DNA from: Jatrophihabitans sp.
GTDB taxonomy: Bacteria > Actinomycetota > Actinomycetes > Mycobacteriales > Jatrophihabitantaceae
NCBI GenBank assembly: GCA_036389035.1
Contig: DASVQQ010000009.1
Coordinates: 57,603 to 121,602 of the forward strand
DNA length: 64,000 nucleotides
Reading direction: 5' to 3'
A model generated the notes under the pieces. The model was not told where the DNA came from. It searched no databases and saw only the letters and a list, made by a program, of their open reading frames with translations. Positions 1 to 64,000 of this stretch are shown in pieces (position 1 is the stretch's first letter; each line of letters starts with the position of its first letter). The translations under genes and the position numbers were made by a program.

Positions 1-512
1 CCGTCGAGCCAGTCCCGGGTCAGCCGGCCGGCGCCCAGCGGGACCGACAGCGCGATCTCGGGAACCTCGTCGCAGCCGACCGCCAGCTCCAGCGAGCCGC
101 CGCCGATGTCGAGGCAGAGCAGCCGGCCGGCGCTCCAGCCGAACCACCGCCGCACGGCCAGAAAGGTCAGCACCGCCTCGTCCTCGCCGGTGAGCACCAG
201 CAGCTCAACGCCGGACTCTTCTTTGACCCGGGCCAGCACCTCGGTGGAGTTGCGGGCGTCCCGGACGGCTGAGGTGGCGAAGGCGAGCAGCTCGTCGCAA
301 TGCAGCTCTTTGGCCTGGCGCCGCGCGCCCAGCGCCGCGCCGACCAGCGCGTCGGCCCCCTCGACCTTCAGGTCACCGCGCTTGTCGAGGTGCTCGGCCA
401 GTCGCAGCACGCTCTTGCGTGACAGCTGCGGTGTCGGCTGAGCGCCGAGGTGGGCATCGACCACCAGCAGGTGGACAGTGTTGGAGCCGACGTCCAGCAC
501 CCCTAGTCGCAT
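1..512 (-). CDS. ppx: Ppx/GppA exopolyphosphatase family protein (3' part cut by window edge)
   Basis: The reverse strand reads [20 protein letters not shown] from an ATG at 512, the phosphate-1 motif of the Ppx/GppA (ASKHA fold) family, followed by [16 protein letters not shown], the phosphate-2 loop. The family hydrolyses polyphosphate and/or pppGpp. About 170 residues are visible and the C-terminal part lies beyond base 1. Neighbouring regX3/senX3 and phoU put it in a phosphate-related context, as in mycobacteria (Rv0496 next to the Rv0490-0491 region). Family assignment is firm; substrate is not determinable. Confidence 0.9.
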
Positions 513-582
513 GCCGGCCACGCTAGCCGATGACCTGCGCGGGTAACCGCCGGACACCGGTGCCCGTTCTGGCAGCCTGCGA

Positions 583-1461
583 GTGCGCCGGGTTAGTCTC
601 GCCGTTGTGCCTGCCAGTGCCCGGAACCTTCCTGTCATACAACCGGTCATACCGCCTGCTCCTCGCGACAGCGAGGTGAGCCTGGACTTTTCCCGGGAAT
701 GGCTGGAATTCAGCGACCCCAGCAACCCCGACCACCGCATCAGGGCCGACCTGACCTGGCTGTGCTCGCGCTGGACCTGCATCTTCGGCCGGGGCTGTCA
801 CGGCGTTCTCGAGGGCCGGGCGGCGGACGGCTGCTGCAGCCACGGGGCGTTCTTCTCCGACGACGCCGACCTCAAACGGGTGCGGGGCTACGCCAAGCAG
901 CTGGACGCCGAGACCTGGCAGTACCAGAAGGTCGGGCGCAAGAAGGGCATCACCGAGAAGGACTCGGTCGGCGATGAGGAGAACCGGACCCGGACCAGGA
1001 CGGTGGACGGGGCCTGCGTCTTTCTCAACCGGCCGGGCTTCGCCGGCGGCGAGGGCTGCGCCCTGCACGCGCTGGCCTTGCGCACCGGCCTGCATCCGTT
1101 GGACACCAAGCCGGAGGTCTGCTGGCAGCTGCCGGTGCGCCGTGAGCAGGAATGGGTGACCCGGGCCGATGACACCCAGGTCCTGGTCTCGACGGTGACC
1201 GAGTTCGACCGGCGGGGTTGGGGCGAGGGAGGACATGACCTGCACTGGTGGTGCACCTCCTCTCCCGAGGCCCACGTGGGGACCGAGCCGCTGTACGTCA
1301 GCTACGGGCCTGAGATCACCGCCCTGATCGGGCAGGCCGCGTACACCGAGCTGGCCAGGCTCTGCGCGCTGCGGCTGGCGCAGGGCTTGGTGGCGGTGCA
1401 CCCGGCAACCGCCGCGGCGGGCAAGCCATCCGCCGGGCCCAACAAGGCCGTGGCCGGTTAG
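583..1461 (+). CDS. Conserved actinobacterial Cys-rich protein of unknown function
   Basis: A 292-residue soluble protein (GTG start; another in-frame GTG at 607 is equally possible and would remove 8 residues). The conserved block begins around [15 protein letters not shown] and contains clustered cysteines (CSRWTC, RGCHG, CCSHG) and a later [10 protein letters not shown] motif. These resemble metal or Fe-S binding cysteines of the YkgJ-like class, although I cannot confirm the family. Similar proteins sit near ppx in other actinobacteria. It is divergent from ppx with a 70-bp gap that could hold both promoters. Function unknown. Confidence 0.75.
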
Positions 1462-1472
1462 CTGGCACCGGT

Positions 1473-1706
1473 TCAGGCCGCCACAGCCAGCAGGCAGTCG
1501 GCCTCGGCCGGCTCCTCGGCCCAGCAGAACGAGCACTCGACGTCCAGCCCGCGATGCGCGCCGGTGAAATGGTCGGCAGCCAGCGCGGCGCAGTGATCGC
1601 ACTCGCCGTTGAAACCCTCGCGGGCCGGGTCGAACCAGGCCCCGCAGCCGGCGTTGACGCAGCAGGCGGCATCGGGGCCGTTCTCGGTGCGGTCGATGTC
1701 GGACAT
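1473..1706 (-). CDS. Small Cys-rich zinc-ribbon-like protein
   Basis: A 77-residue protein starting at ATG 1706 (MSDIDRTENG), chosen because GGAGGTGA lies just upstream on the reverse strand. It contains three Cys pairs (CCVNAGC, CDHC, CSFC) spaced as in a small zinc ribbon, and no membrane segment. It is convergent with the upstream Cys-rich gene. Function is unknown; metal binding is inferred only from the cysteines. Confidence 0.65.
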   Translation of the reverse strand: MSDIDRTENGPDAACCVNAGCGAWFDPAREGFNGECDHCAALAADHFTGAHRGLDVECSFCWAEEPAEADCLLAVAA

Positions 1707-1813
1707 CGGCGGCTCACCTCCACAGGTTGACTGGGGCGAACCTTCGCACCGACCTCTGACAATTTCTGGTCCGGCGCCCGCGGCCACGGCGCGAACGGCT
1801 GCCGATGACCGCC

Positions 1814-2490
<677 letters not shown>

Positions 2491-2494
<4 letters not shown>

Positions 2495-3702
2495 CGGGCC
2501 TCCTCTCCTGACAGTGCGACGGCGACCAGCGGAGCTGGATCGGCCAGCGGGGCGCGGCCGGCCAGCGGCAGCCGCATGGTGAAGGTGGAGCCCGATCCCA
2601 GCACGCTCCACACCGACACCGCGCCGCCGTGGTTGGTGGCGATGTGCTTCACGATCGCCAGGCCCAGGCCGGTGCCGCCGGTGGCCCTCGATCGGGCCTG
2701 GTCCACCCGGTAGAACCGCTCGAAGACCCGGTCCAGGTCGGGCTCGGCGATCCCGATCCCCTGGTCGGCGACGGCGATGTCGACCCAGTCGACGCCGTCG
2801 GCGTCGGTGACCAGGCGGCTGGTGACGCTGACCCGGGTGTTCTGCGGGCTGTAGGCGATGGCGTTGTCCACCAGGTTGCCCAGCGCCGTGCTCAGCTGGG
2901 TCTCGTTGCCGCGCACCTGCAGGCCGGGTTCGCTGCGCTCGACCACCGTGATGCCGGTCTGCTCGGCAAGCAGCCGGCTGCGGTCCACCGCCTCGCCGAC
3001 GATCTGGTCCACGCTGATCAACCCCTGCCCGGGCAGCGCTTCGGCCCCCTGCAGGCGGGACAGCTCGATCAGCTCCTGGACCAGCCGACCCAGCCGGGAG
3101 CCTTCGCGCTGCATCCGCCCGGCGAAGCGCTGCACCGCCTCGGGGTCATCAGCCGCCTCCTGGACGGCCTCGGCGAGCAGCGTCAGGGCGCTGACCGGGG
3201 TCTTGAGCTCGTGCGAGACGTTGGCGACGAAGTCCCGGCGCACCAGTTCCAGCCGCCGGGCGTCGGTGATGTCGGAGAACCGCAGGACGACCGAGCCGAC
3301 CCGCCCGCCGTCGGGCAACGGCATGGCCCGCACCAGGAAGCTGACGTGCTCCGGGCCCCGGCCGGGGGTGGACAGGTCCAGGGTGACGCTGTCGGCCACC
3401 CCGGTGTCGGTCACCGAGCGCACCAGCTCCGACAGCACCGGCAGGGTCAGCCGATCGCCGTCGACGACCCGCATCCGGCGCGCCACCGGGTTGGCCAGGA
3501 TCGCGGTCTCGTCCCGATCCAGCACCACCACCCCGACGTCGAGCACGCTGAGCGCCCGCGAGGCCAGGTTTCCGGCCGGGGCCGGCGGCGCGGTCGGGCC
3601 GGGGACCAGCCCGGCGGTGCTGCGGCGCACGAACAGCGCCGCGGCGAAGGCCGACATCGCCGCTCCGATGAGGAACGAGACGACGGCTACTTCGAGGCCC
3701 AC
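2491..3702 (-). CDS. senX3: SenX3-type sensor histidine kinase
   Basis: A 403-residue membrane kinase. One N-terminal transmembrane segment (VVSFLIGAAMSAFAAALF) is followed by a PAS-like domain (VLDVGVVVLDRDETAIL), a HisKA dimerisation helix with the phosphorylated His in FVANVSHELKTP, and a HATPase domain with N (LVDNAIAY), G1 (DQGIGI) and G2 (GGTGLGLAIVK) boxes. It is divergent from phoU, as expected for the SenX3-RegX3-PhoU phosphate-sensing circuit. It is the first gene of the senX3-regX3 operon. Confidence 0.95.
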
Positions 3703-3762
3703 AACCTCGATCTTACGGCCGAGCGGCGGTCCGGGATGTCCTCACGTGGCTGTGGAGCCGGG

Positions 3763-3802
3763 CGTCACCTGTTGTTCATCGACCGGCTGCCGCCCATTCA
3801 CA
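3763..3802 (+). promoter_or_regulatory. PHO-box-like direct repeats between senX3 and phoU
   Basis: Four heptamers stand at strict 11-bp periodicity: CGTCACC (3763), GTTCATC (3774), GGCTGCC (3785) and ATTCACA (3796). They resemble the actinobacterial PHO-box consensus GTTCACC-N4-GTTCACC. The site lies in the divergent senX3/phoU intergenic region, a logical place for RegX3/PhoP control of both genes. Periodicity is seen directly; the regulator is inferred. Confidence 0.6.
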
Positions 3803-3844
3803 GCGACCGCCTGCCACGGACATCTGAGCCCTTAGGCTGGGCGC

Positions 3845-4534
3845 ATGCGCGATCTCTATCACGACGAGCTGGACCAGATTGGCAACAGCCTGGTGGCCAT
3901 GACGCACCTGGCGGGCACCGCGATGCAGCGGGCGACCGAGGCATTGCTGACCGGTGACCTGAACGGCGCCGAGCGGGTGGTCAGCGATGACACCGCCATC
4001 GACGCCCTGCGAGCCGACCTGGAGGCCCGGACGTTCCTGCTGCTGTCGCTGCAGCAACCGGTGGCGACCGACCTGCGGGTGCTGGTGACCACGCTGCACC
4101 TGGTCGCCGATCTGGAGCGGATGGGTGACCTGGCGCTGCACGTGGCCAAGGTCGCCCGGATGCGGCACCCGGACCTCGCCGTCCCGGTGGAGCTGCGCGA
4201 TGTGATCTCGCAGATGGGAACGGTGGCGCTGTCGCTGGTGGACAAGGTCGCCGAGGTGATCAAGGGCCGCGACGTCGAGCTGGCCCAGGCGATCGAGGCC
4301 GAGGACGACTCGATGGACGCCCTGCACCGCAAGCTGTTCACCCAGCTGCTGGCCGACACCTGGTCACACGGCACCGAGGTGGCCATCGACATGACCCTGC
4401 TGGGGCGCTACTACGAGCGCTACGCCGACCACGCGGTCGGGGTGGCCCGCCGGGTCGTCTTCATCGCGACCGGCGCCATGCCGGCCGGCTCGGCTGCGCC
4501 CAAGCAGCCGCCCGCCGTCCCGCCGACGGCATAA
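3845..4534 (+). CDS. phoU: PhoU phosphate signalling complex protein
   Basis: A 229-residue cytoplasmic all-alpha protein with two PhoU three-helix repeats. Conserved acidic motifs are visible (DLERMGDLALHVA in repeat 1, YYERYADHAVGVARRV in repeat 2) that bind metal clusters in the family. PhoU links the Pst phosphate transporter to the sensor kinase and represses Pho signalling in high phosphate. It is divergent from senX3 across the PHO-box-like region. The Ala/Pro-rich C-terminal tail (PAGSAAPKQPPAVPP) is not conserved. Confidence 0.95.
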   Translation: MRDLYHDELDQIGNSLVAMTHLAGTAMQRATEALLTGDLNGAERVVSDDTAIDALRADLEARTFLLLSLQQPVATDLRVLVTTLHLVADLERMGDLALHVAKVARMRHPDLAVPVELRDVISQMGTVALSLVDKVAEVIKGRDVELAQAIEAEDDSMDALHRKLFTQLLADTWSHGTEVAIDMTLLGRYYERYADHAVGVARRVVFIATGAMPAGSAAPKQPPAVPPTA

Positions 4535-5421
4535 CGACAGGAGCGGGAACCGCACCGCACTTGCTTTCACCTCGCCGCTGCCTATAGCCGCTGCCACTTA
4601 GTGGAGTAATGCTTCCACGCTCAGATCTGTCTAGGCAAGAAGTAGACACTTTATCTAGATATATCGTTAGAATCCGACCCAAATGTTCAAAAAATACGTA
4701 GCAGCTCCTAGGCGCTTATATAGATGAAATGCCTATTTGAAGGTCATCATCTTATGGAGAGCTGTATAGCAACTCGCTTAAACTCACTCCTCCAGTGATA
4801 GACAGCTACGCAGGTCCAGGTACTGCGATAGCTCTGCCGCAGTCCTATGAACAGCGGCCTTACCGATGGCACGCGCATGTAGTGCCCGTTGTTCAATCAA
4901 CCGAGGTACATAGCGCGAAGGCATTAGTTGCCTGGCATACTCCGACCAGCACGCGCGCTACACGGTGCTCGGCCTCGACCGATGCGTTCGACCCTAACGA
5001 CCGGTCATAGCTGCCTCCGTACGCAGGCGCTGGTCGAGACATCAAACTAGATCCCTGCAGTACAAGGCGAAAGCTCAACGACAGCATCGAAGCGAGTGCC
5101 CTGCGCACTGTGAGACAGGTAGGTATGTGTTGGGTACTGGTGCCTTCCTATGTCAAGTAGTGGTGACAGATCCGAACCTTCCGGGTACGGTCTGTAACGG
5201 TCGATGCGGGGGGAATCGCGGATGAGAGGCGGTCTGATCAGTGGCAAGACGCGGCCTGTCCGGCCGCGCCTTGGCCCTGGTGATCAAACGCGTGTGTTTA
5301 CGGCCATTCCCATTGACGCAACATTGACTACACCCCCTTCGACCATTGAGGTCCGTACCAGCGCCTTCGTGAATTCCCCTCACGGAACACTGCACGTGCC
5401 TAAGTGCCGGCGGTTCCTGGA
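4535..5421 (+). other. AT-rich intergenic region with no convincing gene
   Basis: Almost 900 bases between phoU and the next gene. Its first half is far more AT-rich than the rest of the window (for example around 4620-4780). Several short ORFs exist, but none has a good ribosome binding site or family resemblance. A GATAGACAG motif near 4797 recurs near 7486, and a related TATAGACAG occurs near 8178. The composition suggests horizontally acquired or decayed DNA at the edge of the phoU-gpm insertion. A promoter for the following gene probably lies in the final 150 bases. Confidence 0.5.
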
Positions 5422-6408
5422 ATGATCGGACCCGACGGCGTCTGCTTATTGCTCTTGGCAACGATGAGTGTCACCTATTCCATCTCGGTTCGGCGGTTAG
5501 AACGCCTTCGGCGCGCCCTCTCTGAAGAAAAAATGCCCAACCTTGTAAGTACTTGGACGTTCGCTGCTGCACTGACCCTGCCACCGCTGTACATCGCCGT
5601 AGTAGTTACAGCCACTTACTTAGCCGAGTGGCCGTCTCGCAGAATCGTTAGACGTGCCACTCCGCTTAAATATCTCTATGGCGGCGTTGCCGCTGCCAGC
5701 TCCTGCATCGTTGCCTCGGCAGTTCTGCACGCAGTAGATGGAGTCGCAGGGGTTCCGCTCGCTATGCTGACCCACTCCGCTGTCAACATCGGCTTGATCG
5801 CTGCGGCAGTGATGCTGGCTCGGCAGAAGCATGTGCTGCGGATGTTCGCGAATCCCAAGGCGCACGCGGCGGAGGCCGCAACGCAATGTCTGGGTATAGC
5901 ACTGGCCGGGCTCCTCAGTTGGCACGTCGCGCTGGGCGTTCTAGTGGTGCCGGCACTGCTGCTCGTCCACCATTGGTCGCTGCGAGAGACAGTCAAGGTC
6001 GAGGAAGCCTTCGACCCGGAAACCCGCCTGTGGTCCGAGAAGGCGTGGATGGTGCAAGCCCAGCAGAAGCTGCACGACGCACGAGGCCACGTCGCCCTGC
6101 TCATGATCGACCCGGACGAGCCCGACCAGGAGCACCTCATCATGCGGGCCATCGAGTCCGGACTGGGCCCATCGGACCTGCTGGGCCGCTACGGCACCCG
6201 GCAGATCGTGGTGCTGATCCCGGTGGGCCGGCCCGAGGCCGGCCCCTTCATGAGCGCCGGCTTCCGAGCGGATCTGGCCGCCGCGGGTGTACATGCGGCC
6301 CTCGGTTGCGCTACCACAGCCGACTCCGAGCTGGAGGCGCTGCTGATCGAGGCGATGTCTGACCTGATGGGCCGGCGCACCGAGGCCGGGGTCAACCGGA
6401 ACTGGTAG
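5422..6408 (+). CDS. Membrane protein with degenerate GGDEF-like domain
   Basis: A 328-residue paralogue of the two membrane GGDEF proteins encoded at 11.8-13.1 and 15.1-16.3 kb. The membrane part is recognisable by LVSTWTFAAALTLPP, which matches TSVWTFAAALVLPP of the second paralogue, but the first 50-60 residues are missing. In the C-terminal domain the A-site reads RYGTRQ where the paralogues have RFGGEE, the I-site Arg is lost and the DxD/helix region is shortened. It therefore cannot be an active diguanylate cyclase by known rules. It may bind ligand or serve as a membrane sensor. A GTG at 5404 is an alternative start. The protein ends VNRNW. Confidence 0.75.
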   Translation: MIGPDGVCLLLLATMSVTYSISVRRLERLRRALSEEKMPNLVSTWTFAAALTLPPLYIAVVVTATYLAEWPSRRIVRRATPLKYLYGGVAAASSCIVASAVLHAVDGVAGVPLAMLTHSAVNIGLIAAAVMLARQKHVLRMFANPKAHAAEAATQCLGIALAGLLSWHVALGVLVVPALLLVHHWSLRETVKVEEAFDPETRLWSEKAWMVQAQQKLHDARGHVALLMIDPDEPDQEHLIMRAIESGLGPSDLLGRYGTRQIVVLIPVGRPEAGPFMSAGFRADLAAAGVHAALGCATTADSELEALLIEAMSDLMGRRTEAGVNRNW

Positions 6409-6436
6409 CAGCAGGAGGGTTAGCGGTCTTCCGCTC

Positions 6437-7009
6437 CTAGCTTTCTTCCGCTCCTTCGATGACCGAGGCCAGCGTGCTCTCCAGGAACGCCAGCACCGAC
6501 GCGAGAGCGGTGAGCCCCTCGGTCCTCGCCGCCCGGGTGCGGTCGCCCAGCTCGAGCAGCAGGTCGGTGACCTGCCGGCGCTCCGCGGTGGTGAAAGCGG
6601 AGATGTCCATCGGCGCCAGTTCCGGCGCCGACGCCTCGGAGGTCGGCGCGGTGAACGCCCGGATCAGTCCGGCCACCGCCTGCGCCTGCTCGATGGTGAG
6701 CGTCCCGGTAGACGCCGGCAGCATGGACGCCAGCAGCGAGCGGTCCTCCGACACGTCGATGTCGAACTGGGTGGCGTAGCTCAGCACCACCTCGCGGGGG
6801 TCGACGCCCAGGGCGCTGGCCGTGCCTTCGATGACCTCGCGGGACTTCGGCCAGCCCCGGACCTCGCCCTTACTGATCTTGCCGAACGTCTGATAGGGCA
6901 CCGAGCCGCCGGAGCGCTCTTCGAGTTGCCGGAGGGTCAAGCCGGTGGCGAGCTTCTGCCGAACGAGCTCGGCGATGGTCGGCACATTTCCGGAGCCGGG
7001 GTCAACCAC
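6437..7009 (-). CDS. XRE-type helix-turn-helix regulator
   Basis: About 190 residues. The N-terminal HTH (LVRQKLATGLTLRQLEERSG, then PYQTFGKISKGEVRGWP) is a Cro/C1-type DNA-binding domain. The C-terminal 100 residues are Ala/Glu/Leu-rich helices without a recognised domain. The GTG at 7009 is preferred because a perfect 6-3-6 palindrome (7083-7097) lies just upstream and looks like an autoregulatory operator. The reading frame also opens from an ATG at 7111, which would place the palindrome inside the coding region. It is convergent with the degenerate GGDEF gene and divergent from the next XRE gene. Confidence 0.75.
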   Translation of the reverse strand: MVDPGSGNVPTIAELVRQKLATGLTLRQLEERSGGSVPYQTFGKISKGEVRGWPKSREVIEGTASALGVDPREVVLSYATQFDIDVSEDRSLLASMLPASTGTLTIEQAQAVAGLIRAFTAPTSEASAPELAPMDISAFTTAERRQVTDLLLELGDRTRAARTEGLTALASVLAFLESTLASVIEGAEES

Positions 7010-7082
7010 GACGCTGATCGACCCCTCTCGGTAAGGCGCGGCGGCTGCCGGGCGGCGGTGCGGGCCGAGCGGTGGCTTGGCG

Positions 7083-7097
7083 TCTACCAAAGGTAGA
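7083..7097. promoter_or_regulatory. Perfect palindrome, candidate XRE operator
   Basis: TCTACC-AAA-GGTAGA is a perfect 15-bp inverted repeat upstream of the leftward XRE gene. A related TCTACCAAG lies at 7163-7171 inside GAGT-N10-ACTC. A second 6-3-6 palindrome occurs at 8179-8193. The size and position fit a Cro/C1-type dimer site. Binding protein is inferred. Confidence 0.5.
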
Positions 7098-7180
7098 GGT
7101 AGCCGACCCATTCGATGCCCCCGTTCTCGGAACTACATGCCGGTAATTGTGATCATGAGTGTCTACCAAGACTCGCCGTT

Positions 7181-7199
7181 TGTCAATCAATACTTGACA
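7181..7199. promoter_or_regulatory. Inverted repeat overlapping a TTGACA -35-like hexamer
   Basis: TGTCAA-N7-TTGACA is a perfect inverted repeat in the divergent region between the two XRE genes. Its right arm is a consensus -35 hexamer pointing toward the rightward XRE gene, although no strong -10 is obvious 17 bases later. It could be an overlapping promoter/operator. Confidence 0.4.
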
Positions 7200-7268
7200 T
7201 ACCTCTAGCTGTCAGGCGACGATTTGAATCATGCACGAGGTCACGGGAGCCCTTGAGGGAGTCGCTGG

Positions 7269-7790
7269 ATGAGGTTGAGAAGTGCCGAGACACTGAGGGC
7301 TCTGATGCGCCAGCAAGGCCTGTCCCTCAGCGGACTGGCTTCGGCTGCCCAGTGCTCGAAGAGCTTCATCTCGCACCTGCTGTCCGGACGCCGCAACACC
7401 TGCACCGACGCGCTGGCCGATCGCATCGCGGCGGCGCTCGACGTGCCCACCCGCGTTATTTTTGTGCCCTCTAAGTCAACCACTGATAGACAGGCTGACT
7501 ATCGGTCGCTACCGCCAGGGGCCGCCGACCCGTCCCACGAGCCCAGCTCGGGCCTGCCGAAAAGCCGCCCCGGCCCGCGGCCTGCCCGTTCTCAGAGCAC
7601 CGAGCGCAAGGCTCGACCCGTCTCCCGCCGCGGCTGGGTACCGCGGCGGGTCCTGTTGGGGAGCAGGGGAAGGGCGGTGGAGTGGCCACCAGGCTCACTC
7701 CACCGCCGCCCGCCCAGCACCTCCCCCAAAGTCCCATCACATCTCATGGAGGTGACGCACCCATGCAGCTTCGAAGCCGCGACGCGCTGA
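7269..7790 (+). CDS. Small XRE-type regulator with uncertain C-terminal extent
   Basis: Residues 1-70 form a Cro/C1 HTH (TLRALMRQQGLSLSGLASAA, then SKSFISHLLSGRRNTC) that is clearly paralogous to the next gene's protein (shared LRS start, HL-GRR and Cys positions). GAGGGAG lies 7 bases before the ATG. The remaining 100 residues are Pro/Arg/Ser-rich, without family character, and span two perfect hairpins. The frame therefore runs through what looks like intergenic DNA and overlaps the next start by 28 bases. The functional protein may be only the HTH part. Confidence 0.6.
   Translation: MRLRSAETLRALMRQQGLSLSGLASAAQCSKSFISHLLSGRRNTCTDALADRIAAALDVPTRVIFVPSKSTTDRQADYRSLPPGAADPSHEPSSGLPKSRPGPRPARSQSTERKARPVSRRGWVPRRVLLGSRGRAVEWPPGSLHRRPPSTSPKVPSHLMEVTHPCSFEAATR
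7624..7650 (+). terminator. Perfect 10-bp hairpin after the second XRE domain
   Basis: CCCGCCGCGG, a 7-base loop, then CCGCGGCGGG. It lies past the HTH-coding part of the preceding ORF. There is no U-tract, as is common for actinobacterial terminators. It could terminate or attenuate transcription into the next XRE/peptide unit. Confidence 0.5.
7673..7707 (+). terminator. Perfect 11-bp hairpin upstream of the third XRE gene
   Basis: GGCGGTGGAGT, a 13-base loop, then ACTCCACCGCC. It begins 22 bases after the previous hairpin and ends 55 bases before the next start codon. Two consecutive perfect stems suggest a terminator pair or an RNA regulatory element in the leader of the XRE-peptide unit. 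Confidence 0.45.
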
Positions 7791-8113
7791 TCATCTGTCT
7801 GGAGGCGAGCGGCATGTCCGAGCGGCAACTCGCGCGGGTCGCCGGACTCGGGCACGCCACCGTCAACCACCTGGTCACCGGCCGCCGCACCCGCTGCTCG
7901 CCCGCGACCGCGGGCGCCATCGAGAAGGCACTCGGCTGTGAGGTCGGGACGTTGTTCGACGGCTCGCCTCCCACCGACCCCCAGTGGCACCGATTCAGCG
8001 CACAGCCGGCAGCCCACCCCCCTGCGAGAGCCGAGCTTCGCCACCAACCGGAACTGAACCAGCGACTGGCCTTCGATCCGGAGAAGCTCGCGGCGATGAG
8101 AGGAGTTCAGTGA
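7763..8113 (+). CDS. Small XRE-type regulator translationally coupled to an 8-residue peptide
   Basis: A 116-residue protein starting at ATG 7763, which is preceded by GGAGGTG (7748-7754). The HTH occupies residues 1-65 (ECLEASGMSERQLARVAG-like helix 2, HATVNHLVTGRRTRC recognition helix) and the C-terminal 50 residues look unstructured. It is a paralogue of the preceding XRE. Its TGA stop overlaps the start of the MTRHWDWD peptide as TGATG, so regulator and peptide should be made together. This resembles regulator-pheromone gene pairs such as ComR/ComS or Rgg/SHP in layout, but no TPR peptide-binding domain is present. Confidence 0.75.
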   Translation: MQLRSRDALIICLEASGMSERQLARVAGLGHATVNHLVTGRRTRCSPATAGAIEKALGCEVGTLFDGSPPTDPQWHRFSAQPAAHPPARAELRHQPELNQRLAFDPEKLAAMRGVQ

Positions 8114-8139
8114 TGACACGTCATTGGGACTGGGACTAA
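8113..8139 (+). CDS. Ultrashort ORF, peptide MTRHWDWD
   Basis: An 8-codon ORF whose ATG overlaps the stop of the XRE gene (TGATG). A GAGAGGAG Shine-Dalgarno lies 7 bases upstream within the XRE 3' end. The peptide follows the pattern of the two arrays at 13.4 and 16.5 kb: Met, two variable residues, His/Asn at position 4, then Trp, here as W-D-W-D. The next downstream gene, gpm, is on the opposite strand, so a leader-peptide role for a downstream gene is excluded. Translation is inferred from coupling and from the family pattern. A RiPP precursor or signalling peptide is possible. Confidence 0.7.
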   Translation: MTRHWDWD

Positions 8140-8178
8140 ACGAGGTCGAACTCTCGTCATCCAACCGCCTGAGCCCTA

Positions 8179-8193
8179 TAGACAGAGTGTCTA
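8179..8193. promoter_or_regulatory. Perfect 6-3-6 palindrome at the end of gpm
   Basis: TAGACA-GAG-TGTCTA, the same geometry as the palindrome at 7083-7097 and with related TCTA half-sites. It overlaps the gpm stop codon and follows the peptide ORF by 39 bases. It may be a regulator site or part of a short terminator between convergent genes. Confidence 0.35.
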
Positions 8194-8949
8194 CTTCCCT
8201 TGGTTGGCCACTCCTTGGATGGCGGCCTCGGCGGCGGCCGGGTCCAGGTACTCGGCCGGCCGCACCGGCAGCATCGTGACGGCGTCGAGCTCGTAGCGCA
8301 GCGGGATCCCGGTGGGGACGTTCAGCGACACCACCGCCTCGTCGCTCAGGCCGTCCAGGTGCTTGATCATCGCGCGCAGTGAGTTGCCGTGCGCGGCCAG
8401 CAGCACGGTGCCGTGGCGCAGGTCGGGCACGATGGCGTCGTAGTAGTACGGCAGCATCCGCTCCACCACGTCGGCCAGGCACTCGGTGCGCGGCACGGTG
8501 GTCAGCAGGTCGGCGTAGCGCTCGTCACCGACCTGGCTGTACTGGTCGTCCTCGGCCAGCGGCGGAGGCGGCACGTCATAGGACCGGCGCCACAGCATGA
8601 ACTGCTCGTCGCCGAACTCGGCCCGGACGGCCGCCTTGTCCTTGCCCTGCAGCGCGCCGTAGTGGCGCTCATTGAGCCGCCAGCTGCGCCGCACCGGAAT
8701 CCAGTGCCGGTCAGCGGCGTCCAGCGACAGCTCGGCGGTGCGGATCGCCCGGCGCAGCAGGGACGTGTGCACCACCTCGGGCGCCAGGCCATGCTCGCGC
8801 AGCAGCTCCCCCGCCCGCCGGCCCTCCTCCACACCGGTCGCGGTCAGGTCGACGTCGACCCAGCCGGTGAACAGGTTCTTGCGGTTCCAGTCGCTCTCGC
8901 CGTGGCGAAGCAGCACTAGCGTCTTGGTGGCGGCAGTGGCGGCAGTCAT
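8191..8949 (-). CDS. gpmA: 2,3-bisphosphoglycerate-dependent phosphoglycerate mutase
   Basis: A 252-residue glycolytic enzyme interconverting 3- and 2-phosphoglycerate. The [20 protein letters not shown] block carries the phospho-His, [14 protein letters not shown] is the substrate loop and [17 protein letters not shown] carries the second catalytic His. Length matches GpmA. The gene keeps its core position between phoU/senX3 and mshA, although phoU is now about 3.7 kb away because of the accessory insertion. Confidence 0.97.
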
Positions 8950-9058
8950 GAACCCAATCCTGCCAGGTCACCGCGCACCGGCTCAGCGGAGCCAGCCGAC
9001 GACCCAGCCCATCAAGCCAGTCCGACGACCCAGCCCAACGAGCCCCAGCCGATCCAGC

Positions 9059-9580
9059 TCAGCGAGCGCGCTTGACGAAGCTCTCGAAGGCGGCGAGATT
9101 GGCCATCGGCTCGCCCCGGCTCTCCCGCCAGGCCCACTCCCGCTTGATCGAGGAGCCGAAGCCGAGTTCGAGCAACGTGTTGAACGCCGAGTCGGCGTAG
9201 TCGAGCACCACCCCGAGCAACCGGTCGATCGACTGCGGGGTCACCGCGGCCAGCGGCCACCGGCCGGTCAGGTAGATGTCGCCGCTGTCGTCGATCGACC
9301 AGTACACCCCGAACATCCGGGCGTTGTGCGTCAGCAGCCAGCCATGCACCTGCTCGTGGTTCTCCTCGGGCTTGCGCACCACGAACGCCTCGACCGCCAG
9401 CCCCTGCCCGCCGACGACCAGCCAGCAGGCGGTCTTCAGGCGCTTTTGGCCGGGAAGGTTGGCGACGAACGCCCCGGGCTGGGGCTCCTGGTGCTCCACC
9501 TCCGCCTCGACCAGCGCCTGCCTGATCACGGCGACGGCCGCGGCCTGCTCGTCCGGGCCGGCGGGCCGGTCAGCCGTCAC
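9059..9580 (-). CDS. YbjN domain protein (sensory transduction regulator family)
   Basis: A 173-residue soluble protein starting at GTG 9580, where GTGA overlaps the mshA stop. The YbjN-type chaperone-like fold is suggested by [20 protein letters not shown], by the [19 protein letters not shown] region and by the helical C-terminus ending SFVKRAR. The same gene follows mshA in mycobacteria (Rv0487). Biochemical role is unknown; coupling implies co-expression with mycothiol synthesis. Confidence 0.85.
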
Positions 9581-10944
9581 CGCGAGCCCGAGCCGGTCAG
9601 CGCCAGCGAGCCGAACTCGGCCACCGCGTCCCGGTAGGCGCCCAGCAGGCCGTCCGCGGTGTGCCGCCACGAGAACTGCTCGGCGTGCAGTCGCGCCGCC
9701 GCGCCGAAGGCGGCCCGCCGGGCCGGCTCGCGCAGCAACGAGCCGAGCGCGCCGGCCCAGTCCTCGGTGCGGTGGCTGTCCACCAGGGTGCCGGTCCGGC
9801 CGTCCAGCACGGCGGTCCGCAGACCACCCACCGCGGCGGCGACCACTGGCACGCCGCAGGCCTGGGATTCCAGCGCCACCAGGCCGAAGGACTCGTTGTA
9901 GCTGGGGACCACGGTCAGGTCCGCCGCGGTGTAGAAGTCGGCCAGCAGCGACCGGGACGCGGGCGGCTCGAACCGGACCCGGTCAGCGATTCCCAGCTCG
10001 GCCGCCAGCCGCGGCAACGCCAGCGGGTCATCCACCCCGGAGCCGCTCGGCGCTCCCACGATGACCACCTGCAACCGCCGCGCCAGGTCTTGATCCTCGG
10101 CGACCAGCTGAGCGGCCGCCCGAAGCAGGACGTCCGGCGCCTTCAGCGGCTGCAGGCGGCCGACGAACAGCAGCACCAGCGCGTGCGCCGGGATGCCGAG
10201 CCGGTCGCGGGCGGCGGCGGCCGGAGCGGGCCGGAAGACGTCCAGGTCCACGCCGGGCGGCACCGTCACGATCTTGGACGGGTCGGCGTCATACCAGTCG
10301 ACCAGTTGCCGGGCCTCGTCGTCGGTGTTGGCGATCAGCCGGTCCGCCTCGGCGATCACCTGTTGCTCCCCGACGATCCGGGCCAGCGGCTCGGGGGCGT
10401 CACCGGCGGCCAGGTACTCGTTCTTGGTGCGGCCCAGGGTGTGGGCGGTGTGCACCAGCGGGACGCCCCACCGTTCCCGGGCCAGCCATCCGACCTGCCC
10501 GGACAGCCAGTAGTGCGAGTGCACCACGTCGTACCAGCCGGGCTCGTGCTGGGCCTCCGCGCGCAGCACCGCCGCGCTGAAGGCACACAGCTGGCCCGGC
10601 AGGTCCTGCTTGGACAGCCCCTCGAAAGGGCCGGCCGTCACGTGCCGGACGATCACCCCCGGCTCGACCGCGACCACCTTGGGCAGCTCGGAGGAGGTGG
10701 CCCGGGTGAAGATCTCGACCGCCACGCCGGAGTCGGCCAGCCTGCGGGCCGTCTCGAGCACGTAGACGTTCATGCCGCCGGCGTCGCCGCCGCCGGGCTG
10801 CTCCAGCGGCGAGGTGTGCACGCTGAGGGTGGCCACCCGCTTCGGCAGTGCGCCGTGCCTGGTTATCCGCGCTGACATCTCGCGTCGCACGCCCTGTCGC
10901 ACATCGCCCCCCTGGTTCGGTGTCTGGCCCCGCTCTGTGGCCAC
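9577..10944 (-). CDS. mshA: D-inositol-3-phosphate glycosyltransferase (mycothiol synthesis)
   Basis: A 455-residue GT4 (GT-B fold) enzyme that transfers GlcNAc from UDP-GlcNAc to inositol 3-phosphate, the first step of mycothiol synthesis. Visible motifs are [20 protein letters not shown] (donor/acceptor loop), [21 protein letters not shown] and [17 protein letters not shown] (nucleotide-sugar binding EX7E). The N-terminal 33 residues before [10 protein letters not shown] are variable, so the true start could be internal at MSARITRHG. It is the first gene of an operon with ybjN. Confidence 0.95.
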
Positions 10945-11000
10945 AACGCCTAACCCCCTCCGATCATGCCGCCTTGAGCTGAATCAGTGAGAATGCAGAC

Positions 11001-11762
11001 ATGGCGAGCGCGCGAGGACTGGCAGTGGTGACCGGGGCGTCCAGTGGGATCGGGGCGGCGACGGCCCGCCAACTCGCCGCGGCCGGCTTCACCGTGTGGG
11101 CCTGCGCCCGGCGGGCCGACCGGCTGGCCGAGGTGGCTGCGGCCAGCCCGGCCATCACCGCGGTCAGCCTGGACGTCACCTCACCCGACTCGGTCGCCGA
11201 ACTGGCCGACCGGGTGAGCGCCGAGCCCGACGGCCTGGCGCTGCTGGTCAACAACGCCGGCGGGGCGATCGGGCTCGAACCGGTCGCCGAGGCCGACCCG
11301 GCGGACTGGCTGAGGATGTTCGACACCAACGTGCTCGGGGCGATGCGGCTGACCCAGGCCCTGCTGCCGGCGCTGGAGGCCGGCGGCGGGGGCCACATCG
11401 TGCTCACCGGCTCGATCGCCGGCTACACCGTCTACGAGGGCGGGGCCGGTTACTCGGCGGCCAAGCACGCCGCCCGGGCGATGATGGAGACCCTGCGCCT
11501 GGAGCTGAACGGCCGCCCGGTCCGGGTGTCGGAGGTCGCGCCCGGGCTGGTGGCCACCGAGGAGTTCTCGCTGGTCCGCTTCCGCGGTGACGCAGCCCGC
11601 GCCGCCGCCGTCTACGAGGGGGTCGCCGAGCCGCTGACCGCCGAGGACGTGGCCGACGTCATCACCTTCGTGGCGACCCGGCCGGCCCACGTGAACATCG
11701 ACCTCGCGGTGGTGAAGCCGCTGGCCCAGGCCAGTCCGTACAAGCTCGATCGGCGACGCTGA
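11001..11762 (+). CDS. SDR family NAD(P)-dependent oxidoreductase
   Basis: A 253-residue Rossmann-fold short-chain dehydrogenase. The cofactor loop is TGASSGIG, NNAGG follows, Ser is in LTGSIAG and the catalytic pair is YSAAKHA. Substrate is unknown. It corresponds in position to Rv0484c, between mshA and murB in mycobacteria, so it marks the left border of the accessory module inserted before murB. It is divergent from mshA. Confidence 0.92.
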   Translation: MASARGLAVVTGASSGIGAATARQLAAAGFTVWACARRADRLAEVAAASPAITAVSLDVTSPDSVAELADRVSAEPDGLALLVNNAGGAIGLEPVAEADPADWLRMFDTNVLGAMRLTQALLPALEAGGGGHIVLTGSIAGYTVYEGGAGYSAAKHAARAMMETLRLELNGRPVRVSEVAPGLVATEEFSLVRFRGDAARAAAVYEGVAEPLTAEDVADVITFVATRPAHVNIDLAVVKPLAQASPYKLDRRR

Positions 11763-11790
11763 CCTTTCAGAGAACGACGCGCTGACCCCT

Positions 11791-11839
11791 AAGAGGACGA
11801 CGCCCTCAGAGGACGACGCCCTCAGAGGACGACGCACTC
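11791..11839. repeat. Three tandem 16-17-bp repeats at the GGDEF1 3' end
   Basis: AGAGGACGACGCCCTC occurs three times in a row (third copy with one change), after a degenerate fourth copy near 11770. The repeats cover the stop codon (11822-11824) of the leftward GGDEF gene. They probably arose by slippage, and the C-terminal residues ECVVL are encoded in them. Confidence 0.8.
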
Positions 11840-13096
11840 CACCCGGTCACGGCCGGCGCTCTTGGCCGCGTACAGCGCGCTGTCGGCGACGTGCAGCAAG
11901 CTCTCGACGTCCGCGCCGTTGTTGGGGTAGAGCGCCACCCCGATCGAGGCCGAGAAGCCACCGAGCGGCACCGCGGGCGCGTCCGGGCTGAACACCTCCA
12001 GCTCGCGGATCCGAGCCAGGATCCGGTGGCTGACGGCCCGGGCGGTGGGCATGTCCACCTCGGGCAGGATCGCGACGAACTCCTCGCCCCCGAAGCGGCC
12101 GATGCTGTCGTACTGGCGCAGTTCAGCGGTCAGCCGCTCGGCGACCGCGACCAGGACGGCGTCGCCGACGAGGTGCCCGTGGGTGTCGTTCACGGCCTTG
12201 AACCGGTCCATGTCGATGATCATCAGGGCGACGGTGTGCCGATCGCGAGCAGCGCGGGCGATCTCTTTCTGCGCGACCTGCCGCCAGGCCACGGCATTGA
12301 GCAGGCCGGTCTTGGGGTCGGTGGTGGCGGCCACCTCGAGTTGCTTGATCAACGCGCCGCGCTGCAGCACGACCAGCGGGACGATGCTCAGAAAGCTCAA
12401 CCACGGCGTGAACACCAGCGTCAGGCCGGTCATGGCGCCCAGGCACAGGGTCGCGATCTCGAGCCCGTTCTCTTCGGCGGTGCCGAACAGCGCGCGGACC
12501 GGAAGCGGCCGGGCCGCCAGGAAGATGGCGCCGGCGATCATCGTCGTGTTGACGGCGGTGTAGGCCACCAGCGACAGCAGCACGATCGCGGCCCCGGTGG
12601 CGTCTCCGGACAGGTGGCCAAGGTGCGAGGAGGACAGCTTGACGATGGCTGAGCCGGTGAGGCAGGCCAGCATGACGGTGGCAGCGGTGAACATCTGGCG
12701 GTAGGGGTGGATGCCGGCCCGCAGCCGCAGCACCGTCATGGCCACCGAGATCAACAGCGCCAGCAGCGCCGACAACCCCGACGGCAACGCGATGACCCCG
12801 GCGAACGTCCAGACCGAGGTCATGTCGATCTGGTGGCTGTCAGCCATCCGGATCCGCATCCGCTCGATACGCGGTGAGATCTGCTGGAAGGCGGCGAACA
12901 GGACGGCCAGCACGCCGAAGCGGATCAGGTCTGAACGACTTATGGTGTCAGTCATCAAGGCGAAGACCGTCCAGAGGACGGCTCCGAGTTCGGCCAGGAT
13001 CAGATATTGGGCAAGATCTTTGGGCAGTGACCACAGTTCCCAGGAACGGGGCGCCAACCTACGCCTGTTCGTCCCAGGCGGTGGTGCCACTGTCAT
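11822..13096 (-). CDS. Membrane-bound diguanylate cyclase, module 1
   Basis: A 424-residue protein. Residues 25-245 hold about six to eight transmembrane segments (for example LAQYLILAELGAVLWTVFAL, TSVWTFAGVIALPS) with no recognised sensor family. Residues 255-424 form a complete GGDEF domain: TDPKTGLLN, IDMDRFKAVNDTHGH, I-site RQYD at 327-330 and A-site GGEEF at 336-340. It should make c-di-GMP and be feedback-inhibited. The ATG at 13096 (MTVAPPPG) is preferred over GTG 13138 because it has GGGAG upstream and aligns with the start of the module 2 paralogue. It is divergent from peptide array 1, and I infer that it may sense the peptides. Confidence 0.88.
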   Translation of the reverse strand: MTVAPPPGTNRRRLAPRSWELWSLPKDLAQYLILAELGAVLWTVFALMTDTISRSDLIRFGVLAVLFAAFQQISPRIERMRIRMADSHQIDMTSVWTFAGVIALPSGLSALLALLISVAMTVLRLRAGIHPYRQMFTAATVMLACLTGSAIVKLSSSHLGHLSGDATGAAIVLLSLVAYTAVNTTMIAGAIFLAARPLPVRALFGTAEENGLEIATLCLGAMTGLTLVFTPWLSFLSIVPLVVLQRGALIKQLEVAATTDPKTGLLNAVAWRQVAQKEIARAARDRHTVALMIIDMDRFKAVNDTHGHLVGDAVLVAVAERLTAELRQYDSIGRFGGEEFVAILPEVDMPTARAVSHRILARIRELEVFSPDAPAVPLGGFSASIGVALYPNNGADVESLLHVADSALYAAKSAGRDRVECVVL

Positions 13097-13285
13097 CCCG
13101 CTGTACTCCCGACCCCTTGCAGTGTTGCGTTCCTTCACAGTAACGGCTCAGTCGCGGTGTGTCACCGGGCCCCCGAGATTAGCCGAGTGGGGTGACAGAG
13201 AGCGACCGAGCTACGTAAGATCTGTGACGACCGCGCAGTGTATAGCGCAGAATGCCCAGGCTGGCAACTTAACTCCTGTCCGTCT

Positions 13286-13336
13286 GGTTTGACTCTGCAC
13301 AGGTTTGACGGCGCTATGTTAACATAAAATATACAT
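13286..13336 (+). promoter_or_regulatory. Likely promoter/operator of peptide array 1
   Basis: GGTTTGAC occurs twice (13286-13293 and 13302-13309). It is followed by the perfect palindrome TATGTTAACATA (13315-13326) and by AT-rich -10-like hexamers (TAAAAT at 13325, TATACA at 13330). This is the only AT-rich patch in the intergenic region and lies 31-80 bases before the first peptide start. The direct repeats may bind an activator. Transcription start is not known. Confidence 0.5.
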
Positions 13337-13366
13337 CAGGGCATAGGCCACGCAAGGAGGGCGAGC

Positions 13367-13387
13367 ATGAACAACCACGGTTGGTAG
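13367..13387 (+). CDS. Ultrashort ORF, peptide MNNHGW (array 1, unit 1)
   Basis: Six codons, ATG start and TAG stop, with a consensus AAGGAGG at 13354-13360 spaced 6 bases from the start. First of four tandem units whose encoded peptides stay nearly identical while their start and stop codons differ. It is the unit nearest to the AT-rich promoter-like region. The product is too short for signal sequences or domains. A precursor of a modified or secreted Trp peptide is inferred. Confidence 0.8.
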   Translation: MNNHGW

Positions 13388-13477
13388 AGCCTGGCGCAGG
13401 TCCAGAAATACCATCCAGCCCAAAAAAGTTCGGCGACACTCCCCCGTTGCCGAATCGAGAAATGAAAGCAGGCCCAC

Positions 13478-13498
13478 GTGAACAACCACGGCTGGTAG
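13478..13498 (+). CDS. Ultrashort ORF, peptide MNNHGW (array 1, unit 2)
   Basis: GTG start, TAG stop, same peptide as unit 1 but with GGC instead of GGT for Gly. The upstream purine stretch GAAAGCAGG is a weaker ribosome binding site. It starts 111 bases after unit 1; the longer spacer contains no other recognisable element. The synonymous difference and changed start codon argue for selection on the peptide. Confidence 0.75.
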   Translation: MNNHGW

Positions 13499-13547
13499 CC
13501 CGCAGCACACCTAGCCCCCGTCCGAACCCACGAACGAAAGGGCCACC

Positions 13548-13568
13548 GTGAGCAACCACGGCTGGTAA
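13548..13568 (+). CDS. Ultrashort ORF, peptide MSNHGW (array 1, unit 3)
   Basis: GTG start, TAA stop, preceded by GAAAGGG (13536-13542). It starts 70 bases after unit 2. Its upstream spacer shares CAGCACACCT and CCCCGTCC with the spacer before unit 4, showing that the units arose by tandem duplication. Confidence 0.77.
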   Translation: MSNHGW

Positions 13569-13618
13569 AACCGACAGCACACCTGCACCCCGTCCAGCAC
13601 GAACGGAAAGAACCCTTC

Positions 13619-13639
13619 ATGACCGACCACCGTTGGTGA
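13619..13639 (+). CDS. Ultrashort ORF, peptide MTDHRW (array 1, unit 4)
   Basis: ATG start, TGA stop, with GGAAAG at 13605-13610 spaced 8 bases. It starts 71 bases after unit 3. It is the most divergent member, yet His4 and the terminal Trp are kept. The 3' end lies 26 bases from the stop of the convergent MFS gene. Confidence 0.77.
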   Translation: MTDHRW

Positions 13640-13665
13640 TCCGCCGATCGCGGAGAAGCCGTCGG

Positions 13666-14940
13666 CTACCGGTGTCCTTCGATCAGCTCTGCTGAGCCAT
13701 TCCTGCTCCAGAGCACGGTGAACCACACCGCCAGTGCCGCCGCCACCCCGCCGGCCAGACCAACCGCTGTGGCGGCCCCGAACCGGCTCGCCACCAGTCC
13801 GCCCAGCAGGATCCCGATTCCCTGGGCAGCAAGCAGGCCCGACGCCGCGAATCCGATTGCCTGTGCTCGGCGGCTGTCCGGAACGGCACGGACGTACTCG
13901 GTGACGACCTGCACCTGATAGGCAGTGGCCGCGCCGCTGAGCCCCCAGAGCACGATCGACACCGCGATACCGGGACGCAGCCAGCAGGCCACCAGCGGCA
14001 ACCCGCTGAGCATGGCGAGCACGCACATCCATTTCGGCCTGAGCGCGTCGGGAACGAAGCGCAGGAACAGATAGGTGCCGAGCGCGGTGCCGGCCGGACC
14101 GGAAGCCATCAACAGGCCGATGCCCACGGCGCCGGCTCCGAGCGAGTGCGCGTAGGGCGGCGCGACCCCTTCGGGCACCACGAGGAGCCCCAGCAACCAC
14201 GAGAAGCCGAGCAGCGTGCGCAGCTTCGGGTCCTTCGCGACCAGTTTGGCCCCCAGCGCGATGGAGGCGAGGTAACTGTGCTCGGCGGCTCCCGCGGTCG
14301 GCGCCGGCCGGCGGTGGACGCCGAGGCTGATGAACAGCGCCGACAGCCCGAAGGTCAGCGCGTTGATCCCCAGGCTGGCCTGGGCGCCGATCGCCGCCAC
14401 CGTCACACCGCCGAAGGCGAACCCGCCCAGCTGCGCCAGCTGGTTGGTGATGGTTCGCAGCCCGGTTCCGACCACGAAGGCCTCTCCGGACAGGATCTCG
14501 GGGATCAGAGCCGACTCGGCAGCGCTGAAGGGCGAGCCCGCGAGCACCGCGAAGACCAGCAGCGTGCAGACCGTCCACAGCGGCACGCCAGGGATGGCCA
14601 TCACGCCGAGCAGGACCGCGCGAATCAGGTCAGCGGCGATCATCACCCGGCGGCGGGGCAGCCGGTCGGCCAGTCCTGACAGAAACGCGCCGCCGATCAA
14701 GGCCGGCAGGAAGGTGAGGGAATAGGTCAGAGCGGTCAGCAGCGCGGAGGAGGTCCGTTCGAACACCATGATCGACAGCGCGACCCGGGCGAGCTGATCG
14801 CCGGCCATCGACTGCGCGTCGGCCAACCAGAGCACCCGGAACTCTGGAACCCGAAGCACGTCGAGGAACGAGACCCGACGAGCAGATATTACTTTGTGCA
14901 CGTTCGGGATCATCCTCGCCTTCGGTGACACGGTAACCAT
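13666..14940 (-). CDS. MFS exporter, module 1
   Basis: A 424-residue major facilitator protein with 12 predicted transmembrane segments. The loop 2-3 motif is SGLADRLPRRRVM and the N-terminus is EFRVLWLADAQSMAGDQLAR, as in the EntS-like MFS_3 group of exporters. It is about half identical by eye to the module 2 exporter. It is convergent with peptide array 1, the same arrangement as in module 2, so export of the array peptide or its product is the natural inference. The start is uncertain: ATG 14940, ATG 14913 or a nearby GTG. Confidence 0.88.
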   Translation of the reverse strand: MVTVSPKARMIPNVHKVISARRVSFLDVLRVPEFRVLWLADAQSMAGDQLARVALSIMVFERTSSALLTALTYSLTFLPALIGGAFLSGLADRLPRRRVMIAADLIRAVLLGVMAIPGVPLWTVCTLLVFAVLAGSPFSAAESALIPEILSGEAFVVGTGLRTITNQLAQLGGFAFGGVTVAAIGAQASLGINALTFGLSALFISLGVHRRPAPTAGAAEHSYLASIALGAKLVAKDPKLRTLLGFSWLLGLLVVPEGVAPPYAHSLGAGAVGIGLLMASGPAGTALGTYLFLRFVPDALRPKWMCVLAMLSGLPLVACWLRPGIAVSIVLWGLSGAATAYQVQVVTEYVRAVPDSRRAQAIGFAASGLLAAQGIGILLGGLVASRFGAATAVGLAGGVAAALAVWFTVLWSRNGSAELIEGHR

Positions 14941-15058
14941 AGGAGCAGGTCAGCGCATACACCTAGTGCACATTCGAACACAGGATTGCAGGTGATTCAG
15001 CCAACACGGCGTATCAGGATTCCAGACAGGCCCGAGCGGATACCGGAAAGCGCTACCG

Positions 15059-16342
15059 CTACTCAGACTGGGCGCACACCACGACCCGGTTGCGCCCGCC
15101 TCGCTTGGCCGCGTACAGCGCCGAGTCGGCGGCGTGCAGCAGGTCCTGGAGTTCGGCGCCGTGCTCGGGGTAACAGCTGATGCCGATCGAGGCCGACAAC
15201 CCGATCAGGGCCGGCTGGCCCTCGACCGGGCTGGCCACCTCGAGCAGCTGGACCTGCTGCCGGATGCGCTCGGAGATTCCGACCGCTGTCAGCTGATCCA
15301 CCCCGGACAGCATCGCCACGAATTCCTCACCACCGAACCGGCCGATCGCGTCGTACTGTCGCAACTCGTGCACCAGGCAGTCGGCGACCGCCCGGAGCGC
15401 GGAGTCGCCGGCCATGTGACCATGGGTGTCGTTCACCAGCTTGAAGTTGTCCATGTCGATGATCAGCAACGCGGCGGCCTCGTGCTCACGGCGGGCCCGG
15501 GCAAGCTCGCGTTGAGCCATGTGCTGCCAGGTCGCGGCGTTGAGCAGCCCGGTCTTGGAGTCGGTGGTGGCCGCGATCTCGAGCTGCTTGGTGAGCACAC
15601 TGCGCTGCAGTACGAACAGCGGCGGCACCACCAGCACGCTCAGCAGCGGCTGATTGGCCAGCGCCAGCGCGGTCAGCCCGCCGAGGCAGAGGGTGGCGAA
15701 CTCCAGGGTCACGTCCTGCCGGTTCTCCAGCAGCGCACTCAACTTGACGGGTCGGACCGCCAGGTAGATCGCCACGAACAGGACGACGAAGTTCACGCTC
15801 GCGTAGACCAGCATCGCCACCACGACGGCCCCGACCGCCCAGAACGCCTGGTCGGTGGCGCTGACCCCGGCCGGAAAAAGGTTTAGGACGAGTCGGGCGC
15901 TCAGGCACGATGCGATCACCACCGCCGCGCCGAACACCTGGCGGTAGGCCCGCATGCCACTATCCCGCTCGTGACGCAACCAGGCATAACCGAGCACGAC
16001 CGCGCACAGCAGCACGGTCAATGACGGAGGCAGGACCAGAGCTGCGGCAAATGTCCACACTGAGGTCATATCGACGTGGCCGTAGTCTGCCAACCTGATG
16101 CGCAACCGGGCAATTCGGTTGGAAGTTTCTTCGAACACCACCCACAACCCGAGCAGGATCGCGATGCGGGCCAGATCGGACACAACGGGTTCAGTGTTGA
16201 TTATCAGACAGAAAGCCACTAAGAACATCACTGCGTCGACAGTCAGCACGAACGCCAGCATCGCCCGCGGGGTAGCCCAGAGGTCCCACGAGCGGACCCT
16301 TGCCAGCGGCGAAATCGGTGCGCCGCGTGCTGTTCTAGACAT
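15059..16342 (-). CDS. Membrane-bound diguanylate cyclase, module 2
   Basis: A 427-residue paralogue of the module 1 cyclase with the same architecture: SWDLW motif near the N-terminus, about six to eight transmembrane segments, then a full GGDEF domain with TDSKTGLLN, IDMDNFKLVNDTHGH, I-site RQYD and A-site GGEEF. Synthesis of c-di-GMP is expected. The start at ATG 16342 (MSRTARGAP) is chosen because GGTGGGGA precedes it and because it matches the N-terminal length of the paralogue; the frame opens as far as 16474. It is divergent from peptide array 2. Confidence 0.88.
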   Translation of the reverse strand: MSRTARGAPISPLARVRSWDLWATPRAMLAFVLTVDAVMFLVAFCLIINTEPVVSDLARIAILLGLWVVFEETSNRIARLRIRLADYGHVDMTSVWTFAAALVLPPSLTVLLCAVVLGYAWLRHERDSGMRAYRQVFGAAVVIASCLSARLVLNLFPAGVSATDQAFWAVGAVVVAMLVYASVNFVVLFVAIYLAVRPVKLSALLENRQDVTLEFATLCLGGLTALALANQPLLSVLVVPPLFVLQRSVLTKQLEIAATTDSKTGLLNAATWQHMAQRELARARREHEAAALLIIDMDNFKLVNDTHGHMAGDSALRAVADCLVHELRQYDAIGRFGGEEFVAMLSGVDQLTAVGISERIRQQVQLLEVASPVEGQPALIGLSASIGISCYPEHGAELQDLLHAADSALYAAKRGGRNRVVVCAQSE

Positions 16343-16396
16343 TTCCCCACCCGGTTGTCTTGCCTCAGAAGCTAGTGGATCGCGGTCTGGTTTGTC

Positions 16397-16444
16397 ACCT
16401 GACACCCACCCATAACCAGGTAACCACCTGATACCACCCATACC
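16397..16444 (+). promoter_or_regulatory. Direct and inverted repeats upstream of peptide array 2
   Basis: A 19-21-base motif is repeated (16397-16417 and 16426-16444, both beginning ACCTGA and ending CCCATAACC or CCCATACC). The junction forms the inverted repeat CAGGT-AACC-ACCTG (16417-16430). The location 45-90 bases before the first start codon fits a regulator binding region for array 2 and/or the divergent cyclase gene. Confidence 0.45.
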
Positions 16445-16488
16445 GCTACTTAGCCGTTGCGAAGATGCGCCCAAAGGAGGTCAGACAG

Positions 16489-16515
16489 ATGCTCTACAAC
16501 TGGCGCTGGCCCTAA
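16489..16515 (+). CDS. Ultrashort ORF, peptide MLYNWRWP (array 2, unit 1)
   Basis: Eight codons, ATG to TAA, with a consensus AAGGAGG (16474-16480) spaced 8 bases. It is the first of three units encoding MLxNWxWP. Like array 1 it is divergent from a membrane GGDEF gene and convergent with an MFS gene. Two Trp residues separated by one residue resemble the cross-linked core of some P450-modified ultrashort RiPPs, but no P450 gene occurs in the window. Confidence 0.82.
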   Translation: MLYNWRWP

Positions 16516-16559
16516 ACCGCAGCCTTTCCCGACCGATCAAGTGCGTGAGGAGGCTCGGC

Positions 16560-16586
16560 ATGCTCAAAAACTGGCGCTGGCCCTAA
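16560..16586 (+). CDS. Ultrashort ORF, peptide MLKNWRWP (array 2, unit 2)
   Basis: ATG to TAA with GAGGAGG (16547-16553) spaced 6 bases. It starts 71 bases after unit 1. Only residue 3 differs from unit 1 (Lys for Tyr), while the spacer between units is much less conserved. Confidence 0.82.
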   Translation: MLKNWRWP

Positions 16587-16621
16587 CCCGCAAGCTGTTC
16601 AACGACTGCGAGGAGGACACG

Positions 16622-16648
16622 TTGCTCGGCAACTGGAACTGGCCCTGA
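16622..16648 (+). CDS. Ultrashort ORF, peptide MLGNWNWP (array 2, unit 3)
   Basis: TTG start and TGA stop, with GAGGAGG (16610-16616) spaced 5 bases. It starts 62 bases after unit 2. Residues 3 and 6 vary, whereas Leu2, Asn4, Trp5, Trp7 and Pro8 are invariant across the array. The stop codon directly abuts a perfect hairpin. Confidence 0.8.
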   Translation: MLGNWNWP

Positions 16649-16666
16649 CCACCGCTCAGGCGGTGG
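16649..16666. terminator. Bidirectional hairpin between array 2 and MFS gene
   Basis: CCACCGC-TCAG-GCGGTGG begins one base after the TGA of the last peptide ORF. Its loop contains the stop codon of the convergent MFS gene (16656-16658). It is well placed to end both transcripts. Confidence 0.65.
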
Positions 16667-17990
16667 ACCGGTCCTCGGCGATCCGCTCAGGTTGGGTGGG
16701 GAGCATCACCGGTTCGGCCAACTCCGGCTGCAGCCGTGCTGGGGTGGTTCGATGCCAGCGCCAGGACAGCACCACCGCGAGCGCCGTGCCGAGCAGGCCG
16801 GCGCTCGCCACGGCCCCGTTGACCCCCCACACACTTGCGACAATGCCACCGGCCAGGATGCCGAAACCCTGCACGGCAAGCAGGCCGGAGGACGCGATGC
16901 CGATAGCCTGCCCGCGCTGCTCGTCCGGCACCGTTCGGACGAACTCGGTGATCACCTGAACCTGATAGCCGAAGAACAACCCGGCAGCCGCCCACAGCAG
17001 CAGTGAGAAGACCAGGTTCGGATTCAGGGCGCACAGCCCCAGGGGCACCCCGACGCCGGCAGCCATCGGGCCCATCCAGACCGAGCGGATCCTGCTCGGC
17101 ACGAAGCGGACCCACAGGTAGGTGCCGAGCGCGGTGCCGGCTGGAATCGCTGCCATCAACAGGCCGGTGGCGACCGCGTCATGGCCCAGGTTGTCGGCAT
17201 AGGGAGCGGCGACCCCCTCGGGCACCACGTACAGCCCCGCCAACCAGGACAGCCCCACCAGGATGCGCAGTCTCGGGTTATGAAAGATCAGTCGCAGGCC
17301 CGAGGACACCCCGCTCAGAAAGGTCGGGCCGATGCTGTCCTGCGCAGCCGAGGTGGCGGCCGCCGCCGGTCGGGGCTTGATCGCCACCATGATCAACACC
17401 GCGGACAGCGCGAAGGTGACGGCATCCAGTGCTAGGCCGGCCCGGGCGCCGACCAGCGCGATGAGCAGGCCGCCACCGGCAAAGCCGGCCAGCTGGGCAA
17501 CCTGGTTGGTGATGGTGCGCAGGCCGGTGCCCACTATGTAGTACTCACCCTCGAGGATGATCGGCATCAGCGAGGACTCCGCTGCTATGAACGGAGCCTC
17601 GGTCAGCACCGCCAGCACCAGCAGGGCGCACAGCAGCCAGATCGGCACCCCCGGGATCGCCATGCAGCCCAGCAGCACCGCGCGTGCCACGTCGCAGCCC
17701 ACCATCACCTGGCGGCGCGGCAACCGGTCGGCAAGCCCGGACAGCAGCACGCCGCCGAGCATCGCCGGCAGGAAAGTCAGCGCGTAGGTGAGCGCGGTGA
17801 GCAGGGCCGAGGCGGTCTGCTGGAACACCAGCACCGACAACGCCACCCGGGCGATTTGATCACCGATCGCCGATTGGGCATCAGCGAACCACAGCACCCG
17901 GAATTCGCGAATTCGGAGGACATCAGCGAAGGTGACGCGCTCGCTGGCCAACCCGACCTCGCAATTTCGTGGTGTCCGATGTGGGTTCAT
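16656..17990 (-). CDS. MFS exporter, module 2
   Basis: A 444-residue, 12-segment major facilitator transporter closely related to the module 1 exporter (shared EFRVLWxADAQS, LLTALTY, SGLADRLPRR, VVPEGVAAPYA and YQVQVVTE/YQVQVITE-type blocks). It is convergent with peptide array 2 and separated from it by a single hairpin. Export of the octapeptide or its processed form is inferred from the twice-repeated arrangement, not shown by sequence. It starts at ATG 17990. Confidence 0.88.
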   Translation of the reverse strand: MNPHRTPRNCEVGLASERVTFADVLRIREFRVLWFADAQSAIGDQIARVALSVLVFQQTASALLTALTYALTFLPAMLGGVLLSGLADRLPRRQVMVGCDVARAVLLGCMAIPGVPIWLLCALLVLAVLTEAPFIAAESSLMPIILEGEYYIVGTGLRTITNQVAQLAGFAGGGLLIALVGARAGLALDAVTFALSAVLIMVAIKPRPAAAATSAAQDSIGPTFLSGVSSGLRLIFHNPRLRILVGLSWLAGLYVVPEGVAAPYADNLGHDAVATGLLMAAIPAGTALGTYLWVRFVPSRIRSVWMGPMAAGVGVPLGLCALNPNLVFSLLLWAAAGLFFGYQVQVITEFVRTVPDEQRGQAIGIASSGLLAVQGFGILAGGIVASVWGVNGAVASAGLLGTALAVVLSWRWHRTTPARLQPELAEPVMLPTQPERIAEDRSTA

Positions 17991-18032
17991 ACGTTAGCCG
18001 GTGACCGGCTAACTACGCACGGTATCGGATAG

Positions 18033-19055
18033 TTAAAAAGTACAATTTCGAAGATGCGCCTCGGGCCCGAGCCGGATACCGAACCTGGCCTGGACCCCGG
18101 CGCGGATTTCGGCGGCGAGTGCCAGCAATTCCGCGGTGGTGGCACCGCCACGATTGGTCAGGGCCAGCGTGTGCTTGGTCGAGACCGACACCGTGCCGCG
18201 GCCCCGATCCAGCCCCCAACCGCGTGGAAAACCGGCCTGCTCGATGAGCCAGGCAGCCGACAACTTCGTCCGCCCGTCGGTCTGCCAGCGCGGGCAGCCC
18301 TCGGCCGCGGCCGGCACCTCGTCCAGCAGTGGGTTGACGAAGAACGACCCGACGCTCCAGCTGTCGTGATCGGCCTCGTCCAGCACCATCCCCTTGGATC
18401 GCCGCAGTTCCAGCACGGTGGCGCGGACCGCGTCCAGCGGGGCGGTGGCGCCGGGCTCGATGCCGAGCCGGTTGGCCAGTTCCAGGTACCGGATCGGCCC
18501 GGACCAGGTGCTGCGGGTCAACCGGAACGTCACCTCCAGGACTACAAACCGGTCGGTGTGCTTGAACGCCGAGCTGCGAAAGCCGAACTCGCACCGCTCG
18601 GGTGACCAGCACTGAACCGTCCGGCTCTGGCGGTCATAGATCCGCAGCCCGGTCAGGAAGTCGGCGACCTCCGAGCCGTAGGCGCCGACGTTCTGCACCG
18701 GCGTCGCGCCGGTCAGGCCGGGGATGCCCGACATCGTCTCCAGGCCGGCCAACCCGTCGGCGACGGTCCGGGCCACCAACTCGTCCCAGGACACCCCCGC
18801 CGCCACCGTGATCAGCTGCTCGTCATCGACGTCCTGACGGGTGATCGTGTCGGAGGCGACCCGGATCACCAGCCCGGGCCAGCCGGCGTCGCCCACCACC
18901 AGGTTCGAGCCGCCGCCCACCAGCAGGACCGGCTCGTCGGCGGCGTCCGCGGCCGCCACCAGGGCCACCAGCTCGTCGCTGCTGGAGGCGATCTCGATCC
19001 GCCCGGCGGGGCCACCGAGCCGCAGCGTCGTCAACTCGGCAAGGGTGGTGGCCAT
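18033..19055 (-). CDS. murB: UDP-N-acetylenolpyruvoylglucosamine reductase
   Basis: A 340-residue FAD enzyme that reduces UDP-GlcNAc-enolpyruvate to UDP-MurNAc in peptidoglycan synthesis. Visible motifs are VLLVGGGSNLVV (FAD), GIPGLTGATPVQNVGAYGSEV, WSVGSFFVNP carrying the catalytic Ser, AAWLIEQAGF and the C-terminal Glu region RFGIRLGPEAHL. ATG 19055 fits the normal family length. The open frame continues to 21854 antisense to other genes; that extension is an artefact. Core gene marking the right border of the peptide/GGDEF insertion. Confidence 0.95.
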   Translation of the reverse strand: MATTLAELTTLRLGGPAGRIEIASSSDELVALVAAADAADEPVLLVGGGSNLVVGDAGWPGLVIRVASDTITRQDVDDEQLITVAAGVSWDELVARTVADGLAGLETMSGIPGLTGATPVQNVGAYGSEVADFLTGLRIYDRQSRTVQCWSPERCEFGFRSSAFKHTDRFVVLEVTFRLTRSTWSGPIRYLELANRLGIEPGATAPLDAVRATVLELRRSKGMVLDEADHDSWSVGSFFVNPLLDEVPAAAEGCPRWQTDGRTKLSAAWLIEQAGFPRGWGLDRGRGTVSVSTKHTLALTNRGGATTAELLALAAEIRAGVQARFGIRLGPEAHLRNCTF

Positions 19056-19118
19056 GGCTGTCAAGTTTAGGTGTAACCCGACGATGCCCAGGACGCGCCA
19101 TCGGGGAGAATCGCCGGC

Positions 19119-19898
19119 GTGACGAAGCAGCCGCGGCTGGCAGCCGGCCGGGCCAGGGCGCTCGGGCTGCCGACCCGGGGCACCACGAACGCGAATCGGT
19201 TGCGCCGGATGGACAACTGGATCGCATCCCAGCTGGCCGAGCCGCTGCGGCAGGCCGCCGTGCCGCTGGTGATCGACCTGGGCTACGGCCAGAGCCCGGT
19301 CACCGCCGTCGAGCTGCTGAGCAGGCTGCGCCCGCGGCGGCCCGACGTCGAGGTGCTCGGTCTGGAGATCGACCCCGAGCGGGTGGCCGCCGCCCAGCCG
19401 GCAAGCCGGCCCGGGCTGAGCTTCGGCCTCGGCGGCTTCGAGTTGGCGGGCCGGCGGCCGGTGATCGTGCGCGCCGCGAACGTGCTGCGGCAGTACCCGC
19501 CCTCGGCCGTTCCCGAGGCCTGGCAGCGGATGCGGAGCCAGCTGGCGCCTGGCGGTGTCCTCGTCGAAGGCACCAGCGACGAGCTGGGCAGGCGGGCCAG
19601 CTGGGTGCTGCTGGACGCCCGCGGGCCGCTGAGCCTGACCCTGAGCTGCCGTCTCGCCGACCTGCAACGGCCCTCGGACGTGGCGGATCGGTTGGTCAAG
19701 GCACTCATCCACCGCAACGTGGCGGGCGAGCCGATCCACCGGCTGCTGCGCGCGATGGACGCCGCCTGGGATCTGCACGCGCCGTTGGCCGTTTTCGGCC
19801 CGCGGCAGCGCTGGCAGGCGATGGCTGCCACCCCTGGCTGCGGACTGGCCGGTGTTGAGCACAGCCGGCCGGCACCGCTTCGGAGAATTGACCGTTAG
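19119..19898 (+). CDS. Class I SAM-dependent methyltransferase-like protein
   Basis: A 259-residue soluble protein with GTG start, divergent from murB. Residues 48-56 (VIDLGYGQS) resemble SAM motif I and EVLGLEIDPERV resembles motif II. QLAPGGVLVEGTSDE matches the post-motif III strand, including a Gly-Gly turn. A conserved neighbour of murB in some actinobacteria. Substrate is unknown. Confidence 0.72.
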   Translation: MTKQPRLAAGRARALGLPTRGTTNANRLRRMDNWIASQLAEPLRQAAVPLVIDLGYGQSPVTAVELLSRLRPRRPDVEVLGLEIDPERVAAAQPASRPGLSFGLGGFELAGRRPVIVRAANVLRQYPPSAVPEAWQRMRSQLAPGGVLVEGTSDELGRRASWVLLDARGPLSLTLSCRLADLQRPSDVADRLVKALIHRNVAGEPIHRLLRAMDAAWDLHAPLAVFGPRQRWQAMAATPGCGLAGVEHSRPAPLRRIDR

Positions 19899-19952
19899 TT
19901 GGAGCGCGGTGGCCCCCGTGGAATAAGCCCGCTGGAAAGTAATAGACGTATT

Positions 19953-19980
19953 TAGACGCTTAGCTAGGTAATTGCGTCTA
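19953..19980. other. Inverted repeat in AT-rich spacer
   Basis: TAGACGC and GCGTCTA are separated by 14 bases in the AT-rich gap between the methyltransferase and the GMC oxidase, with another TAGACG at 19943. It could be a weak terminator or a regulator site for the oxidase. Confidence 0.35.
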
Positions 19981-20057
19981 GATGTCTGCTGGGAGTTAAG
20001 AATAACTGCCGGAGATAACGGAACTCCGGTTGGACCCGCCGGCAAGGAGCTCGGAAA

Positions 20058-21773
20058 GTGACTGCACAGAACGACTTCGACGTGCTGGTGATCGGCTCCG
20101 GCTTCGGCGGCAGCGTCACCGCCCTCCGGCTGACCGAGAAGGGGTACCGGGTCGGTGTCCTGGAGGCCGGCCGGCGCTTCGACGAGCACACGCTTCCCCG
20201 GACGTCCTGGAACCTGGCCGACTTTCTCTGGGCGCCGAGGTTGGGCCTGACCGGCATCCAGCGGATCCACCTGCTGAGGAACGTGGTGATCCTGGCCGGC
20301 GCGGGGGTCGGCGGCGGCTCGCTGAACTACGCCAACACCCTGTACGAGCCGCCCGAGCCGTTCTTCGCCGATCCGCAGTGGGCCCACATCACCGACTGGC
20401 GCTCGGAACTGGCGCCGTTCTACGCCCAGGCGAAGAAGATGCTCGGGGTGGTGACCAACCCCAGCACCACCCCCGCGGACGTGCAGATGAAGCGGCTGGC
20501 CGAGCAGTTCGGCGCCGGCGACACCTTCGAGCCCGCCCCGGTCGGGGTGTTCTTCGGCCGGGACGGTCGCAAGGAGCCCGGCCAGCGGGTGCCGGACCCG
20601 TACTTCGGCGGCGCCGGGCCCGAGCGCACCGGCTGCATCGAGTGCGGTGAGTGCATGACCGGGTGCCGGCACGGCGCCAAGAACACCCTGACCGTGAACT
20701 ACCTGGCCCTGGCCGAACGGGCCGGCGCCACCGTGCACCCGCTGACCACCGCCACCGGCGTGCGGTCGATGCCCGGCGGCGGCTATCAGGTCAGCGCGGT
20801 GCGCACCGGCAGCTGGCGGCCACGCAGGGACAGCCGGGTCTACACCGCCGAGCAGGTGGTGTTCGCCGCCGGCGCGTACAGCACCCAGAAGCTGCTGCAC
20901 CAACTGCGGGCCAGCACCCTGCCCCGGATCTCGGCGCGGCTGGGCCAGCTGACCCGGACCAACTCCGAAGCCCTGCTGGGCGTGGTGTCGAAGGACCGCC
21001 GCGCCGACTACACCCGCGGGGTGGCCATCACCTCGTCCTGGCATCCCGATCCGCACACCCACATCGAGCCGGTCCGCTACGGCCGGGGCAGCAACGCGAT
21101 GGGCCTGCTGAGCACCGCGCTCACTGACGGCGGCAGCCCGGCCCACCGGATCCGGCAGTGGCTCGGGGTGGCGGTCCGCCATCCCCGACTGATCCTGCGG
21201 ACCGTGGTGCCCCGGCACTGGTCCGAGCGGACCGTCATCCTGCTGGTGATGCAGTCGCTGAACAACTCGATCACCGTGCTGGGACGAAAGACCCGGTTCG
21301 GACGGCTGCGGCTGACCTCCACCCAGGGCATCGGCGAGCCCAACCCGAGCTGGATACCGGTGGCCAACCAGGCCGCCCGCCAGCTCGCCGACAACATCGG
21401 CGGCGCGCCGGGCGGGACCTACGGTGACCTGTTCAACGTGCCGATGACCGCCCATTTCATCGGCGGCTGCCCGATCGGGGACTCCGCCGAGACCGGGGTG
21501 ATCGATCCGTACCACCGGCTCTACGGCTACGACGGGCTGCACGTGCTGGACGGCTCGGCGCTGTCGGCCAACCTGGGCGTCAACCCGTCGCTGTCGATCA
21601 CCGCGCTGGCCGAGCGGGCGACGGCGTTGTGGCCCAACAACGGCGAGCCCGATCAGCGGCCGGCGCTGGGGCAGCCCTATCGCCGGCTGGACCCGGTGCC
21701 ACCGGTCCGTCCCGCCGTGCCCGCCTCGGCTCCGGCCGCCCTGCGACTGGGCCCCACCCGGCTGGCCCGCTGA
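20058..21773 (+). CDS. ChoD-like GMC family oxidoreductase (putative cholesterol oxidase)
   Basis: A 571-residue flavoprotein. The FAD-binding motif is VLVIGSGFGGSVTALRLTEK, followed by LEAGRRF and ILAGAGVGGGSLNYANTLY. A Cys-rich stretch (GCIECGECMTGCRHGAKN) and the C-terminal LGVNPSLSITALAER complete the pattern of mycobacterial ChoD (Rv3409c). Family members oxidise sterols or other alcohols, but cholesterol activity of this branch is disputed. AGGAGCTCGGAAAG precedes the start. It appears to be monocistronic. Confidence 0.88.
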   Translation: MTAQNDFDVLVIGSGFGGSVTALRLTEKGYRVGVLEAGRRFDEHTLPRTSWNLADFLWAPRLGLTGIQRIHLLRNVVILAGAGVGGGSLNYANTLYEPPEPFFADPQWAHITDWRSELAPFYAQAKKMLGVVTNPSTTPADVQMKRLAEQFGAGDTFEPAPVGVFFGRDGRKEPGQRVPDPYFGGAGPERTGCIECGECMTGCRHGAKNTLTVNYLALAERAGATVHPLTTATGVRSMPGGGYQVSAVRTGSWRPRRDSRVYTAEQVVFAAGAYSTQKLLHQLRASTLPRISARLGQLTRTNSEALLGVVSKDRRADYTRGVAITSSWHPDPHTHIEPVRYGRGSNAMGLLSTALTDGGSPAHRIRQWLGVAVRHPRLILRTVVPRHWSERTVILLVMQSLNNSITVLGRKTRFGRLRLTSTQGIGEPNPSWIPVANQAARQLADNIGGAPGGTYGDLFNVPMTAHFIGGCPIGDSAETGVIDPYHRLYGYDGLHVLDGSALSANLGVNPSLSITALAERATALWPNNGEPDQRPALGQPYRRLDPVPPVRPAVPASAPAALRLGPTRLAR

Positions 21774-21804
21774 TCCCCACCGCGCAATGGCTAGAAAGGA
21801 CGGG

Positions 21805-23163
21805 TCAGCGCCAGAGCGGGGCGATGGCCTCGGCCAGCAGGCCGGCGACGTCACCCAGAACGTGCCGGCCGCCGGAGACCACCAGCCGGCCGTCGACGAG
21901 CACCGTGTCGACGTCGGCCGCGCCGGCCACCAGCACCACCTGCTCGGGCAGCGCCCCCGCGGTCCGGACGGTGTCCAGCCGCAGCGCCACCAGGTCGGCC
22001 CGCTGGCCCGGCGCCAGCTGACCCGCGTCCGGCCAGCCGAGGCTGGCGTGCCCGGTCAGCGCGTCCACCAGCTCGGCAGGGCTGAACCGGCCCCGGCGCA
22101 GGCTGGCCAGCCGGGCGTGCAGTTCCAGGGCGCGGGCCTCCTCGAGCAGGTCGACGCAGGCGTTCTGGTCGCTGCCCAGGGTCAGCCGGGCGCCGGCCGC
22201 CGCCAGTTCCGGGGCCGGGCCGATGCCGTCGGCCAGGTCCCGCTCGGTGGTGGGGCAGAAGCTGATGTTGGTCGCGGTGCGGCCGTAGAGCGCGATGTCG
22301 GCGGCGCTCAGGTGGGTGGCGTGCACCGCGGTGTGCAGCGGCCCGCCGAAGCCGTGCCTGGCCAGCAGCTCGGTGGGGCTGCAGCCGTAGTGCCCCAGGG
22401 TGGCCTCGTTCTCGGCCGGCTGCTCGGAGACGTGGACGTGCAGCGGGCTGCCGGCCGCGGCCGCGACGACCTGACCGAGCTGGCCGGCCGGCACCGCCCG
22501 GACCGAGTGGATCGCCGCACCGATCCGGACCGTGTCGTCCTGGGCCGCGCCGACCTGGGCCCCGTGAATCTGGGCCAGCAGCGCCACCCGCTGCTGCCAG
22601 GCAGCCGCGGAGCCGTCACTGAACCGGCGCTGCACCTCGTCCAGCTCCAGGTGACCGGCCGGGCCGAGGCCGCCGCTGAGGTAGCAGGTGTCCAGCAGGG
22701 TGATCCGGATGCCGGCTTCGGAGGCCGCCTGGATCAACGCGTGGCCGAAGGCGTTCGGGTCCGGGTAGGGGCTGCCGTCCTGCTGGTGGTGCAGGTAGTG
22801 GAACTCGCCCACGGCGCTGATTCCGGCCAGCGCCATCTCGGCGTAGACCGCTCTGGCCAGCAGGTGATAGGCCGGCGGCTCGAGCCGGCGGGCCAGTGCG
22901 TACATCCGGTCGCGCCACGTCCAGAAGGTGCCGCCGTCGCCGTGGGTCCGCCCGCGCAGCGCCCGGTGAAAGGCATGGGAGTGGGTGTTGGCGAAGCCGG
23001 GCAGCACCAGGCCGGGCAGCCGGACGTCCTGATCGGCCGGCTCCACGCCGGCCTCGACGCGCGTCCAGCGGCCGTCCTCGGCCACCAGCCGGACCCGCTC
23101 CGCGACGCCGCCCGGCAACCAGCCGTAGGGCGCCCAGTAGCTGCTCATCCGGAGCCTGCTCAT
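21805..23163 (-). CDS. hutF: Formimidoylglutamate deiminase
   Basis: A 452-residue amidohydrolase-superfamily enzyme converting N-formimino-L-glutamate to N-formylglutamate and ammonia in histidine degradation. Metal ligands are visible in GFANTHSHAFHRALRG, in the VHVSEQPAEN region and in LTLGSDQNACVD. The ATG overlaps the stop of the upstream M20 gene as ATGA, giving a tightly coupled operon. hutU and hutI also lie in this window. Confidence 0.92.
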   Translation of the reverse strand: MSRLRMSSYWAPYGWLPGGVAERVRLVAEDGRWTRVEAGVEPADQDVRLPGLVLPGFANTHSHAFHRALRGRTHGDGGTFWTWRDRMYALARRLEPPAYHLLARAVYAEMALAGISAVGEFHYLHHQQDGSPYPDPNAFGHALIQAASEAGIRITLLDTCYLSGGLGPAGHLELDEVQRRFSDGSAAAWQQRVALLAQIHGAQVGAAQDDTVRIGAAIHSVRAVPAGQLGQVVAAAAGSPLHVHVSEQPAENEATLGHYGCSPTELLARHGFGGPLHTAVHATHLSAADIALYGRTATNISFCPTTERDLADGIGPAPELAAAGARLTLGSDQNACVDLLEEARALELHARLASLRRGRFSPAELVDALTGHASLGWPDAGQLAPGQRADLVALRLDTVRTAGALPEQVVLVAGAADVDTVLVDGRLVVSGGRHVLGDVAGLLAEAIAPLWR

Positions 23164-24359
23164 CCGGCCAGCTCGGCCACCACCGAGGTCAGCGCCCGCA
23201 CCCCGGCATGGCAGTCCTCGAGCTCGGCGTGCTCGGCCGGCGAGTGCGAGATGCCGGTGGGATTGCGGACGAACAGCATCGCGGTGGCGACGCCGGCGTT
23301 GGCCAGGATGCCGGCGTCGTGCCCGGCTCCGGTGCCCAGCACCGGGGCGCCGGCCAGCACGGCGCTGATCCGGTCGCTCAGGTCGCGGTCGAAGCCGGTG
23401 GCCTCGGTCCAGGACTCCTGCAGCAGGCTGCCACCGGCGCCGGAGGCCAGCGCGTCCAGTTCGGCCACCACGGCCAGCACCTGCTCGGCGTCCGGGCCGC
23501 GGGCATCGAGCCAGGCGGTGACGTGCGACGGGATCGCGTTCACCCCGTTGGGAAAGACGCTCACCTTGCCCATGGTGGCCACCGAGTCCCGGCGCTCGGC
23601 CGCCTCCCGGGCCGCCAAGATCAGCCGGGCGTAGGCCAGCGTCGGGTCGCGGCGGTCAGCCAGCCGGGTGGTGCCGGCATGGTTGGCCTCACCGGGCAGC
23701 TCGATCCGCCAGCGGCCGTGCGGCCAGATCTGCGAACCCACCGCGACGGGCCGGTCCAGCTCCACCAGGCCGCGGCCCTGCTCGACATGCAGCTCGACGA
23801 AGCACCCGATCCGGTCGAGGGTCTCGGAGTCGGGGCCGACGCCGTCCGGGTCCAGGCCCGAAGCGCGCATCGCCGCGGCCATGCTGGTCCCCTCGGCGTC
23901 GGACAGCGCCCGGGCACGGTCGGCGGGCAGCGCGCCGGTGATCAACCTGGATCCGGCGCAGGCGATGCCGAACCGGGCGCCTTCCTCGTCGCCGAAGTTG
24001 ACGACCCCGATCGGACGCCGGGGTTGAAAGCCCTGCTGGCGCAAGGCATCCACCGCCGCGAACGCCGACACCACGCCCAGCGGCCCGTCGAAGGCGCCGC
24101 CGTCGGGCACCGAGTCGAGGTGGCTGCCGATCACCAGGCCGCGCTGGTGAGAGGACGGCTCACCCCACCAGGCCCACTGGTTACCGGCGCGGTCCAGCGT
24201 CAGCGACAGTCCCCGGTCGGCCGCCTGGGCCGCGAACCACTCCCGCAGGTCGTGGTCGGTCCGGGTCCAGGCGAACCGCTGGTAACCGCCGGTGGCCGCC
24301 GACCGGCCGATCGGGGTCAACTCGTCCCACATCCGATCGAAGGACGGCTGGTCGGTCAT
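23160..24359 (-). CDS. M20-family amidohydrolase (allantoate/N-carbamoyl amino acid amidohydrolase type)
   Basis: A 399-residue dinuclear zinc hydrolase. The ligands appear in GLVIGSHLDSVPDGG, FGDEEGARFG and ELHVEQGRGL, as in allantoate amidohydrolase and N-carbamoyl-amino-acid hydrolases. It is translationally coupled to hutF, and no HutG-type deformylase is seen. I therefore infer that it removes the formyl group from N-formylglutamate; allantoate or ureido substrates remain possible. Start at ATG 24359 (MTDQPSFDRMW), with GAGGCGGGG upstream. Confidence 0.82.
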   Translation of the reverse strand: MTDQPSFDRMWDELTPIGRSAATGGYQRFAWTRTDHDLREWFAAQAADRGLSLTLDRAGNQWAWWGEPSSHQRGLVIGSHLDSVPDGGAFDGPLGVVSAFAAVDALRQQGFQPRRPIGVVNFGDEEGARFGIACAGSRLITGALPADRARALSDAEGTSMAAAMRASGLDPDGVGPDSETLDRIGCFVELHVEQGRGLVELDRPVAVGSQIWPHGRWRIELPGEANHAGTTRLADRRDPTLAYARLILAAREAAERRDSVATMGKVSVFPNGVNAIPSHVTAWLDARGPDAEQVLAVVAELDALASGAGGSLLQESWTEATGFDRDLSDRISAVLAGAPVLGTGAGHDAGILANAGVATAMLFVRNPTGISHSPAEHAELEDCHAGVRALTSVVAELAG

Positions 24360-24385
24360 GCGTCGAAGCCCCGCCTCAGGCAGGC

Positions 24386-25312
24386 CTAGACCAGCCCGGC
24401 GTCGGACAGCCACTTCTGGGCGACGTCCTCGGCGTTCTGCTTCTCCAGCGACACCTGCTCGTTCATCTTGATCAGGTCCTCGGTGGTGAGCTTGGCCGAG
24501 ACGGCGTCCAGGGCGGCCTTGACCGTGTCGGAGGCCTTCTCGCTGTTGATCAGCGGCAGCACGTTCTGCGCGGTGTAGAGGTTCTTCGGGTCCTCCAACA
24601 CCACCCAGCCGTTCTTGGAGATCAGCGGGTCGGTGGTGAAGATGTCGCCAGCGTCGATCTGGCCGTTCTTCAGGGCGTTCTGGGTGAGCGGGCCACCCGG
24701 GTCCAGCTTCTTGAAGGTCTTGAACTTCACGCCGTAGACCTTCTCCAGCCCGGGGATCCCGTCCGCCCGGGTCTGGAACTCGGGCGGGGCGCCGAGGGTG
24801 AGGTTGCCCGCCACCGAGGTCAGGTCGGCGATCGATTTGAGGTTGTACTTGGCCGCGGTCTCCTTGGTGACCACGATCGCGTCCTTGTCCTGGGCTGCGG
24901 ACTGCTGCAGCACGATCAGCGGCTGCGGGGTGGCCTTCTGCAGCGCGGTGTAGACCTCGTCGCTGCTGACCGCGGTGGCGTTCTTGTCGAAGTACTGCAG
25001 CAGCACGCCGGAGTACTCCGGGATCAGGTCGATCGAGCCGTCCCTCAGAGCCGGTAGGTAGGTCTCGCGGCTGCCGATGTTGAGCTTGGTGGTGACCTTG
25101 ACGCCCTTGGCCTTGAGCGCGCCGGCGTAGATGTTGGCCAGCACGACGTTCTCCTGGAAGTTCGCCGAGCCGATCACGATGGTGTCGGTGGGCGCCGACG
25201 AACCCGCCCCGCCCGGGTTGGTGTCGGTGGGGTCATCGCTGTCCCCGCAGGCGGTGAGCAGCAGCAAACACGCGCTGACGGCAGCGGCGGCGAAAGCGCG
25301 AATAGCTGTCAT
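24386..25312 (-). CDS. ABC transporter substrate-binding lipoprotein (OpuAC/ProX family)
   Basis: A 308-residue secreted lipoprotein: Lys-free signal peptide, lipobox LTAC at about residues 19-22, then DTIVIGSANFQENVVLANIY, characteristic of quaternary-amine binding proteins. It should capture choline, betaine, carnitine or, in the HutX subgroup, histidine for the permeases encoded just upstream. AGGAG precedes the ATG. It is followed after 26 bases by the M20 gene and hutF in the same operon, which makes a histidine-related substrate plausible. Confidence 0.88.
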   Translation of the reverse strand: MTAIRAFAAAAVSACLLLLTACGDSDDPTDTNPGGAGSSAPTDTIVIGSANFQENVVLANIYAGALKAKGVKVTTKLNIGSRETYLPALRDGSIDLIPEYSGVLLQYFDKNATAVSSDEVYTALQKATPQPLIVLQQSAAQDKDAIVVTKETAAKYNLKSIADLTSVAGNLTLGAPPEFQTRADGIPGLEKVYGVKFKTFKKLDPGGPLTQNALKNGQIDAGDIFTTDPLISKNGWVVLEDPKNLYTAQNVLPLINSEKASDTVKAALDAVSAKLTTEDLIKMNEQVSLEKQNAEDVAQKWLSDAGLV

Positions 25313-25376
25313 GTCGGGGATTCTCCTGTCATCTACCAGATCATCGAGATCATAGTGCGAGCAGTTAGGGCGGCGC

Positions 25377-26129
25377 TCAGCTCATCGGGGCGGCGGAAAG
25401 CAGCGCCTGCTGCTCCGCCGGGTCCAGAATCCGCTTGGTGGAGTATCGGCCGGAGATGCCGCGCGAGACGGCGTAGCGCTGGATCACAGCCAGCACGAGG
25501 TCGATCAGCATGGCCAGCAACGCGACCAGCACCGCCCCCGAGGCCATCTGCGGATAGTCCTGCTGGGCCAGGCCGTCGATGAGGTAGCGCCCCAGGCCGC
25601 CCAGCGACACGTAGGCGGTGATGGTGGCGGTGGCGATCACCTGCAGGAACGAGCTGCGGACACCGGAGAAGATCAGCGGAAGGGCATTGGGCACTTCGAC
25701 CTGCCAGAGCGTCTGCATGCCGCGCATCCCCATGCCCCTGGCGGCGTCCCGCACCGCCGGGTCGACCGCGCTGACCCCCGCGTAGGTGCTGGTCAGCATG
25801 GATGGAATGGCCAACAACACCAGGACGATCTCGCTGGGGATGAGGTAGGTCGCGTTGCCGGTGCTGTGGATGTGCGGGGAGATCAGGATGACGAAGAAGG
25901 TCAGCAGGCCGACCGTGGGCAGCGCCCGGAACGAGTTCGCGACGGCCACCACCACGAAGCTGCCGCGGCCGGTGTGGCCGATCAGCAGGCCGAGCGGCAG
26001 CGCGATGGCCGCGGCGATCACCAGGGCGATCAGCGAGTACTGCAGATGCTCCTTCAGGTGGATGGGGACGCCGTCGGGACCTTGCCAGTGCGAGGCGGTG
26101 GTGAGCCAGTTCCAGACGTCGGAGATCAT
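25377..26129 (-). CDS. ABC transporter permease (OpuCD-like)
   Basis: A 250-residue inner-membrane permease with about five transmembrane segments. The EAA-type cytoplasmic loop reads VRDAARGMGMRGMQTLWQVE and VPNALPLIFSGVR. ATG 26129 overlaps the preceding permease stop as ATGA; the longer open frame to 26657 is an overlap artefact. It pairs with the other permease, the CBS-containing ATPase and the ProX-like lipoprotein. Confidence 0.9.
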   Translation of the reverse strand: MISDVWNWLTTASHWQGPDGVPIHLKEHLQYSLIALVIAAAIALPLGLLIGHTGRGSFVVVAVANSFRALPTVGLLTFFVILISPHIHSTGNATYLIPSEIVLVLLAIPSMLTSTYAGVSAVDPAVRDAARGMGMRGMQTLWQVEVPNALPLIFSGVRSSFLQVIATATITAYVSLGGLGRYLIDGLAQQDYPQMASGAVLVALLAMLIDLVLAVIQRYAVSRGISGRYSTKRILDPAEQQALLSAAPMS

Positions 26130-26770
26130 CGCGCCACCGCCCGTCGCCAGGGGGTCAGCAGCCGGGCCATCAGCAGGATCGTGGAGTCGAAGACCAGGGC
26201 CAGCAACACCGACAGCAGGATGCCCAGCAGGATCGGGGTCTGGTAGCTGAGCTGGAAGCCGTTGGTGAACAGCTGGCCGAGCTGCGGGATGCCGATCAGC
26301 GCCGCCACCGACACCAGGCTGACGTTGGACACCGCCGCCACCCGCAGGCCGGCCGCGATCACCGGCACAGCGATCGGCAGCTCGACCCTGAGCAGCCGGC
26401 CCACCCTGCGGTAGCCCATCGCGGTGGCGGCCTGCAGCACCTCTTCGGGCACCGCCGCCAGCGCGTCGGCCACCACCCGGACCAACAACGCCACCGTATA
26501 GATAGTCAGGGCCACCACGACGTTGGTCGGATCGAGGATCCTGGTCTTGAGCAGCCCCGGCAGCAGGATGAACAGCGCCAGCGACGGGATCGTGTAGAGC
26601 AGGCCGGCGGTCGTCACCAGCGGCGGGTACAGCCAGCGGTAGCGCCGCGCCAACCACCCCAGCGGCAACGCGATCAGCAGGCCGAACACCAGCGGCAGCG
26701 CCGAGAGCCGGGCATGCCAGCCCAGCCAGTTGAGGATCTCGTCGGAGTTCGCCCGGAAGTAGTCGATCAC
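26126..26770 (-). CDS. ABC transporter permease (OpuCB-like)
   Basis: A 214-residue membrane permease starting at GTG 26770, which overlaps the ATPase stop as GTGA. The EAA loop is VLQAATAMGYRRVGRLLRVE, followed by LPIAVPVIAAGLRVA, typical of the BinaC permeases of OpuC/ProW type. It forms a heterodimer with the downstream permease by inference. Confidence 0.9.
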   Translation of the reverse strand: MIDYFRANSDEILNWLGWHARLSALPLVFGLLIALPLGWLARRYRWLYPPLVTTAGLLYTIPSLALFILLPGLLKTRILDPTNVVVALTIYTVALLVRVVADALAAVPEEVLQAATAMGYRRVGRLLRVELPIAVPVIAAGLRVAAVSNVSLVSVAALIGIPQLGQLFTNGFQLSYQTPILLGILLSVLLALVFDSTILLMARLLTPWRRAVAR

Positions 26771-27924
26771 TGGCCGCCCCCGACGGGTTGCTCCGCGGCG
26801 CCGGCCGGTGAACGCTGCTCGATCAGCGCCAGCACCTCGGTGGCGGTCACGGTGCCGACCAGCCGGCCGGTCTGGTCCACCAGCACGCCGCGCCCGCTCG
26901 GCGAGGACAGGCAGGCGTCCAGCAACGAGCGCAGCGAGCCGTCCCGCTCGGCCACCGTGCCGCCCCGGTGCAGCAGCTCCTCGGTGACAGTGACCCCGCC
27001 CGGACCCGCCTTGTCCGGACCCGCCTTGTCCGAGTTCAGGTCGGCCAGCCGCAGCCAACCCTGCGGAGCGCCCTGCGGGTCGACCGCGAGCAGCCAGCCG
27101 TCGACGGATTCCGCGCCGGTCAGCGACGAGCCCATCGCGACGGTGGGCTCGTCGTGGGTGGCGATCTCACCGGCCGGGGTGAAGCCCAGCGCCCGGTAAC
27201 CCCGGTCCCGGCCGACGAAGGCGGCCACGAAGGCGTCGGCCGGCTCGCTCAGCAACCGCGCCGGGGTGGCCAGCTGGGCCAGCCGGCCGCCTACCCGCAG
27301 CACCGCGACCTGGTCGCCGAGCTTGATCGCCTCGTCGATGTCATGGGTGACGAACACGATGGTCTTGCCCAGGTCGTTCTGCAGCCGCAGGAACTCCTCC
27401 TGCAACTGCTCGCGGGCGATGGGGTCCACCGCGCTGAAGGGCTCGTCCATCAACATGACCGGCGGGTCGGCGGCCAGCGCCCGGGCCACCCCGACCCGCT
27501 GCTGCTGGCCGCCGGACAGCTGGGCGGGATAGCGGTCGGCGAAGTGGGCCGGCAACCCGACCCGCTCCAGCAGCTCGCGGGCGCGCGCCCGGGCCTTCTT
27601 GCGGTCCCAGCCCAGCAGCAGCGGCACCGTGGCGATGTTGTCCACGATGGTGCGGTGCGGGAACAGCCCGGCGTGCTGGATCACGTACCCGATCTGGCGG
27701 CGCAGCTCGTGGGTGGCGATGGTCGAGGTGTCCTTGTCGTCGAGCCAGATCTTGCCCGACGTCGGTTCGATCATCCGGTTGATCATTCGCAGCGAGGTGG
27801 TCTTGCCGCAGCCGGACGGGCCGACGAAGACCGTGATCTGACCGGAGGGCGCCACCAGGTCCAGCGAGTCGACGGCCACCGTGCCGTCGGGATAATGCTT
27901 GGAGACCGAGTCGAAGCGGATCAC
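26767..27924 (-). CDS. ABC transporter ATP-binding protein with CBS domain (OpuCA-like)
   Basis: A 385-residue ATPase: Walker A VGPSGCGKTTSL, signature LSGGQQQRVGVARAL, Walker B VMLMDEPFSAVDP, switch His in FVTHDIDEAI. The C-terminal region ending LVGTVTATEVLALIEQ is a CBS-like regulatory domain, which in OpuA senses ionic strength. GTG 27924 is preceded by GGAAGTGA. First gene of a six-gene operon ending in hutF. The CBS domain favours osmolyte uptake, whereas the hut neighbours favour a HutXWV-like role. Confidence 0.9.
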   Translation of the reverse strand: MIRFDSVSKHYPDGTVAVDSLDLVAPSGQITVFVGPSGCGKTTSLRMINRMIEPTSGKIWLDDKDTSTIATHELRRQIGYVIQHAGLFPHRTIVDNIATVPLLLGWDRKKARARARELLERVGLPAHFADRYPAQLSGGQQQRVGVARALAADPPVMLMDEPFSAVDPIAREQLQEEFLRLQNDLGKTIVFVTHDIDEAIKLGDQVAVLRVGGRLAQLATPARLLSEPADAFVAAFVGRDRGYRALGFTPAGEIATHDEPTVAMGSSLTGAESVDGWLLAVDPQGAPQGWLRLADLNSDKAGPDKAGPGGVTVTEELLHRGGTVAERDGSLRSLLDACLSSPSGRGVLVDQTGRLVGTVTATEVLALIEQRSPAGAAEQPVGGGQ

Positions 27925-28014
27925 GGGCGGGTCACTTCCTGCCGGTCGAGGCCGCTGCCTCGAGGTGAACGCCACGGCCTACGGGGCTCGGAGCTGATCG
28001 CGAAGCGTCACGCT

Positions 28015-28056
28015 GCATTGTTCCAGGCTGCCTCGTTTCCGGGCCGCATTGTTCCA
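28015..28056. promoter_or_regulatory. Direct repeat GCATTGTTCCA upstream of the transporter-hutF operon
   Basis: GCATTGTTCCA occurs at 28015-28025 and 28046-28056, exactly 31 bases apart (three helical turns). It lies 90-130 bases upstream of the transporter operon start (reading TGGAACAATGC toward the operon). It is a candidate activator or repressor site for the hut-linked operon. Confidence 0.5.
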
Positions 28057-28101
28057 TCGCGGGCTTGGTCTGTAAGCCCTTGATAGGTGAGCCCCGGCCG
28101 G

Positions 28102-28761
28102 TCACCGGAGCTCGCGCCACTCGTCGGCGAGCAGCGCGTAGCCCATGCCGTCGAGCCACTCCCCCGACCGGTGCAGGGACTCGCGGACGGTGTGGATCTC
28201 ACGGCGCATCCCCAGCCGTTCCATCAGCCGCCACGACGCCTCGTTGCCCGCGAAGCAATTGGCCGTCACCCGGCGCAGCGCCAGATCGGTGAAGCAGAGC
28301 CGGATCAGCTCGTGGACCGCTTCGGTGGCGTAGCCGTGCCCGGTGTGCTCGGGATGGAAGGACCAGCCCAGTTCGGCCTGCACGCCGCGGGCCTGCCCGG
28401 CGACCTCGGCCTGCGCCCAGGCGTCCTCGACGTTGATCATCAGGTCACCGATCACCGCCCCCTCGAGCTCGACGACGAGCGTCTTGGCCAGGCGAGCCGG
28501 GTTTCCGAACACCTCGCGGTACTCCTCCAAGGTGGCGGGGGCGCGGGACAGCCAGTGGTTGACGGACTCGAACTGCCAGTACTCCCAGGTGGCCTCGGCG
28601 TCCGCGGGAGCAGCGGGACGTAGCCGGAGCCGGGCGGTGCGCACCGGCCAGCTGACGGCCTCCAGCGGGGAGCTCGCAGCCGGCTCCGGACCGGGCAGGG
28701 GCATCGGCTCCCGCCCGGCCGTCCCGACCACTGCTGCTGGCAGATCCCCCGGCATCGCCAC
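28102..28761 (-). CDS. GNAT acetyltransferase (RimJ/RimL type)
   Basis: Up to 219 residues. The GNAT fold is seen from [20 protein letters not shown] through the acetyl-CoA loop region [20 protein letters not shown] and [16 protein letters not shown], as in RimJ/RimL-like enzymes that acetylate amino groups. The first 30-40 residues are not conserved and the start may be internal (Met at 28755 or 28704). Substrate is unknown. It lies between the transporter operon and hutU. Confidence 0.82.
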
Positions 28762-28883
28762 CTACCTCCCCGTGCGCATCCGATAGTGCCACCGGCGTAC
28801 CGCACCATGATGACGTCCCGCTCGGCCGGGGGGAGCGCCGCCACCGGACCCCGCTCTGGTCATCCGAACCCGGACGAGCCACC

Positions 28884-30551
28884 ATGACTGGCATGACTAC
28901 TACTTCGCGGGTGATCCGCGCGGCTCGTGGCACCGAACTGAGCGCGCGGGGCTGGCAGACCGAAGCGCCGCTGCGCATGCTGATGAACAACCTGGACCCC
29001 GAGGTGGCCGAGCACCCCGAAGACCTGGTGGTCTACGGCGGCACCGGCAAGGCGGCCCGGGACTGGAACAGCTACGACGCGATCGTCCGGACGCTCACCA
29101 CCCTGAAGCTGGACGAGACGCTGCTGGTGCAGTCGGGGCGCCCGGTCGGGGTGATGCAGACCCACGAGTGGGCGCCGCGGGTGCTGATCGCCAACTCCAA
29201 CCTGGTGGGCGACTGGGCCAACTGGGAGGAGTTCCGCCGGCTCGAGCAGCTCGGCCTGACCATGTACGGCCAGATGACGGCCGGCTCCTGGATCTACATC
29301 GGCACCCAGGGCATCCTGCAGGGCACCTACGAGACCTTCTCGGCGGTCGCGGCCAAGAAGTTCAACGGCACCCTGGCCGGCACCATCACCCTGACCGCGG
29401 GCCTGGGCGGGATGGGCGGCGCGCAGCCGCTGGCGGTGACGATGAACGACGGCGTCGCGATCTGCATCGAGTGCGACCCGAGCCGCATCGCCCGCCGGAT
29501 CGAGCACCGGTACCTGGACGTGCAGGCCGACTCGACGCAGCACGCGCTGGAGCTGGCCGTCGAGGCCCGCGACGCCCGCCGGCCGCTGTCGATCGGGCTG
29601 CTCGGCAACGCCGCGTCGCTGGTGCCGCAACTGCTGGCCAACGGCGCCCCGATCGACATCGTCACCGACCAGACCTCGGCGCACGACCCGCTGGCCTACC
29701 TGCCGATCGGCGTCGAGTTCGACGACATGAAGGACTACGCCGCCCGCAAGCCGGAGGAGTTCACCGGCCGGGCCCGGGCCTCGATGGCCCGCCACGTCGA
29801 GGCGATGGTGGGCTTCGCCGACGCCGGCGCCGAGGTCTTCGACTACGGCAACTCGATCCGCGGCGAGGCCCAGCTGGCCGGCTACTCCCGCGCCTTCGCG
29901 TTCCCCGGCTTCGTCCCGGCCTACATCCGGCCGCTGTTCGCCGAGGGCAAGGGCCCGTTCCGGTGGGCGGCGCTGTCGGGTGAGGCCAAGGACATCGCCC
30001 GCACCGACAAGGCCGTGCTTGAGCTGTTCCCCGAGAACGAGTCGCTGCACCGGTGGATCACGATGGCCCAGGAGCGGGTGCACTTTCAGGGCCTGCCGGC
30101 CCGGATCTGCTGGCTGGGCTACGGCGAGCGGGACAAGGCCGGCCTGGTCTTCAACGACCTGGTGGCCCGCGGCGAGGTGGCCGCACCGATCGTCATCGGC
30201 CGGGATCACCTGGACGCCGGCTCGGTCGCCTCGCCCTACCGCGAGACCGAGGCGATGGCCGACGGCTCGGACGCGATCGCGGACTGGCCGCTGCTCAACG
30301 CCATGGTCAACGTCTCCAGCGGCGCGACCTGGGTCTCGATCCACCACGGTGGCGGGGTCGGGATGGGCCGCTCGATCCATGCCGGCCAGGTCAGCGTCGC
30401 CGACGGAACGCCGCTGGCGGCCCAGAAGCTGGCCCGGGTGCTCAGCAACGACCCCGGCATGGGGGTGATCCGGCACGTCGACGCCGGCTACCCGCGCGCG
30501 GACGAGGTCGCCGCCGAGCGCGGGGTGCGGGTCCCGATGCGCGAGCAGTGA
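28884..30551 (+). CDS. hutU: Urocanate hydratase
   Basis: A 555-residue NAD+-dependent enzyme converting urocanate to imidazolonepropionate, the second step of histidine degradation. Typical sequence includes [41 protein letters not shown] (NAD site), [14 protein letters not shown] with the catalytic Cys, and [18 protein letters not shown]. Full length. No clear Shine-Dalgarno precedes ATG 28884 or the Met at 28893. Bases 30207-30312 are duplicated at 32389-32494 and the last 16 bases before the stop recur at 34658. Confidence 0.95.
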
Positions 30552-32282
30552 TCAACCGCGGCCGCGGCGGCGCCACCGTGGTGGAGCCGCCGCCGGTCGA
30601 GGGCGGCTGCGCCGGCGTTGGAACATGCGGTAAGCGACCACCCCGGCGAGCAAAGTCAGAAAGTACAAGTACCCGCCATACCCGCCCGCCAGGTGGTCGA
30701 CGTCCGTCACGCCGACCAGGAACGCGCACATCGCCAGTACCGCCGGGTGGGTCACCACCAGCTGCAGGCGATACCGGAACCGGTCGCGGCGGCCGACAGT
30801 CGGCTTAGGGATCAGGTCGGCGGGTCGCGCCGGCATCGCCACGACGCGGTCCGCCGGGATCAGCGCATCGATGGCGCTGACCGCGGCCTGACCGTGTCGC
30901 CACAAGCTCGGTTCGACGGTCAGCCGGTAACCGTCCAAACGGATCAGGACGCGTCCGCCGTCCGGATAGGCCAAAGCAGCCGCCACCTCCGCCGGGTCGG
31001 CGGCCAGCCATTGATCACCGTCATCCAGCCGGATCTGTTCAGGACCGACGATGAGTACGGAGCGGTTCACCGGGCGCTCGACCGAGAAATGGGACCGGCC
31101 CCCTTCGATTCGCCGGCCGTTCAGCTGCAGCTCGAGCCAGGGCAGATCGCCGTGATCTGTTCCTCCGTCCACGCCAAGCAGCATGCTGGCCTGGAACTGG
31201 CCGGCCACCTGGCGGAGGTCGTCGATGCTCAGGCGCCGCAGCTCGTTGAGATACTCGTCGTAGTCGAAGGGTTCACCGCCGAGCACGTCGGTCCTGGCCG
31301 CCGCGTAGGCGCGCAACCATGGGTCGGCGGACGGATCGCTGAGGTGTCGGACGGTCAACTCGATGTCATCGGCGAAGTCCGCCGCGCCCGGGCCCTGGCC
31401 GGCCAACCGGCGAAGTAGGGCCTGCGTGCGATCGACCAGTCCGGCTCTGCCTTCGGCGAGGATGTCCATACCGGTGGCGATCACCGCGGTCTCGGCGTCG
31501 ACCACCTCGTAAGCCGACCAGGCGCTGTACCCCATTCCGCTCCGGCCTCGAATGTCGCGCTGGAGTTCACGGTGCAGCGTCCGGGCGAAGGTGGTTGCCG
31601 CCGTGGACCGGGTCACCGCGCCGGACAGTCCGATGCCGTTGACAGGATCGGTGAAGCCGCCAGGCAACGGCTGCTCGCAGGCGACCGCAACGTCAATCGG
31701 CAGCCGCCGGCCGTCTCGCAGCGGCAACCGCAGGTCCGCCGGCGGCTCACCGCAGAGGGTCAGTACCGCGTTGCCGCTGACGAATGCCGCCTGCGCAAGC
31801 GTGCGCAGGTCATGGACACCCGCCTGGTGCAGGCCGTACTCCTGATAGGGCGCCAGGCCGGCTCCGCGGGCGCCGTAACGCCACATCAGGTGCCGCGCCA
31901 GCGTGCCGTCCGCACGCTGCTGCCGCTCTTCGGCCGCCAGCACCCGCCGTTCATGATCGAGATTCTCGAAGTGAGGATCGGCAAGCCATGTGCAGAGCTG
32001 GGCGAAGAAGTCGACGACCTGCTCGGGCCGGCCGGCGATAGTAAAAGCGGTGTGCAGCAGTCCGACCTCGCCATTGCTGGGGCTGCTCACCGATTCGCGT
32101 CCGTGCAGGGCGAGATGTTCCAGCAGGTGCAACCGGCCATGGTTGGGCAAGGTCAGGTTTGACATGCCGATCCGGAACAGCAGCGAGGCCCGCAGTGTCT
32201 GGGATGGACTGGGGCCCCAGTACGTGCGCACGCCGTCGACCTCGGACTGCCTTACGCTGACGGCAGTTCCTGCTTCGGTCAT
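30552..32282 (-). CDS. M16 peptidase-like protein with C-terminal membrane segments
   Basis: A 576-residue protein. HLLEH at residues 52-56 is the inverted zinc motif HxxEH of M16 (insulinase/pitrilysin) proteases, and Glu118 in VLAAEERQQ is positioned as the third ligand, so the site looks intact. The C-terminus has two hydrophobic segments (LVVTHPAVLAMCAFLVGV, YGGYLYFLTLLAGVVAYRMF) and an Arg/Pro tail, so the protein is probably membrane-anchored. Its stop abuts the convergent hutU stop. M16 proteins process peptides; a substrate cannot be named. Confidence 0.75.
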   Translation of the reverse strand: MTEAGTAVSVRQSEVDGVRTYWGPSPSQTLRASLLFRIGMSNLTLPNHGRLHLLEHLALHGRESVSSPSNGEVGLLHTAFTIAGRPEQVVDFFAQLCTWLADPHFENLDHERRVLAAEERQQRADGTLARHLMWRYGARGAGLAPYQEYGLHQAGVHDLRTLAQAAFVSGNAVLTLCGEPPADLRLPLRDGRRLPIDVAVACEQPLPGGFTDPVNGIGLSGAVTRSTAATTFARTLHRELQRDIRGRSGMGYSAWSAYEVVDAETAVIATGMDILAEGRAGLVDRTQALLRRLAGQGPGAADFADDIELTVRHLSDPSADPWLRAYAAARTDVLGGEPFDYDEYLNELRRLSIDDLRQVAGQFQASMLLGVDGGTDHGDLPWLELQLNGRRIEGGRSHFSVERPVNRSVLIVGPEQIRLDDGDQWLAADPAEVAAALAYPDGGRVLIRLDGYRLTVEPSLWRHGQAAVSAIDALIPADRVVAMPARPADLIPKPTVGRRDRFRYRLQLVVTHPAVLAMCAFLVGVTDVDHLAGGYGGYLYFLTLLAGVVAYRMFQRRRSRPRPAAAPPRWRRRGRG

Positions 32283-32388
32283 CTGAACCCTCGCGCTAGC
32301 CGCGGCGCTTCCGCAGGATGCCCGTGAACTTTACGTCAGCTCATGGCGAATCGCTGGCTTTCCCACTTGTGGTGTCAGGCCCCCGGAC

Positions 32389-32494
32389 CACCTGGACGCG
32401 GGCTCGGTCGCCTCGCCCTACCGCGAGACCGAGGCGATGGCCGACGGCTCGGACGCGATCGCGGACTGGCCGCTGCTCAACGCCATGGTCAACG
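32389..32494 (+). repeat. 106-bp copy of an internal hutU segment
   Basis: It matches hutU bases 30207-30312 with one difference seen by eye. It lies outside any gene, directly before the spacer of the first membrane-protein paralogue. It is a duplication scar showing that the segment hutU 3' part plus following gene was copied. Confidence 0.9.
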
Positions 32495-32577
32495 GCTGTT
32501 AATCTCGCGCCGTCACTGTCTGTGACGTCATGTGTGCCGGGCTCCCGAGCGAAGCTGGCAGCGCTGAGGAGGGCCCT

Positions 32578-34587
32578 GTGCTGCCCACCGCACACCCGTT
32601 CACCGCCGCCGACGCAGACCGCTGGGTGCGCGCCGGGGTGCCCCGCTGGGTCACCGGCATCGCCCTGCCCGGTCTGTGGCTGTGCGCGATCGTGGTGGCA
32701 TTCACAAGCGACACCACCCGGTGCACACCGCAGGACCCCTCCGTGTGCGGACCCGACTCGCACTTCGCGCTCTGGTTGGTGGTGTGCCTGGCGACCCCGG
32801 TGCTGCTGTGGTGGATGCCGGTTCTCGGCTGCTGGGCAGGGGTGACCTTCGCGCTCGCCGAGCTTCGCTACGACGACGTGCAGGCGGCTCGCTGGGCATT
32901 CGGCCTGCACGGCCTGCTCTGCGCGCTGGTCGCGGTGCGGCTGGTCCGGGGCAGCGCCGAGCAGCGCCGGATCGCGGAGGCGACCTCGGCCGGCGGGCGG
33001 ATCGGCGCAGTCCCGGACGTGCCAGGCGGTCCCGGGCCGAGTGCCGTCTCCGGGCTCGCTGTCGCGGGCCTGCTGGTGCTGGCCGGTCTCGGATTCTTCG
33101 CCTGGTACGGGCACGAGGTGGCCGACGAGCAGGATCACCTGACCCGTGCCGTTCAGGTGCAGGCCAAGATCCTCGCGGTCGACCCGGACTGGAGCATCAG
33201 GGTCGAGGCTCGAACACCGGCGGTCGGCACCCGCGAGTACACGATCGAGGTCGCTTATTACACCGACCCCTACCCGCTGCATGCGAGCACCCCGGTGCTG
33301 GTGGACCCGCAGGACCGGGACTGGGTCCGGTTGGTGGCCGAACCGCAGGACGTGACGTACTGGCAGACCGCCGGCGCCGGCTGCTTCGCGCTGGCGTTCT
33401 GCTGGCTGCTGCAGCGGCAGCGCTGGCGCCGGGGCGTGCGGGCGCTGAGCTCGGGCGAGCACCCGGCGCTGCGAGTCAGGATTCGCCCCGACGACAAGGG
33501 CCGCGCGCTGATCCTGCCCGCGCTGGACGGCCTGTCCGGACCGGGCGGCGCGCGCCCGATCGGCAGGTTGGCGGTGTTCGACGCGCCACCTGAACCAGAA
33601 CCGCCGGCGAGCGGCAGGCCGGCCGACGCCTGGGCCGAGGCCGACGGACCGGAGTTCGACGGGCCGGAGTTCGACGACTCGGACGAGGACTGGGACGAGG
33701 ATGGGGACGGGGACTGGGACCACGAGACCCAGGCCGCCTTCGGCCGTACCTGGCGCGACGAGGACCCGGCCGGCCTGGAGCGGTTCGCGCCGCCGGAGCT
33801 CGTCGAGGACGCCGTGCTGATCGGTGAGCTGCGCGACCGAGGGGTCGCGATGCTGGTCACCGCCGATGCCGTGCTGCTGCCGACCGGACGGCTGCGTGCC
33901 GGCCAGGCCCGCGGGTTGCAGTCAGACCCGCCCGGAAAGCCACCGGACGCGAGCCGCTATCCGCTGAGCGCCTGGTGGCGGCGGCTGGTCGCCTCGACCA
34001 GGAGTGGGCGCGATGACCTGTTCCCCGGCGTCGCGGTGGATCCGGCCGGCCTGCGACAACCGCCCGAGCTGCCCCTGACGGTCCGGCTGCGGGTCCGGGT
34101 CCGGGCAACCGGGTTGCTGATGCTGGTAGCCGCCTTCGTCGGGTACCCGGTCCTGCGGTGGCTGGCCGAACTCCACCTCTTCGGCGAAATAGCGCTGGCG
34201 GTGGGCCTGGGCAGGCTGGCCATGGCCGGCGTCGGCAGGCTGTTCAGCTACCTGCGGCTCGAGCATTCCCGGTTCGAGATGGCCGGCCGGTGGTGGACGC
34301 ACACGGTGCCGTGGGACCGGCTGCACGGAGTACGCCGCAACGGCGAGTTGCTGTCGGTGGCCTGGCAACCCGACATCATGATCGACTTCGGACCGTTCGA
34401 CGACCCGGCCGGCGAGTCCGGCCGGCAGGATCGTGCCGAGCAGCTGGGCGCGGCCATGCTGCTGCTACGTCAGCGGGCGCTGCTGGGCGGCCTGCCCGGG
34501 CGCGAGGCCGGCAGCCGTCCCAACCTGACCTGGATCGTGCTGGCGACCTATATCGCGCTCGTCCTGTTCACCCTCTGGCGGTGGTAG
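32578..34587 (+). CDS. Large multi-pass membrane protein, paralogue A1
   Basis: A 669-residue protein of unknown function. N-terminal transmembrane segments (residues about 25-45, 65-90 and others) are followed by a soluble region with a highly acidic linker (EFDDSDEDWDEDGDGDWD). Two hydrophobic segments follow near TGLLMLVAAFVGYPVLRWLA, then a PH-like C-terminal stretch and a last segment at LTWIVLATYIALVLFTLW. GTG 32578 is chosen because AGGAGG precedes it and because paralogue A2 starts with the same VLPTA sequence. No known domain recognised. Confidence 0.75.
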   Translation: MLPTAHPFTAADADRWVRAGVPRWVTGIALPGLWLCAIVVAFTSDTTRCTPQDPSVCGPDSHFALWLVVCLATPVLLWWMPVLGCWAGVTFALAELRYDDVQAARWAFGLHGLLCALVAVRLVRGSAEQRRIAEATSAGGRIGAVPDVPGGPGPSAVSGLAVAGLLVLAGLGFFAWYGHEVADEQDHLTRAVQVQAKILAVDPDWSIRVEARTPAVGTREYTIEVAYYTDPYPLHASTPVLVDPQDRDWVRLVAEPQDVTYWQTAGAGCFALAFCWLLQRQRWRRGVRALSSGEHPALRVRIRPDDKGRALILPALDGLSGPGGARPIGRLAVFDAPPEPEPPASGRPADAWAEADGPEFDGPEFDDSDEDWDEDGDGDWDHETQAAFGRTWRDEDPAGLERFAPPELVEDAVLIGELRDRGVAMLVTADAVLLPTGRLRAGQARGLQSDPPGKPPDASRYPLSAWWRRLVASTRSGRDDLFPGVAVDPAGLRQPPELPLTVRLRVRVRATGLLMLVAAFVGYPVLRWLAELHLFGEIALAVGLGRLAMAGVGRLFSYLRLEHSRFEMAGRWWTHTVPWDRLHGVRRNGELLSVAWQPDIMIDFGPFDDPAGESGRQDRAEQLGAAMLLLRQRALLGGLPGREAGSRPNLTWIVLATYIALVLFTLWRW

Positions 34588-34604
34588 CTCACCGCCAGCC
34601 GGCG

Positions 34605-34673
34605 GGCGGCTCTACCAGCGGCTCGACGGCGATGTCCCAGCTGTAGTCGCTGGAGTGCCGATGCGCGAGCAGT
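34605..34673. repeat. Mosaic scar: esterase fragments plus hutU 3' end
   Basis: TACCAGCGGCTCGACGGCG at about 34613 resembles the 3' end of the esterase gene (36032). GATGTCCCAGCTGTAGTC (34631-34648) equals esterase bases 36420-36437. CCGATGCGCGAGCAGT (34658-34673) equals the end of hutU (30534-30549). It is explained by an old tandem duplication of hutU-A-esterase followed by deletions. Confidence 0.75.
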
Positions 34674-34796
34674 AGCGGCGTTCGCCCGAATAGCCCCTGT
34701 ATTCGGGCACATGGGCTGTTAATCTCGCGGCATCGCTGCCTGCAACGTCAGCTGTGCCGGGCTCCCGAGCGAAGCTGGCAGCGCTGAGGAGGCCCC

Positions 34797-35963
34797 GTGG
34801 TGCTGCCCACCGCCCAGCCGTTCAGGGGCCGCGACGCCCACCGCTGGGTAGCCGCCGGCCTGCCGCGAGGGGTCACCAGCGTCGCGCTCCCGCTGTTGTG
34901 GGGGGTGGCACTGCTGGTGGCGGCCAGCACCGGCGCCAGCCGGTGCATGCCGCAGCACCTCGCGGGGTGCGGACCCGATGCCAGCTCCACGCTGTGGTTG
35001 GTGATGTTGCTCGCGACGCCGGTGCTGCTGGTCTGGATGCCGGTGCTCGGCTGCCTGGCGGCAGTGGCCTACGCCCTGACCGGACTTAGTCACGAGGACA
35101 TGCAGGTCGCCCGCGTGGTGTTCGGGTTGCACGGCCTGCTCTGCGCGCTGGCGGCGGTGCGGCTGGTGCTCGGCGTCGCCGAGCAGCGGCGGATCGCGGC
35201 GGCGGCGTCCGGCGGCCTTCAGGCCAGCGCCGGCCACCTTCCGACTGCACCGGAGGATGGCGGTCACCTCACTGCCAGGCAGCTGGCCCCGGCCGGCGCG
35301 CTGGCGCTGGCCGGCTTGGGCTTGCTCGCCTGGTCCGGCCAGCGAAACTCGGTCGGCTGGCAGAGCGCGGGCGCGGGTTGCTTCTTGCTGGCGTTGGTAT
35401 GGCTGCTGCACCACTGGCGGCTGCGACAAGGTGTGGCAGCCCTACGCAGGGGCGATCACCCCGCGCTCCGGGTCAAGATGCGCCTGGATGACAAGGGCCG
35501 CGCTCTGATCCTGCCCGTGCTGGGCAGCAATCCCGCATGGCTTGCCAAGCGTCCGATCGCCAGGTTGGCGGTGGCTGCAGCTTTGCCCCAGGCCGTGCCC
35601 GCAGCTGCCGGCACGCCTGCCGAAAGCGCGGCGGAGGAGGAATCCGACGACGCTGAGCGGCTCCTGCCGCAGTCGGGGACCGTGCAGGACGCCGTGCTGC
35701 TCGGCGAGCTGAACGATCGAGGGATCGCGATGCTGATCACCTCCGACGCGGTGCTGCTACCCGCGGGGCGGCTGCGCACCAGTGGGGTGCTTGAGCGCGG
35801 ACCCGGCGGCGACGCCATGGCAGCCGGCGGAGGCGGCGATGGCGGCTGGGGCTTATGGGGTGGCGGAGACGGCGGCGGCGGAGGCGGCGACGGCGGAGGC
35901 GGCGGTGGCGGGGACGGCGGCGGTGGCGGTGGCGGGGACGGCGGCGGAGGCGGCGGCGGCTGA
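34797..35963 (+). CDS. Multi-pass membrane protein, truncated paralogue A2 with Gly/Asp tail
   Basis: A 388-residue paralogue of A1. The first 250 residues align (VLPTAQPFRGRDAHRW, LLVASTGASRCMPQ, LGVAEQRRIA, DDKGRALILPVLG) and the DAVLLGELNDRGIAMLIT block is shared. After LLPAGRLRTSGVLERG the sequence departs into about 45 residues of almost pure Gly and Asp, and the C-terminal membrane part of A1 is missing. The upstream 80 bases are nearly identical to those of A1. A repeat-expansion truncation is likely; the protein may still be made. Confidence 0.7.
   Translation: MVLPTAQPFRGRDAHRWVAAGLPRGVTSVALPLLWGVALLVAASTGASRCMPQHLAGCGPDASSTLWLVMLLATPVLLVWMPVLGCLAAVAYALTGLSHEDMQVARVVFGLHGLLCALAAVRLVLGVAEQRRIAAAASGGLQASAGHLPTAPEDGGHLTARQLAPAGALALAGLGLLAWSGQRNSVGWQSAGAGCFLLALVWLLHHWRLRQGVAALRRGDHPALRVKMRLDDKGRALILPVLGSNPAWLAKRPIARLAVAAALPQAVPAAAGTPAESAAEEESDDAERLLPQSGTVQDAVLLGELNDRGIAMLITSDAVLLPAGRLRTSGVLERGPGGDAMAAGGGGDGGWGLWGGGDGGGGGGDGGGGGGGDGGGGGGGDGGGGGGG
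35823..35961 (+). repeat. GGC/GGM trinucleotide-rich low-complexity tract
   Basis: Iterated GGCGGCGGAGGCGGCGAC-like units encode the Gly/Asp tail of A2. Its imperfect internal periodicity (24 bases, GGGGGGGD) suggests slippage expansion. Confidence 0.85.
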
Positions 35964-36014
35964 GCCGTCGAAACCGGGTCTCCAGCGGCGCTCAGGCTCG
36001 GCGGCGGCGCGCTG

Positions 36015-36722
36015 TCAGCCAGGCAGTTCCACCAGCGGCTGGACGGCGGCGCTGGCCAGCTCGGGCGGCACCGTGTGGCCGCCGGCGAACTCGCGGTAGT
36101 CCACCTGGTAGCCGTTGGCCTGCAGCTGCGGGACGATCCGGCGGCTGCAGCGCTGGATCGGCAGCACGGTGTCGGCCTGGCCGTGTGAGATGAAGACGGC
36201 CGGCTTGCCGCTGCGCCGGCCGGGCACCATGAACCCGGGCGAGAATGCCAGGATCCGGCTGAATAGCTCGCCGTTGATCAGTCCGACCGACAGCGCGTAG
36301 GAGGCGCCGTCGGAGAAACCGGCCAGCGCGATCCGGGCCGGGTCCACCGTGAAGTGCTCGAACACCCGGCCCAGCAGCCGGTCCAGCACCGCGATGTCCG
36401 GGCCGAACCCGCCGCCGATGATGTCCCAGCTGTAGTCCCGGGACTTCGGCGCCAGCAGCAGGAACCGGCCGCGCTCGGCCTGCTCGCGCAGCACCGGCAG
36501 CACCCGCTCCGGGCTGGAGGTGGCACCGTGCAGCAGCACCACCAGCGGCAGCGCGGCGCTGCCGGTCCCCGGCGGCACGTACAGCGCCGACTCGGGGTCC
36601 CGGTCATCGGTGAGCAGGTGCAGGCCGGCCGGCAGCGGCGCCTCGCCGGATTTACCCGGCCGGGCTGACAGCACTCCGGCCTGCCAGCCGAGCTGGGCCT
36701 GGGCGGAGAAGGTGGCGCTCAC
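36015..36722 (-). CDS. Alpha/beta hydrolase, PHB-depolymerase/phospholipase-like esterase
   Basis: A 235-residue esterase. The oxyanion loop is VVLLHGATSS, the nucleophile elbow GFSDGASYALS, the acid is in SHGQADTVLP and the His in FAGGHTVPP, so the triad is complete. The region resembles LpqC/carboxylesterase Est-like proteins, but no signal peptide is present with the GTG start at 36722 (AGAGGA upstream; the frame opens from 36770). Pieces of this gene recur at 34605-34648. Confidence 0.85.
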   Translation of the reverse strand: MSATFSAQAQLGWQAGVLSARPGKSGEAPLPAGLHLLTDDRDPESALYVPPGTGSAALPLVVLLHGATSSPERVLPVLREQAERGRFLLLAPKSRDYSWDIIGGGFGPDIAVLDRLLGRVFEHFTVDPARIALAGFSDGASYALSVGLINGELFSRILAFSPGFMVPGRRSGKPAVFISHGQADTVLPIQRCSRRIVPQLQANGYQVDYREFAGGHTVPPELASAAVQPLVELPG

Positions 36723-36859
36723 ATCGTCCTCTCGGCGAGCGGAAGTCTCTCGCTGTGTCCAAGGTGTCACGGTAAGGTGCCGACGGTTCGTGCAGACACC
36801 CTGAGGAGCTAGTTCATGGCGGTGGAGCGGGCACTTTCGGGCCCGGGTTCGAAGGACAA

Positions 36860-37054
36860 GGTACTTCTCATCGTATGCACGATGAGCTGGTGCGACATCG
36901 GCGCGCGCGATCCTGGCGGCGGTGGTGCTGGGCTACGGCTTGATGGCCGAACTGGCCCGCAAGTTGCTGTCGGCCACCGAGCTCCAAGGCCCGGATCGAC
37001 CGGATCTCCGGCGTCATGTTCGTGCTGGCCGGGCTGCTGATCGCCCTTCGCTGA
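36860..37054 (+). pseudogene. Remnant of a LysE/RhtB-family exporter gene
   Basis: The tail ARIDRISGVMFVLAGLLIALR, ending at TGA 37052-37054, is characteristic of the last transmembrane segment of LysE-family transporters. An adjacent frame carries ILAAVVLGYGLMAELARK, joined by an apparent frameshift near 36985. No intact start or N-terminal half is present. The last 20 bases recur at 39287-39305 as part of a duplication. Confidence 0.6.
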
Positions 37055-37166
37055 GGCGCCTCCGGTTTGACGACGGCTCAGGAATGCGGGGATGATCCAT
37101 AAGTCGGGTCAAACCGCGATCCCGTGCCTCTGCTCAAGGAGCACCTCTCGTGACTAATGATCCGCA
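37033..37166 (+). repeat. Duplicated segment, copy 1 (LysE tail + spacer + DUF4190 start)
   Basis: From GCTGATCGCCCTTCGCTGAG through ATAAGTCGGGTCAA and CGATCCCGTGCCTC to the GTGACT start of the DUF4190 gene. The same order of blocks occurs at 39287-39402, diverged by small indels. The duplication includes the whole downstream DUF4190 gene. Confidence 0.85.
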
Positions 37167-37644
37167 GGGTTCGTACGGTTCCAATCCCCAGGGTTCCTAC
37201 GGTTCCAATCCCCAGGGTTCCTACGGTTCCAACCCCCAGGGTTCCTACGGCGCGATGCCGCCAGGCCAGCCCCAGCCCGGACGCCCGGTGGTCGGCGGCA
37301 ACGGCATGGCCACGGCCGCCCTGGTACTCGGCATCCTGGCCCTGATCACCTCGTGGACCGTCATCGGCGGGGTCTTCCTGGGCCTGCTCGCGGTGATCCT
37401 CGGCTTCCTCGGGCTGCGCAAGGCCCGCCGCGGCCTGGCCACCGGCCGGGGCCGGGCGATCGCCGGCATCATCCTCGGCCTGCTGAGCATCGCGATAGCG
37501 GTCGCGCTGATCGCGGTCGGCGTCTCCATCCTCAACTCCGAGGAAGCGCAGAACCTGCAGGACTGCCTCCGCGACGCCGGCACCAACCAGAGCGAGGTCC
37601 AGCAGTGCGAGGACGAGTTCCGCGACCAGATCGAGGGCAGCTGA
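37150..37644 (+). CDS. DUF4190 small membrane protein, copy 1
   Basis: A 164-residue protein, GTG start with AAGGAGC upstream. The N-terminus repeats GSYGSNPQ four times. Two transmembrane segments follow (MATAALVLGILALITSW and VFLGLLAVILGFLGL, separated by a short loop), then an RKARRGLATGRGRAIAGI linker and a third hydrophobic segment. This is the DUF4190 arrangement, of unknown function. The C-terminus has a Cys pair (DCLRDAG...QQCEDEF) kept in copy 2. Confidence 0.88.
   Translation: MTNDPQGSYGSNPQGSYGSNPQGSYGSNPQGSYGAMPPGQPQPGRPVVGGNGMATAALVLGILALITSWTVIGGVFLGLLAVILGFLGLRKARRGLATGRGRAIAGIILGLLSIAIAVALIAVGVSILNSEEAQNLQDCLRDAGTNQSEVQQCEDEFRDQIEGS
37165..37250 (+). repeat. 24-bp tandem repeats encoding GSYGSNPQ
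   Basis: The unit GGTTCCTACGGTTCCAATCC plus CCAG is repeated about three and a half times with few changes at the 5' end of DUF4190 copy 1. Copy 2 has only one degenerate unit (SGSYGSEP). Confidence 0.9.
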
Positions 37645-37736
37645 GCGAATCCGGGCGGCGGCCGAGCCGCCGGGTTGCCCGCACGGGTTGACCCGCACAG
37701 GGTGGACCTGCGCGGGCTGACCCGCGCGGGTTGACC

Positions 37737-37763
37737 TGTCACACCCGGCGGCCGGCCGGTGTC
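37737..37763 (+). promoter_or_regulatory. ECF41-type promoter
   Basis: TGTCACA (37737-37743), 16 bases, then TGTC (37760-37763). It closely matches the published ECF41 target TGTCACA-N16-CGTC. It lies 33 bases before the carboxymuconolactone decarboxylase gene that is coupled to the ECF41 sigma gene, implying autoregulation. Just upstream, GCGGGTTGACC-like units repeat (37683-37735). Confidence 0.75.
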
Positions 37764-37796
37764 TGTATGTCGAATCCGATTTACCCAGGAGGAGAC

Positions 37797-38390
37797 ATGA
37801 CCAGCACGACCCGGATCCCCAAGGCCGAGATCACCGGCGTCTACGGTGCGGTGGCGAAGAAGTTCGGCAAGAAGCAGTTCGGCGTGGTGCCGGAGCCGCT
37901 CCAGGTGATGTGGCACAACCGTCCGGTGCTCAAGGCTTACTTCGCGCTCGGTGGCAAGGCCCAGAAGTGGGACGCCTGCGATGCCGGCCTGAAGGCGTTC
38001 GCTCATCTGGCCGTCGCGTCGCTGGTGGGCTGCACCTGGTGCCTGGACCTCGGCTACTTCCAGGCCCACCACGAGAAGCTCGATCCGGACAAGGCACGCG
38101 AGGTGCCGCGGTGGCGCGAGTCCGACGTGTTCACCCCGCTCGAGCGTGACGTGCTGGAGTACGCCGAGGCGATGACCCACACGCCTCCCACGGTGACCGA
38201 CGAGCTCTCGGCGCGGTTGCTGGCGGCGCTGGGCGCTCCGGCGATGGTGGAGCTCACCGCCTACGTCGCGCTGGCCAACCTGTGGACCCGCACCAACACC
38301 GCGCTCGGCATCGAGTCACAGGGCTTCGCCGCGTCATGTGACCTGCGACCCCTGGCCGAGCCGAGCGGTGTCCGACCCTTGGCCCGATGA
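37797..38390 (+). CDS. Carboxymuconolactone decarboxylase/AhpD-like protein
   Basis: A 197-residue protein with CAGGAGGAG before ATG 37797. The AhpD-type redox motif is CTWC at about residue 80 with the following helix (LDLGYFQAHHEK). The alkylhydroperoxidase-like fold is further indicated by the FTPLERDVLEYAEAMTHTP helix. Members are partners of ECF41 sigma factors. Its stop overlaps the sigma gene start (ATGA). A role in peroxide or quinone chemistry is inferred from the family. Confidence 0.9.
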   Translation: MTSTTRIPKAEITGVYGAVAKKFGKKQFGVVPEPLQVMWHNRPVLKAYFALGGKAQKWDACDAGLKAFAHLAVASLVGCTWCLDLGYFQAHHEKLDPDKAREVPRWRESDVFTPLERDVLEYAEAMTHTPPTVTDELSARLLAALGAPAMVELTAYVALANLWTRTNTALGIESQGFAASCDLRPLAEPSGVRPLAR

Positions 38391-39253
38391 GCCTCGACCC
38401 GTTCGCAAATCACCGGCGGCTGCTGTTCACCGTCGCCTACGAGATGCTCGGCTCCGCCGCGGACGCTGAGGACGTGGTGCAGGAAACCTGGCTGCGGTGG
38501 GCCGAGGTCGATCAGGCCGAGGTGCGCGACCCGCGCGCCTACCTGGTCCGCATCGTCACCCGGCAGGCGCTCAACCGGCTGCGCACGCTGGCGCGGCGGC
38601 GCGAGGAGTACGTCGGGCAGTGGCTTCCCGAGCCGCTGCTCACCAGCCCTGACGTGGCCGAGGACGTCGAGCTCGCGGAGAGCGTCTCGATCGCGATGCT
38701 CACCGTGCTCGAGACCTTGGGCCCGGCCGAGCGGGCGGTGTTCGTGCTGCGCGAGGTGTTCGACACCTCCTATGAGGAGATCGCCGCCGCCATCGACAAG
38801 TCGCCGGCCGCGGTGCGCCAGATCGCGCACCGCGCGCGCGAGCACGTGGCCGCTCGCCGACCGCGCGTGCAGGTCAGCCACGCCGAGCAGCGGGCGGTCG
38901 TCGAGCGGTTTCTGGCGGCGTTGCGCACCGGCGACGTCCAGGGCCTGCTGGACGTCCTCGCGCCCGAGGTCGTGCTCCGGGCCGACGGCGGCGGTGTGGT
39001 GGCCGCGGCCCCGCGCCCGATCGAGGGCGCCGCTGCCGTGACGCGGTTCCTCGCCGGGTTCGCCAAGGTCGCGCCCGGGGCTCGGGTCGACACGGTGTGG
39101 CTCAACGGCGCGCCGGCCGCCCGGATCGAATTCGAGGGCGACATCACGGCGGTCAGCCTGCTGATCGAGGACGGCCGGGTCAGCCGGATCTACGCGATGC
39201 GCAACCCGCGCAAGCTGACCCGCCTCGGGGCAGAGGCGCAGCTGAGCCGGTAG
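38387..39253 (+). CDS. ECF41-family sigma factor with SnoaL-like C-terminal domain
   Basis: A 288-residue sigma factor. Region 2 is LLFTVAYEMLGSAADAEDVVQETWLRW, region 4 is LGPAERAVFVLREVFDTSYEEIA and the following DKSPAAVRQIAHRAREH. A C-terminal SnoaL/NTF2-like domain of about 110 residues replaces an anti-sigma factor in ECF41. DGGGV and the NPRKL motif near the end match the known ECF41 extension. It is coupled to the AhpD-like gene and probably directs its own promoter. Confidence 0.92.
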   Translation: MSLDPFANHRRLLFTVAYEMLGSAADAEDVVQETWLRWAEVDQAEVRDPRAYLVRIVTRQALNRLRTLARRREEYVGQWLPEPLLTSPDVAEDVELAESVSIAMLTVLETLGPAERAVFVLREVFDTSYEEIAAAIDKSPAAVRQIAHRAREHVAARRPRVQVSHAEQRAVVERFLAALRTGDVQGLLDVLAPEVVLRADGGGVVAAAPRPIEGAAAVTRFLAGFAKVAPGARVDTVWLNGAPAARIEFEGDITAVSLLIEDGRVSRIYAMRNPRKLTRLGAEAQLSR

Positions 39254-39286
39254 CGGCGATGCCGATAGTGGCCGGTACGGCAGCGC

Positions 39287-39402
39287 TGCTGATCGCCCTT
39301 CGCTGAGCCTCGGTTGACGCCGGCTCGGGAGTGCGGCAAGGATCGATAAGTCGGGTCAACACGATCCCGTGCCTCCGATCAAGAAGCACCCTCGTGACTG
39401 AC
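39287..39402 (+). repeat. Duplicated segment, copy 2
   Basis: Carries the same blocks as 37033-37166: the LysE-type end GCTGATCGCCCTTCGCTGAG, ATAAGTCGGGTCAA, CGATCCCGTGCCTC and the GTGACT start of the second DUF4190 gene. The ECF41 pair lies between the two copies. Confidence 0.85.
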
Positions 39403-39840
39403 GGTTCCCACGGTTCCGGTTCCTACGGCTCGGAGCCGCCCTCAGGCCAGGCCCAGCCCGCGCGGCCGGTGGTCGGCGGCGGCATGGCCACGGCCGCCCT
39501 GGTGCTCGGCATCCTGGCCCTGATCACCTCGTGGATCGGCTTCGGCGGGATCATCCCGGGTCTGCTTGCGGGCCTGCTTGCGGTGATCCTCGGCGTCCTC
39601 GCGCTACGCAAGGCCCGTCGCGGCCTGGCCACGGCCCCGCCCGGCCCCGGCCCCGCCCGGGGCTGGGGCCGGGCGATCGCGGGCATCATCTTCGGCCTGC
39701 TGGGCATCGCGATAGGGGCCGCGCTGTTCGCGGTCCACCTGTCCTACCGGCAGGACTGCATCCGCTACGCCGGCACCAATCAGAGCCAGGTGCAGCAGTG
39801 CGAGGACATATTCCGCCACGAGGTCATCCCCACCCCGTAG
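39394..39840 (+). CDS. DUF4190 small membrane protein, copy 2
   Basis: A 148-residue paralogue of copy 1, starting at GTG 39394 (equivalent to copy 1). MATAALVLGILALITSW is identical, the RKARRGLAT linker is kept and the Cys pair (DCIRYAG...QQCEDIF) is conserved. The N-terminal YGSNPQ repeats are nearly lost. Function unknown. Confidence 0.87.
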   Translation: MTDGSHGSGSYGSEPPSGQAQPARPVVGGGMATAALVLGILALITSWIGFGGIIPGLLAGLLAVILGVLALRKARRGLATAPPGPGPARGWGRAIAGIIFGLLGIAIGAALFAVHLSYRQDCIRYAGTNQSQVQQCEDIFRHEVIPTP

Positions 39841-39894
39841 TCAATCGGTGCGTTAGCAAGGTGACAAGTCGGCGCCTTGTACCAAGATGGGCGC

Positions 39895-40470
39895 ATGAGC
39901 CTGCATCTCGCGACCACGCCGGAAGCCAACGCGCTGCTGGCCGAGGACCCCCTGGCACTGCTCGTCGGCATGCTGCTGGACCAGCAGATCCCGATGGAGA
40001 AAGCCTTCACCTCACCCCAGGTGCTCGCCGAGCGGCTCGGGGTGGCGCGGCTGGACGCGGTCCAGATCGCCGACTACGACGAGGGCGAACTGGAGGAGCT
40101 GTTCCGGCGGGTGCCGGCCCTGCACCGGTTCCCGGCCGCGATGGCCAAGCGGGTGCGGGAGCTGTGCCGGGCGCTGGTCGAGCAGTACGACGGCGACACC
40201 GCATCGGTGTGGACCACCGCCGCGGACGGGCCGGAGCTGGTCAAGCGGATCGCCGGCCTGCCCGGCTTCGGCCAGCAGAAGGCCCGGATCTTCACCGCAC
40301 TGCTGGGCAAGCAGTTCGGGGTCCGGCCGGCCGGCTGGGACACCGCGGCGGCGGCCTACGGCGAGTCCGGGTCCTTCCGGTCGGTGGCCGACGTGGTCGA
40401 CGGTGAGTCGCTGAAGAAGGTCCGCGACTTCAAGAAGCAGGCGAAGGCCGCCGCCCAGGCCGGCACATGA
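39895..40470 (+). CDS. HhH-GPD superfamily base-excision-like protein
   Basis: A 191-residue protein. [17 protein letters not shown] and the helix-hairpin-helix [20 protein letters not shown] resemble the HhH-GPD fold of DNA glycosylases; the catalytic Asp normally found after the hairpin may be Asp in [15 protein letters not shown] 39895 is used. Its stop overlaps hutI (ATGA), so the two genes are co-translated despite unrelated roles. Confidence 0.82.
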
Positions 40471-41648
40471 GCCTGCTGCTGACCGGGATCGGGCTGCTGG
40501 CCACTCAGGACCCCGAGCTCGGCGAGATCACCGACGCCGCGCTGGTGATCGAGGACGGGCTGCTGGCCTGGATCGGCCCGGCCGCCCGGGCGCCGGCTGC
40601 CGACAACGCCATCGACGTCGGTGGCCGCTGCGTCCTGCCGGGGTTCGTCGACTCGCACGCTCACCTGGTGTTCGCCGGTGACCGGGCCGAGGAGTTCGCC
40701 GCCCGGATGAGCGGGACGCCCTACTCCGCGGGCGGCATCCGGTCCACGGTGGCCGCTACCCGGGCGGCTTCGGACGAGCAGCTGCGGGCCAACCTGACCC
40801 GGCTGGCGGCCGAGCTGCACGCGGCCGGGGTGACCACCTTCGAGTGCAAGTCCGGCTACGGCCTGGACGTGGCCACCGAACAGCGCTCCGTCCGGCTGGC
40901 CGCCGAGCAGACGTCCGAGGTGAGCTTTCTCGGCGCCCACGTGGTGCCGGCCGGCATCGACCGCGGCGACTACCTCGACCTGGTCTGCGGGCCGATGCTG
41001 CAGGCCTGCGCGCCGCACGCCCGCTGGGTGGACGTGTTCTGCGAGCAGGGCGCCTTCGACGTGGCCGAGAGCCGGGCGGTGCTGCGGGCCGGGATGGCCG
41101 CCGGGCTGGCGCCGCGGTTGCACGCCAACCAGCTGAGCGCCGGTGGCGGGGTGGCGCTGGCCGTGGAACTCGACGCCGCCAGCGCCGATCACTGCACGCA
41201 CCTGTCGGCAGCCGACATCGACGCCCTGGCCGGCTCGTCCACCGTGGCGACTTTGCTGCCGCTGGTGGAGTTCTCCACCCGCTCGCCCTACCCCGACGCC
41301 CGCGGCCTGCTCGACGCCGGGGCGACGGTGGCGCTGGCGACTGACTGCAATCCCGGCTCCGGGTTCTCCACCTCGATGCCGCTGGCGATCGCGCTGGCCG
41401 TCCGCGAGATGCGGATGACCCCGGCCGAGGCGGTGCGCGCCGCCACCGCCGGCGGCGCCCAGGCGTTGCGGCGCGAGGACATCGGCCGGCTGGCGGTGGG
41501 CCTGCGGGCCGACCTCACCGTGCTGGACGCGCCCAGCTACCTGCACCTTGCCTACCGGCCGGGCGTGCCGCTGATCTCCCAGGTCTGGATCGACGGCACG
41601 CCTTGGATCAACGAAGGGCTGACCGGCGCGCCGGCCGGCCCGTTCTGA
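40467..41648 (+). CDS. hutI: Imidazolonepropionase
   Basis: A 393-residue zinc amidohydrolase that hydrolyses imidazolonepropionate to N-formiminoglutamate, which HutF then deiminates. Motifs are [13 protein letters not shown] (zinc His pair), [23 protein letters not shown] and [15 protein letters not shown]. Complete. It is separated from hutU by about 9.9 kb of accessory DNA in this genome. Confidence 0.95.
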
Positions 41649-41708
41649 GACGGCTCAGCTGAACTGAGCGGCTCAGGCTAATCAAGCGGCTCGGCCGAAC
41701 CGAGTGGC

Positions 41709-42668
41709 TCAGCCGAACCGGCGGGCGATTCCCTCAGCCCGGGTCACCAGGTCCAGGTCATGGGCAACGCCGGGCACGTAGAAGATGATGTAGTCCGCCC
41801 CGGCCTCGAGCGCCGCGTCGACCTTGGCGGCGATCTCGTCGTCGGTGCCGATCACGGTGCCGGCCGCGAACTCGTCGAAGTCGATGCCGCCGCGGGCCTT
41901 CTCGGTGGCCGCCACCGGGTCGCCTCCGGCGTCGAGCGGGAACACGTTCAGGTTGGTGGACTTGATGATCCGGTCGTAGTCCCGGTCGAGGGTCTGGCAG
42001 TGCTGCTTGAGGATCGCCAGCTTGTCGGTGATCACTGCCGGGTCACCGGCGCCGACATTGGCCGCGTCGCCGTACTGGGCGACCAGCTTCAGGGTGACCT
42101 TCTCGCCGCCGCCGCCGATCCACAGCGAGGGGTGCGGCTTGCGGACGCCCTTGGGCTCGTTGATGGGCTTGTCGACCGAGTAGTACTTGCCGCTGAACCG
42201 GTACTCGTCCTGGGTCCACATGCCGACCACGATCTCGACGGCTTCGCGGAAGGCGCCCATCCGGTCCCTGAGCTCGGGCCACTCGTAGCCGTAGGCCTTC
42301 CACTCGTGCTCGTACCAGCCGGCCCCGATCCCGGAGTAGAGCCGGCCGTTGCTGGCCACGTCCACGGTGGAGGCGATCTTGGCGTACAGCGCCGGGTTGC
42401 GGTAACCGTTGCAGCCCACCATCTGGCCGATATTGACCCGGGAGGTGTCACGGGCCAGCGCCGCGGTGGCCGTCCAGCACTCGAAGGTCGTCTCGGTGCT
42501 GGGCTCGGGAACGGTGTGGAAGTGGTCATAGAGCCAGATCGAGTCCCAGGAGCCCTCGTCGGCTGCCTTGGCGACCGCGGTCATCGCCTCCCACTGCTGG
42601 ACCGGGTCACCGATTCCCACCAGGTCCATCCGCCAGCCCTGCGGCACAAAGATTCCGAATCGTGTCAT
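41709..42668 (-). CDS. LLM-class F420-dependent oxidoreductase
   Basis: A 319-residue TIM-barrel protein of the luciferase-like monooxygenase family, F420-dependent subgroup: FGIFVPQGWRMDL, WDSIWLYDHFHTVPEP, VGCNGYRNPALYAKIASTVD, GIGAGWYEHEWKAYGY and PSLWIGGGGEKVTLKLVAQY. Start at ATG 42668 (MTRFGIFVPQ). Substrate is unknown. Presence of such enzymes supports an actinobacterial host. Confidence 0.9.
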   Translation of the reverse strand: MTRFGIFVPQGWRMDLVGIGDPVQQWEAMTAVAKAADEGSWDSIWLYDHFHTVPEPSTETTFECWTATAALARDTSRVNIGQMVGCNGYRNPALYAKIASTVDVASNGRLYSGIGAGWYEHEWKAYGYEWPELRDRMGAFREAVEIVVGMWTQDEYRFSGKYYSVDKPINEPKGVRKPHPSLWIGGGGEKVTLKLVAQYGDAANVGAGDPAVITDKLAILKQHCQTLDRDYDRIIKSTNLNVFPLDAGGDPVAATEKARGGIDFDEFAAGTVIGTDDEIAAKVDAALEAGADYIIFYVPGVAHDLDLVTRAEGIARRFG

Positions 42669-42765
42669 GGGGCAAGTCTGCCGCACCGGAGAAGTAAGCG
42701 CAGCAGGGCTGTCGCCCGGGTGCCGGGCCGCGGCAGGGCTGTCGCCCGGGGCGCGCCGAGCCTCC

Positions 42766-43257
42766 TCAGGTCACCGCCACGATGTCGGCCTGGACCAGCT
42801 CGCCGTCTTCGATCAGCAGCAGCCCGACCGTGCCCCGGGGCTGGCGGCGCTTGTCGGTGGGCGAGCCGGGATTGAAGATCCGCTGGCCGTCGTGCTCCTC
42901 GTTCAGCGGGATGTGCGAGTGCCCGAACACCACCAGCCCGGCGTCGGGGAACCGGCGCCGCAGCCGGGCCGGCCGGCCGATCCTCGCGCCGCTGTCGTGC
43001 ACCATCGCCACCCGCAGGCCGGCCAGCTCCAGGGTGAGGGTGTCAGGCGCGCCCCAGTCGGCCACGTCCGGGCCGTCGTTGTTGCCGCGCACCGCGTGCA
43101 CCGGCGCCCACCCCGACAGCTCGTCGAGCACGTCCGGGATGCAGACGTCACCGGCGTGCAGGATCACCTCGACGTGCTCCAGCACCCGCGCGACCGCCGG
43201 CGGGCAGGACTTCCAGTACCGGGGCGCGTGGGTGTCGGACAGCACGGCCACCCTCAT
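42766..43257 (-). CDS. Metallophosphoesterase (YfcE/MJ0936 type)
   Basis: A 163-residue dinuclear metal phosphodiesterase: VAVLSDTHAPR, HAGDVC, VRGNNDG, MVHDSG and VFGHSHIP give all five metal/catalytic motifs. Cytosolic. Biological substrate is unknown. It is divergent from the alpha/beta hydrolase gene with 36 bases between starts. Confidence 0.92.
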   Translation of the reverse strand: MRVAVLSDTHAPRYWKSCPPAVARVLEHVEVILHAGDVCIPDVLDELSGWAPVHAVRGNNDGPDVADWGAPDTLTLELAGLRVAMVHDSGARIGRPARLRRRFPDAGLVVFGHSHIPLNEEHDGQRIFNPGSPTDKRRQPRGTVGLLLIEDGELVQADIVAVT

Positions 43258-43293
43258 GGCTCCAGCCTGACACAGCGCGGCAGACTGACGGCC

Positions 43294-44112
43294 GTGGACG
43301 ACACGGATCAGCCAGCGGCCGGCACCGTCAGCCGGCACCGCTACGGCAGCGACGAGTCCCAGTACGGCGAGCTGTACCTGCCGACCGGACATAGGCGGCC
43401 GGGCACCGTGATCGTGATCCACGGCGGGTTCTGGAAGGCTCGCTACGGCGCCGATCTCGGCGCGCCGCTGGCCGCGGATCTCGCTGCCCGTGGCTGGGCC
43501 GCCTGGAACCTGGAGTACCGCCGGGTCGGCAACGGCGGTGGCTGGCCGAACACGCTGGCCGATGTGGCAGCCGGCATCGACCTGCTGGCCGACGTCAGCG
43601 GCGCCGATCTCAGCAGCTCCGGCACCCGGTCCCCCGAGCTCGACCTCGGCCGGGTGGTGGCGATCGGGCACTCGGCGGGCGGTCACCTCGCCGCCTGGGC
43701 AGCCGCCCGGCCGGGACTACCCGCGGGCGCGGTCGGGGCGGCACCCCGGGTCCGGCTGACCGGGGTGATCGCGCAGGCCGGCGTGCTGGACCTGGTCCAG
43801 GGAGCCGCCGACGACCTCGGGACCGGCGCCGTGCCCCGGCTGCTGGGCGGCCACCCCGATGAGGTGCCCGAGCCCTACCAGTTGGCCAGCCCACTGCACC
43901 GGCTGCCGCTGGGCGTCCCGGTGCGCTGCCTGCACGCCCGCGACGATGACACGGTGCCCTTCTCCCAGAGCGTCGACTACGTCCGGGCGGCCCGGGCGGC
44001 CGGTGACGACGCCGACGTGGTGGAGGTGACCGGCGGCCACTTCGCGGTGATCGACCCGGCCGCACCGGCCTGGCAGGCGGCCCTCGAACTGCTGCCGGAC
44101 CTGCTGGGCTGA
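43294..44112 (+). CDS. Alpha/beta hydrolase (kynurenine formamidase/BD-FAE-like)
   Basis: A 272-residue hydrolase starting at GTG 43294. The HGGFW oxyanion motif, GHSAGGHLA nucleophile elbow, HARDDDTVPF acid and GGHFAVIDP His give the complete triad of the BD-FAE/kynurenine formamidase group. Substrate is unknown. A longer open frame back to 42568 is antisense to the phosphoesterase and is rejected. Confidence 0.87.
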   Translation: MDDTDQPAAGTVSRHRYGSDESQYGELYLPTGHRRPGTVIVIHGGFWKARYGADLGAPLAADLAARGWAAWNLEYRRVGNGGGWPNTLADVAAGIDLLADVSGADLSSSGTRSPELDLGRVVAIGHSAGGHLAAWAAARPGLPAGAVGAAPRVRLTGVIAQAGVLDLVQGAADDLGTGAVPRLLGGHPDEVPEPYQLASPLHRLPLGVPVRCLHARDDDTVPFSQSVDYVRAARAAGDDADVVEVTGGHFAVIDPAAPAWQAALELLPDLLG

Positions 44113-44198
44113 ACGCGGCCGCCTCCAGGACGGCGGCCGGCCTGGTGGCCGGTTACCGTGTAGTAACACAGCCGGTCCCGAGAAGATGGTGAGCGCTG

Positions 44199-47640
<3,442 letters not shown>

Positions 47641-47641
<1 letters not shown>

Positions 47642-48861
47642 TGCCGGACGCACCCGGCGCCAGCAGGCACGTCGAGCCGACGCCCGGCCCGCTGAACGGC
47701 ATCAGCGTCCTGGAGCTGCCTGCGATCGGGCCGGTGCCCTTTCTCGGGATGCTGCTGGCCGATCTCGGCGCCGAGGTGATCCGGATCGACCGGCTGAACC
47801 CCGGCGTCGATCCGCTGACGACCATCCTCGGCCCGACCGGCCCGCTCGGGCGCGGCCGCAGATCGGTGGCGCTGGACCTGCGCCAGCCGGCCGGCGCGGC
47901 GGTGGCGCTGGACCTGGTGGCCGGCATGGACGTGCTCATCGAAGGGTTCCGGCCCGGAGTGGCCGAGCGGTTGGGCATCGGGCCGAAGCAGGCGCTGGAG
48001 CGCAACCCCCGACTGGTCTACGGGCGGATGACCGGCTGGGGCCAGGACGGCCCGCAGGCGCGGACCGCCGGCCATGACATCACCTACCTGGCCGTCTCGG
48101 GGCTGCTGCACGGCATCGGCCCGGCGGTCGGCCCGCCGACCCCGCCGGCCAACTACATCGGCGACTTCGGCGGCGGGGCCATGTCACTGGCTGTCGGGTT
48201 ACTGGCAGCGGTGCTCAGCGCCCGGTCCACCGGGGCCGGCCAGGTCGTCGACGCCTCGATGGTCGACGGGGCCGCCTACCTGGCGACCATGGTGCGCACC
48301 CTGCACGGCCACGGCCTGTGGCGGGACGAGCGGCAGGCCAACATCTTCGACGGCGGCGTGCCGCACTACCGCTGCTACACCTGCTCGGACGGCCGGTACG
48401 TCGCGGTCGGCGCGCTGGAGCCGAAATTCTGGGACGAGCTGCTCACCACTCTCGGGCTGGATCCGGCCACCACCCCGTCACCGCTGGACCCGGGGCACGC
48501 GGCGGAGCTGGTGGACCTGCTGGCCGGGATCTTCGCCGGCCGGCCGCGCGATGAGTGGGCTGAGCTGTTCGCCGGCTCCGACGCCTGCGTGGCGCCGGTG
48601 CTGACCCTGGCCGAAGCTCCTGAGCACCCGAACAACCAGGCCCGCGGCTCCTACGTCGAGGTGGCCGGAGTTCAGGTCGCCAGTCCCGTGCCGCGATTCA
48701 GCGCGACTCCCGCGACGGTGGCCGGGCCGCCGCCGGCGCTGGGGGCCGACACCGAGCAGGTGCTCACCGAGCTGGGCTACTCCGCCGGCCGGCTCGCCGA
48801 GCTGCGAGCGGCCGGCGTCCTGGGCAACACCGAGGAAGCACCGCGAATACCAGGAAACTGA
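47641..48861 (+). CDS. CaiB/BaiF family CoA transferase (possible 2-methylacyl-CoA racemase)
   Basis: A 406-residue family III CoA-transferase: GISVLELPAIGPVPFLGMLLADLGAEVIR and DVLIEGFRPGVAERLG are typical, as are GWGQDGPQARTAGHDITYLA and the Asp-containing GDFGGGAM. In a beta-oxidation operon an alpha-methylacyl-CoA racemase role, needed for branched or sterol side chains, is plausible. Start ATG overlaps the fadB stop. A strong terminator follows. Confidence 0.9.
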
Positions 48862-48888
48862 CTTCGGCGCGGCATCCCAGAGAAAGCC

Positions 48889-48924
48889 CAGTGGCCAGGC
48901 CTGCCGAAACGGGCCTGGCCACTG
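48889..48924. terminator. Strong hairpin terminator after the fad operon
   Basis: Perfect 13-bp stem CAGTGGCCAGGCC / GGCCTGGCCACTG with a 10-base loop, placed between the fad operon and the convergent VOC gene. Confidence 0.9.
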
Positions 48925-48969
48925 CCGTGTCCGCTACCCGGGCCCATCGAGGGCGCCAGGCTCGGGGCG

Positions 48970-49338
48970 TCAGTCCTCCTGGATCACCGAGCAGATGTTG
49001 CCGGCCGGATCCTTGAACCAGGCGATCGGCGGCCCGCCGAGCCGCATGACGCCCTTGTCGTCCACGCCGTCGAACGGCTCGGGTGTGATGCCCACTGACC
49101 GCAACTTCTCCACGGCCGAGTCGATGTCATCGACGGCGAAGTTCAGCATGGTGTACTCCGCGGGCACGTGCTCATCACCCTTCGGGTACACCAGGACGTC
49201 CTTGCCGGGGCCGAGATGGAGCTTGAGCATCCCGTGATCCTCGGTGAACGGGACCTGCAGGGTCTCACCGTAGAACTTCTTGGCGGCGTCGACGTCGTTC
49301 ACCGAGAAGCCGCTGAATGCTTGTGCCGTGTCGAACAT
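48970..49338 (-). CDS. VOC superfamily (glyoxalase/bleomycin-resistance fold) protein
   Basis: A 122-residue single VOC domain: FSGFSVNDVDAAKKFYGETL at the start, TMLNFAVDDIDSAVEKLRSVG in the middle and a metal-ligand Glu/Asp region near WFKDPAGNICSVIQ. Members range from glyoxalases to antibiotic-binding proteins; function is unassigned. It lies downstream of the DHA2 exporter on the same strand. Confidence 0.88.
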   Translation of the reverse strand: MFDTAQAFSGFSVNDVDAAKKFYGETLQVPFTEDHGMLKLHLGPGKDVLVYPKGDEHVPAEYTMLNFAVDDIDSAVEKLRSVGITPEPFDGVDDKGVMRLGGPPIAWFKDPAGNICSVIQED

Positions 49339-49395
49339 GATGTTTTCCTATCTTGAGTTGCGGATGGGTTCTGGGTCACAGGCGGCGCTGAGGAG

Positions 49396-50961
49396 TCAGG
49401 CCCCTGCGGGTTCGGCGTGATCAGGAGCGGGTTGCGGGGCGCCGGCGACGCCCGGGTCGACCGGTTTCGGGCTTCCTAGCAGGAGCAGCACCAGCAACAT
49501 CGCCGCCAGCATGAGCACGGCTCCCACCTGGAAGGACAGGCCGTAGCCGCTGGCCACGGCCTCCACCGGTGAAGCGCCGTCATTACGACGATTCGCCGTG
49601 TGGCTGAAGGCCAGCGCGGCCAGGCACGCGATGCCGATCGCGGCCCCCACCTGCTGCATCACGATCTGAACCGCGGAGGCCAGGCTCGAGTTCTGCTCGT
49701 CGACCTCGTGCAGCGCCGCGCTGGCCGAGGCCGGGATAGTCATGCCGATCGACAATCCCAGCACGAGCATGCCTGGCAACACACCGCCTACGTAGGAGCT
49801 CGACGGATCGATCATGCTGGCCAGGAACAGCCCCACCCCGGCGCCGAAGAACCCGATTGCCAGTACCTTCCGAACACCGATGCGCAGCATGAGGACGCTG
49901 CTCAATCCGATGCCCATGCCGATGCTGAGGCCGAACGGCACGTAGGACATGCCACTGGCCATCGGGCTGTAGTCCAGCACCTGCTGCTCGAACAGGGTCA
50001 GCAGAAAGGCATAGCCGAAGAAGGCCGCCGTGCTGAGGAGCGTGCTCACATTGGCGACCAGCCGGGTTCGGTTGGAGAAGAAGCTGCGTGGAATCAACGG
50101 TGTGGGCGAGCGCCCCTCCCAGACGAACATGCCTGCCACGAGCAGCAGTCCGCCGAGCACCGGGACCAGCACCCGCCACGAGCCCCACGAGTTCGGTACC
50201 ACCTGCAACAGGCCGTAGACGATGGCCAGCAGACCCGCCGTGCCGGCGAACGCGCCGGTGAAGTCCAGGCGGTCGTGCTCGCGCTTCATCCGGCTCTCCT
50301 TGGTCCAGCGCGGAATGAGGATCAGCGCCACCAGCGCGACCGGGACGTTGATGAAAAAGATCCATCGCCATGACGTGAGATCCACCAGCACCCCGGAGAT
50401 CACTGTGCCGGTGACGCCGCCGAGGCCGGCCAGGCCGCCCCAGATCGCGAAAGCCTTGGCGCGCTCAGCCTGGTCGGTGAACAGCAGCGCGATCATGCCC
50501 AGCGCGGCCGGGGCCGCACAGGCCTCACCGGCCCCTTGCAGGAATCGTCCGATGACCAGGACCGAGGAGTTCTGGGCACTGCCGCACAAGACCGAGGCGA
50601 GGGCGAAGATGACCACCCCGACCATGAACAGCCGCCGCCGACCGAAGATGTCGGCCAGCCGGCCGCCGAACAGCAGCAGACCACCCGCCATGATCACGTA
50701 GGCGTTGACGACCCAGGGCAGGCCGGCCTCGGAGAAGCGCAGGTCTGCCTGGATGCTGGGCAACGCGATGTTCACCACGGTGACATCGAGGACCAGCATG
50801 AACTCGACGAATCCCAGAACCGCCAGCGCTTTCCATCGCCGGGGGTCTGGGGGCTCAGCATTCCGAGGCGGACCGCCGCTCGTCAAGGCTGCTGCGCTTG
50901 CCGAGGAGCCAGCCTGGCCGCCAGCCGGCTCGGCTGCGGCTTGCTCTGAATGCGTCGTCAT
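49396..50961 (-). CDS. DHA2-family MFS multidrug exporter (EmrB/QacA type)
   Basis: A 521-residue transporter with 14 predicted transmembrane segments. Motif D1-like LDVTVVNIALPSIQADL, motif A GGRLADIFGRRRLFMVG and motif C-like GLGGVTGTVISG are present, which indicate a proton-driven drug antiporter. ATG 50961 is preceded by AAGGAGAG; a longer frame to 51828 crosses other genes. Divergent from the YCII-sigma pair, which might regulate it. Confidence 0.92.
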   Translation of the reverse strand: MTTHSEQAAAEPAGGQAGSSASAAALTSGGPPRNAEPPDPRRWKALAVLGFVEFMLVLDVTVVNIALPSIQADLRFSEAGLPWVVNAYVIMAGGLLLFGGRLADIFGRRRLFMVGVVIFALASVLCGSAQNSSVLVIGRFLQGAGEACAAPAALGMIALLFTDQAERAKAFAIWGGLAGLGGVTGTVISGVLVDLTSWRWIFFINVPVALVALILIPRWTKESRMKREHDRLDFTGAFAGTAGLLAIVYGLLQVVPNSWGSWRVLVPVLGGLLLVAGMFVWEGRSPTPLIPRSFFSNRTRLVANVSTLLSTAAFFGYAFLLTLFEQQVLDYSPMASGMSYVPFGLSIGMGIGLSSVLMLRIGVRKVLAIGFFGAGVGLFLASMIDPSSSYVGGVLPGMLVLGLSIGMTIPASASAALHEVDEQNSSLASAVQIVMQQVGAAIGIACLAALAFSHTANRRNDGASPVEAVASGYGLSFQVGAVLMLAAMLLVLLLLGSPKPVDPGVAGAPQPAPDHAEPAGA

Positions 50962-51130
50962 CGGCTCTCCTTCTTTCCTGGCATCGGTTACACGGCCCGG
51001 CAGTTGCCGGTGCGTGCGCTGCGGCGTTTGACCGCATTGCGCGAGTGCCCGCACACTATGGACGTCGGAGCGCTGGTCCTGAATCCGACACGCACCGAAA
51101 TAGATGTCTGAAGTCGCAAGGAGGCGCTTG

Positions 51131-51502
51131 GTGAGGTACCTAGTCATGATTCGGAGCAATCCGAATTTCCAGCAGTTGTGGGAGACCTGGCCCGATGACA
51201 AGCGCATGGAGTTCGGCCGCAACCACATGGCGCTGAGCCAGTCGCTGCACGAGTCCGGTGAACTCATCGCCGCCGAAGGTCTGGCAGACCCCTCCGAAAG
51301 CACAGTGGTGGCCATGAGGGACGGCGTGGCCGTCACGATCGACGGCCCGTACGCCGAAGTGAAGGAGCACCTGGTGGGCTTCCTGCTCATCGAGTGCGAC
51401 GATCGTGAACGCGCCGTGCAGATCGCAGCCCAAGTGCCCGACGCCCAATACGGTGAGGTCGAGATTCGGCCGGTCATGGATCTGAAGAGCATCGATTTCT
51501 GA
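51131..51502 (+). CDS. YCII/DGPF-domain protein
   Basis: A 123-residue YCII-related protein with the signature DGPYAEVKEHLVGFLLIE and an N-terminal RYLVMIRSNPNF strand. GTG 51131 is chosen for the AAGGAGG at 51118-51124. Such proteins are obligate genomic partners of ECF42 sigma factors, encoded here 2 bases downstream. Function as a sensor or small-molecule enzyme is unproven. Confidence 0.9.
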   Translation: MRYLVMIRSNPNFQQLWETWPDDKRMEFGRNHMALSQSLHESGELIAAEGLADPSESTVVAMRDGVAVTIDGPYAEVKEHLVGFLLIECDDRERAVQIAAQVPDAQYGEVEIRPVMDLKSIDF

Positions 51503-51504
51503 CG

Positions 51505-52719
51505 GTGGAGGCTCTTGAGCTGCTGCTGCGAGGCCTGACGCCACAGGTCTTCAACGCGGTCCTTCGCAAGTACGGTGACTTCGACCTGTGCGAGGACGCC
51601 GTTCAGGAGGCCATGTTGGCAGCGGCTGTCCAGTGGCCTCACGAAGGCGTCCCGCGCAACCCGAAGGCGTGGCTGATCACCGCGGCCTCGCGGCGTCGCA
51701 TCGACCTCTGGCGCAGTGAGCAAGCGCGCCGGGAGCGCGAGGATGCCGCCGCGGTCGTCTCGGCGCCGGAGCTGGAGTCGGCGGCCGGCGTCGATGACAC
51801 CCTGACCCTGTACCTGCTCTGCTGCCACCCGTCCCTGACGGAGGCTTCACAGATCGCGCTGACCCTGCGGGCTGTCGGGGGCCTGACCACCTCTGAAATC
51901 GCCAGTGCCTTGCTCGTGAGCGAGTCAACCGTGAGTCAGCGCATCCTGCGAGCCAAAAGACGCATCAAAGACACCGGCGCGGAGTTCCTGCTGCCCACTC
52001 CCGAAGAGCGGCAGAGCCGGATGCCGGCCCTGTTGCGGGTGCTCTATCTGGTATTCAACGAAGGCTACGCAGCCAGTTCGGGCGGTTCGCTCATCCGCGT
52101 CGAACTGACCGCCGAAGCGATCCGGCTGGCCCGGCAACTGCACGAGCTCCTGCCCGAGGACGGCGAGGTGACTGGGCTGCTGGCGTTGATGCTGCTCACC
52201 GACGCCCGTCGCCCCGCCCGTACCCGCTCCGATGGCGCCATCGTGGCGCTAGCCGACCAGGATCGCACGCTGTGGAATCGCTGTGCGATCGAAGAGGGCA
52301 TTGCCTTGCTCGAGCAGACCCTTCCCACCGCTGCCGTGGTCGGCCCCTACCAGTTGCAGGCGGCGATCGCGGCTGTGCACGCTCAGCCGGCCACCGCTGC
52401 CGATACCGACTGGCCGCAGATATTGGGGCTCTACGACCTGCTGCGCATGGTCGCTCCGGGGCCCATGGTGGAACTCAACCGGATCGTGGCAGTCGCGATG
52501 GTGCACGGGCCCGCCGCCGGCTTGCAAGAGCTTGACGTGGCCTCGGAAGACCCCGTTCTGCTTCGGCACTACCGCGGTCACGCTGTCCGGGCCCATCTGC
52601 TGGAAATGACCGGTGATTCAGAAACTGCCCGGCACTACTACCGCCTGGCTGCGCGCGGGACGCTGAGCCTTCCCGAGCAGCGCTATCTCGAATCTCGCGC
52701 GGCCCCGCCTTCGATGTAG
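51505..52719 (+). CDS. ECF42-family RNA polymerase sigma factor
   Basis: A 404-residue ECF sigma factor. Region 2 includes RKYGDFDLCEDAVQEAMLAA, region 4 SEIASALLVSESTVSQRILRAKRRI, and a long C-terminal helical (DUF6596/TPR-like) domain follows (LPTPEERQSRMPALLRVLYL, VFNEGYAASSG). This replaces the anti-sigma factor in ECF42. GTG start, no gap to the YCII gene. The target may be the following epoxide hydrolase operon or the divergent exporter. Confidence 0.92.
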   Translation: MEALELLLRGLTPQVFNAVLRKYGDFDLCEDAVQEAMLAAAVQWPHEGVPRNPKAWLITAASRRRIDLWRSEQARREREDAAAVVSAPELESAAGVDDTLTLYLLCCHPSLTEASQIALTLRAVGGLTTSEIASALLVSESTVSQRILRAKRRIKDTGAEFLLPTPEERQSRMPALLRVLYLVFNEGYAASSGGSLIRVELTAEAIRLARQLHELLPEDGEVTGLLALMLLTDARRPARTRSDGAIVALADQDRTLWNRCAIEEGIALLEQTLPTAAVVGPYQLQAAIAAVHAQPATAADTDWPQILGLYDLLRMVAPGPMVELNRIVAVAMVHGPAAGLQELDVASEDPVLLRHYRGHAVRAHLLEMTGDSETARHYYRLAARGTLSLPEQRYLESRAAPPSM

Positions 52720-52846
52720 AACGGCCGGCCTTCGATCCGGCGCTGCAGCACCGCACGCGCGAAGACGCATAGGACCTGCAAACGCCTGCACATTTAACCC
52801 TATACCCCGCCCTGCTGTGTTGAGGTGCCGAGTTGAGGAGTTATCA

Positions 52847-54016
52847 GTGCAGCCATACCAGGTAAATGTCACCGAGGACGCGTTGGAGGATCTGCGGTTC
52901 CGGCTTTCGCACATTCGCTGGCCGCAAGGACTGCCCGAAGCGGGCTGGGCCAGAGGGGTGCCCCAGGACTACCTCCGCGAGCTGGTGGACTACTGGAGGC
53001 ACTCCTACGACTGGCGCCAGGCCGAGGCCGAGCTGAACCAGATCCCGCAGTTCACCACGACGATCGACGGCGCGAACGTCTACTTCATACACGTCCGCTC
53101 GCCCGAAGAGAACGCCGTACCGCTGCTGATCACCCACGGTTGGCCCGGCTCGGTAGTGGAATTCCTCGACGTGATCGGGCCATTGACCGATCCTCGCGCG
53201 CATGGGGGCGACCCGGCTGACGCGTTCCATCTCGTCATCCCCTCCATGCCAGGTTTCGGGCTGTCCGGCCCGGCCGGTGAGGGCGGCTGGGACACTGTCC
53301 GCGTCGCCCGTGCCTGGGCCGAGCTGATGAGCCGGCTCGGATATGACCGCTACATGGCACAGGCCGCCGACTTCGGCATCGGCGTCAACCTGGCCCTGGC
53401 CGCGATGGACCCTGAGCACCTGATCGCGCTGCACCTCAACGGCGTGCCGTCCATGCCGGCCACCGACGACCCTGCGGAGCTGGCCGACCTGAACGCCGAC
53501 GAGCGGGCGCGGATGGATCACTTCGAGCGGTTCGTCCGCGACCTGTCCGGTTCCATGAAGTTGCAGTCCACCCGTCCGCACACCGTCGGCTACGGGCTGA
53601 ACGACTCACCGGTGGCCCAGCTGGCCTGGATCGTGGAGAAGTTCAAGGACTGGACCGACTCGGAGAAGGCCCCTGAGGATGCCGTGACGAGGGACCGCAT
53701 CCTCACGATCGTGATGTCCTACTGGCTGACCCAGACCGGCGCCTCTTCGGCCCAGTTCTACTACGAGATCGCCGAGTACCTGCCGGTGAACCTCAGGACC
53801 GGCCGCTATGACCCGATCAGCATGCCGCTGGGTGTCGCCGTCTTCCCGCACGCGCCGTTCCTTCCGGTGCGCCGCTTCCTCGAGCGCGATTTCCCGACCC
53901 TCGTCCACTGGTCGGAATTCGATCGGGGCGGGAACTTCGCCGCTCTCGAGGAGCCCGACCTCTACATCGAGGAGGTTCGGAAGTTCCGGCGGACGATCGA
54001 GCGGCCCGGGACGTGA
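52847..54016 (+). CDS. Epoxide hydrolase (EHN-domain alpha/beta hydrolase)
   Basis: A 389-residue protein: N-terminal EHN region (VTEDALEDLRFRLSHIRWPQ), HGWPGSVVEF oxyanion motif, IPSMPGFGLSG, and the nucleophile region YMAQAADFGIGVNLAL with Asp. GTG 52847 is preceded by GAGGAG. Family members hydrolyse epoxides to diols. It overlaps the following cyclase gene by GTGA, so the two are coupled. Confidence 0.9.
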   Translation: MQPYQVNVTEDALEDLRFRLSHIRWPQGLPEAGWARGVPQDYLRELVDYWRHSYDWRQAEAELNQIPQFTTTIDGANVYFIHVRSPEENAVPLLITHGWPGSVVEFLDVIGPLTDPRAHGGDPADAFHLVIPSMPGFGLSGPAGEGGWDTVRVARAWAELMSRLGYDRYMAQAADFGIGVNLALAAMDPEHLIALHLNGVPSMPATDDPAELADLNADERARMDHFERFVRDLSGSMKLQSTRPHTVGYGLNDSPVAQLAWIVEKFKDWTDSEKAPEDAVTRDRILTIVMSYWLTQTGASSAQFYYEIAEYLPVNLRTGRYDPISMPLGVAVFPHAPFLPVRRFLERDFPTLVHWSEFDRGGNFAALEEPDLYIEEVRKFRRTIERPGT

Positions 54017-54963
54017 CCCGGACCGAACCGGTCAACGAACCGCAGGTCGCAGTCGAGGACTTCCGGACGCTCGGGCGCCGGCTGAGCAACTGGGGACGCT
54101 GGGGGGAGCAGGACGAGCGGGGCACCGTAAACCTGATCACCGGTGAGCGGCTGGCTGCCGCCGCGCAGTTAGTGCGCAGGGGCAGGGTGTTCCCTCTCGG
54201 CATCCCGCTGGATGAGAACGGGCCGCAGAGCGGCATGCGCGGCAACCCGATCCATCTGATGTCCGAGACCGGCGCCGAGCAGGTGTTCCCGGGCGGGTTC
54301 CGCTATGCCGACGACTACATCTTCATGCCCCTGCAAAGCTCCAGCCAGTGGGACGCGCTGGCCCACGTCTACTACGACGACCGCATGTACAACGGCTTTC
54401 CCGCCGGCGACACCACCGTCAAGGGCGCTGTTCGCTGTTCGATCGACAAGCAGGCGGCTGGCATCGCCGGCCGCGGCGTGCTGCTCGACATCGCTGCGCT
54501 GAAGGGCGTCGACTGGCTCGAGGCCGGAACGGTCATCACTCCGGAAGACCTCGACGCGGCCTGCCAGGCGCAGGGCGTGACGGTGCTGCCGGGTGACATC
54601 CTGCTGTTCCGCACAGGGTGGCGGCGCAAGTTCGTCCAGGAGGGCGACGCCGCTGCGTTCATGGCCGGCGAGCCGGGCCTGGGCCAGCGTTGCTGCGAAT
54701 GGTTGCACGAGCGCGATGTCGCCGCCGTCGGTTCGGACAACTGGGCGATCGAGGTGCTGCCCGGCGAATCACCGGACGCCCTGCTCACCGTCCACATGGT
54801 CCTCATCCGGGACATGGGGATGTCGTTGTGCGAAATCCTCGACCTGGACGAGCTTGCCGAGGACTGCCATACCGACGGCTGCTGGGAGTTCCTGTTCGTC
54901 GCGCCGCCGCTTCCCATCAGCCGGGCAGTCGGTTCCCCCGTCAATCCCCTTGCAATCAAGTAG
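54013..54963 (+). CDS. Cyclase-family (kynurenine formamidase-like) metal hydrolase
   Basis: A 316-residue protein of the cyclase/formamidase superfamily. SSSQWDALAHVYYDDRMYNG contains the metal-binding Asp/His replacing HxGTHxD, and DILLFRTGW and SDNWAIEVLP are later conserved blocks. It probably cleaves an amide or lactone bond in the same small-molecule pathway as the coupled epoxide hydrolase. Substrate is unknown. Confidence 0.85.
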   Translation: MTRTEPVNEPQVAVEDFRTLGRRLSNWGRWGEQDERGTVNLITGERLAAAAQLVRRGRVFPLGIPLDENGPQSGMRGNPIHLMSETGAEQVFPGGFRYADDYIFMPLQSSSQWDALAHVYYDDRMYNGFPAGDTTVKGAVRCSIDKQAAGIAGRGVLLDIAALKGVDWLEAGTVITPEDLDAACQAQGVTVLPGDILLFRTGWRRKFVQEGDAAAFMAGEPGLGQRCCEWLHERDVAAVGSDNWAIEVLPGESPDALLTVHMVLIRDMGMSLCEILDLDELAEDCHTDGCWEFLFVAPPLPISRAVGSPVNPLAIK

Positions 54964-54974
54964 GAGTTACGAAC

Positions 54975-55802
54975 ATGACTGAGCAGGCCCTTGATCAGAA
55001 AGCTGAACCACCGATCCACACCGTCACCTCGAGCGACGGGACGATGATCGCCTACGACCGCGTCGGACAGGGCCCTCCCGTGGTGATCGTGAGCGGTGGC
55101 CTGAATCAGCGGGTCATGTTCGAAACACTGGTGGACCTGCTTACCGACAAGTTCACCGTTATCAACTACGACCGGCGCGACCGTGGCGACAGCGCTCGCA
55201 TTGATCCCGAAAAGTACTCGCTGGAACTGGAGATCGACGATCTCGCCGCAGTCATCGCCGAGTCCAGCGAGCTGCCCTACGTGATTGCCAACTGCACCGG
55301 GAGCATCATAGCTCTCTTCGCCGCTGCCCGGGGCGTGCCGATGGCCAAGCTCGTGATTTACGAGCCACCCTACGGAGAGAGCGAGGAGGGCAGGCCGGAT
55401 ACCACGCCCGAGTACCTGGCGCGGCTCAAGGCACTGCTCGCCGCCGAGCGCTACGACGACGCGGTTCTGCTGTTTCTGAAAGAGGCCGTGGGACACTCCG
55501 ACGATTTCGTGAGGCGTTTCCGGAGTCACCCGGCATGGCCGATGTTCAACGGACTGGCCCGCACCATTCCCTACGATCACGAGATTCTCGGCGATGGACC
55601 GGTGCCCACCGACATTATGAACAAGGTGTCGGTCCCCACCCTGGTGATGCAGGGCGGGTTGAGTCCGCAGTGGCAGCGCAACGCATGCGCTGTCGTAGCC
55701 GACTGCATTCCTGATGGACAGCTGGTGACCATCGAGGGAGCCAGTCACGTCATGCCACTGGCTGAGGTCGCCGACCCGATAATTCAATACTTCACCACCT
55801 AA
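54975..55802 (+). CDS. Alpha/beta hydrolase with Cys at the nucleophile elbow
   Basis: A 275-residue alpha/beta hydrolase starting at ATG 54975 with TAGGAG upstream. The elbow that is normally G-x-S-x-G reads IANCTGSIIALF, placing Cys where Ser is expected, and the first Gly is Asn. The acid and His are less clear apart from EGASHVMPLAEVAD, so His is kept. Cys nucleophiles are known in dienelactone hydrolases. Alternatively the protein may be non-hydrolytic. Last gene of the sigma-epoxide hydrolase operon. Confidence 0.82.
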   Translation: MTEQALDQKAEPPIHTVTSSDGTMIAYDRVGQGPPVVIVSGGLNQRVMFETLVDLLTDKFTVINYDRRDRGDSARIDPEKYSLELEIDDLAAVIAESSELPYVIANCTGSIIALFAAARGVPMAKLVIYEPPYGESEEGRPDTTPEYLARLKALLAAERYDDAVLLFLKEAVGHSDDFVRRFRSHPAWPMFNGLARTIPYDHEILGDGPVPTDIMNKVSVPTLVMQGGLSPQWQRNACAVVADCIPDGQLVTIEGASHVMPLAEVADPIIQYFTT

Positions 55803-55816
55803 ACACCTCACGGACC

Positions 55817-55851
55817 AAGCGGGGCACTCCGGCGTACGGAGTGCCCCGCTT
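55817..55851. terminator. Strong hairpin terminator
   Basis: Perfect 15-bp stem AAGCGGGGCACTCCG / CGGAGTGCCCCGCTT with a 5-base loop, 14 bases after the hydrolase stop. Confidence 0.92.
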
Positions 55852-55915
55852 CGCACGTTCCAGGCTGAGCGAGTGTGCCAGAGCAGGAATGCCCTTGCTG
55901 TCACTGAGCACAGCA

Positions 55916-55945
55916 ACGCCCGCTCGGCCGTGGCCGAGCGGGCGT
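55916..55945. terminator. Second strong hairpin, for the convergent FAD monooxygenase operon
   Basis: Perfect 14-bp stem ACGCCCGCTCGGCC / GGCCGAGCGGGCGT with a 2-base loop, lying 62 bases beyond the stop of the leftward monooxygenase operon. Confidence 0.88.
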
Positions 55946-56007
55946 GTTCGCGCTGACGGGCGAGGCTATGACAGCCGGCTAGGGGGCGTAGCGGTCGTGG
56001 CCGGTGC

Positions 56008-57336
56008 TCATACTGTCGGAGAGTGCTTCTCGACCCGCTCGATGATCTCGGGCTCCATCAGCGACGTGAGCGGGCGCTTGAGGCCGGCCACGTGCAAGAA
56101 GGCGTCGGTGAGCACCGGGTCCTGGGTGGCGGCGACCGTCAGCTTGCCGATGAACTCGTTGCCCATCAGCACCTCGGGGCTGCGCTCGCCCGGCACCTCC
56201 GGGAAGTCGAGGTCACCGCTCGTCGAGATCATCCACGGGTCGTCGACGATCGCGGCGAGCTCGGTCCGCAGCGCCGCCGAGTCGGGATGGGCGCCGGCCG
56301 ACAGGTGCTCGCGCAGTGCCATGACCTCGATCGTGGCGACCATCATTCCCTGCCCGTACACCGGGTTGAAGCTGCACAGCGCGTCACCGAGGACGAAGAG
56401 GCGATCCGGGAACCGCGCCATGGACTCGTAGTGACGCCGGACGCTGGCGGGGAAGCCGAACGACACGGCGTCGGTCATGGGCTCGGCGTCGTGGACCGCG
56501 TCATAGACCTCGGACACCGGCAGCGACTTTACGTAGTCCAGGAAGCCCTCGCTGTCGGTCGGTGGCTTGTCGCCCAGGATGCCAGTGAGCGACAGGATGC
56601 AGGTGTCCGGCGCGACCCGGCCGAAGAACGCGCCTCGCGGGTGTGCCGGCGAAGCGACCGGGTTGACCGACTGGGTGTCTTCCAGCATGCCGGGCCGGTG
56701 GTGGAACAGCCGCGTCGTGTAGGTCAGGCCGATGTTCATCCGCTCCTCGGGCGGGCGCTCGTAGCCGAGCTGCTCCAGCCACACCGGGGTACGTGACCCA
56801 CGGCCGGTGGTGTCGATGACCAGGTCGGCCTCCAGCTCCGACTCCTCACCCGAGGCGCCCACCGGGCTGATCCGCACCCCGCTGATGCGGGCGCCGTCCT
56901 CGGAGGCCAGCAGGCTGAGAACCTCGGTCTTCTCGCGGTAGATCACGTTCGGCAGGGCGGCGACCTTGGCGCGCAGGATGCCTTCGATGATCGGCCGCTG
57001 GGCGCCGATGGACCTCAGCCCGGTGGTGGTCCGCTGCAGGAGCTGGGCGTTGAAGTACCAGCGCATGTGGCCGAGGTCCGGCTGCGGGATCCCGTGCTTG
57101 TCCAGGTCCGCGGGCAGGTCCGGGAACAGCTCCATCACGTTGTCATAGCCGCGGCTGTGGAAGGCGTGGGCGTGCGCGGCGTGCGGAACGCCCTTGCGCA
57201 ACGAGTAGACGTCGAGCACCGTGTCACGGTCCACCACGACGACCTCGCGGTAGAACTCCGACAGCACCCGCGCTGCCAGCGTTCCGACGATGCTGCCTCC
57301 GAGCACCACGGCCCGGTTTCCTACGTACTGAGTCAC
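56008..57336 (-). CDS. FAD-dependent monooxygenase/oxidoreductase, paralogue 2
   Basis: A 442-residue flavoprotein. RAVVLGGSIVGTLAARVLSE is the FAD dinucleotide motif, VIDTTGRGSRTPVWLE carries the DG-like motif and FVLGDALCSFNPVYGQGM is the second FAD motif. It belongs to the aromatic hydroxylase/geranylgeranyl reductase-like group. GTG 57336 is chosen for GAGGAG just upstream. It is the second gene of an operon with its paralogue (114-bp gap). Substrate is unknown. Confidence 0.9.
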   Translation of the reverse strand: MTQYVGNRAVVLGGSIVGTLAARVLSEFYREVVVVDRDTVLDVYSLRKGVPHAAHAHAFHSRGYDNVMELFPDLPADLDKHGIPQPDLGHMRWYFNAQLLQRTTTGLRSIGAQRPIIEGILRAKVAALPNVIYREKTEVLSLLASEDGARISGVRISPVGASGEESELEADLVIDTTGRGSRTPVWLEQLGYERPPEERMNIGLTYTTRLFHHRPGMLEDTQSVNPVASPAHPRGAFFGRVAPDTCILSLTGILGDKPPTDSEGFLDYVKSLPVSEVYDAVHDAEPMTDAVSFGFPASVRRHYESMARFPDRLFVLGDALCSFNPVYGQGMMVATIEVMALREHLSAGAHPDSAALRTELAAIVDDPWMISTSGDLDFPEVPGERSPEVLMGNEFIGKLTVAATQDPVLTDAFLHVAGLKRPLTSLMEPEIIERVEKHSPTV

Positions 57337-57449
57337 GGGAGTCTCCTCAAGGTCTTGGCGACCGAGTTCGGTTTCGGTTGGGTGGTTTCTCAACTGCGCT
57401 TGCTCCGGCCTGCGTCCTCGTCGACGCAGCCGCGGGGGCCAGGCCCGCA

Positions 57450-58787
57450 TCAGCGGTTGCGGTTGGCGCGGACGGTGCGCAGGACGCCGAGCATGAGGCT
57501 GGGCCGCATCAGCGCTTCGGGACGGTCGATCAGGCCGGCCACCCGGAAGAAGGCCGCGGTGAACCTGCCGTCGAACTGGGCAGCCGTGTGCAGCTTGGAG
57601 ATGTAGGCGTTGCCCATCCGGCCCTTCAAAGTGCGCTTGCCCTGAACGCCCGAGAAGGCCAGGTCACCGCCGGCGGAGATGTCCCACGGCACGTCCACGA
57701 TCGGCTTGAGTTCCTTCAAGAAGCTGAGCGGCCGCGCCGGTCCCTGCTCGAGGTGCTTGGCCAGCGCCACCGCCTCCATGGCCGCGACCGTCATGCCCTG
57801 GCCGTAGACCGGGTTGAACGCGCACACCCCGTCGCCGATGACCAGGAACCCGTCCGGGAAGCGGGTGAGCTGGTCATAGCGTCGCCGGACGCTGGCGGGC
57901 ACGTGAAAGGTGACCGCGTCGTCGACCGGCACCGAGTCCTTGACGGTCTGGTAGATCTCCTTGGCGTCCAGGGACTTGGCGTACTGCAGGAATCCCTCGT
58001 CGTCACGAGGCGGTTGATCACCGAGCAGGCCGGTCAGCGACAGCATCGCGGTGTCCTCGTCGAGGCGGGCGAAGAACGCGCCCCGCGGGTTGCCCGGGTG
58101 GGCCACCGAGTTGATCGACAGGTCCGTGCCGTACGGATCGGTGCCCAGCTTGAACAACCGGGTGGTGTAGGCCAGGTCGATCTTGACCTTCTCCTCGACC
58201 GGACGCTCGTAGCCCATCTCCTCCAGCCAGGCCGGGCTGCGGCTGCCCCGTCCGGTGGCGTCGACCACCAGGTCGGCGGTCAGCACCTCGGGCTCGGAGT
58301 CGGAGGCCACTCCGGTGACGCGCACACCGGTCACCCGGCTGTGGTCGGCGGTGCGCTCCAGGCCGTTGACCACCGTGAGATTGCGCAGTTCGACATTGGG
58401 TATCGAGGTGACCCGCTGGCGCACGTACCCTTCCAGTTGCGGCCTGGTAGCCGACACGCTGAGCAGACCGGAATCCTTCTGCTTCAGCCGCGCGCCGTTG
58501 AAGTACCAGCGCAGGTTGCCGGCCAGGTCGCAGCTCAGCACGCCGTTGTCGGTGAGTTCCTGTTGCAGGCCGGGAAACAGCTCTTCCAGAATCTGCTGAC
58601 CGCGAGCCAGCAAGGCATGCGCGTGCCTGCCCTGAGGCACGCCCTTGCGCGCCTCGCCGATCTCGGCGATCGGGTCGCGTTCGATGACGAGGACCTGCCG
58701 GTAGCGGTCGGAGAGCACTCGCGCGGTCAGCAGGCCGGCCATGCCAGCGCCCAGAACGATTGCGCGTTCACCCAGGACTAGGCTCAT
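57450..58787 (-). CDS. FAD-dependent monooxygenase/oxidoreductase, paralogue 1
   Basis: A 445-residue flavoprotein clearly paralogous to the next gene: RAIVLGAGMAGLLTARVLSD, RKGVPQGRHAHALLARGQ, VVDATGRGSRSPAWLEE and FLVIGDGVCAFNPVYGQGM. The ATG at 58787 is preceded by AAAGGAAA; the open frame continues upstream without similarity. Tandem duplication followed by divergence suggests sequential oxidations of one substrate or alternative substrates. Confidence 0.9.
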   Translation of the reverse strand: MSLVLGERAIVLGAGMAGLLTARVLSDRYRQVLVIERDPIAEIGEARKGVPQGRHAHALLARGQQILEELFPGLQQELTDNGVLSCDLAGNLRWYFNGARLKQKDSGLLSVSATRPQLEGYVRQRVTSIPNVELRNLTVVNGLERTADHSRVTGVRVTGVASDSEPEVLTADLVVDATGRGSRSPAWLEEMGYERPVEEKVKIDLAYTTRLFKLGTDPYGTDLSINSVAHPGNPRGAFFARLDEDTAMLSLTGLLGDQPPRDDEGFLQYAKSLDAKEIYQTVKDSVPVDDAVTFHVPASVRRRYDQLTRFPDGFLVIGDGVCAFNPVYGQGMTVAAMEAVALAKHLEQGPARPLSFLKELKPIVDVPWDISAGGDLAFSGVQGKRTLKGRMGNAYISKLHTAAQFDGRFTAAFFRVAGLIDRPEALMRPSLMLGVLRTVRANRNR

Positions 58788-59467
58788 TGTTGGATTTTCC
58801 TTTCGAGACCGGCGAACTGTGGTCATGCCGCTTGACGAGCGGCGGTCATGATGGCTGGGTGGCAACTGGCCGCCCGTCGCGCACGCGCGACACTGCGCCG
58901 GCACCCGAGTTAGGGCGCGGGTCGTACTGGCAGGCGGCAAGCAGCACTGATCTACCCTTGCACCGGTTGGGCGTTTCCAACTCTCCTCACCTGCCGCATT
59001 TGGCCGCGAACCGCTGTTCGCCGTCGGGCGCACTCGAATTGGCTGCGCGCCACGCGGCCGGCAAGTGAGGTACGTCGAGGTGTCCGCCCGGACGGCGATG
59101 GCTGATGGCTCGTCGGACGGCAGCCACTGTGGTGCGGCAGAGGCATGCCCAGCGCCCTGGCGGCTCCGGTGCGACGGGTGCGACGGGGCGGCGGGTGTGG
59201 CGATGAGTTCCACCAGGCGGAGCTGAGCCGGGCGCAGCTGGGCCAGATCAGTGACCTGATGGCCTCGCCCGCCACCGGCTCGGATGCGGTGCTGTGGGCC
59301 ACGGGGCGCACCCTGGAAGCCGCCGACCAACTTCTGCAGGCCTACCCCGCCGGGCGGTCACCGCCGCGACGACGGCTGCCATCCGCGCGCCGGCGAACGG
59401 GCACCCCGGTCCGCGGGCTCCCAGCGGGACCGGACTGAATCCGGCTCAAAAATCTGTTCGAACATGA
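58788..59467. other. Intergenic region without a convincing gene
   Basis: About 680 bases upstream of the monooxygenase operon and downstream of bldC. Several GC-driven open frames cross it. One rightward stretch near 59215-59350 (encoding ELSRAQLGQISDLMASPATG) has some coding character but no start, ribosome site or recognised family. The monooxygenase promoter presumably lies within the right-hand part of the first 150 bases. Confidence 0.4.
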
Positions 59468-59503
59468 CGAACGCCGCAGTCCCGGCGGGAGCTGCGGCGT
59501 TCG
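59468..59503. terminator. Hairpin terminator of bldC
   Basis: Perfect 12-bp stem CGAACGCCGCAG / CTGCGGCGTTCG with a 12-base loop, 16 bases past the bldC stop on the reverse strand. Confidence 0.88.
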
Positions 59504-59518
59504 GCAAGCTTCGGTGAG

Positions 59519-59731
59519 TTACACCTCGGCAGGGGTGTTGGTGTTTCCCTCGAGTAGCGAGCGAACTTCTGACTCACGGTAGCGGCGGTGGCCGCCAAGC
59601 GTGCGAATCGAGGTAAGCTTGCCAGCCTTCGCCCAACGAGTAACCGTTTTGGGGTCCACTCGGAAGAGCGTCGCCACCTCTGACGGAGTCAGCAGCGGCT
59701 CAGACTCTGTACGTTGACGAGGATTGGTCAT
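59519..59731 (-). CDS. bldC: BldC-family MerR-like developmental regulator
   Basis: A 70-residue DNA-binding protein: EPLLTPSEVATLFRVDPKTV, then TRWAKAGKLTSIRTLGGHRR and RYRESEVRSLL, almost identical to Streptomyces BldC. BldC binds cooperatively to direct repeats and delays sporulation. ATG 59731 has GGAAGGGGGCGAGGG upstream and a TATAAAT -10-like element at 59755-59761. Full length. Confidence 0.95.
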   Translation of the reverse strand: MTNPRQRTESEPLLTPSEVATLFRVDPKTVTRWAKAGKLTSIRTLGGHRRYRESEVRSLLEGNTNTPAEV

Positions 59732-60115
59732 TGACCCTCGCCCCCTTCCTGGATATTTATAACGCGCATCCCGTTGCGACGTCCTAGGAAGTATGCACCA
59801 GTTTCCGATGCAACTTCTTGTCTGCACGCTGTGAAGTTTGACTCCTTAGATTACGATTTCGCATCGAAGCGCTATAAACCTGTATTTCTTACACAGTTGG
59901 TGATCACAGAAACACGGCGGGTTAGCGAGCTCCTGCTCGGGCCACCTGCAACGTGCTCAACACCACATGCGACACCCGCTGAGAGCATCTTCCGGGTGGT
60001 GTGTGAGCTGGCCGATCTGCGATGTACTCTCGGACCTACGAATTGATACTCATTCCCGGCGCGGACTTCCCTAGCGACTCCGCCCGGATGACCGTGCGAG
60101 CGAGGGGGTCGAGCC
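59732..60115. other. AT-rich promoter region between bldC and the DUF3073 gene
   Basis: A 384-base divergent intergenic region, richer in A and T than its surroundings (especially 59750-59930). It contains the bldC -10-like TATAAAT and probably the DUF3073 promoter. Short ORFs here have no ribosome site. Confidence 0.5.
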
Positions 60116-60319
60116 ATGGGGCGCGGCCGTGCTAAGGCAAAGCAGCAAAAAGTGGCGCGGGAGCTGAAGTACAACTCCCAGAGCACTGATTTCACTGCAC
60201 TCCAGCGGGAGCTCGGCCATCCGGCCGATCCCGGCTACTCCGAGGCAGGCTCGGACGGCGATCCCTACGCCGACGACGGCATCGAAGACGAGCAGAGCTG
60301 GGTGCGCGGTCCCCGCTAG
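60116..60319 (+). CDS. DUF3073 protein
   Basis: A 67-residue actinobacterial protein: MGRGRAKAKQQKVARELKYN at the basic N-terminus and an acidic Asp/Glu-rich C-terminus (DPYADDGIEDEQSW). Conserved neighbour of purM in actinobacteria. Function unknown; the charged, helical make-up suggests nucleic-acid or protein binding. Confidence 0.92.
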   Translation: MGRGRAKAKQQKVARELKYNSQSTDFTALQRELGHPADPGYSEAGSDGDPYADDGIEDEQSWVRGPR

Positions 60320-60331
60320 CTCCGGCTTCTC

Positions 60332-61468
60332 CTAGAAGCTGCTGGCCGCGTAGTCGCCGGTCAGCCGAACCCGGCCCTGGCCGGGGCCGGCGGCGGTGAC
60401 CTCACCGAGACGCCAGGCGGTCAGCCCGTGGGCTGCCAGCAGCTCCAGCGCGGCTTCGGCGTACCCGGCTGACACCACTGCCACCATCCCGACGCCGAGA
60501 TTGAAGGCCGGTTCCAGCTCGGCACGCTCGATCGCGCCCGCCCGGGCGAGCACCTGAAAGATCGGCAACGGTGACCAGGTGGCCCGGTCGACCTGGGCGC
60601 TCAGACCGGCGGGCAGCACCCGCTCCAGGTTCGCGGCCAGGCCGCCACCGGTGATGTGGGAGAACGCGTGCACCCCGGCCAGGCCGCCGTCGGCGATCAG
60701 CCGCAGGCAGTCCTGGGCATAGATCCTGGTGGGCGTCAGCAGCTCCTCGCCCAGGCTGCGTCCGGCGAGCTCGGCAGGCTTGTCCGACAGCGCCAGCCCC
60801 GCGCCGGCCAGCACATGCCGGACCAGCGAGTAGCCGTTGGAGTGCACACCCGAGGAGCCGATGGCGATCAGCACATCGCCGGCCAGCACCCGGTCCGGGC
60901 CCAGCACCGCGTCGGCGTTGACCACGCCGGTGCCGGCGCCGGAGATGTCGTAGTCATCAGGACCCATCACCCCGGGGTGCTCGGCGGTCTCGCCGCCCAC
61001 CAGGGCACAGCCGGCTTGCACGCAGCCTTCGGCGATGCCGGCCACGATCTGGGCGATCTTCTCCGGGATCACCTTGCCGGTGGCGATGTAGTCGGTCATG
61101 AACAGCGGCTCGGCGCCGACCACCACCAGGTCATCGATCACCATCGCGACCAGGTCGATGCCGATGGTGTCGTGCCGGTCCAGTTGTTGGGCCAGCACCA
61201 GCTTGGTGCCCACCCCATCGGTCGAGGTGGCCAGGACCGGCTGGGGATAGCGGGCGAGGTCGAGCTGGAAGAGCCCGGCGAAGCCTCCCAGGCCGCCCAG
61301 CACCTCGGGACGGGCCGTCCGCCGGACCGAGGCCTTCATCAGCTCGACGGCCCGGTCACCGGCCTCGATGTCGACGCCGGCGCTTGCATAAGAAAGCCGG
61401 GCGGGACGGGCGGGGTCTGAGCCGACGAGGTCTGACGCGGTGGAGTCGGGGGCGCTCGACTGGCTCAC
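60332..61468 (-). CDS. purM: Phosphoribosylformylglycinamidine cyclo-ligase (AIR synthetase)
   Basis: A 378-residue ATP-dependent purine enzyme making AIR from FGAM. LSYASAGVDIEAGDRAV, LATSTDGVGTKLVLAQ, LVGGETAEHPGVM and SSGVHSNGYSLVRHVL are canonical. GTG 61468 overlaps the purF stop as GTGA. About 20 Ser/Ala-rich residues precede the conserved start and may be trimmed by an internal start. Confidence 0.94.
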   Translation of the reverse strand: MSQSSAPDSTASDLVGSDPARPARLSYASAGVDIEAGDRAVELMKASVRRTARPEVLGGLGGFAGLFQLDLARYPQPVLATSTDGVGTKLVLAQQLDRHDTIGIDLVAMVIDDLVVVGAEPLFMTDYIATGKVIPEKIAQIVAGIAEGCVQAGCALVGGETAEHPGVMGPDDYDISGAGTGVVNADAVLGPDRVLAGDVLIAIGSSGVHSNGYSLVRHVLAGAGLALSDKPAELAGRSLGEELLTPTRIYAQDCLRLIADGGLAGVHAFSHITGGGLAANLERVLPAGLSAQVDRATWSPLPIFQVLARAGAIERAELEPAFNLGVGMVAVVSAGYAEAALELLAAHGLTAWRLGEVTAAGPGQGRVRLTGDYAASSF

Positions 61469-63054
61469 GTCAGGCGCAGCGACTCGGCGCCGGCGAAGCC
61501 TTCGACCCGATCGGGCTCCCGGCCAGCCGTTGCCGAGCCGTTGCCGTTGGCATGCGCCGGGTCGTGACCCTGCGCCGGGCCGTTGACCGCCCGGCCGATC
61601 CCCTCCAGGACGTGCTTGCCGACCACCTGGGGCAGCGGGATCGGGTAGTTGCCGTCGAAGCAGGCCCGGCACAACCGGGTCTTGGGCTGCTCGGTGGCCG
61701 CGACCATGCCCTCTGAGGACAGGAAGCCCAGCGAGTCCGCGCCCAGCGAGGCCCGGATGCCGTTGACGTCCAGCCCGCTGGCGATCAGCTCGGCGCGGGT
61801 GGCGAAGTCGATGCCGTAGAAGCACGGCCACTTGATCGGCGGCGAGGCGATCCGGACGTGCACCTCGACCGCGCCGGCCTCACGCAGCATCCGCACCACC
61901 GCGCGCTGGGTGTTGCCGCGCACGATTGAGTCGTCCACCACCACCAGCCGCTTGCCGCGGATGACGTCGCGCAACGGGTTGAGCTTCAACCGGATGCCGA
62001 GCTGCCGGATGGTCTGGGAGGGCTGGATGAACGTCCGGCCGACGTAGGCGTTCTTGACCAACCCCACGCCGTACGGGATTCCGGAGGCCTCGGCGTAGCC
62101 GATCGCGGCGGGGGTGCCCGACTCCGGGGTCGGCATCACCAGGTCGGCCTCGACCGGGTGCTCCTTGGCCAGCCGACGGCCGATCTCGAGCCGGGTCGAG
62201 TGCACCGACCGACCGGCGATGGTGGTGTCCGGACGGGCCAGGTAGACGTACTCGAAGACGCAACCCTTGGGGTCGGGGTTGGCGAAGCGCTGCGAGCGCA
62301 GGCCGTCCTCATCGATCGCGATCAGCTCGCCGGGCTCGACCTCGCGGACGAAGGAGGCTCCGACGATGTCCAGCGCGGCGGACTCGCTGGTGACCACCCA
62401 GCCCCGGTCGAGCCGGCCCAGCGACAGCGGCCGGACGCCCTGGGGGTCGCGGGCGGCGTAGAGGGTGTGCTCGTCCATGAAGACCAGCGAGAAGGCGCCC
62501 TTGATGATGGGCAGCACCCGCATCGCGGCCTCTTCGACCGAGAGGTCCGGATGGGCGCCCAGCAGCTCGGTCATCAGGTCCGAGTCGGTGGTGGCCTCCA
62601 GCTGCGAGCCCCGGTCACGGCCGCCGTTGCCGCTGGCGGCCTCGTGCAGCTCGGCGGTGTTGACCAGGTTGCCGTTGTGCGCCAGGGCCAGGCCGGTGCC
62701 GGCCTTGGTGGTGCGGAACACCGGCTGGGCGTTCTCCCAGTTGGAGGAGCCGGTGGTGGAGTAGCGAGTGTGGCCCAGGGCGATGTGACCCTTAAGGGTC
62801 GCCAGCGTCGCCTCGTCGAAGACCTGGGAGACCAGGCCCAGATCCTTGTAGACCAGGATCGAGGAACCGTCGCTCACCGCGATCCCGGCGGCCTCCTGGC
62901 CCCGGTGCTGCAGGGCGTACATGCCGAAGTACGCGAGTTTGGAGACCTCTTCGCCGGGTGCCCAGACACCGAAGACGCCGCACTGGTCCTGCGGTCCTTG
63001 GTCGTGGGGGTCGAGCTCATGGGTCAGCTTGCCGTCTCCGCGCGCCACGCACAC
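61465..63054 (-). CDS. purF: Amidophosphoribosyltransferase
   Basis: A 529-residue enzyme catalysing the first committed step of purine synthesis. A propeptide of about 24 residues precedes the catalytic Cys in DQCGVFGVWAPGEE. ALQHRGQEAAGIAVSD (glutaminase), LVVVDDSIVRGNTQRAVV (PRPP site) and the CRACFDGNYPIPLP cysteines expected for the Fe-S type are present. Coupled to purM. Confidence 0.95.
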   Translation of the reverse strand: MCVARGDGKLTHELDPHDQGPQDQCGVFGVWAPGEEVSKLAYFGMYALQHRGQEAAGIAVSDGSSILVYKDLGLVSQVFDEATLATLKGHIALGHTRYSTTGSSNWENAQPVFRTTKAGTGLALAHNGNLVNTAELHEAASGNGGRDRGSQLEATTDSDLMTELLGAHPDLSVEEAAMRVLPIIKGAFSLVFMDEHTLYAARDPQGVRPLSLGRLDRGWVVTSESAALDIVGASFVREVEPGELIAIDEDGLRSQRFANPDPKGCVFEYVYLARPDTTIAGRSVHSTRLEIGRRLAKEHPVEADLVMPTPESGTPAAIGYAEASGIPYGVGLVKNAYVGRTFIQPSQTIRQLGIRLKLNPLRDVIRGKRLVVVDDSIVRGNTQRAVVRMLREAGAVEVHVRIASPPIKWPCFYGIDFATRAELIASGLDVNGIRASLGADSLGFLSSEGMVAATEQPKTRLCRACFDGNYPIPLPQVVGKHVLEGIGRAVNGPAQGHDPAHANGNGSATAGREPDRVEGFAGAESLRLT

Positions 63055-63159
63055 AGTCTAAGGGGTGGCCACCGGTGCTCGCGCACCGAACGGCCGAGCA
63101 ACGCCGCAGCTATTTGGACGGGCTTGAACCCGTTCGGAGGGCTGGCCCGGGTGTGACGG

Positions 63160-63711
63160 CTAGACCGGTTCGAGAGCGGCGTGCGGCTGCGCCGGCAGCT
63201 CCACGGTGACCGGATCCGCCGGGCTGATCGCACCGCCGTGCACCACTACTCCCATGACGCCGACTTTGCGCACCAGCCGGCCGTCCTCAGCCTTGATGAG
63301 GACGGCTTTGAGCAGGCCTGGCTGGAACCGGTCGATCTGGACGCAGGGGTTGCGCAGGCCGGTGACCTCGACCACCGCCTCGGGACCAATCCGCAGCAGC
63401 GTGCCGGTGGGCAGGGTGAGCAGGTCCAGCCCGCGGGTGGTGATGTTCTCACCGAGCTGTCCGGGCTCGACCTCGAAGCCCTGCTCGGCCAGCTCGTCGA
63501 ACAGCTCGGCATGCATCAGGTGCACCTGGCGCAGGTTGGGCAGGGTCTTGTTCCAACGTGCCCGGGAGCGGTGCTTGACGGTGGCCCCGGCGTGCGCATC
63601 GCCTTCCACCCCGTGGCCTGCGATGAGAGTGATCTGGTCGACGGGCGCCTTGCTGAAGCGGTGCCGGCCATCGAGGCTGACTGCGACCACCGACGGCTGC
63701 TCGCTGCTCAC
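63160..63711 (-). CDS. MOSC-domain protein
   Basis: A 183-residue MOSC protein with the conserved Cys in EVTGLRNPCVQIDRFQPGL and the LGENITTRGLDL motif; GVEGDAHAGATVKHRSR is typical of the YiiM-like group. MOSC domains handle molybdenum cofactor sulfur or detoxify N-hydroxylated bases. GTG 63711 is chosen as the conserved start; the frame extends to 63762. Confidence 0.9.
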   Translation of the reverse strand: MSSEQPSVVAVSLDGRHRFSKAPVDQITLIAGHGVEGDAHAGATVKHRSRARWNKTLPNLRQVHLMHAELFDELAEQGFEVEPGQLGENITTRGLDLLTLPTGTLLRIGPEAVVEVTGLRNPCVQIDRFQPGLLKAVLIKAEDGRLVRKVGVMGVVVHGGAISPADPVTVELPAQPHAALEPV

Positions 63712-63743
63712 TCCGACAGTCTGCCAGCCTGGCGAACCCGCCT

Positions 63744-64000
63744 CTATCCGCCCTTGCGCCATCCGCGATGGTAGGCGTCGACGGCAGCGTCGAGTGCGCC
63801 CTCAGGAACTCGCCACCGCCGGTCCACGAGGTCATGGCGACGAAGCAGCGCCTGTACCGAGCGAACCTGCCCGAACAGACCGCCTGTACGGCGTGCGACC
63901 AGCGCTCGGCCATCGCTCGTGAGCGCAAAGCACGTGCCGCTCACTGTCATCAGCCCTGATGCCTCGAGCCGCCCGACACCTTGGCTGACTTCATCGGCGG
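63744..64000 (-). CDS. Partial gene, winged-helix-like C-terminal part
   Basis: The reverse-strand frame is open from the window edge: DEVSQGVGRLEASGLMTVSG, then CFALTSDGRALVARRTGG and RWRVPEGALDAAVDAYHRGW. The first part resembles the wing of a PadR/MarR-like helix-turn-helix (EV--GV--L---GLM). The true start lies beyond 64000; an internal ATG exists at 63950. Function unassigned. Confidence 0.55.
   Translation of the reverse strand, partial: ADEVSQGVGRLEASGLMTVSGTCFALTSDGRALVARRTGGLFGQVRSVQALLRRHDLVDRRWRVPEGALDAAVDAYHRGWRKGG

Follow-up and report, generated by a model that had tools for sequence, protein, structure and literature searches.

Microcin C is made from mccA, a heptapeptide gene that serves as a single-copy toxin precursor, and relies on the MFS exporter MccC and on the ThiF-like protein MccB, which is needed. 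In RRNPP-type signalling of Gram-positive bacteria, the pheromones (PapR, Phr, SHP, arbitrium) arise by cleavage of longer secreted precursors, and their receptors are TPR regulators in the cytosol. The ligands of membrane diguanylate cyclases (DGCs) are mostly unknown and, to our knowledge and in the literature searched, a linked, tandemly encoded candidate ligand has been described for no membrane-sensor enzyme of this class. Biarylitides are actinobacterial products whose precursor genes, according to the part of the source available, are ultrashort (18 bp) and leader-poor, encode aromatic residues and are sometimes found in several copies; the five-residue precursor is of the form MxYxY/H, with aromatic residues at positions 3 and 5, and is paired with a cross-linking P450 (bytA/bytO) (PMC13417212).

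Here, a stretch of 64 kb of actinobacterial DNA (the window) and the relatives of its genes were analyzed. Many actinobacteria bear tandem genes of 6–8 codons, usually with a late Trp codon, next to a predicted exporter and a membrane GGDEF protein. The reading that best accommodates these data, to which we assign a probability of roughly 0.6, is that the products are ultrashort peptide signals for which the MFS pump is the predicted exporter and the membrane DGC the predicted sensor. No such system was found in the full-text literature searched, most subscription journals and bioRxiv being outside its coverage.

Results

The window contains two complete modules in which a DGC gene on the minus strand, an array of mini-ORFs on the plus strand and a convergent MFS gene on the minus strand follow one another, a layout noticed in a preliminary description of the DNA and borne out here. 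DGC 1 (11822..13138, minus) consists of a multi-pass N-terminal domain and a GGDEF domain (Pfam GGDEF, E 1.5e-42) with RQYD and GGEEF motifs, and its structure model has a mean pLDDT of 84.8. The adjoining array comprises four units, all on the plus strand: MNNHGW (13367..13387), a second MNNHGW (13478..13498; GTG start, weak Shine-Dalgarno sequence, SD), MSNHGW (13548..13568; GTG start) and the divergent MTDHRW (13619..13639; weak SD). It is followed by MFS transporter 1 (13666..14940, minus; Pfam MFS_1, E 1.4e-20), a predicted peptide exporter whose match to TIGR00900 (E 3.6e-37) lies under the cut-off of that model. DGC 2 (15059..16342, minus; Pfam GGDEF, E 7e-42), the start of which was placed at a conserved ATG, is a paralogue 47% identical to DGC 1. 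Its array, also on the plus strand, has three units, MLYNWRWP (16489..16515; MLDNWRWP in L001 and G002), MLKNWRWP (16560..16586) and MLGNWNWP (16622..16648; TTG start), and the convergent MFS transporter 2 (16656..17990, minus; Pfam MFS_1, E 2.8e-25), likewise a predicted peptide exporter, has an orthologue in L001 that is 78% identical.

In both DGCs a multi-pass sensor is joined to a catalytic part whose GGEEF (active site) and RxxD (inhibitory site) motifs are intact, and both are predicted to make c-di-GMP; a GGDEF domain with a GG[DE]EF active-site motif was found in both (Pfam) and in 85/85 full-length relatives having a peptide. Taken alone, the membrane domain most nearly resembles the six-helix ECF S-components (RibU, PanT, ThiT), a resemblance that is not conclusive; Foldseek gave nothing significant, and there was no sequence match. 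It differs from S-components in being fused to an enzyme and not to a transporter.

The seven array units, together with an eighth mini-ORF described below, had been listed in the preliminary description, and all eight were located on the plus strand at the positions assigned to them. The RBS-like sequences claimed before them are generally present, the SDs at 13478 and 13619 being weak. When the whole 64 kb was scanned for tandem mini-ORFs on both strands and with no Trp filter, arrays were confined to the two DGC-MFS gaps, and 5/7 of their units satisfied the SD rule of the scan. Conservation at orthologous loci, the lack of which had been named as refuting the proposal, was assessed with a favorable outcome: same-genus relatives keep the tiny ORFs, with MNNHGW, MDNHSW/MNNHSW, MLDNWRWP and MLRNWRWP at the same position.

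A third locus carries, as had been suggested, a degenerate membrane paralogue of the DGCs (334 aa; 5404..6408, plus). It has no GGDEF match in Pfam, matches the DGC membrane-domain profile (E 8.4e-55) and has homologues of equal length in G002 and on contig C7 of its own genome. Divergent from it lies a ninth mini-ORF that had been overlooked, MLRQWEWP (5298..5324, minus); its SD, GGGGGTG, falls short of the strict SD rule of the family survey, and its counterparts are MSRHWGWP (L181), MLRHGDWP (L182) and MLRNWDWS (L183). The eighth listed mini-ORF, MTRHWDWD (8113..8139, plus), had been considered coupled to an XRE gene (7763-8113). The start codon does overlap the stop of that gene (TGATG), but coupling was over-read: no MTRHWDWD was found behind the homologous XRE gene (XRE2) in L181 and L183, and its membership in the system is for this reason uncertain. 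The XRE genes themselves, initially counted as part of the system, were dropped: in the other cassettes examined two of the three play no part, and L181 and L183 retain XRE2 but lack the peptide.

The family was surveyed in 132 distinct (deduplicated) regions upstream of homologues of the membrane GGDEF protein, superseding an initial collection of 130 regions, 128 of them 400 nt or longer, that included a few duplicates; loci were the best-scoring and hand-picked ones among the matches listed and are not a random sample. Tandem SD-preceded arrays were present in 64/132 regions versus 1/132 on the opposite strand, and none appeared in any of 20 dinucleotide shuffles, indicating that they exceed chance expectation. 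A peptide could be assigned in 109/132 regions and none in the other 23. Array units numbered 277 including overlapping frames, or 273 after removing these, with up to 20 tandem copies per array. The 83 distinct peptides are mostly of 6–8 residues, largely polar, with W, N, R and D leading the composition. Neither sequence rule derived from the window holds across the family: M-x-x-[H/N] fails in MNVWDW, MRGQNW and MNGRED, among others, and Trp is not obligatory, being present in 66 and missing from 17 of the distinct peptides. In some relatives the peptides end in Asn (MRNRDN, MSNRDN, MANRDN).

A predicted MFS exporter adjoins the ultrashort gene at 56/85 loci. Seven membrane-domain homologues are encoded in the genome of the window; a Trp-containing mini-ORF accompanies six of them by eye and four by the strict SD rule, and the seventh homologue has an in-frame TGA. 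A cytosolic HTH/TPR receptor of the RRNPP kind was not encountered by the peptide gene, the partner in the window being the membrane GGDEF protein; L201 is the only relative seen in which an array and MFS gene are paired with a TPR protein. Among 296 genomes drawn from the phylum to assess spread beyond the class, the membrane-domain profile hit, at E 1e-10, no genome other than that of the window. Phage origin was rejected, the DGC membrane domain having no match in a phage collection. A plasmid search using the MFS protein returned mostly distant Streptomyces pumps, with no arrays in a mini-ORF scan of H1 and H2. Plasmid p1 of Pseudonocardia sp. DSM 110487, a carrier that can be cultured, bears an MRNHNW array. 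Judged by sequence, the mini-ORFs are genuine and under conservation, and the arrays form a conserved system tied to the paralogous membrane GGDEF protein and the MFS pump.

Whether the arrays act through their peptides or as DNA or RNA was considered in the light of codon changes. Regulator binding sites, ribosome-loading decoys or attenuators, in which the reading frames would be incidental, could account for the strong SDs of the repeats and for the singleton orthologues, in which the DNA itself is invariant. However, neighboring array units of the initial collection (130 regions, with a few duplicates) differed by 134 synonymous versus 61 non-synonymous codon changes, where 19% synonymous would be expected, and spacers between units differed at 46% of sites. 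At one locus NQGW is encoded seven times in one ORF, and changes inside the motif are silent only. In-frame stops at constant length also speak against a nucleic acid function, as does an Rfam search of window positions 4500-18200 that matched no known structured RNA; we regard such a function as very improbable. In the window, as in the other gaps scanned, the gene that follows the array is convergent, which leaves an attenuator or leader peptide no downstream gene, and this reading was rejected there; L202 and L203 differ in having an array upstream of a same-strand gene.

Peptides are cassette-specific: among cassettes of one genome, 0/36 pairs had a peptide in common. Divergence of the peptide follows that of the catalytic domain less closely than that of the MFS pump or the DGC membrane domain, with correlations first estimated at 0.40 (membrane domain) and 0.04 (catalytic; n=84), and at 0.22, -0.03 and 0.24 (MFS) for n=57, values that were weaker on redoing. 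Divergent co-location and this co-divergence would also fit a microprotein-like subunit that regulates the DGC and the pump inside the cell or the membrane and is not exported. We consider this quite improbable, given that a peptide of 6–8 residues, most of them polar, does not resemble a membrane subunit and that up to 20 tandem copies suggest dosage of a diffusible product, though neither point is decisive.

RiPP-like or microcin-like precursors, exported by the MFS pump and modified by enzymes encoded elsewhere, with the DGC regulating production only, are a further and unlikely alternative. Consistent with it, the genome of the window encodes P450s, radical SAM and ThiF proteins, and the Asn-ended peptides of some relatives recall the microcin C precursor, which also ends in Asn. 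Ultrashort precursor genes of this kind exist in the biarylitides, where a P450 can sit apart from its precursor, as the available part of the source reports (PMC13417212). By contrast, no enzyme family recurred by the arrays at 21 loci. A P450 had been noted as absent, which holds for the contig of the window (C9), with 0 of the 21 matches in the genome; ThiF matches were restricted to contigs C7, C11 and C15, and the radical SAM matches on the contig of the window lie at least 38 kb outside the window. A RiPP reading that requires a P450, radical SAM or ThiF enzyme encoded nearby was thus rejected, there being none close by in this genome, and the version with unlinked enzymes was kept as a rival since such enzymes can be unlinked. 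Diversification of the peptides alongside the cyclase membrane domain would be unneeded for a mere regulator of production.

Discussion

What can be read directly in the DNA comprises mini-ORFs, SDs, tandem repetition, an excess of silent changes, the constant presence of neighboring DGC and MFS genes, and cassette-specific peptides. Peptide-to-c-di-GMP signalling, one of the two options put forward in the preliminary description, is the best reading available. Under this reading, the tandem 6–8-codon genes would be translated into short, mostly Trp-bearing peptides, which the neighboring pump is predicted to export; the S-component-like membrane domain of the adjoining GGDEF protein would bind or sense the peptide, altering cyclase activity so that c-di-GMP is made. 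Repeating the gene within an array would increase the dose of a peptide needing no leader. As the peptide diverges in step with its membrane domain and pump, each cassette would constitute a private channel. We see evenly balanced prospects for the broader proposition of a hitherto unrecognized actinobacterial peptide language, in which unprocessed, leaderless peptides of 6–8 residues, encoded by genes of the smallest class in up to twenty repeats and with their own MFS pump and S-component-like cyclase, would provide several private peptide-to-c-di-GMP channels per cell.

With a candidate ligand encoded beside each receptor, receptor-ligand pairs would be readable from genomes and testable with cheap synthetic peptides. 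If true, this would represent a new kind of bacterial communication, a large unannotated gene class under the length limit of every gene finder, a direct, kinase-free route from peptide to second messenger, and a supply of ready-made orthogonal signalling pairs.

Compared with known systems, the arrays share with biarylitides ultrashort, leader-poor genes, aromatic residues, multiple copies and an actinobacterial host, and differ in that 0/83 distinct peptides are of the MxYxY/H form and in their DGC partner, which has no counterpart in the available part of the biarylitide description (PMC13417212). The DGCs described here are like other membrane-sensor diguanylate cyclases in combining intact active- and inhibitory-site motifs with a multi-pass sensor. 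The likeness to microcin C, with its 7-codon gene and MFS exporter, lies in the MFS gene by an ultrashort gene and in the Asn-ended peptides; by contrast, ThiF has no match on the contig of the window and arrays reach 20 copies. As with RRNPP-type pheromones, the peptides are short, strain-variable, genetically encoded, exported and furnished with a dedicated receptor (the last two here by prediction), whereas in the present case the ORF spells the peptide itself and a membrane cyclase is the candidate receptor.

Results

The window carries one module twice (11822–14940 and 15059–17990): a gene for a membrane GGDEF protein, a predicted diguanylate cyclase (DGC), on the minus strand, a tandem array of mini-ORFs on the plus strand and a convergent MFS transporter gene on the minus strand, as the preliminary description had it. 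The array ORFs, of six or eight codons, encode MNNHGW, MNNHGW, MSNHGW and MTDHRW in the first module and MLYNWRWP, MLKNWRWP and MLGNWNWP in the second. The eight peptides of that description are present, but it overlooked MLRQWEWP (5298–5324, minus strand), divergent from a degenerate DGC paralogue of 334 aa (5404–6408) that lies upstream of both modules and gave no match to the GGDEF domain. The coupling of a peptide to an XRE gene held in part: the solitary mini-ORF MTRHWDWD (from 8113) does overlap the stop of the XRE gene, but two relatives retain this gene without the peptide, so MTRHWDWD is kept only as a possible orphan. Three XRE-like genes occupy 6437–8113; the first (6437–7111, minus strand), without a Pfam match, is conserved in the genus, since genes 71–75% identical occur in relatives L181–L183. 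In L183 (5328–6827, minus strand), further solitary units (MRHWEW, MRHSDWS and one frameshifted in appearance) lie upstream of the degenerate paralogue, as if an array were decaying.

The tiny ORFs, on whose conservation at orthologous loci the original proposal depended, are present there: L001, from Pseudonocardiales MAG BP_201, has MLDNWRWP twice and MLRNWRWP in the same position. DGC and MFS homologues adjoin in many relatives, and a scan reporting Trp-containing peptides only detected at least one such mini-ORF, preceded by a Shine–Dalgarno (SD) sequence, in each of 19 such MFS–DGC gaps and in both window gaps, in every case antiparallel to the two flanking genes. Gap peptides vary between species and are repeated within a locus (e.g. 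MNSNSW and MTVVNWS, seven copies each, and MNNVTWR). A finder without the Trp filter recovered the same arrays and additional ones, with up to 13 copies of MRDTTWR/S in an array and, in other families, the Trp-less MRNRDN, MRDRGN and MSGRDF. L217 (7061–8320) has the largest array observed, in which a Trp-less unit (MRSKDL, MHSKDL, MSKDL and similar) is repeated about twenty times. On plasmid p1 of Pseudonocardia sp. DSM 110487 (L222, 5449–5585), three MRNHNW units with AAT/AAC silent variation are divergent from GGDEF gene K1T35_RS47860; the annotated neighbours include a prolyl oligopeptidase gene instead of an MFS gene. Nonomuraea gerenzanensis (L223, ~4490) has a single MVRGVTWT divergent from a homologue; MLRGVTWI or MLRGVTWT occurs at five more loci, all of one family.

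Occurrence by chance was assessed in 132 deduplicated regions upstream of DGC homologues, chosen rather than random. Tandem arrays were found in 64, whereas the opposite strand gave 1 and 20 dinucleotide shuffles gave 0. ORFs encoding 6–8 residues and preceded by an SD sequence matching over five or more bases occurred in 104 regions (opposite strand, 1; shuffle mean, 7.25), and Trp-bearing ones in 78 (0 and 1.0, respectively). A peptide was assigned in 109 regions (64 arrays, 45 singles) and none in 23. Trp is present in 66 of the 83 distinct peptides, being the last, second-last or third-last residue in 65 of these.

Codon changes between adjacent array units were 134 silent versus 61 not (expected silent, 19%), an excess toward which the 60% peptide identity demanded by the finder is a bias; against this, array members make up 287 of the 293 SD mini-ORFs located within array spans. 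A cruder count, ignoring mismatched starts, gave 114 against 266. Adjacent units diverged by 3.6, 3.2 and 12.7% at codon positions 1, 2 and 3, and by 46% in the 15 nt 3' of the stop. Single-copy orthologues are uninformative on peptide selection because their DNA is almost invariant. The clearest case for such selection is L073 (minus strand, from 3037), where one ORF, MQNQGWKSNQGWSVNQGWSVNQGWSANQGWSVNQGWSANQGW, contains NQGW seven times with two-residue spacers and only silent changes within the motif. Its product would require a protease, and it points to the final four residues as the likely core. From the SD sequences, codon usage and this polyprotein, mini-ORFs are likely translated into finished peptides.

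Only DGC and MFS recurred among 21 loci (23 proteins each), no other family exceeding four proteins. All 85 full-length DGCs with a peptide contain GG[DE]EF, 76 retain the RxxD inhibitory-site pattern, and 56 have such an MFS gene no more than 2.5 kb away, co-oriented in 54 cases. Of the remaining 29, 6 had the full 2.5 kb flanks covered on both sides. At the cut-offs used, the profile of the DGC N-terminal membrane domain matched in 105 of the 397 genomes examined from the order and in 78 of the 394 from the class; in a phylum sample of 296 genomes the window's own genome was the sole match. Arrays and MFS genes also accompany other proteins. In L202 (4584–7040) and L203 (9566–12154), arrays of MQLDGTHWG-type units (ten) and MSNGWG (four) lie beside MFS and membrane GGDEF-EAL genes, the N-terminus of the latter bearing a weak resemblance to the membrane domain of the DGC (hhalign probability 53, E 1.4e-4). 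In L201 (5401–8100), MRGTDWE and MHGTDWD, with a third unit MRITEWD visible in the sequence, accompany an MFS gene and diverge from the gene of a TPR protein (825 aa) whose NB-ARC match falls short of the cut-off.

None of 36 within-genome cassette pairs (23 genomes, each with at least two cassettes examined) shared a peptide. Distances between peptides tracked those between DGC membrane domains (n=85; partial r 0.31 against a permutation maximum of 0.135) more closely than those between catalytic domains (0.13; maximum 0.10). With MFS added (n=56), the values were 0.19 for the membrane domain, 0.04 for the catalytic domain and 0.21 for MFS. Such co-divergence, with ancestry only partly controlled, is consistent with a ligand recognised by both pump and sensor. 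The reading that fits best is that translated peptides would be exported by the MFS transporter and bound by the DGC membrane domain, altering c-di-GMP synthesis; its rivals are a RiPP pathway unlinked to the cassette, a partner peptide acting inside the cell, and a role of the arrays at the DNA or RNA level.

Discussion

No published description of a peptide/DGC/MFS system was found in the literature searched. Biarylitides, which in PMC13417212 are described as requiring a P450 and an MxYxY/H motif, resemble these loci in the gene size of the peptide ORF. Here the window's contig encodes no P450, in agreement with the preliminary description, and none of the 83 distinct peptides has the MxYxY/H form. 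Microcin C has gene size and MFS in common with the cassettes, but needs MccB, and no ThiF is encoded on the window's contig. RRNPP pheromones differ in receptor and precursor type and share the logic.
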